Virus record (IMG/VR): IMGVR_UViG_3300009080_000035
Span: 1 to 35,470 of that record
Reading direction: 5' to 3' (one strand)
Length of the DNA stretch: 35,470 nt
Source of the DNA: a virus
Shown here: piece after piece, positions 1 to 35,470 of the stretch
How the letters are laid out: the number at the start of each line of letters is the position of its first letter
How positions within the stretch are numbered: position 1 is the stretch's first letter
Position numbers and translations under genes: made by a program
Notes under the pieces: model-generated
Told to the model about the DNA's origin: nothing
The model's database searches: none
What the model saw: only the letters and a program-made list of their open reading frames with translations

Positions 1-59
1 CAGGTTTTGGAACAAACACAGATGAAGTAATATTTCATCATATCGTAGAGAGAAATTGA
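1..59 (+). CDS. C-terminal end of an upstream gene, truncated by the window edge
   Basis: Frame 3 is open from the left edge and ends with TGA at 57-59. It gives the 18-residue tail GFGTNTDEVIFHHIVERN. The stop shares one base with the ATG of the next gene (TGATG), which is the tight coupling seen through the rest of this operon, so a real upstream tail/baseplate gene is likely. The tail is too short to assign a family. Only the reading frame and the spacing support the call. Confidence 0.6.
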   Translation, partial: GFGTNTDEVIFHHIVERN

Positions 60-2044
60 TGCTTAATTTATCAATTACAAACCAAGGTAAAGAAAAAGAA
101 ATAATAATAAATATTATTTCTTGTGTAACTTCGCACACAGAAAAACTTGGTATTAGTAAAAAAATAAATAGTAATGATGTTGGGCTATACCATTTTGAAA
201 GTAAAAGTATTACATGTAAAGATAATATTGTTTTAAAAGATTTATCTTGGGCTTCTATTTATAATGAAGAAAAAGAAGGAAAACTTTTTTCTTTCTCAGG
301 AAAAAGCTTTTCTTCTACATCAGAAGATATTCTTTTAACAAGAGTTATAAGCCAAGATAAATTAGGAAACGAATTACCTTTATTTTACAAACACAACAAA
401 AAATTAAAAGAGGGTAAAATACAAAGAATAGTTTATGGAAAAGAACTAGAAGAAATATTTGGATACGAATTTGTTAATGGGTATATCTATACGAACTATG
501 AAAACCAGTACGATATAGAATCGGGTAGCTATAAGTTATATTTTATTAACGGAATAGATTTTAATGGTAATCAAGTAAACGAGTTGCTTAACCCAGTAAA
601 AGCATTTGAAAAAGCTACTTGGGAAAATTTAGATTTAGAATCAGGAGAAATTGTAGGAGATGTATATGTTCTTGAAGAGAAAAACATAGGCTTTGATGTT
701 AAAGTTTTTTTTGATGAAAAAGAAATATGTGGAACAAATCAAGAAAACAAACTTTATGCTAAAACAGGAAAGAATAGTTTAATAAGATTAATAAAGCCAG
801 AAGAAGATTCTAATCAAAATTCTTGGATATTAAAAGTAAGTAATGGAGCTTTTTGGGACAATAAAAAATATTGGGTTTCTGAATTTATAAATCAAAATTT
901 TAATCCTGAATTAGGAATTTTAAAAAAAGAAAACAAAGATTGTTTATTAGTAAACAAGAATATTTTAAAGTTACCAGAAAAAGAAATCATTATAAACGAA
1001 GATAAGAATTGTGAGTTGAATCTTTATATTTATGACTCTTTGTATAAAATAAAAAAAGTTATATCTACAAACAAAAATATGATTGGAGAAAGATATAACG
1101 AAAATCTAATTTGGGAAAGTGGTATAGAGTCTTTTGATTTGAAAAATGGTTTTGTTGAACTGGATAAAAGCTTAGAGCTAAACGACATTGTAAAAGCAAA
1201 TTTCTTTTACAATACAAAAGACTATAGCCTAGTAGAAATAGACATAAACCCTTTTAAAAACAAAAAGATTGTAGATAAAAACTTACTTGTTTATTTGAAG
1301 CCTAATATGTTGCGAGGAGAACGCAGCATAGAATGGCTGTTTTTTGATGATAAAGGAAGGGTATGTGAAGCTTCTCAGAAAGAATTAAAAGTTAAAGTAA
1401 ACAATAGCTTTAACCAGAATACAATTATTTCAGAAAGCATTGATACGTTTTTTGAAATGTATTGTTACGGAAACGAAAATAACTTCCAATACTTACCATT
1501 AGGTGAAATTTCTTATAAAGAAGATTTTTATATAGAAGAAATTGAAGTAATCGATATAAGAAATAAAGAAAATTTAGAGTTAGAAGAAGCAATCAAAAGA
1601 CAGTGGAAGTTACTTCAGTCAAAATATGGATACGGAAAAGATGGGCAAGTAGTTCAAAAAAATAACATAATCTATGTAAAAGTTCCTCTGGAAATTTTAG
1701 AAAAAGAAACTGAAGAAGTAATAGAGAAAGCTATAAGAAGAAAGCTTCCTGCGCATGTAGAAGTAGTAATAGATTATGTTTATGAAAAAAGTAATTTAAC
1801 AATTCTTAATAACATTGAAAATCAAATAAACATATCAATGAGCTGGGAAATGCCTGGTAGTTATAAGTTGTATAAAAGCAATAAAGAAGACGGCGTAAAA
1901 GAGTTAATTTATCAAAAAGAAAGTACAAGTATAGAAACAATATCTTATACAGATAACAACGTAGTATCTGGAAAAACATATTACTATTGGGCTAGAATAA
2001 ATGATTACCCACTAGGAGATACATACGGAGTAGAAGTAAGATGA
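59..2044 (+). CDS. Large tail/baseplate structural protein with C-terminal fibronectin-III-like domain
   Basis: This encodes about 661 residues. The frame also has a TTG at 56, but the ATG at 59 overlaps the upstream stop as TGATG and is the better start. The protein is rich in Lys, Glu and Asn and has no signal peptide or membrane segment. At about residues 500-570 a helical stretch ends in the motif RRKLPAHVEV, which recalls LPAH motifs in tail proteins of the gpI/baseplate type; this is an impression, not a tested match. The last 80 or so residues look like a fibronectin-III beta sandwich, with SMSWEMPGSYKLYKS followed by a GKTYYYWAR strand. It is translationally coupled (ATGA) to the next gene. 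The likely role is in the baseplate or tail tip. The exact protein is not recognised. Confidence 0.7.
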   Translation: MLNLSITNQGKEKEIIINIISCVTSHTEKLGISKKINSNDVGLYHFESKSITCKDNIVLKDLSWASIYNEEKEGKLFSFSGKSFSSTSEDILLTRVISQDKLGNELPLFYKHNKKLKEGKIQRIVYGKELEEIFGYEFVNGYIYTNYENQYDIESGSYKLYFINGIDFNGNQVNELLNPVKAFEKATWENLDLESGEIVGDVYVLEEKNIGFDVKVFFDEKEICGTNQENKLYAKTGKNSLIRLIKPEEDSNQNSWILKVSNGAFWDNKKYWVSEFINQNFNPELGILKKENKDCLLVNKNILKLPEKEIIINEDKNCELNLYIYDSLYKIKKVISTNKNMIGERYNENLIWESGIESFDLKNGFVELDKSLELNDIVKANFFYNTKDYSLVEIDINPFKNKKIVDKNLLVYLKPNMLRGERSIEWLFFDDKGRVCEASQKELKVKVNNSFNQNTIISESIDTFFEMYCYGNENNFQYLPLGEISYKEDFYIEEIEVIDIRNKENLELEEAIKRQWKLLQSKYGYGKDGQVVQKNNIIYVKVPLEILEKETEEVIEKAIRRKLPAHVEVVIDYVYEKSNLTILNNIENQINISMSWEMPGSYKLYKSNKEDGVKELIYQKESTSIETISYTDNNVVSGKTYYYWARINDYPLGDTYGVEVR

Positions 2045-2496
2045 GCTTTCATTTTTTAAATTCTAAAAACGAAATAATCTCTCAGAAAGAAATTGTAGAT
2101 CTTTTTTCTGAACTAAATAATGGTAACGAAGTTACAATAACAGTTTTTTCTGACAACATAAATGGAACAAATTCTCCTGGAATCTACGTAAAAGAAAGTA
2201 GTTTTTTAGGAGAAGTAAATATCAAACCAAAAGAATCAAAATATAAAGATATGAATGACCTGCTTCATTGGGGAAGCAATGAAGATAATGACTGGGGTTT
2301 AGAAATTTTAATAAATGGAGAGTTTGTTAAATTTAAATACGGACAAGGTTCTTCATTTAGAGAAATGATTAGTTTGCCTCAAGCAGCAAACATGACTGGA
2401 ACAGGAAATTTTGATATAACTTTGCGATATAAAAATAATCCTGAAAAAGGAACTAGAAAACTATTTATAGGAATAGAGGTAGAGGATGTTTCGTGA
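2041..2496 (+). CDS. Small tail/baseplate-associated protein, function unknown
   Basis: This 151-residue protein starts at an ATGA overlap with the previous gene, so the two are probably co-translated. It looks like a compact all-beta protein with alternating hydrophobic strands (for example EVTITVF, LEILING, FDITLRY). There is no membrane segment, signal peptide or catalytic motif. Its place between large tail proteins suggests a structural or connector role in the baseplate. I do not recognise the family. The coding call rests on the uninterrupted frame, the coupling on both sides and composition like its neighbours. Confidence 0.7.
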   Translation: MSFHFLNSKNEIISQKEIVDLFSELNNGNEVTITVFSDNINGTNSPGIYVKESSFLGEVNIKPKESKYKDMNDLLHWGSNEDNDWGLEILINGEFVKFKYGQGSSFREMISLPQAANMTGTGNFDITLRYKNNPEKGTRKLFIGIEVEDVS

Positions 2497-4348
2497 AAGA
2501 TTATACGATTTCTCAGGTATAAAAAAAGACGCTGGTAGATATAGAGTAAATCTTCAAGAATTAAAAAAGAGCCTCGAAACAGATGTTGAGGCTTTTATTT
2601 ATTCTAAAACAGGGAGACCAGAAAACATAAATTTTTACAGATGGAAAAGAGGAGCTTTATCATCTGCTGAGATTAATGCGAATATAAATAATATTCGTTA
2701 TGTTTTGTATAATCATTTTCTAGAGAATGAAGTTATAACAAATACTTTGTTTTCTTTAAAATTAGAAGAAAATAATTACGGAAAAGTTCTATCTAAAAAC
2801 CTATTAAGAATAGAAGATTCAATAGAAGAAACTATAAAAAAATTAAATTCAAAATATACAAAAGTAAAATACGTTTCAATTTTTAAAGAAAAAGATTTTG
2901 AAGAAACTTATGACTTAATAGATATTAAAAGTAATTTAATATTAGAAAAAAAGTATCAATGTGATTTTAAAGAAGGAAGCATTGAGTGTAAGAAAAAAGT
3001 AATAGATGTTATAGAACCTATAAAAGCAGAAATAGTAAAAGAGAGTTCTTTTATAGGAGATGACTTAATACAAATAAACATATCAGAAGATACAAGTTAT
3101 ATTTGGAGAGAAGATAAAGTTTATAGTTTTATTGTAGGTAAGAAAATAAATCATGTTAATCAATCTAAAATAAAACATAGACCAGTAGAATTAAAAATAA
3201 TATTTTCTTTAAAAACGAGCAAAGAAATCAACGAGCTTGATATAAGATTTGGTTCTTCTTTGCCTTGTGAAATAAAGACATTAGAGTATTTAAAAAATAA
3301 TGAGTGGGTAGAAATAGAGAATAAAGGAAAAAGAGATTTCTTTAATGGAAAGAAAATCTTTTTTGATAAAATAAGAACTAACAAGATAAAATTAATAATA
3401 AAGCAATCTAAATTTTATTCTAACGAGCTTTTTGAAAAAAGAAATAAGTTAGAGAAGCTAATAGAAGCAGAAAGCAACTATATAAAATATGCAGACTCTT
3501 ACAAAGAGAGCGTAGATATTTTTGATTTAAGTATTTCTAGTTTAAAACTTCAGTATAAGAAATCTGAAAAATTAGGTTTCTATAGAGAAGCAGAAGAAAC
3601 ATTTATAGAAAGTCCTGTTTCTATAAAACTAGAAAACGATTTTTATTACGAAGACAAAGATTGTTTTGTAGAAAAAGAATTACATTTAGTTATTTATGGA
3701 GACAAAAGTACTAAAGCATTTAAGAATAAAGAGATAAATTCTTTAAGAGTAAATAAAATTGTAAAAATACCTAATGACGCATTTAGAGAAAAAGAAGTTT
3801 TAATTTTTAATTCTATAAATGAAGCAAGATGTTCTTACTTTCCCAAGATAAGAAAAGAAGATAGAAACAAAAGTATCAATGAAATTATAAAAGTATTTAA
3901 AGAAGAAGTAGAACTTATACCTTATGTAGATTACTTGTTTTCTTTAGATGGAGGAGAGAATTTTTTTGAAGAAGAAACAAGCTTAACGGAAATAGAAGCA
4001 AGTATAAAAAATAGAGTAGCGGGAAATTTTATAATACTTTTAAAAAACAAAACAGTAGAAAACAGAAAATATACTATTGAGTACCAGCTAGATGGTGACT
4101 TTTATATTGATGAAAAAAGCGGTATTAAAATAAAAAATAAAGAAATTGTTTTTCCTGAGTCATATGAAAATAGCTCAGGTTTTGTAAGACCTAGATTTAT
4201 TTTAAGAAATCAAAATAAAAATTTAGAATCTTCAATAATCAAAAGATATAAACTATTAATTGAAGAGAAAGAAAAATCAGAGTCTTCTAAAATAGATTAC
4301 GAGACATTTAAAGAAAAAGTAGCAGGAGATAACAACAATGTCATTTAA
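2486..4348 (+). CDS. Large tail/baseplate protein with discoidin (F5/8 type C)-like module, paralogue 1
   Basis: This encodes 620 residues. It overlaps the previous gene by 11 bases and has a GAGG just before the ATG. The N-terminal 130 or so residues are helical, with a WKRGALSSAEINANI segment. At about residues 235-310 a beta-rich block has the form of an F5/8-C (discoidin-like) domain: NELDIRFGSSLP, then an NNEWVEI turn and a closing KIKLIIKQS strand. A helical linker and further beta domains follow (ELIPYVDYLFSLDGG and on). The next two genes share this plan of helical N-terminus plus discoidin-like blocks. Discoidin-like domains in tail proteins usually bind carbohydrate or pack baseplate parts; which applies here is inference. 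It ends with an 11-base overlap with the next gene. Confidence 0.7.
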   Translation: MFRERLYDFSGIKKDAGRYRVNLQELKKSLETDVEAFIYSKTGRPENINFYRWKRGALSSAEINANINNIRYVLYNHFLENEVITNTLFSLKLEENNYGKVLSKNLLRIEDSIEETIKKLNSKYTKVKYVSIFKEKDFEETYDLIDIKSNLILEKKYQCDFKEGSIECKKKVIDVIEPIKAEIVKESSFIGDDLIQINISEDTSYIWREDKVYSFIVGKKINHVNQSKIKHRPVELKIIFSLKTSKEINELDIRFGSSLPCEIKTLEYLKNNEWVEIENKGKRDFFNGKKIFFDKIRTNKIKLIIKQSKFYSNELFEKRNKLEKLIEAESNYIKYADSYKESVDIFDLSISSLKLQYKKSEKLGFYREAEETFIESPVSIKLENDFYYEDKDCFVEKELHLVIYGDKSTKAFKNKEINSLRVNKIVKIPNDAFREKEVLIFNSINEARCSYFPKIRKEDRNKSINEIIKVFKEEVELIPYVDYLFSLDGGENFFEEETSLTEIEASIKNRVAGNFIILLKNKTVENRKYTIEYQLDGDFYIDEKSGIKIKNKEIVFPESYENSSGFVRPRFILRNQNKNLESSIIKRYKLLIEEKEKSESSKIDYETFKEKVAGDNNNVI

Positions 4349-7100
4349 TGATCTAATTGATAATGTAAACATAGATTTAGAAAAAAACTTGTTGTTAAAA
4401 AAGGAAGAGACTGGGTATGAAGATAGCTTTTATGAAAAGTTATCTTTAAATGAGTACGAAGAAAAAATTAATTTAAAATTAAAAATAATAAACCAGCTAG
4501 AGCAATTAGATGCTAGTTATTTAAAAAATTTAAAAGAAGTAATAGATTATAAATTAAAGAAAGTTCTTATAACTAAAAATAATTTAGAGACATTAACAAT
4601 AGATTATATAAATAAACTAGAAGAACAAAAATATAAAATAGATTCAAAAGAAAAAGAGTTAAGTCAAAAACTATCTATTCTTAATGGCTTTGAAGAAGAT
4701 ATAAAGTTTTATTTTGAGGAAAAGTTTCAAAATAATTTTTATATTAAAACAAGCACATTAAATAAAATGTACGTAGAGAATAAAGAAAAAAGAGTTACAC
4801 TTCCAATTAAAGAAATGGAAGAGCTTAATATCTCAGAAATTGAGATAAGTAAAAACAATAATATTATTGCAGGCAGCATAGATAGCGGGAAGCAAAAACT
4901 TTTATTAAATATTATTGATAACAATCCAAGTACATATTTCGAAGCTTATAAAGAGAATGAAGGTCCATTAAAAATGGATTTAAAATGCAAGCTTAGAAAA
5001 GAGTCAGTAATAAATCATATAGAAATAAATTGCTTTCTCCAAAATGGAGTAGATGAAGTATATATTGAAGACATAAAGTATATACAAGAAAATGGAAATA
5101 CAAGTTCGATAAAAACTTTATTAGACTTAAATAAAGAAAATTTAATTATCAAAGGTTCAGAAAACAAAGGTAATAAAAGCTTTGTACATATACCTGTAAA
5201 GGCAAAACAGGTAGTAATAAGTTTCAAAGTAAAAGAATACGTAATTAGAAATAATAAAAAAATATTTTCTATTGCTATAAAAAATATAAAATTAAATTCT
5301 ATAAAGTACAAAGAGTTTGGATATATAGAAAGTACAGAATTAAATATCCCAAAAGGAATTTATAAAGCTAGAGGGAGCATAGATTCTTTTCCTGAAAAGA
5401 ATATAGGGTATAAAAGTTCTTTAAAGTTAAGTGAAGACTCTAATTTTTCCTATGAAGACGAAGAGATACTTCTTGATGGAGAAGAAAAAAGTATTGGATA
5501 TAAAATGAAAATTGAAAGAGGTGACTTAGAGTCACTATCTTTTAAAAATAAAGAATTCTTTTTCTTAGATACAGATACTATAACAAGATTGTACTCTAAA
5601 AAAATATCTCCAATGACCTATGATATAGGAGAAAAAAGAAATCTAAATATTTATCTACCTGAAATGATTAATAGATCATTTGATATAGATAAAAGTATTA
5701 AGATAGGAAGTATTTCAAACGAAGGGTTAAATGAATTAGTACTGCCTATAAGTTTAGCGTCTTTAAAAGTAAAAAAAGAAGACATAATTGTTTATATGAA
5801 TAACAGTGAATGGCTTCTAATAGATTCTAAAGAAAACTTAGAAAATGGTAAATTTTATATCGATGATAAATTTGAAAAAATAAGCTTTAAGCTTAACACA
5901 ACTGGTTACTTGTATTCATGTAAAATTGCTTTAAAACCTGGGTTTAATGAAATTATCAAAAAGGGTGAAGGCTATTTTGTAAAAATAGAAGAAGAATTTG
6001 ATAAAGATTTAAAAACAATAAAAGTTTTTAATTTAATAAAAAGTCTAAAGAAAAAAACAGAATTCTTAGAAATAGGAAAAGAAGAATTTTATTTAGAACA
6101 AGAATACATAGACTTGAATGAAACAAAAATGTTTATAAAAACAGATTCAGTTTGGGAAGAAACTGAAGCCGGAAGAATAGAGCCGTTAAATGGAAGGCTG
6201 TATTGGAGCGAAGGAAAAGATAAAGAAAGAAAAATAGAGTACAGCTTTTTTGATTATAAAGAAGTAGAAAATAAAAAATTATGGAGCAATAAAAATAAAA
6301 ATTACGGTATTTTTATTAGCGAAGAGGATCTTGTAATAGAAGAAGTTTCAGAAGTTTTAAATAACGAAAAAAACAACTACTATGTATTTGACGGTAACTA
6401 CAAAACAAGAGAAGTAGTCAGCGAGAATAATAAAAGATTTATTTTGAAAGAAGGAAATATTATAAAAGGATCTTTAGAAGCAGATATAAATCTTTTTGAA
6501 GGAGAAAAATTTAAAGAAGTAGAATATGTAAATGGGAACATAGAATTCTTGTCTTTAGAAAAAATGGAAAGAGATCAAGTTCCAAACATATCTAAAAGCA
6601 CTTCTAATACTGTTTCTTTTACTTTATCTGAGAAACCCTACCTGGAAGAAGGGCTTGGTATAAAAGTTTATAAAAAGGGAATCCTTGTAAACAATTCAAT
6701 AAGAATAAATGGGAAAGTTTGTGAATTAGAAATAGAGGAAGAAACGGGAAAAGATTATTACCTTGAGTACTTCTATGAAAAAGAAGAGAAAGAGTTAATA
6801 AATAAATATTCTGTAGACTACAAAAATGGAATACTTTTCTCTTCTAAAGATATTGTGAATTCTGAAAATAAAAAAATTAGTTACAAAATTGGTAGAATCG
6901 GATTAGAGTATAGCCTTGTTAAATATTTAAAAGAATATGAAGTTTTTAAAGATGAAACAAAAGTTTATACAGAAAATTTACCTAGTTATAAAAACCAAGT
7001 AAAATTTTGTTGGGAAAAAATTCTAGATGAAATATCTCTAGAAGAATTAAGAGAATATTTCTCTCCAATAATTTACAAAATAAAGCTAGAGATGAAATGA
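4338..7100 (+). CDS. Very large tail/baseplate protein with discoidin-like modules, paralogue 2
   Basis: This encodes 920 residues. The ATG at 4338 lies 9 bases after an AGGAG inside the end of the previous gene. Residues of about 30-130 are strongly charged and heptad-like, suggesting a coiled coil. At about 190-330 the block opening DNNPSTYFEAY has the form typical of F5/8-C domains (D-x-x-P-x-T-x-[WF]-E) and continues in a long beta sandwich. A second beta block around 340-430 and Ig-like segments to the C-terminus follow. No enzymatic motif is visible. Length and plan match the genes on both sides, so I infer a gene family made by duplication, likely wedge or peripheral baseplate proteins. 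The stop overlaps the next start as ATGA. Confidence 0.7.
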   Translation: MSFNDLIDNVNIDLEKNLLLKKEETGYEDSFYEKLSLNEYEEKINLKLKIINQLEQLDASYLKNLKEVIDYKLKKVLITKNNLETLTIDYINKLEEQKYKIDSKEKELSQKLSILNGFEEDIKFYFEEKFQNNFYIKTSTLNKMYVENKEKRVTLPIKEMEELNISEIEISKNNNIIAGSIDSGKQKLLLNIIDNNPSTYFEAYKENEGPLKMDLKCKLRKESVINHIEINCFLQNGVDEVYIEDIKYIQENGNTSSIKTLLDLNKENLIIKGSENKGNKSFVHIPVKAKQVVISFKVKEYVIRNNKKIFSIAIKNIKLNSIKYKEFGYIESTELNIPKGIYKARGSIDSFPEKNIGYKSSLKLSEDSNFSYEDEEILLDGEEKSIGYKMKIERGDLESLSFKNKEFFFLDTDTITRLYSKKISPMTYDIGEKRNLNIYLPEMINRSFDIDKSIKIGSISNEGLNELVLPISLASLKVKKEDIIVYMNNSEWLLIDSKENLENGKFYIDDKFEKISFKLNTTGYLYSCKIALKPGFNEIIKKGEGYFVKIEEEFDKDLKTIKVFNLIKSLKKKTEFLEIGKEEFYLEQEYIDLNETKMFIKTDSVWEETEAGRIEPLNGRLYWSEGKDKERKIEYSFFDYKEVENKKLWSNKNKNYGIFISEEDLVIEEVSEVLNNEKNNYYVFDGNYKTREVVSENNKRFILKEGNIIKGSLEADINLFEGEKFKEVEYVNGNIEFLSLEKMERDQVPNISKSTSNTVSFTLSEKPYLEEGLGIKVYKKGILVNNSIRINGKVCELEIEEETGKDYYLEYFYEKEEKELINKYSVDYKNGILFSSKDIVNSENKKISYKIGRIGLEYSLVKYLKEYEVFKDETKVYTENLPSYKNQVKFCWEKILDEISLEELREYFSPIIYKIKLEMK

Positions 7101-9097
7101 TGAAAACTAATATAAAAAACTATTTAATAGCAAATTATGTAAAAGAATATAAAAAAAGTCCTAGCGAAAATGAAATTAAATTAATTTACGAAGACTTTAT
7201 AAAAAAAAATAAAGAAGTAGAAACTTTAGGTCTTCTTGTTGGAGAAAAAGATAAGCTTCAACAAGCAGGAGAAGAGTCTTCTAGCAAAAGTCATGAAAAA
7301 ATAAAGAGCAAGCTAATTAAAGATTTAGATTTCTTAATTAAAGAAAATCTTAAAAAAGAAAACGAATTAAAATCTTTTTTTAAAGAGCAAAGCAGTAATT
7401 TAAATAAAACAATTTCTAAATTAGAAAACTTAGAAAGAAATGTTAATAAAAATTTACTGTTATATAGTAGCGATGATCCTTTTAGTTATGGAATAATAGA
7501 AGATTTTTCTGATTACAATAAGATAAATCAAGAAAAATCTAATATATATTTACTAAATGGAAGAGCGACTTTAGGATTCGATTTTGTTACAGGCGAATCT
7601 TTTGAGCAGAAAAATATAAGTTACGATTTGGTTTATAGAAATAAAGGAAAGATAGAAAGTATAGAATATAATAATTTTTATAACGCACTTAAAAAAGACG
7701 GAAGGTTTTTTAAAGTTGTTGCTGTATCTAAATACAAAGACGAAACAATTGATTTTATAATCAATATAGATTTTGATAAAGAACGATACATTGACACTAT
7801 AAGCTATACGACCCAAAGTATTGAAACAAATTCAAAGCTTCAACAAAACTGTTACTGGAGTAGTGACGGAGTAAATTTTGAAAGAGTATTTGAAAGCGGA
7901 ATAAGAGTTCAAAACAATGACAATTTTATTGAAGTAAAAAAAGAACGTGTAAAATCTATTAAAATTATTTTAAGTAAAAGCTCTTCTGATACAAAGTATC
8001 AAAATGGGTGGGGGTATATTTTTGGGTTAGATTTTATAGGGTACATGTCAGCTGAATATAAGATAAACGAAGAAAGCACATTGTACTTAGGGCCTTATGA
8101 AGTAATAGACGAAGAAAACAACCCTGTTAATTTTACAATGGCAACAGCAAAAGGTGGTACTTGCTGCATAATACCAGATAAAAGTTCAATAGACTTATAT
8201 TTATCTAAAGACAATGAAACTTGGATTAAAAGTGATTTTATAAAAGAAGGAAAAAGTATTGTTCAGTTTGAAGAATCAGAAGGCAAAGCTTCAGACGGAA
8301 ATGTATTTGAAATACTAGATGTAAATTCTCAATCTAATTTTATTTCTGAACAAATTCCTGAAGGGCTTAGTTTGAGAAGCTCAGAAAGAATTTTAAATTA
8401 TTATATTCCAGAAGCAAATAGAAACAAATTATTTCTAAATAGTATAAACATAAAAAGAAACATTTTAAAAAATAATAAACAAGAAATTTACAATGCTTCT
8501 TCGGGATGGGAATTAGACTCTGGATATTATAAAACCAATATAGAAGTTTTAAAAATGGAAGGAATCTATTTAGACTTTGGAGAAAGTTCTTGTTTTCTAA
8601 ATGACAGGAAAGTTTCAGGAAATGTTTTTTTACCCTATGGTAAGCATACATTTAAAACTTCTAGTGAAAATTGGAAAGTTATAGAAGAAGAAGAATCTAT
8701 AAATTCTTTAAGAGAATTAAAACAAAAAGATGCGCTTTACCCTTACAATCATAAATACATTGTTGAAGGTTTTAATTACGAAAGAAACTTTAGAGGAACA
8801 AAGAAATATAAAGGAGTAGATAAAATCTATTCATTTAAAATGAAATTAAGCTCTGAAGGATCTTTTGAAAGTAGTAAAAGGCTTGATGAATATACTATAA
8901 AAGAGATTAATAATAATATTTATTTTGTGATAAAATGTAATGAAAATACAGGAGATGAAAAGATAGAAGATTATGAAATATCTTTTCGAAAAACAAGCAT
9001 CAGTACTTCTAATTTGTTATATATAAAAGCAATATTAAAAAGTTCTGATACGAAAGTTACTCCTAAAATTGATCAAATACAAGTCAGGGTGATCTAA
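7097..9097 (+). CDS. Large tail/baseplate protein with discoidin-like modules, paralogue 3
   Basis: This encodes 666 residues. It starts at an ATGA overlap, and the following in-frame ATG at 7100 is an alternative. The N-terminal 130 residues are helical and charged (coiled coil). A discoidin-like block runs from about 155 to 320, including DTISYTTQSIE, NCYWSSDGVNFERV and VKSIKIILSKS, the usual strand-turn-strand pattern of F5/8-C domains. A second beta block begins near STLYLGPYEVID and carries a Cys pair (GGTCCII). The C-terminus has LLYIKAILKSSD and ends KIDQIQVRVI, which looks like a beta strand that docks in an assembly. It belongs with the two preceding genes. A structural role in the baseplate is inferred from context. 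Confidence 0.7.
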   Translation: MMKTNIKNYLIANYVKEYKKSPSENEIKLIYEDFIKKNKEVETLGLLVGEKDKLQQAGEESSSKSHEKIKSKLIKDLDFLIKENLKKENELKSFFKEQSSNLNKTISKLENLERNVNKNLLLYSSDDPFSYGIIEDFSDYNKINQEKSNIYLLNGRATLGFDFVTGESFEQKNISYDLVYRNKGKIESIEYNNFYNALKKDGRFFKVVAVSKYKDETIDFIINIDFDKERYIDTISYTTQSIETNSKLQQNCYWSSDGVNFERVFESGIRVQNNDNFIEVKKERVKSIKIILSKSSSDTKYQNGWGYIFGLDFIGYMSAEYKINEESTLYLGPYEVIDEENNPVNFTMATAKGGTCCIIPDKSSIDLYLSKDNETWIKSDFIKEGKSIVQFEESEGKASDGNVFEILDVNSQSNFISEQIPEGLSLRSSERILNYYIPEANRNKLFLNSINIKRNILKNNKQEIYNASSGWELDSGYYKTNIEVLKMEGIYLDFGESSCFLNDRKVSGNVFLPYGKHTFKTSSENWKVIEEEESINSLRELKQKDALYPYNHKYIVEGFNYERNFRGTKKYKGVDKIYSFKMKLSSEGSFESSKRLDEYTIKEINNNIYFVIKCNENTGDEKIEDYEISFRKTSISTSNLLYIKAILKSSDTKVTPKIDQIQVRVI

Positions 9098-11079
9098 TGG
9101 CTACAAATTATCTAAATAATTTAAACTATCCTATAATAGTAAACAGTTCTGTAATTACAAATGCAGATAATAAAGATCTATTGTTTTTGAATTCAAAAAG
9201 AACTCAAAGTGATTTAGTAAAAATCAGTAATTATATAAACATGGTTTTAGTGCCAGGATTTAAAAGTTTAACAAGTAAGCCAAGATATCCTTATGATGCA
9301 GTAGAATCAGGAATAAACGGACTTACACTTGTAACATATCCAGAAGAAGAAGGTAATGATAAATTCAATACAGAACTTTACTGGAAGAAAGAAAATGATT
9401 TAGAAACTGGAAGGCCTTGTACAGTTAAAGAATCATTTGATTATTTACAAGCTAGTTTGATTGATAGGATAATTGAAATAAGAGAATCAACTGTAGATGT
9501 AAGTAGCCTTTGGGAGCAAATAAGATGCAATGCAGCAAACCTTGAGCGAGTCCAAAAAGACGCTTTAGGTATTAATCATCTATTAGAATGTAGTACAGAC
9601 GCTACGAGGAACTGGAGTCTTTCAAAACATTTATATGAAATTTTGACTCAAGTAGTTCAGGGGCACAACCTTAATTTAATTAATGAACTTGACGATGGAA
9701 GTGAATATCCATCATTGAGTATTTCAAATGAAATAATAGAAACAAGTTTAGCAAACACTTCTGTATCAATACACAACGATGTATTTTTAGTAGACCCAAT
9801 TGAAGGGCAAAGTTTAGTATGGAACGGTAACGCATTTGTTAATAATAATATTGATTATAATAATATTAACAATACTCCAGAGATACCAGAAGCAGTAACT
9901 TCTATAAATCAACTAGAAGGAGAAGTTGATTTTCAAAACAGTGAAGGAAAAATACTTACTGTTGAAAATGGAAAGATCGTTGCTAACGAATATGTAAGTG
10001 GGAGTAACAAGTTTTACACTAGAGAATCGAATAGTGATATTGAAGGTTTAGGAAATTTACTTAATCCACAAAATTATTTCGATCCAGTAAGAGAATTAGC
10101 ATATCGAAAATATAGCGATAGTTGGGAAATTACTGGGAATAAAAGTAAAAGTGATGGTTTGAGTTTAGTAACAACAAATTTGTTATCTACTAATCCTATT
10201 TTATTTGAAAAATATATTCCTTTTACATTACTTGGATACAATGAGCTTGTAAATTTAACTAATGAAAACGCATTAAAAGCATCAACAAGAAGCAATCTTG
10301 AAGACAATAACATTGTTTACAGTACTTCTCTTAAGAATACTTATAAAGATAAATTTGGCAAAAAGAGATGGGGGAAAGTTCTTGGAGTATCTAGAGAAGA
10401 TATTTCTTTTGAAACAGAAATTGCAGAAGATTATTTAATCTGGAATGAAAATAGTTTTGTTGGTGTTAATCCAAGCTTTGAAAATTTAACATGGAAGCAA
10501 CAGCACCCTTACAGTCATGTTAAACGCGGCGGAGAAACATTAATAATGATTTTAGGAGACTATAATGTAGGAGATGAGTTAGTAATAGCGCCTAAAGAAA
10601 TATTGCTTTCTAGAGGTATTTCTAATGCAGTTATAGCTATGCCAAAAAACTATTTCCAAGAAGAAGACTCTGGATCAACAGGTTTGGATTTGATTAGAAA
10701 TGTTTTTATAAACTCTATTTCAAACAGTTTGTTAAGCAATTTTACTTTTGAAGAATGGTCAGAAAGTTTACGAAGCAAAAGTATTGCTACTGTTGGATCA
10801 AAGTTAAAAAGATATTTAAATGCAGGAGTAGAGCCATTTCCTCTTATACAAGAAGATCAAAATAAACTTTGCTCAGACTTATTGGATATAGATCCTAATT
10901 ATTCAACAGGAACTACTTATTACTCATATATAGATGCTTTAAGTATTGGAGTATATGGATTTGATGTTAAAAATTTAACCGCAAGTAATTTAGGATCACA
11001 ATCAGCAGCTGAAAATGCTCGTAATTTTATTAAAAGAAATAGTGAACTTTCTTTAGCTTATGTAGTATTAGATATATAA
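9097..11079 (+). CDS. Tail/fibre-type structural protein
   Basis: This encodes 660 residues. The ATG shares one base with the previous stop (TAATG) and follows an AGGGTGAT binding site. Codon use is less Lys-rich than in the genes before it. The first 240 residues look folded and mixed (for example NLERVQKDALGINHLLEC). The middle carries fibre-like pieces: GQSLVWNGNAFVNNN, and near residue 400 ALKASTRSNLEDNN, a relative of the ARxNLGL motif of phage fibres. The C-terminal third seems globular. No enzyme motif is seen. It is the last large gene of the tail operon and may be a baseplate-to-fibre connector; that role is inference. Confidence 0.65.
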   Translation: MATNYLNNLNYPIIVNSSVITNADNKDLLFLNSKRTQSDLVKISNYINMVLVPGFKSLTSKPRYPYDAVESGINGLTLVTYPEEEGNDKFNTELYWKKENDLETGRPCTVKESFDYLQASLIDRIIEIRESTVDVSSLWEQIRCNAANLERVQKDALGINHLLECSTDATRNWSLSKHLYEILTQVVQGHNLNLINELDDGSEYPSLSISNEIIETSLANTSVSIHNDVFLVDPIEGQSLVWNGNAFVNNNIDYNNINNTPEIPEAVTSINQLEGEVDFQNSEGKILTVENGKIVANEYVSGSNKFYTRESNSDIEGLGNLLNPQNYFDPVRELAYRKYSDSWEITGNKSKSDGLSLVTTNLLSTNPILFEKYIPFTLLGYNELVNLTNENALKASTRSNLEDNNIVYSTSLKNTYKDKFGKKRWGKVLGVSREDISFETEIAEDYLIWNENSFVGVNPSFENLTWKQQHPYSHVKRGGETLIMILGDYNVGDELVIAPKEILLSRGISNAVIAMPKNYFQEEDSGSTGLDLIRNVFINSISNSLLSNFTFEEWSESLRSKSIATVGSKLKRYLNAGVEPFPLIQEDQNKLCSDLLDIDPNYSTGTTYYSYIDALSIGVYGFDVKNLTASNLGSQSAAENARNFIKRNSELSLAYVVLDI

Positions 11080-11095
11080 ATTTATTTCTCTTAAA

Positions 11096-11104
11096 TGATA
11101 AAAT
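11096..11104 (+). promoter_or_regulatory. Possible extended -10 promoter before the XhlA-like gene
   Basis: The 46-base gap between the large structural gene and the next start is the only real gap on the plus strand. It contains TGATAAAAT, which resembles an extended -10 element (TG-n-TATAAT with one mismatch). No convincing -35 is present. A strong AAAAGGAG lies at 11111-11118, so a transcript from here would have a very short leader. In AT-rich DNA such matches are common by chance. Confidence 0.25.
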
Positions 11105-11125
11105 AAAGAAAAAAGGAGATTTCTG

Positions 11126-11461
11126 ATGAGCTTAGAAGAAAAAAGCAAAACGCCAGCACCAGAATTAAATCTTTTATCTTATCGCTTAAGGGAAATAGAG
11201 GGAAATTTGGAAAAAAATATCAATAAAATCTCTGATAAAATTGATACTTTAATCGAGCAATTAAATAAACATAATATAGAGCAAACTCAACTTAAAGTAA
11301 AAGTAGATAAACTTGAAGAAGAGTTTAATAAGCTGCGTAAAGAAGATGCAGAAATTAAAAAAGATGTTAATCAATTAAAAGTTTCTGTAGCAGAAAAGCT
11401 AGGTTGGGGTGCTTTTGGAGGTACAGTTGGAGCTTTTTTAATCAAAATGTTAGGAGGTTAA
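11126..11461 (+). CDS. XhlA-like coiled-coil protein with C-terminal membrane segment
   Basis: This 111-residue protein starts after a strong AAAAGGAGAT binding site. Residues of about 15-90 form a heptad-patterned coiled coil (KISDKIDTLIEQLNKH and on). It ends with a short hydrophobic segment at about 93-108, LGWGAFGGTVGAFLI, and a KMLGG tail. Long coiled coil plus one C-terminal membrane segment starting LGWGAFGG is the layout of the XhlA (hemolysin/holin accessory) family. Proteins of this type lie beside holins in some phages and are thought to help membrane disruption. No holin or endolysin is next to it here, so a lysis role is uncertain; a tail-associated role is possible. Confidence 0.6.
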   Translation: MSLEEKSKTPAPELNLLSYRLREIEGNLEKNINKISDKIDTLIEQLNKHNIEQTQLKVKVDKLEEEFNKLRKEDAEIKKDVNQLKVSVAEKLGWGAFGGTVGAFLIKMLGG

Positions 11462-11462
11462 A

Positions 11463-11690
11463 ATGCCAATAGATGTAACCAATAACTTTGACCAGTTACA
11501 ATTAAGAAGAATTGCAAATCTTGAAGAAAGATTGAGAGATCTTTTTACAGCTCAAAGTAGATTTGTAAGTAACACTCAAGTAACAGAATTGCTTACAGCA
11601 ATAAGCACAGAACTAAGTGCAATGAACACTACTTTGAGCTCATTAGAAAGAAGAATAGCTATATTGGAAGATATTCCAGATATAGATTAA
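11463..11690 (+). CDS. Small coiled-coil protein, function unknown
   Basis: This encodes 75 residues. The ATG follows an AGGAGG that overlaps the end of the XhlA-like gene, so the two are translated together. The sequence is helical with two coiled-coil stretches (RRIANLEERLRDLF and LSSLERRIAILED) joined by a Thr/Ser-rich linker, and an acidic end. It has no membrane segment. It is the last plus-strand gene. Its TAA (11688-11690) overlaps the stop of the small minus-strand gene (11687-11689). Function is unknown; it may oligomerise with the protein before it. Confidence 0.65.
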   Translation: MPIDVTNNFDQLQLRRIANLEERLRDLFTAQSRFVSNTQVTELLTAISTELSAMNTTLSSLERRIAILEDIPDID

Positions 11691-11854
11691 TCTTTAAACA
11701 CCAAAGAAGAGAGTTGTTCTTGATGCTTTTGATAAGCATTAAGTTTAAAATAAAGCTCTTCTATTTTAGCAGCTTTGATTTTTAACTCATCTATCTCTTG
11801 ATCAATCTTTTTTAAAGAATTTGTTTTTTTGCTTTTCTTACAATTACAAGGCAT
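11687..11854 (-). CDS. Small 55-residue Cys-Lys-rich N-terminus, helical protein
   Basis: The minus strand has a 56-codon frame from the ATG at 11852-11854 to TAA at 11687-11689. It encodes MPCNCKKSKKTNSLKK followed by an acidic/basic helical stretch (DQEIDELKIKAAKIEELYF) and a Gln-rich tail. A GAGGG lies 8 bases before the ATG, inside the end of the upstream coiled-coil gene, with a 4-base gap to that gene's stop. The strong binding site and operon spacing make a real gene likely. The CxC near the N-terminus could bind metal or be oxidised. Function is unknown. Confidence 0.6.
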   Translation of the reverse strand: MPCNCKKSKKTNSLKKIDQEIDELKIKAAKIEELYFKLNAYQKHQEQLSSLVFKD

Positions 11855-11858
11855 AGTA

Positions 11859-12134
11859 TTATCCCTCTTCTGGGATCTTCTTTTTGAGTCTTGTAATTTC
11901 AGACTTTAGTTTTTTAAGTTCTGCTTTGTGATCAGATTGAACTTGAGAAAGCTCTTTTTGAGAAAGCTCAAGCAATTCTTTTAAATCAGCAATTTCAGCT
12001 TTTAAAGCCGCACAATCTTGACAATCTTTAGAAGATGTTTTTGTTTGAGAAAGTTGCAACTTTAAAGAAATTATTTCATTTTGCAAAGCGACTAGTTTTT
12101 TAGAAGAAGCCTGTCTCTCTTTAAATAAGCTCAT
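11859..12134 (-). CDS. Coiled-coil protein with a CxxC motif
   Basis: This 91-residue protein follows an AGGA binding site. It is almost entirely heptad-like helix: KKLVALQNEIISLKLQL, then a short turn containing CQDC (residues of about 38-41), then a second helix of about 45 residues ending in a Lys-rich stretch. It could form a coiled-coil hairpin or dimer, with the CxxC at the turn as a redox or metal site. There is no membrane segment. Its plus-strand neighbours are also small coiled-coil proteins, but I see no specific relation. Function is unknown. Confidence 0.65.
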   Translation of the reverse strand: MSLFKERQASSKKLVALQNEIISLKLQLSQTKTSSKDCQDCAALKAEIADLKELLELSQKELSQVQSDHKAELKKLKSEITRLKKKIPEEG

Positions 12135-12136
12135 AA

Positions 12137-12634
12137 TTAAAATCCTGTTGGTTTGTGAGGAGTAAAAGTTACATTAGGCTCCCAGGAATCTGAATCAGGA
12201 CCGAATGTACCTGTTTTATCTAATACCACAGAAATTCCATGTTTTTCTACTTTAACTGAATAGACATTATCCATACTAAGAACATCGGCAATTTGATCAG
12301 CAAGCCATTTCTTTCCTTGGATTTCCCACTCAGGAAGCTTTGTAGCAGTATTGAAATCTACAACAGTAGAAGTTTGATAATCTTTACCAGCATAAGTATC
12401 TACTAAAGAAATTTCAACATCTTTAAAATGACGTACTCTTCTTAGCCAAGTAAAAATTGCTGTAGGTAGTTGTTCCTTGCTAACGAGCTCTGTAAGAGAA
12501 GCGCCACCTGGAATAACCATTTTGACTTGCTTATTAATTCTTGGACCCTGTAATTTCTTGACAAGAGATTCTTGATTAGAAACAGAAGGAGAGTTACCTA
12601 ATTGTTTAATGGCATCTGCTTTATTAAGTGACAT
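12137..12634 (-). CDS. Conserved-looking hypothetical protein
   Basis: This encodes 165 residues. The ATG at 12632-12634 lies 6 bases after AAGGA, within the last 37 bases of the upstream gene. It begins with a helical N-terminus (MSLNKADAIKQLG). A mixed alpha/beta core then includes VKMVIPGGASLTELV, AIFTWLRRVRHFKDVEISLVD and YSVKVEKHGISVVLD, and it ends in a Pro/Thr-rich tail. It looks soluble, with a folded alpha/beta domain. I recognise no catalytic motif or family. It sits at the end of the DNA-metabolism operon. Confidence 0.65.
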   Translation of the reverse strand: MSLNKADAIKQLGNSPSVSNQESLVKKLQGPRINKQVKMVIPGGASLTELVSKEQLPTAIFTWLRRVRHFKDVEISLVDTYAGKDYQTSTVVDFNTATKLPEWEIQGKKWLADQIADVLSMDNVYSVKVEKHGISVVLDKTGTFGPDSDSWEPNVTFTPHKPTGF

Positions 12635-13311
12635 AAAGTATCCTTATTTTGGATTGATTGTTTTGTTCGTTTAAAATTATTATCTAAAGTAGGGGAGTAA
12701 TTACCAAGTAAAGCGTTGATAAAATACGCCCTATATAAGCCTTCGTCTATAGAATTTAAAATATCATAATCTATATAAAGGTCTTCTTCAAAAAGAATTT
12801 CAGAAGAAAGTTCATCTAACAAAGATGAATGATAAATAGGATTTCTTCTAGCTTCAGCGGCATAGGATCTTATTGAAGTAAATATAAACATTTTAATTTC
12901 ATTAGCAATAAAAAACTCAAGTGTTTTTTGATTAGTATATTTTTTAGAAATATACTGGTGATGCTTATTGATATGATTTATAAATGCTTCAAAAATTATA
13001 TCAAGAAAAGTTAAATTATTTTTAATAAGATAAAGATTAAAAAAGTAAAAAAGAGAAGTAAAACCTTTTACAAAAGTAGTGTCTGCTTCTAACAATCTAA
13101 ACAAAGTGTAAATAGTAATATCGGAATAAATATTATGTTTATAAGCTATATTCCATTTATTAAAAGTAGGTAATAAAAAAGAAAAAAGCTTGTTTATACT
13201 TTGTTTAGATTTATTTTTTTTAGCTAAAACATAATGATAAGAAAATGTTTTAAAATCTACCTCAAGAAAAAGAGGTAGAATGTTTTTATCAATCGTTATT
13301 TTCTTGATCAT
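12598..13311 (-). CDS. Hypothetical helical protein; possible sigma-like/HTH protein
   Basis: This encodes 237 residues, highly helical and rich in Phe, Ile, Asn and Lys. The start overlaps the upstream nuclease gene by 23 bases and has no obvious binding site, so it may be read by coupling. The middle contains a helix with KMFIFTSIRSYAAEARRNP, then an acidic stretch (LSSEILFEEDLYIDYD). The C-terminal 45 residues (AYFINALLGNYS ... RTKQSIQNKDTLCHLIKQ) have helix-turn-helix spacing like sigma region 4. This raises the possibility of a phage sigma-like or DNA-binding factor, but it is only a pattern impression; no sigma region 2 is clear. Otherwise unknown. Confidence 0.6.
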   Translation of the reverse strand: MIKKITIDKNILPLFLEVDFKTFSYHYVLAKKNKSKQSINKLFSFLLPTFNKWNIAYKHNIYSDITIYTLFRLLEADTTFVKGFTSLFYFFNLYLIKNNLTFLDIIFEAFINHINKHHQYISKKYTNQKTLEFFIANEIKMFIFTSIRSYAAEARRNPIYHSSLLDELSSEILFEEDLYIDYDILNSIDEGLYRAYFINALLGNYSPTLDNNFKRTKQSIQNKDTLCHLIKQMPLNN

Positions 13312-13654
13312 TTAAAAACAAAACATAAGCATTAAAAAGTTTTACCCAGTCATCAAGAAGCATAGTACAAAGTACTTCTTCTCGATCATCTTTTGTAATT
13401 GCTACTGGGATTTTGCCATTTACATTAGCGTCTGTAATAGCTTGTTTTAAAGCGCGTTTAATATTGCAACGAGCATGACGTTTAGCTTCAATATGCAAGA
13501 TAGGCATATCTACGTCTGAGACTTCAGAGCCGCCACAACGAGTTTGGCCAATTCCACGCTTTGCAGCAATGTCAGTATTTTCAGTAATATATTTAGCTAA
13601 AAAACGTTCAAATGCAGCGCCTTTTATTCTGGCACCTCTTCCTCTTGTAGTCAT
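13289..13654 (-). CDS. Holliday-junction-resolvase-like PD-(D/E)XK nuclease
   Basis: This encodes 121 residues. The start shares one base with the upstream stop and follows AAGGATAAATA. The order of motifs fits the archaeal Hjc / phage resolvase-type PD-(D/E)XK fold: a basic N-terminus (RGRGARIKGAAFERFL, with Glu16 as the conserved helix acid), then SEVSDVDMP (Asp47/Asp49), then HIEAKRH (Glu56-x-Lys58). Length is normal for this class. Such enzymes cut branched DNA during phage recombination, replication or packaging. Its context among replication and recombination genes agrees. Whether it prefers Holliday junctions, rather than being a more general nuclease, cannot be told from sequence alone. 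Confidence 0.75.
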   Translation of the reverse strand: MTTRGRGARIKGAAFERFLAKYITENTDIAAKRGIGQTRCGGSEVSDVDMPILHIEAKRHARCNIKRALKQAITDANVNGKIPVAITKDDREEVLCTMLLDDWVKLFNAYVLFLNDQENND

Positions 13655-14289
13655 TATTTATCCTTTTTAATTTTAAATTTTACTTTTCTTGATTCAACAA
13701 TTTGATCAATCATATTATATTCATAAGCTTTTAAAGCGTCAAAATAATATGAGGTTTTTCCTTCAAAGAATTTATTCCAAATAGACTTTTTAATTTTAGT
13801 TTTAGTTTTAATAATATTGTCTGCAATTTCTTGGCAATAAATATAGTGGTCTTTAAAAGCATTCATACTAGAAATACTATCAATAGTACTATTTGCTACA
13901 ATAGGTTGATGATAAAAGAAAACTGTATTAGAAGTAGCCATTCTAAAATCTCCTGCAGATAATATTAAAAGACCTGCAGAAGAACAAAGTCCCGTAGAGA
14001 TAATAATGACAGGACAAGAGCAAATTCTAATAGCATCATAAATTGCTAAAGCGTCCATAAGACTTCCACCTTCAGTATTTAAAAATACTGTAATTGGTTC
14101 TTCTGGATCAAGTTCTTCAAGATGCAAAAGTTGAGAAATAAAAAGCTCTGCCTTTGTAGTTTCCACTTCTCCAAAAAAAGATAAAGACCTAGTGCTTTCT
14201 CCAAAGTACCTATGCTCGTAAGGAGAAGTAACTGAAATATCTTGGGATTGCATAAGGTCGTTAAGCAAAGCTTCTTTTAATTGTGTCAT
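13654..14289 (-). CDS. ClpP-like serine protease
   Basis: This 211-residue protein has the ClpP/crotonase-fold protease pattern: FLNTEGGSLMDALAIYDAI at about 69-87, the nucleophile region TGLCSSAGLLILSAG with Ser104, and FFYHQP with catalytic His127. The C-terminal AYEYNMIDQIV matches the end of ClpP domains. The usual triad Asp does not line up exactly; Asp184 (FDALKA) is the nearest candidate. Phage proteins of this fold either process capsid proteins or act as ClpP homologues with host unfoldases. No portal or capsid gene is nearby, and its neighbours are nucleases, so a regulatory or host-directed role is as plausible as head maturation. It is one base from the upstream gene and probably co-transcribed. 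Confidence 0.85.
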   Translation of the reverse strand: MTQLKEALLNDLMQSQDISVTSPYEHRYFGESTRSLSFFGEVETTKAELFISQLLHLEELDPEEPITVFLNTEGGSLMDALAIYDAIRICSCPVIIISTGLCSSAGLLILSAGDFRMATSNTVFFYHQPIVANSTIDSISSMNAFKDHYIYCQEIADNIIKTKTKIKKSIWNKFFEGKTSYYFDALKAYEYNMIDQIVESRKVKFKIKKDK

Positions 14290-14290
14290 T

Positions 14291-14737
14291 TTAATAACTT
14301 TCGTTAAATATTTTATTTTTAATATATTCTGGTGTGAGTTTTTTAGCTTCTTTGTAAGAGATTTCTACAAAATTATATCCAGCTTCAATAAGATAAGTTT
14401 TTTTACGATTATCTCTAAATTGAATATTTTTAAAATCTTGTTCTGCTTCATAAAAAGATTTCTTACCAAACATTACTTTTTCATAATGTTGCTTTCCATG
14501 CAACTCTATTACAGTATTTAATTCATCTATAAACCAATCTACAGCATCATAATTATTAGGATAAGTATCAACAAGACCTTTAAGAGGAACTTCTTGATAG
14601 CATTTAAGTTTCTTAAAATAAGAATCAGTAGTAAAAAAACTTCTAAGAGTATTATGAAACTTTGAAGCGTTAGGATAAAGGTGATATTGGTCGAGCCAAC
14701 CAGATCGCTTATTATTTGTCGAAGTCAGTGCCAACAA
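14291..14737 (-). CDS. Vsr-like / PD-(D/E)XK endonuclease
   Basis: This encodes 148 residues from a TTG at 14735-14737, chosen because no Met lies near the N-terminus and an AAGGA sits 5 bases upstream. Motifs fit the Vsr/restriction-endonuclease-like family: VDWFIDELNTVIELHGKQHY with Asp67, Glu78 and the QHY segment, followed by IQFRDNRKKTYLIEAGYNFVEISY. The pattern Asp ... Glu-x-His-G-x-QHY ... R/D-x-x-K is common in small phage nucleases, including free-standing homing endonucleases of the Vsr type. It may repair or recombine DNA, or be selfish. It overlaps the end of the upstream gene by 26 bases. Confidence in the fold is good; its exact role is unknown. Confidence 0.7.
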   Translation of the reverse strand: MLALTSTNNKRSGWLDQYHLYPNASKFHNTLRSFFTTDSYFKKLKCYQEVPLKGLVDTYPNNYDAVDWFIDELNTVIELHGKQHYEKVMFGKKSFYEAEQDFKNIQFRDNRKKTYLIEAGYNFVEISYKEAKKLTPEYIKNKIFNESY

Positions 14738-15020
14738 TCATTTCCTTATCTTTAACAAAACCAATAATGCCTTTTGAAAAGAAAAAATTAAGAAGATCAG
14801 ACCAAAGCTCATCATCATCAATTTCATGAAATTGACCTGTAGCAGATATTTCTTCTAGATATATTTTTTGAGTAGGCTGATGAAGCAAACAAACGAATTC
14901 TCTAAAAGATCTTTTAACTGTACCAAGATGAGTCCATGGACCACCTTTAAAAACATGATTTGGCAAATCAATCCTTGCACTAGAAGCAAGAACAAAATCT
15001 CCATAAGTAGATGTAGTCAT
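14712..15020 (-). CDS. Hypothetical small protein
   Basis: The frame is open from 15047, but the best start is the ATG at 15018-15020. It overlaps the upstream stop as ATGA and has AAGGA 9 bases before it, giving 102 residues (MTTSTYGDFVL...). The protein is mixed alpha/beta, with LGTVKRSFREFVCLLHQP and an acidic DDDELWSDLLNFFFSKG helix. There is no signal peptide or membrane segment. I do not recognise a family. Its end overlaps the TTG start of the Vsr-like gene by 26 bases, so the two are probably co-translated. Confidence 0.6.
   Translation of the reverse strand: MTTSTYGDFVLASSARIDLPNHVFKGGPWTHLGTVKRSFREFVCLLHQPTQKIYLEEISATGQFHEIDDDELWSDLLNFFFSKGIIGFVKDKEMIVGTDFDK
14743..14747 (-). promoter_or_regulatory. 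Ribosome binding site deciding a TTG start
   Basis: The minus strand reads AAGGA here, five bases before the TTG at 14735-14737. No other start in that frame lies near the N-terminus, so this site supports TTG initiation of the Vsr-like endonuclease. Confidence 0.6.
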
Positions 15021-15778
15021 TTTAAACATTCCTTTCTTTTTGGGCATTTAAAATTAACACAAAAAGGATATGTTGGTATTTTTAAATTTAAATAAAATTT
15101 TTGCATATATATGTCTAAAGAAGAAACTTTAGGCAAATCTTTAGGAGTATAAAGAAAGTTGTCAAAAATAAATTCGTTAGCAACAAGTTTGTTTCTTGAA
15201 TTGTTTGAAAAATAAAACAAAACATAATTTATTTTATCTTTGCCTAAAATTAATGAAATTTTATCAAAAACAAATTTATATTTATTTAAATAATAAAGAT
15301 TATTTCTAGTAATTTGATTATCATTTTTTTGAAGAAAATCAAAAACATATATTTGTCGATCTTTTTTCTTCAAAGATACATCATGCAAAACAAATTGATA
15401 GTTAAATATTATGTTGTACTTTTCGTAAGAAAAAGGAAGATTTAAATCAGTATATATAGGTTTAAATTTGTTAGGAGGATATTTGTTTAAAAAACAATAA
15501 ATAAAAGATGCAGCAAAAGAGAAAGTTTCTTTGAACCAAGAATCAGGATAATTATGCATTATCGGAGAAACTGTTTTTAAAAAAGCTGAATACAAAAGAT
15601 AATCTATATCTTCTATAACAGTCATTTCATATATAGAAATATAAAAGTTTTGTAATGTTTTTAAAGTAATTTTTTGAGACTGATCTAATTGGTAATTATT
15701 ATGATTTAAATTTAATAAGTTTCCACAATCAAGAGCAGTTAAAAATTGAGTTTCAGTATAATTTTTTCTAGAAGACAC
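15017..15778 (-). CDS. Degenerate Cas4/RecB-like protein with putative Fe-S cysteines
   Basis: This encodes 253 residues from a GTG at 15776-15778; the first internal Met is at residue 52, so GTG is preferred. It carries the four-Cys layout of AddB/Cas4-type Fe-S nucleases: Cys18 (TALDCGNL) near the N-terminus and Cys240, Cys245 and Cys251 at the end (PFCVNFKCPKRKEC). Between them is a RecB-like core with FVLHDVSLKKKDRQIYVFDFLQ. The position expected for D/E-x-K reads Asp147-Phe-Leu, and the preceding catalytic acid reads as Asn/Gln. The nuclease site therefore looks lost while the cluster site is kept. It may be a structural or partner subunit of the intact Cas4-like protein at 20664-21653. 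This is an inference from motif layout. Confidence 0.55.
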   Translation of the reverse strand: MSSRKNYTETQFLTALDCGNLLNLNHNNYQLDQSQKITLKTLQNFYISIYEMTVIEDIDYLLYSAFLKTVSPIMHNYPDSWFKETFSFAASFIYCFLNKYPPNKFKPIYTDLNLPFSYEKYNIIFNYQFVLHDVSLKKKDRQIYVFDFLQKNDNQITRNNLYYLNKYKFVFDKISLILGKDKINYVLFYFSNNSRNKLVANEFIFDNFLYTPKDLPKVSSLDIYMQKFYLNLKIPTYPFCVNFKCPKRKECLK

Positions 15779-16220
15779 TATTTAAAAAATATCCTAAAGT
15801 AAAAACTAAAGGTAAAGAAATAGCTAAAAATATTTTACCATTAGTAAGTTTATTTTTTAGTTTAATATTCTCTTTATCTTGAAAGTCTAATTTGGTTTCG
15901 TATTCATAAAGAGTATCTTTTAATTGATCTACAAAAGAATTAGAAGAGTCATGACAGGTTTCAAGTTTTAAAGAACAGGTTTCAATTTCTAATTGAATTG
16001 CTTCTTGTATTTTTTGAGCAGAAAAATCTACAGCGTCTTTTATATAAATTATTTCATAAGGTGTTAATAAAAAGCCAGAATAAGGGGCAGCTTCACCTTG
16101 TTCAAGTACATAACAGCAATCTAAATCTATAGAAGAAAAGAATTTTACGTCATCTTCTTCTATAAAAGGTTTTGCATAAACATTAGAAATGAATAATAAA
16201 AAAACGAGTAGATATTTCAT
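15768..16220 (-). CDS. Secreted/membrane protein with signal peptide and C-terminal membrane segment
   Basis: The frame extends to a TTG at 16238, but the ATG at 16218-16220 has AGGAAAG 7 bases before it and opens a classic signal peptide (MKYLLVFLLFISNVYA, cleavage predicted after VYA). This gives 150 residues. The exported part has a Cys pair (DLDCCYVL) and two further Cys (ETCSLKLETCHD), then a coiled-coil stretch (LKDTLYEYETKLDFQDK). It ends in a hydrophobic helix (FLAISLPLVFTLGYFL). The likely place is the inner membrane with a large domain outside. Together with the next gene upstream it resembles a spanin-type or superinfection-exclusion pair, but no lipobox or known spanin motif is seen. 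Confidence 0.65.
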   Translation of the reverse strand: MKYLLVFLLFISNVYAKPFIEEDDVKFFSSIDLDCCYVLEQGEAAPYSGFLLTPYEIIYIKDAVDFSAQKIQEAIQLEIETCSLKLETCHDSSNSFVDQLKDTLYEYETKLDFQDKENIKLKNKLTNGKIFLAISLPLVFTLGYFLNSVF

Positions 16221-16222
16221 AA

Positions 16223-16561
16223 TTAATCTTTCCTGCAATGTTTCTCTAAATAACGATCAAAAATTTCATTGCATTTTTGTTCTAGAGTAACATCTGTACA
16301 AGTTTTTTTGCCAGCATCAAAACCAAGAGTTTTTGCTTTATCAATTTTAGAAGAGCAATTTTTATCTTGAGTTAGTAAGCGAGTTCTTAAAGAAACGACT
16401 TCTTGTAATTCGAATTTGCAAACAAGAGATTTGTCAGGAGTTTCTTTAAATAAAAAACAAGTAACAGCAGTTACAAAAATTCCAAAAAGAAAACCATGAA
16501 AAGCAGCTTCTTTATAAACTTTTGTAAAAGTGTTAGCCGTAAAAAAATCTTTTAGACTCAT
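16223..16561 (-). CDS. Small membrane protein with exported Cys-containing domain
   Basis: This encodes 112 residues and starts at an ATGA overlap with the upstream gene. A hydrophobic helix at about residues 21-38 (FHGFLFGIFVTAVTCFLF) follows a short amphipathic N-terminus. The remaining 70 residues are charged and helical, with five Cys (for example VCKFELQEV and KHCRKD). The topology, N-terminus inside and a helical domain outside, resembles i-spanins (Rz-like). The next gene, 2 bases downstream, encodes a secreted partner-like protein. A two-protein envelope complex is plausible. A direct lysis role is only inferred, since no endolysin or holin adjoins it. Confidence 0.6.
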   Translation of the reverse strand: MSLKDFFTANTFTKVYKEAAFHGFLFGIFVTAVTCFLFKETPDKSLVCKFELQEVVSLRTRLLTQDKNCSSKIDKAKTLGFDAGKKTCTDVTLEQKCNEIFDRYLEKHCRKD

Positions 16562-16851
16562 TTAAACCCTCCAGAAGAAGAAGGTTTATTTTGAGTTTTC
16601 ATAATATTTTCAAGATGTTTTGAGATATAAATAGGTTTCATATTCATATCTTTTCTTTGAGCATCTTTATATGAAATAATTTCATATTGAACTTTATTAG
16701 GTGAATCAAGAAGACCTTGTATAAGTCCTCTATGTATCAAAGCTTTTCTAATTCTATCGACTGAATTGCCAATATAGTTAGGTCCAGCTTCTAGATAATA
16801 AAAAGTTTTATCTGATAAAACATAGATTCCCATAGAGTTTTCTGAGGGCAT
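16558..16851 (-). CDS. Hypothetical small protein, faint GIY-YIG resemblance
   Basis: This 97-residue protein follows AAGGAATTTTAAT. It contains GIYVLSDKTFYY and later NYIGNSVDRIRKALIHRG, which recalls the GIY ... YIG-x-S ... R order of GIY-YIG nucleases. The spacing between GIY and YIG is longer than usual and the catalytic Glu is not evident. If related, it is a short, possibly inactive form. The Ser/Gly-rich tail (KPSSSGGFK) looks disordered. It lies directly downstream of the primase-helicase, with an 11-base gap, and is probably co-transcribed. Function is not assigned. Confidence 0.55.
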   Translation of the reverse strand: MPSENSMGIYVLSDKTFYYLEAGPNYIGNSVDRIRKALIHRGLIQGLLDSPNKVQYEIISYKDAQRKDMNMKPIYISKHLENIMKTQNKPSSSGGFK

Positions 16852-16862
16852 ATTAAAATTCC

Positions 16863-19358
16863 TTAAGTTTCGTCGTAATATTCTTCAGCATGAACATATT
16901 TTATTTGTTTGCCGTTAGTGTAAGCCTGACCAGAATCTTTTAAGTCTCTAAAGGACTCTGCATCAGTAAGCGCTTGTTTTTGATCAACTGGCTTAAGAGA
17001 AACTGTTTTAGGATCAAGATCCAGAACAAGCTTATCTTTGAAACCAGAGATCTTGTTTTTAGTAAAGTGAAGTAACAATCTAGGACGCATATTGCCTTCT
17101 TGATCGTTCCAAAATATCTCAGCATGCTCTTTACGATCGTGCATGTCGTTGTAAACATGCCAAATAACGTTTGGACGATACATAAGTGCGCGTGCATCTG
17201 CAAGATCATCATCTACTGGCAAACGCATCTTAGAATGATCCATAGGCATGTTCTTACGATATTCTGCAGTAGCAATCATACAAGCATGATATTTTACTGT
17301 AAGATTTTTCTGTTGATTAGAAATCATAGTCATGCGTGCTGATTGCTCAAGATTCATAAAGTCCATATAGTTGTGAGTATTGTCACAAACCATAAGTATT
17401 TTACGATTAGGATAGCGACTACGATAATAACGCAAATTTCTTTCAAGAGTAGAAAGGTTAGCGCCATCTTCAGAATCAATAATTACTAAACGCTCTTTTT
17501 CGATAAGATCTCTAAAGATTTCATTAGCTTTGTTAAAAGCCTTTGTATACTCTTCTGGAAGTTGAGCAAGATGAAAATTGGGTTGTACAACCATACCAAT
17601 AGATAGAGAAGGCCCATCTGGATAAGCCATTCTGTAAATATTGGTTTTGATACGAGGTTCAATTTGCTCATAAGAGTCGTCCGTACTGTGAATAATAACA
17701 AGAGCATTTTCATCACTCATAGCTATATCAGTGCCGATCATTAAACAAGTAGCAGTTTTGCCAGAGTTTGCACGACCACCTACGTACATCAATGTACCAG
17801 TAGTCCAAGGCATACCACCACCCATATTGTCAGCAAAGTTGTAAAAATAATTCATCTTGAAAGAAGTAGATGATTCATCTTCACCAGATTGCTGTCTAAG
17901 CTCCTGGATAGATTCAAAACGATTTAATTGATAATTAATACCAATGCTATCGACTTTGAATTCTTTCTCAATAAGTTCTACATTTTGCTCATGGAAAGCA
18001 ATATGAGAACGAATATTATCGGGGTCTTCAGAAACAGCCCTAAGATAAGCTTCAGCAGCAGCCTTTGTCTTCTCAATCTTTTCTGAAAATTTATTATTTC
18101 TAATAGCGCTTACATCAGAAGCAATTGAGTTTGTAGAAACAGTAGTGAATTGTGCTAATTCTTTAATAAGAAGTTCGCGTTTTACACCTGTTTCTTCTGC
18201 AGCAATAATAGGAATCATTTTTTGACAAATTACATCTGGAGTTTCTGAATCAGAAAAAGATTTAAGTTGCCAATTAAATGCAGGGATTTTCTCAAGACCA
18301 AGATAATCCATAGGGTCTTCTTTGTCTTTTAAAAAGTCATCTACATCTTTAAAATCAGAAGATTCAGGAGAGGCCACAACATAAACTGAAAAACCAGAAG
18401 TAGATTTAAGTATATTCTCAAGAACTCTATGAGTAGCAGCATAACCTGCTGGGTCCCAGTCAAAATTCAAATAAATCTTTCTGATTCCAATTTGCTTAAG
18501 AAACAAAAGGTGATTTTCTGTAAAAGAAGTACCACAAACTGCAACAGCGTTTTTGATTCCAAGCCTGTAAAGCTGCATAAGGTCGCCAGGACCTTCTACA
18601 ATATACAAACCATATTTCTTAGCTTCTCTATAAGCTATGTCAATGCCCATAAGAGCTTGGTTTTTCTTATATATAATGGACTCTGGAGTATTTACATACT
18701 TGGGTACTCCTTGAGACTCAAAGTCCAAATTACGGCATATAAACCCTACAGTTCTCTTAAGATGATCTTTAATTGGAAAAGTAATCTTGTCTTCTCCAAA
18801 ATAAGAAATATATCTAGTCTTAATTAGATTTGTAGAATTTATATAAGAAGAATCCCAACCTCTTTCAATAAGTTTATTAATAAGAATATCAGGATCAATT
18901 GAGCCGATAGGGACGAAGCGTTGTAGCCAAGCACGCTCAACAATATAATCGTTATCTTTAAGAGAAAGTGAACCTAAAATATCAGAAATATCTTGGGCTA
19001 ACTTAAACAAAGAGATGCGCTCTCTATCTTGTTGAGTCAAAGAACCAGGCGAGTAATTAACATTAAGAACATCGCAAAGCTCAGGAATAGTTACAGTAAG
19101 CCATTCTGGACCGTTAGTAGGCAAGTTATCAAAATGATTAGCTACTGTAAAAATATCTCCATGGAAACCACAAGAAAAACATTTTACAGTTTCATTTGAA
19201 GTTTTAGGATTAATATGCATGCTTGGACTATTATCGTCATGAGCAAAACATTTAAACTTTTTAGTAGAAGAAAAGTTATCACCTAGTTTAACAGCTAAGT
19301 AATCAGTAAGTTTTGAACGTAGAAGAGAAACTACTTCGTCAATATCGGTAATATACAA
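16863..19358 (-). CDS. Bifunctional DNA primase-helicase (T7 gp4-like)
   Basis: The open frame starts at an ATG at 19403, but a TTG at 19356-19358 follows AAGGAG (9-base spacing) located right at the stop of the upstream gene and avoids a 32-base overlap. That start gives 831 residues. Numbering from the ATG: a CHC2 zinc finger with Cys52, His55, Cys75 and Cys78; the RNA-polymerase core; TOPRIM with IVEGPGDLM (Glu270) and NFDWDPAG (Asp315, Asp317) plus KDVDDFL; a long linker; then a RecA-type hexameric helicase with Walker A GGRANSGKT (542-550) and Walker B ILMVCDN (Asp674). It should prime and unwind DNA at the phage fork for the DnaE-type polymerase encoded in the same operon. No intein interrupts it. 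Confidence 0.92.
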   Translation of the reverse strand: MYITDIDEVVSLLRSKLTDYLAVKLGDNFSSTKKFKCFAHDDNSPSMHINPKTSNETVKCFSCGFHGDIFTVANHFDNLPTNGPEWLTVTIPELCDVLNVNYSPGSLTQQDRERISLFKLAQDISDILGSLSLKDNDYIVERAWLQRFVPIGSIDPDILINKLIERGWDSSYINSTNLIKTRYISYFGEDKITFPIKDHLKRTVGFICRNLDFESQGVPKYVNTPESIIYKKNQALMGIDIAYREAKKYGLYIVEGPGDLMQLYRLGIKNAVAVCGTSFTENHLLFLKQIGIRKIYLNFDWDPAGYAATHRVLENILKSTSGFSVYVVASPESSDFKDVDDFLKDKEDPMDYLGLEKIPAFNWQLKSFSDSETPDVICQKMIPIIAAEETGVKRELLIKELAQFTTVSTNSIASDVSAIRNNKFSEKIEKTKAAAEAYLRAVSEDPDNIRSHIAFHEQNVELIEKEFKVDSIGINYQLNRFESIQELRQQSGEDESSTSFKMNYFYNFADNMGGGMPWTTGTLMYVGGRANSGKTATCLMIGTDIAMSDENALVIIHSTDDSYEQIEPRIKTNIYRMAYPDGPSLSIGMVVQPNFHLAQLPEEYTKAFNKANEIFRDLIEKERLVIIDSEDGANLSTLERNLRYYRSRYPNRKILMVCDNTHNYMDFMNLEQSARMTMISNQQKNLTVKYHACMIATAEYRKNMPMDHSKMRLPVDDDLADARALMYRPNVIWHVYNDMHDRKEHAEIFWNDQEGNMRPRLLLHFTKNKISGFKDKLVLDLDPKTVSLKPVDQKQALTDAESFRDLKDSGQAYTNGKQIKYVHAEEYYDET

Positions 19359-19367
19359 TTGAAAAAT

Positions 19368-19373
19368 CTCCTT
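19368..19373 (-). promoter_or_regulatory. Ribosome binding site deciding the primase-helicase TTG start
   Basis: The minus strand reads AAGGAG here, overlapping the TAA of the IMPDH-like gene and 9 bases before TTG at 19356-19358. The ATG at 19401-19403 has no comparable site, so the TTG is preferred. Confidence 0.55.
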
Positions 19374-20451
19374 AAGAGGAAAGTATGTGGGGGCGGCTTT
19401 CATTTAAGCCACTAGGAGTAATTCGAATAAAAGATACGCTTTCAGGATTTAGCTGATGAATATCAGTAAGCCCTAAATAAGATAAAGAAGAGCTAATTGC
19501 TTTTTCTAAATCTTGATGAAAATTAAAGTAAGTTACAGTTTGATATATTTTATTAGGAGATTGAACTCCTTCAGGAACAGAATTTATTTTGCCTCTTTTT
19601 TCTAATTGAAAAGAAGCAGAAGCTTGACCTCTATAATACTTATAAGGTTTTAAATCTTTACTTAAAGGAAAAAAAGTTTTCTTTGGGTATATCCAGCCTT
19701 CAGATTCTTTCAAAGAAGAAAGTATATTACCTAGCATTACACCATTGGCACCAGCTGAAAGGTATTTGACAATATCCGAACTATTTCTAATGCCGCCATC
19801 AGCGATAATAAAAGGCCGGTAACTATTATCAGGTAAATCTGAGAAGTACCTGTATATTTCGTATACAGCAGACAAGTTAGGATATCCAACACCTGTAACA
19901 ATACGAGTAGAACAAGCGGAACCAGGGCCAATGCCGACGCGAACATGAGTACAACCTGCATCAACAACATATTTTGCTCCTTCTACAGTAGCAATAGTAC
20001 CAGACATTAACTTTTTACACCAAGGTGCTTTTGAGTAAAGATTATAAATTTCCTGCAATTGAGATGTGGCGCCATGCGCCACATCTACAGAAATATTTAT
20101 CGAACTGTTTTTAGGCAAGTTGGATAATACGAATTCATAATCTTCATAAGAAGCACCAACAGAAAACCAAAAATTTTCATAAAAAGAAAATCTATTTAAA
20201 GCATAAAGTCTTTGCTCTTCATCAAGAAACCTACAAAAAACCGGACATTGTTTTGAATCAAGCATAGCTTTCGAAAGAGCTATGCCTGTAACAACATCCA
20301 TGGGACTACCAAAAACAAAAGAAGCGGAAGTTTTAGCAAGAGACCTAGAAGGTAACTTACCAATTGAAGGTTTTAAAAGAACATCATCTGTAGCAAGCCT
20401 TGGAGAAGAAGGTGTATCAAGAGAAAAAATCAAATCATTATGACTTATCAT
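19372..20451 (-). CDS. IMP dehydrogenase / GMP reductase family enzyme lacking CBS domains
   Basis: This encodes 359 residues and forms a single TIM barrel. Motifs in order are DDVLLKPSIG, FGSPMDVVTG, SVDVAHGAT, the signature VGIGPGSACSTRIVTGVGYP with catalytic Cys180, ADGGIRNSSDI, ANGVMLGN, YRGQAS, VPEGV and FIRITPSGLNES. The enzyme either oxidises IMP to XMP or reduces GMP to IMP. VGYP after the Cys loop and DVAHG lean towards GMP reductase. VPEGV and the C-terminal FIRITPSGL lean towards IMPDH. The Arg-Tyr flap typical of IMPDH is not seen. There is no CBS (Bateman) insertion. In a phage it would tune guanine nucleotide pools for replication or DNA modification. A weak AAGG precedes the start, which overlaps the upstream gene by 14 bases. 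Confidence 0.88.
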   Translation of the reverse strand: MISHNDLIFSLDTPSSPRLATDDVLLKPSIGKLPSRSLAKTSASFVFGSPMDVVTGIALSKAMLDSKQCPVFCRFLDEEQRLYALNRFSFYENFWFSVGASYEDYEFVLSNLPKNSSINISVDVAHGATSQLQEIYNLYSKAPWCKKLMSGTIATVEGAKYVVDAGCTHVRVGIGPGSACSTRIVTGVGYPNLSAVYEIYRYFSDLPDNSYRPFIIADGGIRNSSDIVKYLSAGANGVMLGNILSSLKESEGWIYPKKTFFPLSKDLKPYKYYRGQASASFQLEKRGKINSVPEGVQSPNKIYQTVTYFNFHQDLEKAISSSLSYLGLTDIHQLNPESVSFIRITPSGLNESRPHILSS

Positions 20452-20680
20452 TTTTAACCTTAGTTAAATTCTTTTTTATTAAAACAAATTTCTTGTTTTC
20501 TTTTTTCATATAAAAAATACTAGAAAGGAAAAAATCTGTTTTTGTTTTAGATTTAGTATAATGGGAAAGTTTATTAATAAAAAAATTAGACCCTTCGTTA
20601 AAAGAAAAAGGGCCTAGTGTTTCTTTAATATTATTATCAATATTATAATCTATATAATAAGACTTAAGAGTCTTCTCCAT
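20438..20680 (-). CDS. Small basic hypothetical protein
   Basis: The frame opens at 20731, but the ATG at 20678-20680 has AAGG six bases before it and overlaps the end of the Cas4-like gene by only 17 bases. That start gives 80 residues (MEKTLKSYYID...). The protein is basic, with NIKETLGPFSFNEGSNFFINK and a Lys-rich C-terminus. No domain is recognised. It lies between the Fe-S nuclease and the nucleotide enzyme and may be a small DNA- or RNA-binding accessory, but that is only a guess from charge. Confidence 0.5.
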   Translation of the reverse strand: MEKTLKSYYIDYNIDNNIKETLGPFSFNEGSNFFINKLSHYTKSKTKTDFFLSSIFYMKKENKKFVLIKKNLTKVKNDKS

Positions 20681-21653
20681 AGCAAACCTTTTTGTAATCG
20701 CAGAGACGGCATTGCCAATCTCCTTTTTCAACTTTTTTAACTAGCTTTGTTTTGCCTTCTTCAATTTGTTTTTTGCGCTTTTCATATTGAGCTGTATCAG
20801 TTTTAGTTAACTGCCCAGCCTCATACATAGCGTCAATCTTTTCATCAGAATAAAGAAGGTCATAATCTCTTTCAGGGATTTCACCTGAATCAAGAGCGTC
20901 TAATATAAGTTTATAGTTAGACATTACATTTTGCATGCTTATGCCAGAATTTACTTTTTCAGTAATTACAGGATAATTGCCTTGATAATAAATATAATCA
21001 AGACCATCTTCAGCTGTCTCTACTGTAACGTAATATTCAGCAAACCTACCCGTGTCTCTAGCTCCATAAAGCAAGATTCCAGGTCCCCAACCCTTGGGGT
21101 TACCATACCACCATTGATAAATACCAAGCTGCATTAAGTGAGAATCTCTAGGTTCACCAAGGATTCCTTTTTTATGAGTAGCATCTGTACCCATAACAGA
21201 ATTTGCGTTAAAACCGTAAACAGATTTAACTTCTACAATATGGTAAGTTTTGTCTTCAGGATTCAAAACAATAAGATCTATTTTACCAGATACATTAAGT
21301 TTTGGTATGTAAACAGAAATCTGAGTACCAAGAAAAACACCAGATTCTTTAGCTAAATCTATACAGTATTCTTCATAAAGCTCACCTGCTCTCCAAATCC
21401 AACGAGTGTATTCGCTAGCAGGTATTTTTAACTCAGAAATAGTTTCAGCCAACTCTTTATAGTTATCATACTCTTCACTAAAGTGATAAGAATCATATGC
21501 ATATCTATAAAAAGCTTGGCGCCTACATTTTCCAAGAACTTTGCCATCTACAACAGCAGTAGCTGAGCTTGGCCACAATGTAGGTGCTTTTTGTTCGCTT
21601 AAAAAGTTTCGAGACAGTTCATTAGTAATATGATTTACAAAAGACCAAGACAA
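20664..21653 (-). CDS. Cas4/RecB-like PD-(D/E)XK nuclease with Fe-S cluster cysteines
   Basis: This encodes 329 residues from TTG at 21651-21653, supported by GAGGAAGGG 7 bases upstream. The nuclease core has SGKIDLIVL (Asp126) and HIVEVKSV (Glu141-x-Lys143), and the upstream helix RAGELYEEYC supplies the usual acid/His position. The four cysteines of the AddB/Cas4-type 4Fe-4S site are present: Cys43 (GKCRRQAFYRY) and Cys315, Cys318, Cys324 (DWQCRLCDYKKVC). QLGIYQWW matches the conserved Q-x-x-x-Y helix. Such phage enzymes resect or process DNA ends in replication and recombination. It sits in the primase-polymerase operon. No cas1 or cas2 is nearby, so CRISPR adaptation is not implied. Confidence 0.88.
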   Translation of the reverse strand: MSWSFVNHITNELSRNFLSEQKAPTLWPSSATAVVDGKVLGKCRRQAFYRYAYDSYHFSEEYDNYKELAETISELKIPASEYTRWIWRAGELYEEYCIDLAKESGVFLGTQISVYIPKLNVSGKIDLIVLNPEDKTYHIVEVKSVYGFNANSVMGTDATHKKGILGEPRDSHLMQLGIYQWWYGNPKGWGPGILLYGARDTGRFAEYYVTVETAEDGLDYIYYQGNYPVITEKVNSGISMQNVMSNYKLILDALDSGEIPERDYDLLYSDEKIDAMYEAGQLTKTDTAQYEKRKKQIEEGKTKLVKKVEKGDWQCRLCDYKKVCYGEDS

Positions 21654-21657
21654 TTAA

Positions 21658-22011
21658 TTACCCTTCCTCTTCGTCTGAATCTTCAGACATATTGAGTTGA
21701 GAAACTAATTCTTCAGCATCGGCTTTTGCTTCTTCAGTTTTTTCAGCAACAGCAGCTTGGAACTGTTGCTGAATCTCTTCCATTCTGGCTTCAGCAAACT
21801 TAGCAAAATTTTCATCAAGAGGAATTTGAATATCTTTTTCTTCGAGCTTTTCATAAAGGTATTCGAGAAGTAAAGATACTTGAATGATAGAATTGAAGTT
21901 ATAATCAACTCGAGATTCAATAGCTGAAGTAACATTTACAAAAAAGTTAAATGGTACTGGTTTGTCTTTCATTTCTTCTGGGATTTCAAATGTTTCGGTA
22001 TCGGTACTCAT
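21658..22011 (-). CDS. Acidic hypothetical protein
   Basis: This 117-residue protein starts at an ATGA overlap with the metallophosphoesterase gene. It is strongly acidic, with an N-terminal disordered run (EIPEEMKDKPVPF), a folded middle (FFVNVTSAIESRVDYNFNSIIQVSLLLEYLYEKL), a helical stretch (FAKFAEARMEEIQQQFQAAV) and an acidic tail (SEDSDEEEG). Acidic tails are common in phage ssDNA-binding or scaffold-type proteins, but no OB fold is visible here, so no function is given. Tight coupling on both sides puts it in the replication operon. Confidence 0.65.
   Translation of the reverse strand: MSTDTETFEIPEEMKDKPVPFNFFVNVTSAIESRVDYNFNSIIQVSLLLEYLYEKLEEKDIQIPLDENFAKFAEARMEEIQQQFQAAVAEKTEEAKADAEELVSQLNMSEDSDEEEG
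21661..21669 (-). promoter_or_regulatory. Ribosome binding site deciding the Cas4-like TTG start
   Basis: The minus strand reads GAGGAAGGG here, at the end of the upstream acidic-protein gene, with 7 bases to TTG at 21651-21653. No other plausible start exists near the N-terminus. Confidence 0.6.
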
Positions 22012-23081
22012 AGTACGCCTTTCTTTGTTGGTAAATGTGAACCTAAATAAATTACGGTAGAATCGTTAAAATTAGTTTTTCCAGTTGAGTCTTGATAAAT
22101 AATTGCATAGCCGTTCATAGCGTTTTTAAAACGAAGATCAGGTTGAAACTGATAAGGAAGTTTATGTGCCATAGCACCTTGCTCAATCAAAAGTTTTCCT
22201 GATACAACGCCTTTATACACTTTATGTGTATGCCCTACAACAATAGAATCAAAGTCATCAGTATGCATTCGTTCTGTAAAATGATCTAACAGTTTTACAA
22301 CTGTAGCGCCAGGATATTTTGAACCAAATCCGCTTGGGTGGCAAAATATAGTAGAGCCAATACGAACATACCAGGGATCGTGTCTTTGATAAGCAACATT
22401 ATCAAAATCAAGTTTTTCAACAAGCTCTGCTCGTTCATTAAGCTTTTCACCATTGCTGATTCTAAACAAAAGATCTGCACCAAAAACTGCTGCAGCATCT
22501 TGATTAAAACCAGCAGTCTTTACTGCACGAGTAGTTCTGTAATCGTGGTTGCCAGAAACAAGAACCACTTGTTCAAAATGATCTGAAAGATAATGCACAA
22601 GATCAAAAGCAATCTTGTATTCTTTTAAAGCAGCAATATTTTTACTTTTAGAAAAAGTACTAAAAATATAAGCATCAAGAATATCGCCATTAAGTACGAC
22701 TACATCAGCATCTTTATGTTGAATGAGAGCTTGTTGCATATCTTCCCAAAGGAAAAATGGAACATGTAAATCGCTAAAAGAAATAATTTTACGTTCTTTA
22801 GAAGTTGTAAGTCCTAAATCTTTTTTAACAGATTTAGATCTGTACTTTTTGGTATTATCTACAATGTAATCCCAAGTATCATCATATGTAGAAATTTTAT
22901 TATCTTTATTTAAAAGTTTATCTCTTGTTATTTTTCTTCTTACTGCAGGTTCAGTTCTAGAAGTAGGGAAACCAGGAGTATTTGATTCGCAGAAAAAAGA
23001 AATCTTATCAGCTATTTGCTGTGTAGATAAATCTTTAATATTTTTAATCAAGAAATTTTCTTCTTCAGGAGTCCATTTCAT
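22008..23081 (-). CDS. Calcineurin-like metallophosphoesterase with N-terminal SANT/HTH-like domain
   Basis: This encodes 357 residues. All five metal-binding motifs of the family are present: SFSDLH (Asp104, His106), NGDILD (Asp133), VSGNHD (Asn178, His179), IFCHPS (His248) and VVGHTHK (His284, His286). The first 55 residues (MKWTPEEENFLIKNIKDLS ... AVRRKI) look like a SANT/Myb or resolvase-type helix-turn-helix, suggesting DNA binding. The family includes the SbcD/Mre11 nucleases and many phosphatases; the DNA-binding-like head and replication context favour a role on DNA. The Mre11 capping domain is not seen. The start overlaps the DnaE gene by 17 bases and lacks a clear binding site, so translation may be coupled. 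Confidence 0.85.
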   Translation of the reverse strand: MKWTPEEENFLIKNIKDLSTQQIADKISFFCESNTPGFPTSRTEPAVRRKITRDKLLNKDNKISTYDDTWDYIVDNTKKYRSKSVKKDLGLTTSKERKIISFSDLHVPFFLWEDMQQALIQHKDADVVVLNGDILDAYIFSTFSKSKNIAALKEYKIAFDLVHYLSDHFEQVVLVSGNHDYRTTRAVKTAGFNQDAAAVFGADLLFRISNGEKLNERAELVEKLDFDNVAYQRHDPWYVRIGSTIFCHPSGFGSKYPGATVVKLLDHFTERMHTDDFDSIVVGHTHKVYKGVVSGKLLIEQGAMAHKLPYQFQPDLRFKNAMNGYAIIYQDSTGKTNFNDSTVIYLGSHLPTKKGVL

Positions 23082-24327
23082 TTTTTATATCAATTCTTTC
23101 TATTTTATTTAATATAAGTTTTACATCAGGATCAGTTGATTCAACTTTTACTCTAGCTTTTATTATATCGGCTTCTTGAATGCCAATTTCTTTTATCTTA
23201 GTCCATGTAGAAGGAAATACAACTATTTCTGCTGATCGAGTAGAATCGTCTATTTCGATAAAAGCCATAAGCTTACCAGCTCTAGTTTTTATTTCTTTAA
23301 TCGAAAGCACTACTCCAGCAACAGATGCATATAAACCAGGGACAAGAGTATCTAAATCGTCTTTTTCAATAGATATAAGATCTAATGGATGTCCACCAAT
23401 ATAACAACCAATATATTGAGCTTGATCCATAATTTGTTTAAGAGTAAGAGGAACAAATTTTGTTCTCTGTATTTCAGGAAAGACAGGAACATCATGTCGT
23501 TTTAAAGAAGGCAGCTTTTTGTAACCTGCTTCTTCAAGAGGCTCTAACTCTTCTTCGTAAATATGAAGATTATCTATATCATCTTCTTTTTGTTTATCTT
23601 TTGAAATTCTATTATTAATCTTTTTTATTTCATTACGAAGAAAATTACGTCGTTCAATTAAAGGAATAACAGTGGCATTATGTTGTTCTCTTTCAGCGTA
23701 ATCTATTTCTCGTTGTTTATAATCTTCAACATCTTTAATATATTTATATATTTCAGACGTAAAATCTAAAAGATCATTTCTAGAATAACCCATTTGATCA
23801 AAAGCTCCAGCATGCACTAAAGCTTCAAAAACTTTAGTATTTACTTTTTGCATATTGATTCTGTTTAAAAAATCTTTAACATCTTTAAAAGGAACATTCC
23901 CTCTAGCTTTTATAATAGCCTTAGCAGCTGTTTGACCTACATCTCTAATAGCATTTAATCCAAAATAAATTTCGGTGCCGTGAATAGTAAATTCGAAACC
24001 AGATTTATTTATACTAGGTGGGTGTATTTCTACACCAAATTTCTTAGCTTCTGAAATATACTCAGGAGCTTTTACAGCCCAGCTTTTTGGTTGTAAAGTT
24101 TTTGATCTAGTAGACATGAGTGCAGTAAAAAACTCTACAGGGTGATGAGCTTTTAAGTATGCACTAATATAAGTAAGAAAAGAATAGCTCACAGAGTGAG
24201 CTTTGTTAAAACAATTATGAGCAACAAGGCCATTCTTTAAAAAGAAATTATGATTATTAGTATAAGAAGAAATTCCAATATCGTAAACTTGTTGCTTGCC
24301 TAAATATTCTTTAGATACAATTTTCAT
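23065..24327 (-). CDS. dnaE: DNA polymerase III alpha subunit C-terminal part, fused to split-intein C-domain
   Basis: This encodes 420 residues. Residues 1-38 form a split-intein C-domain (MKIVSKEYLGKQQVYDIG ... LKNGLVAHN) ending in the splice-junction His-Asn. Residue Cys39 starts the C-extein, CFNKAHSVSYSFLTYISAYLK, a conserved DnaE segment. The extein then shows the tandem HhH region (YFGLNAIRDVGQTAAKAI, about 120-160), a charged helical stretch (195-270), the conserved IGCYIGGHPLDL, and an OB-fold at about 333-410 (SVAGVVLSIKE ... LMAFIEID). The PHP, palm and most finger parts are absent, so this is half of a replicase. It must join an N-half encoded elsewhere by protein trans-splicing. 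The ATG at 24325-24327 follows AAAGG and begins a proper reading frame, arguing against a degraded gene. Confidence 0.93.
   Translation of the reverse strand: MKIVSKEYLGKQQVYDIGISSYTNNHNFFLKNGLVAHNCFNKAHSVSYSFLTYISAYLKAHHPVEFFTALMSTRSKTLQPKSWAVKAPEYISEAKKFGVEIHPPSINKSGFEFTIHGTEIYFGLNAIRDVGQTAAKAIIKARGNVPFKDVKDFLNRINMQKVNTKVFEALVHAGAFDQMGYSRNDLLDFTSEIYKYIKDVEDYKQREIDYAEREQHNATVIPLIERRNFLRNEIKKINNRISKDKQKEDDIDNLHIYEEELEPLEEAGYKKLPSLKRHDVPVFPEIQRTKFVPLTLKQIMDQAQYIGCYIGGHPLDLISIEKDDLDTLVPGLYASVAGVVLSIKEIKTRAGKLMAFIEIDDSTRSAEIVVFPSTWTKIKEIGIQEADIIKARVKVESTDPDVKLILNKIERIDIKNEMDS
24214..24327 (-). other. Split-intein C-domain (Int-C), 38 codons
   Basis: This is the coding segment for residues 1-38 of the gene at 23065-24327. 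It shows intein block F (VYDIG ... HNFFLKNG) and block G (LVAHN followed by Cys). The terminal Asn would cyclise and Cys39 acts as the nucleophile. Compared from memory with the cyanobacterial DnaE Int-C, YLGKQ-VYDIG, HNF-LKNG and the junction are shared, with a 2-3 residue longer loop (SSYTNN) before HNF. A start codon directly opens the domain, which is what a naturally split intein looks like. Confidence 0.93.
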
Positions 24328-24339
24328 TTAAACCTTTCA

Positions 24340-24684
24340 TTAAGCGTAATGAGATAAACCAGCCCAAACTTTATTTGTAGCGTCTAATAAAACGAGACAA
24401 ACACCTTTAGTACTATTTAAAGTTAAAGTAGATTGACCATCTATAGTACCAGATTGATTGTAAGGCTGAATTAATAAATTACCTGTTCCTAAAGTAATAA
24501 AACTTACTATAGTTCCATTTGGAATAGTAGATGTGTCAGGCAAAGTAACAGTGTAATCGCTAGAAGAATCAATCCACAAAAGATCGTGTGGAGATTGTTG
24601 TGTATGTGAATAATTGCTTGTAAATTCAATAGGATTTACAAAAGCATGATTAGTAAAATTGACTTGCTTAGCAGGTATTTTCAT
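24340..24684 (-). CDS. Small fibre-tip-like beta protein
   Basis: This 114-residue protein follows a GGAG binding site and lies just after a strong terminator. The segment DYTVTLPDTSTIPNGTIVSF, then LLIQPYNQSGTIDGQ and CLVLLDATNKVW, is the beta layout common at the tip of phage fibres (LP ... G ... I-x-P-x-x-G-x-x-I-x-G ... W). The C-terminus of the long fibre protein at 32337-35470 follows the same layout. It may be a free fibre-tip or chaperone-like subunit. Its transcription must start after the terminator or come from read-through. It is the gene immediately upstream of the split DnaE half, with 12 bases between. Confidence 0.65.
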   Translation of the reverse strand: MKIPAKQVNFTNHAFVNPIEFTSNYSHTQQSPHDLLWIDSSSDYTVTLPDTSTIPNGTIVSFITLGTGNLLIQPYNQSGTIDGQSTLTLNSTKGVCLVLLDATNKVWAGLSHYA

Positions 24685-24695
24685 ATTAACTCCAT

Positions 24696-24726
24696 GAAAA
24701 AAGGGGGACTAATGCCCCCCTTTTAA
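24696..24726 (-). terminator. Rho-independent terminator, potentially bidirectional
   Basis: The plus strand reads six A, five G, ACTAATG, six C and four T. This gives a G/C stem flanked by A/T tails that also pair, with a T-run on either strand. On the minus strand the hairpin is followed by CCCCC and six T before the fibre-tip gene. It stands at the end of the GC-richer fibre gene, 33 bases or so after its stop. It should end transcription of the fibre block and separate it from the replication operon downstream. Confidence 0.88.
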
Positions 24727-24758
24727 TAAAAATATATTAAATAAAATTAATTATTTTT

Positions 24759-26213
24759 TTAAACTGAAAGTCCACCAGGAATCTTAACAACAGAGAAAGC
24801 GACTCTGATTTGGTCATCAGTATCAAGCTGATAACCTGCAACAGAACCATTCCAATGGAGTGTACTTGAAGGCTGAACTGCTGTGAGAGAAAGAGCTGTT
24901 GCTCCACTATCATTACTAAAGTAACAATCACCGAGCTTATCTGCAGTAAGATCTACAGCGATACCATTTACAAAAACAAGGAAATGAGTATCTGCGGCTG
25001 GGTTAAGCTGACTATCAATAGCGTAACCAGTTGCGTCGCCATCAGAAGATGTTGCGCTAGCAGTAGCAGTATCTACATGCTGAGTAGCAGCAATAAGACC
25101 ACTATCAGTTACAGCAATAGAAGCATAAAAAGCAGTAGAGGCTGAGTAAGCATCAACCTTAAGTTTGCCACCTACAATCTCAAGACCAGAAATTGTAGCA
25201 AGGTCTACGCTATGCACACCAGAAGCAGAGGCAATACCGTCACCAGCAGCAAGATCAAGAGCTGAAGAAATAGAAGCACTTCTAGTAACAGAAGAGGCAC
25301 TTACATCAGTAAAAGCAAAGTGGTCAGCAAGAGCTACTGTACCTGCTGTAACTTCACTAAGATCAAGAGAAAGAGCAGAACCTGCACCGCCAGAAAGACC
25401 CTCACCAGCAACTGTAGCAGCAATATGGTTCTCATCTACACCGGCATCTTTAATTGTAAGACGATCGAGACCATCAATTTCAATAGCAAGATTGTCAACG
25501 TTTACATCAAGAGTATTGCCAGTTTTAGTAAGAGCGTCACCTGCAGTTACTTGGCCAGCACCAGAGAATTGAGTAAACTCAAGTGCTGTAGTATCAAGAG
25601 TAATAGGACCATTTGTAGAAAGTACGAAACCTGCATCTGCATTAGCAACACCCTCTTCTACAAAACAGAAAGCACCTGCAGTTACTTCTGTATCAGTATC
25701 AAAATCTGTTGCACGAGTAAGTTCCCAAGCTGTGCTAATACCATCACCTACTTGAGTAACAGTATAAATACCATTCTCAGAAGCAGTTGAACGGTTCTTG
25801 ACAAGGATGCGATCGCCAAGAGCTACTGCAACCTGGTCAACAAGCAAAGAAGCTTGGGTAGGAGTTGACTCTGAAAGCACACCAGAAGAGTAAGAGAAAA
25901 GAGAATCAATATCTCCATCTGTAGTAGCAAGGTGTACAGACTGCTTAACATCAAGACCCTGAGCAACACTATCTGCGTAAGATTGAGCAGCTGATTGTGC
26001 AGAGTCAACATAAGAGATAACTGCTGCTGCTTCAGCAAGCATACCAGAAAGAGTGCTTGCGCCAAGAGTAAGATCTGTAGCCTTTACATCGCTATTAAGC
26101 TTAGCAAGTGTTACATTGCCGTCTTTAATTTTAAGTGTCTCTACTGCATCATTAGCTAGCTTTGCTGCTGCAATAGAAAGACCTCTAAGTTGTTTTCCAT
26201 GGATTTGAGCCAT
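24759..26213 (-). CDS. Ala/Thr-rich fibre or adhesin protein, GC-richer than neighbours
   Basis: This encodes 484 residues following AAGGAATTAAAAT. The start MAQIHGKQLRGLSI ... LANDAVETLKIKDGNVTLAKL resembles phage fibre N-termini. A predicted coiled coil (VDSAQSAAQSYADSVAQGL) precedes a domain with LVKNRSTASENGIYTVTQV, a pattern seen in many tail fibres. Repetitive beta segments follow (LTIKDAGVDENHI, LSLDLSEVTAGTVAL). The C-terminal domain has FLVFVNGIAVDL ... YQLDTDDQIRVAFSV, also echoed in the next two genes upstream. Sampled lines reach about half G+C against a quarter in nearby genes. High expression or foreign origin could explain this. It ends at a strong terminator, which fits an abundant structural protein. 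Confidence 0.75.
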   Translation of the reverse strand: MAQIHGKQLRGLSIAAAKLANDAVETLKIKDGNVTLAKLNSDVKATDLTLGASTLSGMLAEAAAVISYVDSAQSAAQSYADSVAQGLDVKQSVHLATTDGDIDSLFSYSSGVLSESTPTQASLLVDQVAVALGDRILVKNRSTASENGIYTVTQVGDGISTAWELTRATDFDTDTEVTAGAFCFVEEGVANADAGFVLSTNGPITLDTTALEFTQFSGAGQVTAGDALTKTGNTLDVNVDNLAIEIDGLDRLTIKDAGVDENHIAATVAGEGLSGGAGSALSLDLSEVTAGTVALADHFAFTDVSASSVTRSASISSALDLAAGDGIASASGVHSVDLATISGLEIVGGKLKVDAYSASTAFYASIAVTDSGLIAATQHVDTATASATSSDGDATGYAIDSQLNPAADTHFLVFVNGIAVDLTADKLGDCYFSNDSGATALSLTAVQPSSTLHWNGSVAGYQLDTDDQIRVAFSVVKIPGGLSV

Positions 26214-26224
26214 ATTTTAATTCC

Positions 26225-26238
26225 TTTTTCTAGAAAAA
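26225..26238. repeat. 14-base perfect palindrome before the GC-richer fibre gene
   Basis: TTTTTCTAGAAAAA is its own reverse complement and lies in the 27-base gap between two fibre genes, overlapping the A-run of the ribosome binding site region. It could be a weak operator or hairpin, but AT-rich palindromes of this length also arise by chance. Confidence 0.3.
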
Positions 26239-26240
26239 TT

Positions 26241-26609
26241 TTAAGGAGTGTTTGTTGTTGTTTCGGGAATCCAAAATTCTACTAAATCAGTACTATCAAT
26301 AGAATAAGAATTAGAATCAGAAGAATCATAAATTAAAGTATTAGAAGCATTAGGGTGGATAGAGATAAGTCTATTTTCTACAGGAACACCATTAACATTC
26401 ATTTTTACTTTAACATTCCCTAATAAATCTAAAGGTACTGGTACAGGTAAACTGAATTCAGTTATATCTGTAGTTTGAGATCCAAAATTGTAAACGAAGT
26501 GTTGCCAGTTATCACCAGTAATAACCAGACCATTTCGTTTAGCAAAACCAGGAGCAAATATTTTTGGTAAATCTAAAGCGTCTATTTTTATCTTTGTTTG
26601 TCTAGCCAT
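26241..26609 (-). CDS. Small fibre-associated beta protein
   Basis: This 122-residue protein follows AAGAGG. The C-terminal half (LGNVKVKMNVNGVPVENR ... STDLVEFWIPE) follows the same V-NG-I/V ... D-x-V-x-F pattern as the C-terminal domains of its neighbours, and probably forms a small beta sandwich used in fibre assembly. The N-terminal part contains LDLPKIFAPGFAKRNGLV. There is no signal peptide or membrane segment. It lies one base after the upstream gene, so it is co-translated. It probably belongs to the fibre complex; the specific role is unknown. Confidence 0.6.
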   Translation of the reverse strand: MARQTKIKIDALDLPKIFAPGFAKRNGLVITGDNWQHFVYNFGSQTTDITEFSLPVPVPLDLLGNVKVKMNVNGVPVENRLISIHPNASNTLIYDSSDSNSYSIDSTDLVEFWIPETTTNTP

Positions 26610-26610
26610 C

Positions 26611-26922
26611 TTATGCCTCTTCGTAAATTGCTAGAAGAGTCGAAGTAAGATCTATAGCTGAGTCAAAATTCAAAGTCAATAGATTGGTTGAAAGAGACCA
26701 GTCAACTCCAGGCTTTAAAATAATACCGTCTAAAGAAACAATTAAAGTTTCTAAAACTGGTTGAGGATTTAATTCAAAAACTAAGTCGCCTTGAGCAATT
26801 TGATTGCTAATATCATGAGTAATCATTCTATTAGAAGAAGAACCAGTAGTTGTATTTGAAGTAACATCTCCATTAATAGAGATATTTGAATCAACTATTG
26901 TAATTGGATATGTAAAAGTCAT
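26611..26922 (-). CDS. Small fibre-associated beta protein
   Basis: This 103-residue protein follows a strong AAGGAGGAG binding site. ELNPQPVLETLIVSLDGIILKPGVDW followed by LLTLNFDSAIDLTSTLLAIYEE is a compact beta module of the form V-x-NG/DG-x-x-L-x-x-G-x-D-[YW] ... L-x-F ... I, widespread in phage fibres. It corresponds to the C-terminal domain of the 484-residue fibre protein downstream. The strong binding site and the 51-base leader upstream suggest high expression. It may cap or trimerise fibres. Confidence 0.65.
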   Translation of the reverse strand: MTFTYPITIVDSNISINGDVTSNTTTGSSSNRMITHDISNQIAQGDLVFELNPQPVLETLIVSLDGIILKPGVDWSLSTNLLTLNFDSAIDLTSTLLAIYEEA

Positions 26923-26973
26923 ATTTTCTCCTCCTTTTTAATGAAGAGTTTAAAATATATTAGAAAAGAAAAT
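26923..26973 (-). promoter_or_regulatory. 51-base leader; possible promoter for the fibre sub-operon
   Basis: This is the largest gap upstream of the fibre genes apart from the terminator region. On the minus strand it reads TAATATATTTT about 25 bases before AAGGAGGAG, which could serve as a -10 region. No clear -35 is visible. No hairpin is obvious. The promoter call is weak, but the site is well placed to drive the three genes that end at the terminator. Confidence 0.25.
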
Positions 26974-28986
26974 CTACATCTTTCCTGAAATATAAAATAA
27001 ACCAGGAGAAGTGAGAGTTAAATTAATAGATAAATAATCGTTTGAAAGAGTAGTTATTGTAATATCTTTTGAAGAATTATCTGTCCAAACAGCACTTAAA
27101 GAGTTAGTTGAAAGAGTTAAAGTTGTAGATAAAAATTGATTATTAGAATCTTTTACTGCGACAAGTACATTAGTTTGAGTAGATGGAGCAGTATAAGAAA
27201 GGTTCTCTTCAATTATTATATGTAATTGATTTACACTTGCGGTTTGATGAGATGTAGTAGAAGAAGTATCTGACATCGAATATTTAAAAAGGGTGCCAGA
27301 TATGTCTGCTTTAGAAAAAGGATATCCTTGATAAGTAAGGCTTCTTGGGTTTTCTGTATCAAGGTAAGTTACATAAAATTCAGTATCAGACCTTCTAGAA
27401 AGAGAATAAGAAATTCCATCAAATGAAGCTTTTTTCTGCCAAAAAGAAACAGGATCAAATTGATAAGTTTCTACAAAGGTTGGTGTAGCTACAACAAGGT
27501 TTGTAGAATTAGAATCTAAGAAAAGCGTATCAAAAGCATCAACAGGTATTGTTTGCTCATGAGTAAAAGTAGTAGGAGTATCTATTCTAAAAGTTACAAG
27601 ATTTTTTGTCTCAGGAGTAGTTATAAAACGAGAAGCAATTTCTGCTTTTTGCTTAAAAAACAAAGACAAATGCTTTTGATTATTAGAATCAGTTATTATT
27701 TCCATGGAAACAACGCAAATACTAGCATTATTTAAACTTAATATAGAGTTTGATTCTTGATAAACAAAAGGCACTATTTGCTCAAATTGATCTACGAAAT
27801 GATTTCTAATGGTTTCTGAATTAGAAAAAGTAATAGTTACAGGAGACATTTCAAAAGTATCTAAATCTTTGTCCCACAAAATAGCAACAATACTAAGTTC
27901 ATTAGAAGTATTGTATACAGGCATATAAGAAGCCCATATATTAGAAGTACCTGTGTACTCAAAAGCAGAAGGGCTGTAATTTAATTTAATTCTATTAGCA
28001 ATAGAAGTATAGTTATTACCTGAACCCCAACCTGTTGAAGCTGTGTAAGTGTGCAATACTGTAAAAGAACCAGTAGTTAAGTCATGTTCATAAAAAGAAT
28101 AATCAGAATTTATTGTAGGTGTACCGTTATACCAGCTATTATAAGAAGCTGAGTCTCTTTCTGAATCCACCATATAAAGGGGGTTTCCGGAAGTACTTAA
28201 ACCTATAAAAAATATTCTTCTAGTTTCTGTATAAGCAAGAGCCCACGCTGCGGTTGACTGAGGAGGAAGAAAAAATTCCCAAGAACTCCCTAAACTTACA
28301 GTTCCCTCTACTGCATCTGTAGTAAAAGGTAACCTTAAAATAGCTATTGTTAGATAATAAACAGAATTGTTATTATTTATATAATAATTAAAATAACCAA
28401 AAAAATAAATGTGTCTATTTTGAAGATCCACCCAATAAGGATGCACAAAACCAGATCTTACATATCTAGTAGAATAATAATAAGTAGGAATTGTTTGAGT
28501 AATTGAGTTTAAAAGATCTTCAGGAGTGTCTGTTTTGTAAAGAGTAATATCGTTATCAAAAAATGAATAATTTCCAATAACTTTAGGCTTTACATTAATA
28601 GAATAAGAAGTGCCATCAGTATCTTGAAAAGTGAAATTATTAGAAGCAACATTTCTCAATTCTTTATTTAAAACTCTGTCATGACTATTATTATGAAAAT
28701 AAGGAGTTATATGTTGAGAATAAGTATTCCAGTCATCTTGCTTGGTGGATCTTGGTGTAAAAGTAGACTTGACTGTAGAAGGGAAAAAAGAAGAATCCAT
28801 CAATACTGTATTAGAAGGGTTTTGAAATACAGTATTAACTGATTGCTTCACATTAGATTGAGCATCAGCGGCTTGATCTGCTGCGTAAATTTTTGCTTCA
28901 GAAGGTGCGCCAACAATATTATTTTTTCCAAAATAATAACCACCTGCAGAACTTTTAAAACCAAAAATATCAAATAGTTTCTTCAT
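26974..28986 (-). CDS. Large fibre/adhesin-like protein with Ig-like C-terminus, paralogue A
   Basis: This encodes 670 residues. The ATG follows CGGAGAATTTAA and overlaps the upstream gene by 17 bases. About 550 residues of short beta strands rich in Tyr, Ser, Thr and Asn, with repeated W/Y turns (HPYWVDLQNRHIYFFGYF, WELFF-type blades), look like a beta-propeller. A C-terminal domain of about 90 residues follows (VNQLHIIIEENLSY ... TLTSPGLFYISGKM) and resembles bacterial Ig-like folds. The gene at 29887-31839 has the same plan and the same join, ADISGTLFKYSM against YISGTVADPELK. Likely a receptor-binding or fibre-tip protein. No enzyme motif is seen. Confidence 0.65.
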   Translation of the reverse strand: MKKLFDIFGFKSSAGGYYFGKNNIVGAPSEAKIYAADQAADAQSNVKQSVNTVFQNPSNTVLMDSSFFPSTVKSTFTPRSTKQDDWNTYSQHITPYFHNNSHDRVLNKELRNVASNNFTFQDTDGTSYSINVKPKVIGNYSFFDNDITLYKTDTPEDLLNSITQTIPTYYYSTRYVRSGFVHPYWVDLQNRHIYFFGYFNYYINNNNSVYYLTIAILRLPFTTDAVEGTVSLGSSWEFFLPPQSTAAWALAYTETRRIFFIGLSTSGNPLYMVDSERDSASYNSWYNGTPTINSDYSFYEHDLTTGSFTVLHTYTASTGWGSGNNYTSIANRIKLNYSPSAFEYTGTSNIWASYMPVYNTSNELSIVAILWDKDLDTFEMSPVTITFSNSETIRNHFVDQFEQIVPFVYQESNSILSLNNASICVVSMEIITDSNNQKHLSLFFKQKAEIASRFITTPETKNLVTFRIDTPTTFTHEQTIPVDAFDTLFLDSNSTNLVVATPTFVETYQFDPVSFWQKKASFDGISYSLSRRSDTEFYVTYLDTENPRSLTYQGYPFSKADISGTLFKYSMSDTSSTTSHQTASVNQLHIIIEENLSYTAPSTQTNVLVAVKDSNNQFLSTTLTLSTNSLSAVWTDNSSKDITITTLSNDYLSINLTLTSPGLFYISGKM

Positions 28987-29167
28987 TTAAATTCTCCGGA
29001 AGTTCTTCTTTTTGCTCAGGGTAGTTGGCATTGTACCAATCTAAAGCTTCTTGTTCGGAAAGAAACGGGGCTCCGTTTACTTTAGATGGATTGCCTCTAG
29101 TTTTCATGATTAGTTTTTCATCTTCATAAACATGAAGAGAGCCACCAAAAAATTTTAATTCTTTCAT
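28970..29167 (-). CDS. Small hypothetical protein in the fibre operon
   Basis: This 65-residue protein has a short beta hairpin (MKELKFFGGSLHVYEDEK), a basic patch (MKTRGNPSKVNG), then FLSEQEALDWYNANYPEQ and an acidic tail. The EALDW-x-x-x-NYP pattern occurs in several small phage proteins next to fibre genes. Coupling to the downstream adhesin (17-base overlap) suggests a dedicated partner or chaperone. The binding site is weak. Function is unknown. Confidence 0.55.
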   Translation of the reverse strand: MKELKFFGGSLHVYEDEKLIMKTRGNPSKVNGAPFLSEQEALDWYNANYPEQKEELPENLNEETI

Positions 29168-29170
29168 TTT

Positions 29171-29875
29171 TTAAGCCCAGAATTCTTTAAGAGTTATAAT
29201 TGTAATATCAGAAGGATTTGGAGGAGTATAAGTAGAAGCAACAACATCTTCAATTTGAACAATATAATTAGTTTCTAAATCTAAACCTAAGTTTAAAGTA
29301 TCTTCTGTGTTTTGTATATATAAAGGATTATCTAATATAAAAGATCTATGTATTGAATAAGCATTTTGGAAATTTTGATACGATTCTGGCGTATAAAGTA
29401 TTGTGCTTTCAGTAGAAGAAGAAGATTTGAATGTAGAAGTAACAATAGAAGGAGAAAGAGAAGTAATAGTTTGGGATATTATAAACTGAGTAGAATTATA
29501 ATATGTTTCTAAAACATCATAATCCTCAGTTTTTTCTGGTTGAATATTTAAAGTAATAATAGAATCGTATTCTATTTGAGTTTCAAATCCATCAGAAACA
29601 TATAATGTATTTGATGAAGAAAAATAATAATTATTTTCTGGAAGAAAAATAGTTAAAGGAGTGTAAGAAGAATCTGTGTAAAGTAAGTTTTTAGAAAAAT
29701 TATAATCTTGAGAATAAGAAAGATTATAAAAATTATTCTTAGTAATATAATTAGGAACTAAGGTAGAGATAAAAGATGACAGATATTTGTGAGTTTTAGT
29801 TTTATATTTATTATTAGGTTTAACTTGAAGTGAAACTGTATTTATTATTTTATCTAAAAATTGAAATTCTGCCAT
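29171..29875 (-). CDS. Hypothetical structural protein in the fibre operon
   Basis: This encodes 234 residues, following AAGGAG. It is very rich in Ser, Thr, Tyr and Asn, with beta strands and no membrane segment or signal peptide. The opening (EFQFLDKIINTVSLQVK) may be an N-terminal docking helix. Ser-rich tracts (TFKSSSSTESTIL) and the C-terminal IEDVVASTYTPPNPSDI could be flexible linkers. It lies between two adhesin paralogues with 3- and 11-base gaps, so it is probably part of the same fibre or tip complex. I do not recognise a family. Confidence 0.6.
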   Translation of the reverse strand: MAEFQFLDKIINTVSLQVKPNNKYKTKTHKYLSSFISTLVPNYITKNNFYNLSYSQDYNFSKNLLYTDSSYTPLTIFLPENNYYFSSSNTLYVSDGFETQIEYDSIITLNIQPEKTEDYDVLETYYNSTQFIISQTITSLSPSIVTSTFKSSSSTESTILYTPESYQNFQNAYSIHRSFILDNPLYIQNTEDTLNLGLDLETNYIVQIEDVVASTYTPPNPSDITIITLKEFWA

Positions 29876-29886
29876 CTTTTATCTCC

Positions 29887-31839
29887 TTAAATAGCGAAGC
29901 TAGCTGTAACGTTTATATAACCAGGGCCAGTAATTAAAACAGGAATAGAAGTATCTTGAATAGCAGAAGTTGTAGTAACAGTACTTGTGCTACCATCAGT
30001 AAAAGTCATATTAGAACCTTCAATACTGATTATAACATCTGTAGAAATACGTTGTCCTACATTGTCATAGGCATTTACTTTTAAAGTATTATTAAGAGTT
30101 ATGCCAGCGTATTCTTGATTAGTAGTGCCAAATTCAATAGTAGTAGAATAAGCAATAGAATTTGTAATTAAATGAAGCTTAAGTTCTGGGTCTGCAACTG
30201 TGCCTGAAATATAAGTATGTTTAACAGGCCATTGAGCAATTTGTTTTCCTACAATTTCGAGAGCCCATGTCCTACCAAAGCTATCGTAAGTCATAGCAGT
30301 AAAAATACCTTGCTCAGTATTAGTTTTGACCCAACCACCAGGAGTCAAGCTATAAAAAGAAAGTCCTGAAGAATCAATACTATTAATGACAGTGTTGTTT
30401 GAAGTGAGATAGTAATCAATATTAGTAGTAGGAGTAGTACTGATATATTCAAGAGAAGGTAAATTGGTTGCAGAATCTCTATTGATTTTATAACAATGCA
30501 TATTTAAAGCAGCATTATTGTTAGCTTCTGCTAAAGTAACAGCATATCCATGTCTAAATACGGGAAGTAAAGTAAGATACTCGATATTATTCAATACTGA
30601 ATAAAGAATTTTAGTATGAGTAGCTACCCTTACGCCTGAAGCCCATAATAAAGAAGTAGGATCATAATTAACTTTTGAAACATCGTCTACTAAAATATCA
30701 GTAAAAGTAATAGGAGTAGTAGTAGATAAAGAAGCGTCTACTGTTTTATCCCATTGAATAAGGAAAGGATTGAATGTTTGTGAAGCGTTTGTTGTAAAAG
30801 CAACTGATTCGTAATTCTTATTAGAAGAATTATAAATAAACTGACTTTGATAAGAATGCAAAGCGTTTAAATAGTAACCAGGAGCGGTCAAGTTAATTGT
30901 TCTAACAACAGAAGCAGAACCAGAAGAATTGTTAATTACAAAGAAAGCGTACTCAATTGGATCAGAATTAGCATTGATTCTAGAAAAAATGTGATTGTCG
31001 TAAGAATCTAAACCACAATAAACAATTTGCTCTTTTATGGGAATATTAGTAGCAAATTGAGTAACGCCGGAAATCAAAAGATTAGTAGCGTTTATTTCAC
31101 CAATGTAAGAATTACCATCGACGGGGAGACCAAAAGGAATAGCAAAAAGATTTAAAGCGACATATTCTGTGTAAGCGTAGCCTGCTCTAGAGTCATAGTT
31201 TCTTGTGCTCAAGCAATAAATAGTTCTATTTTCCATATCTACATGCAAAATAGAAAGGTTTGAACCATAATAAGAACTAGTGACAAGTAGAAGTTCAGGA
31301 GAAGTTATAACAGCTTCTGGGTTTTCTAGGTCAGGGCCAACAATAATTGAAATTTTTTCTTCGTCACCTCTGTAAGTAACTGCACCTGTGAATTCAGGAG
31401 AAAGCATGAAGGTATAAGTTTGACCTTGGTACTCATATACTTTCATAGGAGATGAAGATGTAGAATTATCTAAATTTGCAAATTTAGATGGCTCTAAAAT
31501 CATAGGGAAAATAGAGTTCTGAGAGTTATCTGTAAAGATATAATCATCGTGCATAGCTATTGCTTGAGGATAACGAGTATTTAAAGCAGAGTTGGTGTAC
31601 CAAGTATAGTTATTCTTTTTAAGATGGTTTAAAGCCTTGCACTCTTTATTAAAAAAAGGAACTAAACTAGTAGAGTCATAAGCATTACCGTCAATATAAA
31701 GCACAGAATTTGTTTCATCTTCAGCTAAAGCGAAGTTAGTGGTATTAGCATATGATTGAAAATATGCAGGTTGACCTAAATCAGGATCAGTAGTACTGGG
31801 TTGATAAGAAAGCCCATTGATTTTTTTAAGTATTGCCAT
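29887..31839 (-). CDS. Large fibre/adhesin-like protein with Ig-like C-terminus, paralogue B
   Basis: This encodes 650 residues, following AAGGATTAAAA. Repeated beta blades run through about 530 residues, with DMENRTIYCLSTRNYDS matching the VDLQNRHIYFFG blade of the paralogue at 26974-28986 in position and style. The C-terminal domain of about 110 residues begins YISGTVADPELKLHL and ends GPGYINVTASFAI, matching the paralogue end GLFYISGKM in place. A propeller-like body plus Ig-like tail suggests a receptor-binding protein. The pair may give two host specificities or form a hetero-complex. No enzymatic motif is apparent. The function is inferred from position and repeat pattern. Confidence 0.65.
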   Translation of the reverse strand: MAILKKINGLSYQPSTTDPDLGQPAYFQSYANTTNFALAEDETNSVLYIDGNAYDSTSLVPFFNKECKALNHLKKNNYTWYTNSALNTRYPQAIAMHDDYIFTDNSQNSIFPMILEPSKFANLDNSTSSSPMKVYEYQGQTYTFMLSPEFTGAVTYRGDEEKISIIVGPDLENPEAVITSPELLLVTSSYYGSNLSILHVDMENRTIYCLSTRNYDSRAGYAYTEYVALNLFAIPFGLPVDGNSYIGEINATNLLISGVTQFATNIPIKEQIVYCGLDSYDNHIFSRINANSDPIEYAFFVINNSSGSASVVRTINLTAPGYYLNALHSYQSQFIYNSSNKNYESVAFTTNASQTFNPFLIQWDKTVDASLSTTTPITFTDILVDDVSKVNYDPTSLLWASGVRVATHTKILYSVLNNIEYLTLLPVFRHGYAVTLAEANNNAALNMHCYKINRDSATNLPSLEYISTTPTTNIDYYLTSNNTVINSIDSSGLSFYSLTPGGWVKTNTEQGIFTAMTYDSFGRTWALEIVGKQIAQWPVKHTYISGTVADPELKLHLITNSIAYSTTIEFGTTNQEYAGITLNNTLKVNAYDNVGQRISTDVIISIEGSNMTFTDGSTSTVTTTSAIQDTSIPVLITGPGYINVTASFAI

Positions 31840-31848
31840 TTTTAATCC

Positions 31849-32337
31849 TTAAAGTATGTTGTGGTATTTGAAAGAAACAGTAAGATTTTGACCAGGAGAA
31901 ACAGTGCCTACAGAAGCAATGTCTACTTGGATATAATCTCCTTGTTGAAGAATTCTTTCTCCACCAACTATTTTTTTATTTGAAAGTGGTGGAATTGATA
32001 TATCGTATAATAGTTTGTCAGGAGAGTTTCCACCATTTTTTTGAACATAAATAACTACTGAATTACCTTCAGAAGCAACGCCTAAAGTAGCTGTAATTTC
32101 AATAATTTTTATTGGAGCTAATACTTGCCAAAAAAGGTCTCCCTGCTTTTGCTCAAGAGCACCAATAGTGTAGAAATGCTTATCAAGATAAGTAGGAAAT
32201 TCATTTCTGTTTTCTAAAGCAGAAGATTTAGCTCTTTGTTCAGTAAAATATAAATTACCTTTTTCTGAAATAGTTTCAGTAGTAAGATTTATATTTGGGC
32301 CGTAATTCCCATTTACATTAGTTATTTTATAAGACAT
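31849..32337 (-). CDS. Fibre-associated protein with NLYFTEQRAK motif
   Basis: This encodes 162 residues. The start shares one base with the stop of the long fibre gene (TAATG) and follows GGGAGATCC. The N-terminal ISEKGNLYFTEQRAKSS is a motif found in many phage tail fibres, close to a known trimerisation segment. The rest is beta sandwich (IKIIEITATLGVA, VVIYVQKNGG, LTVSFKYH) with a fibre-head look. It is probably a short fibre, fibre adaptor or cap acting with the long fibre protein before it. Confidence 0.7.
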   Translation of the reverse strand: MSYKITNVNGNYGPNINLTTETISEKGNLYFTEQRAKSSALENRNEFPTYLDKHFYTIGALEQKQGDLFWQVLAPIKIIEITATLGVASEGNSVVIYVQKNGGNSPDKLLYDISIPPLSNKKIVGGERILQQGDYIQVDIASVGTVSPGQNLTVSFKYHNIL

Positions 32338-35300
32338 TAGTGGATCTCCCAGTTTCCATCAAAACCAACAACAAAAGTAATAAATTGACCTTCTTCATTT
32401 AAAATAAAATTAAAAGGATCTCTATCTATAGTATCTCCAGAATAAGGTATCAAGGAGACAGTATAGTTACTGTATTGTTGCCTATATTTAAATTCTATTT
32501 TTGTACCAGGTATACCTAAAGCAATCTCTGGCAATTCTATTTCTAAGTTTCCGCTAGTAAGCGTAGTGGAAATACTGTAATAGTAAGAAAATTCAGCTTT
32601 AAAATCATAATTCATTGGTTGATATACAGCTGAACCAGAAAGTGATTTTAAAGTAGATTGTATAACATTAGGAGAGCTACTTGAGATTGTTTTATAAAAC
32701 CAATCAGGAGTAGCAGCATTTTGACTTGAAACTGGATCAGAAAGTTTTGCTAAAGTAACAATACCTTCATTTAAAGTAGTTGCGGTTGTATATGAACCAC
32801 CACCAAGAGACATTGTTGTAGAGACAATTCCTGTACCGTCATAAATAAGTGCTTGATTGACTATAAGATTGGAAGAACCTACCCTGGGAGTATCACCAGC
32901 TGAAAAACCAATATTTGTTAATGCTGCTGAACCTAAACCTAAATTAGATCTAGCAGTAGAAATATTAGTTAAATCATTTAAATTATTATTTGCAAATAAA
33001 ACTCCTGTAGGAGTAGAAGCTTGTATTGCAGTTTGTAAAGTTTTAGGAGATATAGGTTTATCTTCTAAGATACCAGCTAAAGCTTGAGCTTCTGTTGCAA
33101 AAGTAAGAGTAGTATTTATTCTGTGATTTGGATCATCATAAAAATAACTAATAGCAGGTGAGTGCTGGCCATTAATAAATAAAGGCGCCACAGCATCTTG
33201 AGTAGCTTCTATATCTATTGGAGCAGTACTAGAATTATTTGAGTTTTGATAATATCCAGAAAGTTTCCAATAAATAACACCAGAAAAATCTACTAATTTT
33301 GTTATTGAAATTTCTTGGTATTGATTCACTAAATCAAGAGAATTGTATATTTTTACATTATCAGAAGTGAGAATATATTGAGAAGGATCGACAATTAATT
33401 GATAAGTGCCTAAAGCGGTTTCTTTTCTAATTTTAGAAGTAGAATTTAATGGAAAAACATTAGTTAAATTTATTAATACATTTTGAGAATTATCTAAAGA
33501 TAAGAAATAAAATTTTCCTTCTGATAAATCAAAAGTATTAAATCCTGCAGAAACTTGTTCATAAAAAACAGAATCGTAGCCAGGATAAGCATAAGCAACA
33601 TTTTCAATCGTTGCGGTATCTAAATCATATTTATAATAATGAGGTAAATTAGAGAAACCTAAATTAGCTCTAGCTGTTTCATAATTACCTAAATTGCTAA
33701 AAGTATTGCTAGCATAATTTGAATGCAACAAGGAAGGAGTAACTGCTTTTGTTGAATTTGAACCGTCTCTAACCTCTTCATTATCAGCTAAAGCAATTTT
33801 ACCCCAACCATCGTAATCGGAAACTGTAGTTGGTTCAAAAGAGGCTCTTAATAAAGAGTTGTTGGCTAAATCAACTATCCATTGACCATTACCCTTTGTA
33901 ATAGTGCCTTGAATATCATATTGATCACCATTCCATCGCAAAGTTTGGTTAGTAGAAGAATAGCCGCTGTTGGGGCCAGCTGCTCCACTTTGCCACAACA
34001 AAGTAGGTCTAGCTATATCAGAAAGCCTAAATACAGAATCTCCCGCTTTAATGAGTTGAGAATCATTAGAAAGATCTGATGAGCTTAATTGTCTGTTGGT
34101 CCAGTTTTGTGAAATAGTAGCAGCTAATGGATTATAAACTACTACGTGAGATTCTGCTGGAGAAGTTATAGATACATCTTTTAATTCTGTTAACTCTAAA
34201 TCTTCTATGTCAGCTTCGAGCTTAGAAAAAGCTTCTCTAACATATTGAGTAGAAGCTGCTTTATTAGAGCTATCTGTTTGTAATTGAGTAGGTACAGTTA
34301 ATAAATCGATAGAAGCAACATCTATATCAGCATTATTAATAGTAGCAGATGTTATGTGTACATCATTAAATACATTTCGTTGAGTAAAAATATTTGTTTT
34401 ACTTTTAAAAGCAATATCTGCTTCATCAGATAAATCAGAAGAAGATAAATTTAATTTTAAAGCAAAAGTATCGTTTTGATCGTCATGTACCCAAGATACA
34501 GCTGAATGATTTAAAGTGTGAGCTGAAATAAAATTAGCAATTGTATCTCTTGCTTGCTCATCATTATAAAAGAAATGCTCATAACCGTTTGGAAGGTAGT
34601 AATGTTTTACTTGCATACCTTCGTTATTATTTAATGTAGAGCCAACTTTTATTTGTTTGGTATATGATTGATCTTGATTTAAAATATCATTTAAAGAAGA
34701 ATCATATACATTTAAATTACAATAAAGTTCGCCTAAACCATCTATATAATTAGAAGAATAGTTTAATGGAGTAAGGAACTCTATATCTTTGAGTGAAACA
34801 AATGTATTTGTTTCGTTTGCGACAATTACTGGAGTATCTGTTAAAATTTCATAAGATACATCATTAGAATATAGTTTTGAAGAAGATCTTAAAACTATTT
34901 CGCCAGTTATATGAGAGTTACTTATAGTAACCAAAGAATTGTTTGAAAGCTCTAAAATTCTATTATCATTTTTTAAATTAGAATTAGTTATTTTTATTAC
35001 AGAACTATTAGAAAAATCTAAAGTAGTAACATCTATAAATTGAGAATCTTGAATAATGACATTTATATTAGAATAAATAAGTAATTCATTATTAAAAGTT
35101 ACATTATCAAGAAGTAAAGTAAATGGAGAAGAAGTAATAGGTACTGTAATTGAACTTAAAGTTATGTCTTTAAAAACTATAAAGTCATCTTGGGTAGTAC
35201 CAGTAAGTTCAATATTTATATCTGCTGGGAAAACTACTGTTTCTTCAGTAGGTGCTATAAATATATAGCCTGGATTATTTATATTTATGGTAGGATCTGT

Positions 35301-35470
35301 TGCTTGAGCCCCATACCTCAAAAGAAAAGTAAGTGGTTCTTCAGAAGTGGGAAGCTTGTTGAGAATTAGTTGATCTTGAAGATTTACATTGTCAGCATAA
35401 GGTTGCGAGCCAATAACATAGTCAACAACCCTACGATTTTTAGCATCAATTGCATTTATGATATCTAAAA
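32337..35470 (-). CDS. Long tail fibre protein, N-terminus beyond the window
   Basis: The frame stays open from the stop at 32337 to the right edge. The TTG at 35319-35321 is only an internal Leu, because upstream codons (… NKLPTSEEPLTFLLRYGAQ) are in frame with no stop, so the gene is truncated here. At least 1044 codons are visible. A beta-helix-like repeat region (for example IQDSQFIDV, ITNSNLKND, ISNSHITGE) leads to fibre repeats with the motifs ETARANLGF (about 550 from that TTG) and STARSNLGLGSAALTNIG (about 790). The C-terminal tip has GNLEIELPEIALGIPGTKI ... FDGNWEI. This is the typical build of a long tail fibre, with the distal tip at the C-terminus. Confidence 0.85.
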   Translation of the reverse strand, partial: LDIINAIDAKNRRVVDYVIGSQPYADNVNLQDQLILNKLPTSEEPLTFLLRYGAQATDPTININNPGYIFIAPTEETVVFPADINIELTGTTQDDFIVFKDITLSSITVPITSSPFTLLLDNVTFNNELLIYSNINVIIQDSQFIDVTTLDFSNSSVIKITNSNLKNDNRILELSNNSLVTISNSHITGEIVLRSSSKLYSNDVSYEILTDTPVIVANETNTFVSLKDIEFLTPLNYSSNYIDGLGELYCNLNVYDSSLNDILNQDQSYTKQIKVGSTLNNNEGMQVKHYYLPNGYEHFFYNDEQARDTIANFISAHTLNHSAVSWVHDDQNDTFALKLNLSSSDLSDEADIAFKSKTNIFTQRNVFNDVHITSATINNADIDVASIDLLTVPTQLQTDSSNKAASTQYVREAFSKLEADIEDLELTELKDVSITSPAESHVVVYNPLAATISQNWTNRQLSSSDLSNDSQLIKAGDSVFRLSDIARPTLLWQSGAAGPNSGYSSTNQTLRWNGDQYDIQGTITKGNGQWIVDLANNSLLRASFEPTTVSDYDGWGKIALADNEEVRDGSNSTKAVTPSLLHSNYASNTFSNLGNYETARANLGFSNLPHYYKYDLDTATIENVAYAYPGYDSVFYEQVSAGFNTFDLSEGKFYFLSLDNSQNVLINLTNVFPLNSTSKIRKETALGTYQLIVDPSQYILTSDNVKIYNSLDLVNQYQEISITKLVDFSGVIYWKLSGYYQNSNNSSTAPIDIEATQDAVAPLFINGQHSPAISYFYDDPNHRINTTLTFATEAQALAGILEDKPISPKTLQTAIQASTPTGVLFANNNLNDLTNISTARSNLGLGSAALTNIGFSAGDTPRVGSSNLIVNQALIYDGTGIVSTTMSLGGGSYTTATTLNEGIVTLAKLSDPVSSQNAATPDWFYKTISSSSPNVIQSTLKSLSGSAVYQPMNYDFKAEFSYYYSISTTLTSGNLEIELPEIALGIPGTKIEFKYRQQYSNYTVSLIPYSGDTIDRDPFNFILNEEGQFITFVVGFDGNWEIH

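What the first reader, a model, noticed from the sequence alone, without database searches (positions are those of the whole stretch)
23065..24327. Phage replicase half with a split DnaE intein
The protein starts with a complete 38-residue Int-C ending AHN, followed by Cys and the DnaE sequence FNKAHS, at the same junction as the split DnaE inteins of cyanobacteria. A dedicated start codon and binding site open Int-C, so the split is a real gene structure. Naturally split inteins are known in cyanobacterial DnaE, and fractured split-intein genes are known for other proteins in metagenomic phage DNA; a phage DnaE at the cyanobacterial position would link the two. The polymerase would be active only after trans-splicing.
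Basis: partly seen in the sequence, partly recalled or inferred. Interest (0 to 1): 0.92.

Follow-up and report, generated by a model that had tools for sequence, protein, structure and literature searches.

The report
Phage replicase with split DnaE intein
A family of uncultured phages makes its DNA-copying enzyme in separate pieces, two of which carry matching halves of a self-splicing protein element best known from cyanobacteria, so the enzyme is probably stitched together after it is made.

Summary
Window 24327-23065 encodes a 38-residue Int-C (MKIVSKEYLGKQQVYDIG...AHN) fused to the C-terminal part of DnaE, at the cyanobacterial site (FADY|CFNKAHS). The missing Int-N exists: a 123.7-kb record of nearly the same phage (98.7% DNA identity over 29.6 kb) encodes a DnaE fragment ending FADY, then a complete Int-N, 12.2 kb from Int-C and about 1 kb beyond the window's edge. 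That record shows no second dnaE and no PolA or PolB match. In 16 of 16 viral records where both sides could be read, Int-N and Int-C sit on separate reading frames, so the arrangement is inherited, not an assembly fault. Three DnaE lineages, apart in the tree, share the site. In two near-identical records the split intein still carries a LAGLIDADG endonuclease on Int-N. In the near-identical record dnaE is also cut by a group I intron and by a second gene break that its clade shares. Splicing itself was not tested. Best reading: a phage replicase completed by protein trans-splicing, a new variant of a known kind. Eight literature searches found no report of it, but Dassa 2009, the key prior paper, could not be read.

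The parts
24214..24327 (-). Int-C, 38 residues, ending AHN, with its own ATG
   Evidence: in-frame TAA directly before the ATG
23065..24213 (-). C-terminal DnaE extein (382 aa + stop), starting CFNKAHS; HHH_6 and OB-fold domains
24333..24338 (-). GAAAGG, Shine-Dalgarno-like box 6-11 bases before the Int-C start codon
   Evidence: AAGGA or GGAG lies in the 20 bases upstream in 13 of the 18 loci listed
22008..23081 (-). next gene (calcineurin-like phosphoesterase); its start overlaps the end of the DnaE C-half by 17 bases, so the two may be translationally coupled (inference)
24340..35321 (-). genes between the two halves of dnaE (nine in the window): tail-fibre-like proteins by PHROGs for 24759-26213 and, weakly, 32337-35321; the others unidentified; no endonuclease match
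35322..35470 (-). edge of the window towards the partner; the Int-N gene ends about 1.04 kb past base 35470, by mapping to G001:92178-92984 (L009:8178-8984)

Best explanation
The window holds the C-terminal third of a phage's replicative DNA polymerase (DnaE type), expressed as Int-C fused to its extein. About 12 kb away a separate gene encodes the catalytic part ending in Int-N. After translation the halves bind, fold into one intein, which excises itself and joins ...FADY to CFNKAHS..., as in cyanobacterial DnaE. In the near-identical record G001 the catalytic piece is itself made from two exons joined by removing a group I intron, and the N-terminal PHP/palm piece is a third polypeptide that probably joins without a covalent bond. 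Shown from sequence: both halves, all key residues, same site and split position, conservation in a phage family, the intron with intron-free relatives. Inferred: that splicing happens, that the product is the main replicase, how piece 1 associates.
For: Int-C and site. Int-N on the partner gene in G001. No other dnaE in G001; no PolA or PolB match in 11 of 11 viral records searched, controls ringing. A search for A-x-N|CFNK-x-H in viral contigs found 23 stretches, 21 of them DnaE Int-C starts with at most 64 open codons upstream, 2 chance. Of 22 viral records, 16 hold both sides, 1 only the N side, 5 only the C side. 17 of 17 Int-N have Cys1 and T-x-x-H-x-F (three near-identical pairs among them). 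Over 14 C-halves the Int-C residues K2, D16, I17, G18, N27, F28, N38 and Cys+1 are invariant (N38 and Cys+1 in part by the search criterion). In 55 of 55 pairs of the main clade the Int-N is less alike (30-58%) than the start of the C-extein (61-92%); fast divergence with fixed catalytic residues points to selection on splicing. Group I intron: 66.8 bits, gathering 50; joined exons read SAISAINRPGPL as in the intron-free relative.
Against: No splicing, expression or enzyme data. A-x-N|CFNK-x-H was the search criterion, so its presence in the hits is not independent. The window record itself lacks Int-N; the partner comes from a 98.7% identical record. In L163 Int-C has no in-frame ATG. The records are uncultured and classed as linear, so a second polymerase could lie outside them. 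The AlphaFold model of the catalytic piece was of no use (mean pLDDT 41.5).
Confidence: 0.9

Rival explanations
1. The two DnaE parts work as non-covalent subunits and the intein halves are decaying relics that no longer splice.
For: The same clade has another break (piece 1/piece 2) where neither an intein nor an Rfam intron was found, so non-covalent assembly of this polymerase is plausible in principle.
Against: 17 of 17 Int-N keep Cys1 and T-x-x-H, and 14 of 14 aligned Int-C keep the F-block Asp besides the terminal Asn and Cys+1, although Int-N of the main clade have diverged to 30-58% identity. Relics would be expected to lose these.
Confidence: 0.05
2. The contig is a fragment or chimera of a cyanobacterial genome, so this is ordinary cyanobacterial DnaE.
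For: The site and the intein are those of cyanobacterial DnaE.
Against: G001 has portal, terminase, major head and tail sheath matches; the first 160 residues of its DnaE C-extein are at most 43% identical to the cyanobacterial ones tried and lie outside a cyanobacterial group (97/92); L016 and L017 from two other metagenomes are 100% identical for the N-side pieces.
Confidence: 0.01
3. Independent (convergent) splitting: phage and cyanobacterial DnaE were invaded by the same intein family but each lineage split it on its own at the endonuclease position. (This concerns origin and is compatible with the best explanation of function.)
For: Two near-identical phage records (L173, L178) still have the endonuclease on Int-N with overlapping frames, and two cyanobacterial MAGs have an unsplit mini-intein at this site (L086, L138): unsplit or part-split states exist on both sides.
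Against: Int-C starts at about the same residue, before K-I, in most phage and cyanobacterial cases seen; one split is simpler. The trees do not settle it.
Confidence: 0.3

Closest known systems
Naturally split DnaE inteins of cyanobacteria (Ssp, Npu)
   Same: Same host protein, same insertion point (..EY|CFNKSHS), same split position, Int-C about 36 residues, canonical residues; for G001 Int-C up to 60% and Int-N up to 41% identical to 29 cyanobacteria.
   Different: Encoded by phages; C-extein of G001 at most 43% identical (first 160 residues); Int-C of G001 is 38 residues and ends AHN instead of ASN/AAN; the polymerase has further breaks; two phage records keep a LAGLIDADG endonuclease.
Fractured genes with split inteins in metagenomic phage DNA (Dassa 2009; abstract recalled, paper not held)
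   Same: Phage DNA, split intein in a replication gene, homing endonucleases nearby.
   Different: The halves are 1.3-13.6 kb apart in 14 of 16 records; none of the 10 genes tested between the halves in the window and G001 matches an endonuclease, and those identified are tail-fibre-like. In L173/L178 the endonuclease is fused to Int-N instead. Whether DnaE is among that paper's eight enzyme types could not be checked.
Aes123 PolB1 split intein of T4-like Aeromonas phages (PMC11923092, passages read)
   Same: Naturally split intein in a phage replicative DNA polymerase.
   Different: Family B polymerase; cysteine-less intein; other site.
Contiguous mini-inteins in DnaE of Rhodococcus phage Weasels2 and gut phage MT835601
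   Same: Phage DnaE, three residues from this site.
   Different: Uninterrupted; insertion at FNK|SH. Similar hits in other Rhodococcus and Gordonia phages were not opened.
Genes-in-pieces ribonucleotide reductase made by an endonuclease insertion (Friedrich et al., cited in PMC10448857, passage read)
   Same: Model for the piece 1/piece 2 break: subunits that work without splicing.
   Different: None of the four small genes in the G001 piece 1/piece 2 gap matches a Pfam family.

Membership tests
naturally split DnaE intein | Int-N with catalytic Cys1 and block B T-x-x-H on a DnaE N-part | tested here: met
   G001: C-LAGDT...T-E-N-H-S-F after FADY; TIGR01445 44.2 bits over cut-off 24.5
naturally split DnaE intein | Int-C with F-block Asp, terminal Asn and Cys+1 on a DnaE C-part | tested here: met
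naturally split DnaE intein | insertion at the cyanobacterial DnaE site before CFNK-x-H | tested here: met
naturally split DnaE intein | halves encoded by separate genes | tested here: met
   16 of 16 viral records with both sides
naturally split DnaE intein | protein trans-splicing activity | not testable with these tools
   no experiment
cyanobacterial DnaE intein clade | groups inside cyanobacterial sequences | tested here: inconclusive
   G001 groups with other phage sequences; L173 falls with the cyanobacteria (96/91), but a tree with cyanobacteria and phages each on one side is not rejected and scored higher
group I intron (in dnaE of G001) | Rfam RF00028 over gathering score; exon junction restores the intron-free protein | tested here: met
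   66.8 vs 50 bits; joined exons in frame and aligned to L163
fractured gene of Dassa 2009 | free-standing endonuclease gene between the two split-intein halves | tested here: not met
   10 genes of the window/G001 gap: no endonuclease match in Pfam or PHROGs; 5 large genes from four other gaps: one LamG, one collagen, three without match. Most genes have no match at all, so an unknown endonuclease is not excluded. L173/L178 have a fused endonuclease

The most novel reading that the evidence does not exclude
The split DnaE intein is not a cyanobacterial invention but part of a phage-borne mobile lineage. Phage polymerases of three lineages carry it at one site; an endonuclease-bearing form with overlapping Int-N and Int-C frames survives in phages (L173/L178) and shows how the split arose; cyanobacteria received the intein from, or traded it with, phages. 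The same polymerase is then built by RNA splicing, protein trans-splicing and subunit assembly together.
Probability: 0.25. Interest if true: 0.92.

Novelty: new variant of a known kind. Interest (0 to 1): 0.76.

Why it matters
Split DnaE inteins are the working tool of protein trans-splicing, and how they arose in cyanobacteria is, to my knowledge, unsettled. A phage family with the same split at the same residue, including a form that still carries its homing endonuclease, makes the origin testable and offers diverged inteins (Int-N 30-58% identical within the main clade) that may serve as orthogonal tools. It also means that an uncultured phage lineage appears to depend on protein trans-splicing for its only detected replicase.

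Tried and rejected
Tried and of no use: the AlphaFold model of the catalytic piece with 4 rows (mean pLDDT 41.5), so no fold search was run. The outgroup inteins (gp41-1, NrdJ-1, IMPDH-1, Weasels2, MT835601) were too distant to root the intein tree; they did not stay together. A search for reaction-centre genes of the psbA kind, to test for a cyanophage, found none in 17 of 17 records; the host stays unknown. Portal and primase-helicase searches gave only distant isolate phages, and megablast of 12.5 kb of the window gave none.

Considered and rejected: that the piece 1/piece 2 break is a further atypical split intein. Piece 1 has only a short tail after FLNEGR (ATPLIFN... in most of the 12 rows), and piece 2 has a conserved head of about 80-90 residues ending ..GG(A/S)PPDIDID with no conserved Asn before the junction (the head of L170 was misread there and is not counted). 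No Rfam intron was found around it in the records tested: L009, L163 and L168. Also rejected: that hits H41 and H44 show a contiguous relative of piece 2; their DnaE is of ordinary bacterial type and the records look chromosomal.

Rows dropped before counts: near-identical rows L172, L177, L178 and the half record L165 were left out of the trees and of the pair count; one cyanobacterial row with a short extein was left out; 29 of the 30 cyanobacterial genomes searched gave a usable Int-N, the other only a partial match. The 30 were chosen by me out of 108 cyanobacterial loci. The regular expression caught a non-motif TQWH in five rows; block B was recounted.

Full report
What is there. The window is a 35,470-base virus record. 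The finding lies on the minus strand, 24327-23065: 420 aa beginning MKIVSKEYLGKQQVYDIGISSYTNNHNFFLKNGLVAHN, then CFNKAHSVSYS. The C-terminal intein model matches residues 14-39 over its cut-off (27.0 vs 15.6 bits), and the first 45 residues match solved DnaE split inteins. The rest is DnaE: HHH_6 and OB-fold domains and DnaE models (none over its full-length cut-off, as expected for a fragment). An in-frame TAA directly precedes the ATG and GAAAGG lies 6-11 bases upstream, so Int-C opens its own gene.

The missing half. A search with the protein found a 123,667-base record, IMGVR_UViG_3300025684_000014 (G001), with the same protein at 100%; window bases 5824-35470 match it at 98.7%. The DnaE model finds five stretches in G001 and nothing else: 87496-88695 (model 1-399), 90358-91056 (399-633), 92316-92657 (635-747), and two stretches of the C-half between 105269 and 106276. 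The N-terminal intein model matches once, at 92652-92903, at the end of the third piece (44.2 bits, cut-off 24.5)...LGFADY|CLAGDTEILLP...VDCTENHSFLL. The Int-N gene ends at 92984 and Int-C starts at 105164, 12.2 kb apart; by the mapping the Int-N gene ends about 1 kb outside the window. Searches of 11 viral records, G001 among them, for family A and family B polymerases found none, with controls ringing. The genes between the halves are tail-fibre-like where PHROGs names them (24759-26213; weakly 32337-35321) and otherwise unidentified; no endonuclease matched.

Pieces of the polymerase. In G001 piece 1 (PHP and first part of the palm) and piece 2 (from just before PPDVDLD) are separate genes. 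Piece 2 and piece 3 are interrupted by a group I intron (Rfam RF00028, 66.8 bits, gathering 50). Taking the intron as L009:7056-8311 (1,256 bases) joins the exons in frame as SAISAINRPGPL, the sequence of the intron-free relative L163. It contains a 324-aa minus-strand frame that I read by eye as a homing endonuclease (VEYNGRQHYE); Pfam gives no match. The neighbouring recA also looks interrupted (30.7 bits, under the gathering score; L009:2741-3024): in three of four more distant relatives recA is uninterrupted, and the fourth, L018, is broken at the same residue.

A family, not a single case. A scan of the viral contigs (2.9 million) for A-x-N|CFNK-x-H gave 23 stretches. 21 encode Int-C plus DnaE with at most 64 open codons upstream, that is, split; 2 are chance. 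Of 22 viral records examined (21 with Int-C, among them G001, plus G004, found by its piece 2), 16 hold both sides, 1 (G004) only the N side and 5 only the C side, these six being fragments of 37 kb or less. In all 17 with an N side, Int-N follows piece 3, with Cys1 and T-x-x-H-x-F in 17 of 17; three pairs among these are near-identical. The distance from Int-N to Int-C is 1.3-13.6 kb in 14 of the 16, and in two (L173, L178) the frames overlap. Of five large genes tested from four other gaps, one is LamG-like, one collagen-like, three unmatched. The piece 1/piece 2 break is shared by the main clade and absent in L173, L175 and L178. Within the main clade (11 rows, 55 pairs) Int-N identity is 30-58% and C-extein identity (first 160 residues) 61-92%; in no pair is the intein the better conserved.

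A split intein with its endonuclease. In L173 (and near-identical L178, from another metagenome) the Int-N frame runs on into a LAGLIDADG domain (Pfam LAGLIDADG_3, 32.3 bits, cut-off 22.5) and overlaps the Int-C frame, whose ATG lies at 5322 against a stop ending at 5350. In the 29 cyanobacterial Int-N read here the frame ends at most 143 residues after Cys1, against 378 in L173. Two of the 108 (L086, L138) have an unsplit mini-intein at this site. Since the scan was cut, cases in other phyla are not excluded.

Descent. Intein identity: G001 Int-N up to 41% and Int-C up to 60% to cyanobacteria; L173 and L175 Int-N up to 64% and 63% to cyanobacteria while their C-exteins reach only 42-44%, and 35% to each other. 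In the extein tree the 28 cyanobacteria form one side of a branch (97/92); the main phage clade of 11 (100/100), L173 and L175 lie outside it and apart, but L173 and L175 are long branches, and the phages as one group are not firmly rejected (p 0.07). The identities say that the intein is shared more closely than its host gene, as transfer would give. The intein tree puts L173 with the cyanobacteria (96/91), but a tree with phages and cyanobacteria each on one side is not rejected and even scored higher. The direction of transfer is open.

What kind of virus. G001 has portal, terminase, major head and tail sheath matches and seven tRNA genes. It has no near isolate in the phage collection: the portal matches 4 phage records, all under 60% identity, and 12.5 kb of the window has no megablast match. 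The C-half protein matches 618 phage records, all under 60% identity. No reaction-centre gene was found in 17 records. Host unknown.

Literature. Eight full-text searches listed no paper that, by title, abstract start or the passages I opened, reports a phage DnaE with a split intein at this site; most listed papers were not opened. Passages were read in PMC10343443, PMC11923092, PMC7090010, PMC10448857, PMC5874633, PMC6390638 and PMC7765530. PMC11923092 describes a split intein in PolB of T4-like Aeromonas phages. PMC6390638 describes a contiguous DnaE intein in Desulfonema related to KSB3 and cyanobacteria. Dassa 2009 on fractured genes is not held; I recall its abstract (eight enzyme types, split inteins, mainly phage), not whether DnaE is among them. 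The novelty claim is limited by this.

Verdict. The family, the endonuclease-bearing form and the combination of RNA splicing with protein trans-splicing in one phage polymerase go beyond it. That splicing occurs is inferred.

Noticed in passing
L009:2741-3024 (G001 recA) and L018:6703-7645: Probable group I intron in the phage recA (30.7 bits, under the gathering score); recA uninterrupted in L019, L020, L021 and broken at the same residue by a 0.94-kb insert in L018.
   Followed up: partly
L173:2803-3626: Insert in the DnaE palm of G017/G022 with an HNH-like frame (by eye) and a weak group I intron match (27.6 bits, E 0.003, under the gathering score): perhaps a second intron-bearing phage dnaE.
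   Followed up: partly
L175 (oriented so that dnaE is on +), first kilobase; record G019: A further contiguous intein with LAGLIDADG-like motifs (by eye) in the PHP part of DnaE, before CDIDLLKQHSEG, cut by the contig end.
   Followed up: no
L086, L138: Two cyanobacterial MAGs (Oscillatoriales CG2_30_40_61, Microcoleus CSU_2_2) with an unsplit mini-intein at the split-DnaE site: ancestral or re-fused.
   Followed up: no
G001:87433-91071 and relatives: Conserved gene break in the DnaE palm just before PPDIDID (the catalytic Asp motif, recalled); a tail on piece 1 and a head of 80-90 residues on piece 2 are conserved in the clade; the head matches no Pfam family.
   Followed up: partly
G001:81278-83026: Ribonucleotide reductase large subunit matches only positions 197-795 of the 975-position PHROG; it may be in pieces too.
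   Followed up: no
window 19372-20451: Phage-borne IMP dehydrogenase/GMP reductase-like gene (Pfam IMPDH, 159.5 bits, positions 111-345 of 345) in the replication cluster; IMPDH is a known split-intein host in phage metagenomes (recalled).
   Followed up: no
OQ572403.1 (L209): 'Pseudomonas phage Y1' record in the phage collection carries what looks like a bacterial chromosome stretch around an ordinary dnaE; probable contamination.
   Followed up: no
NC_041887.1 (L013): Rhodococcus phage Weasels2 DnaE is split into a PHP gene and a polymerase gene, and the latter holds a contiguous mini-intein at FNK|SHS.
   Followed up: partly
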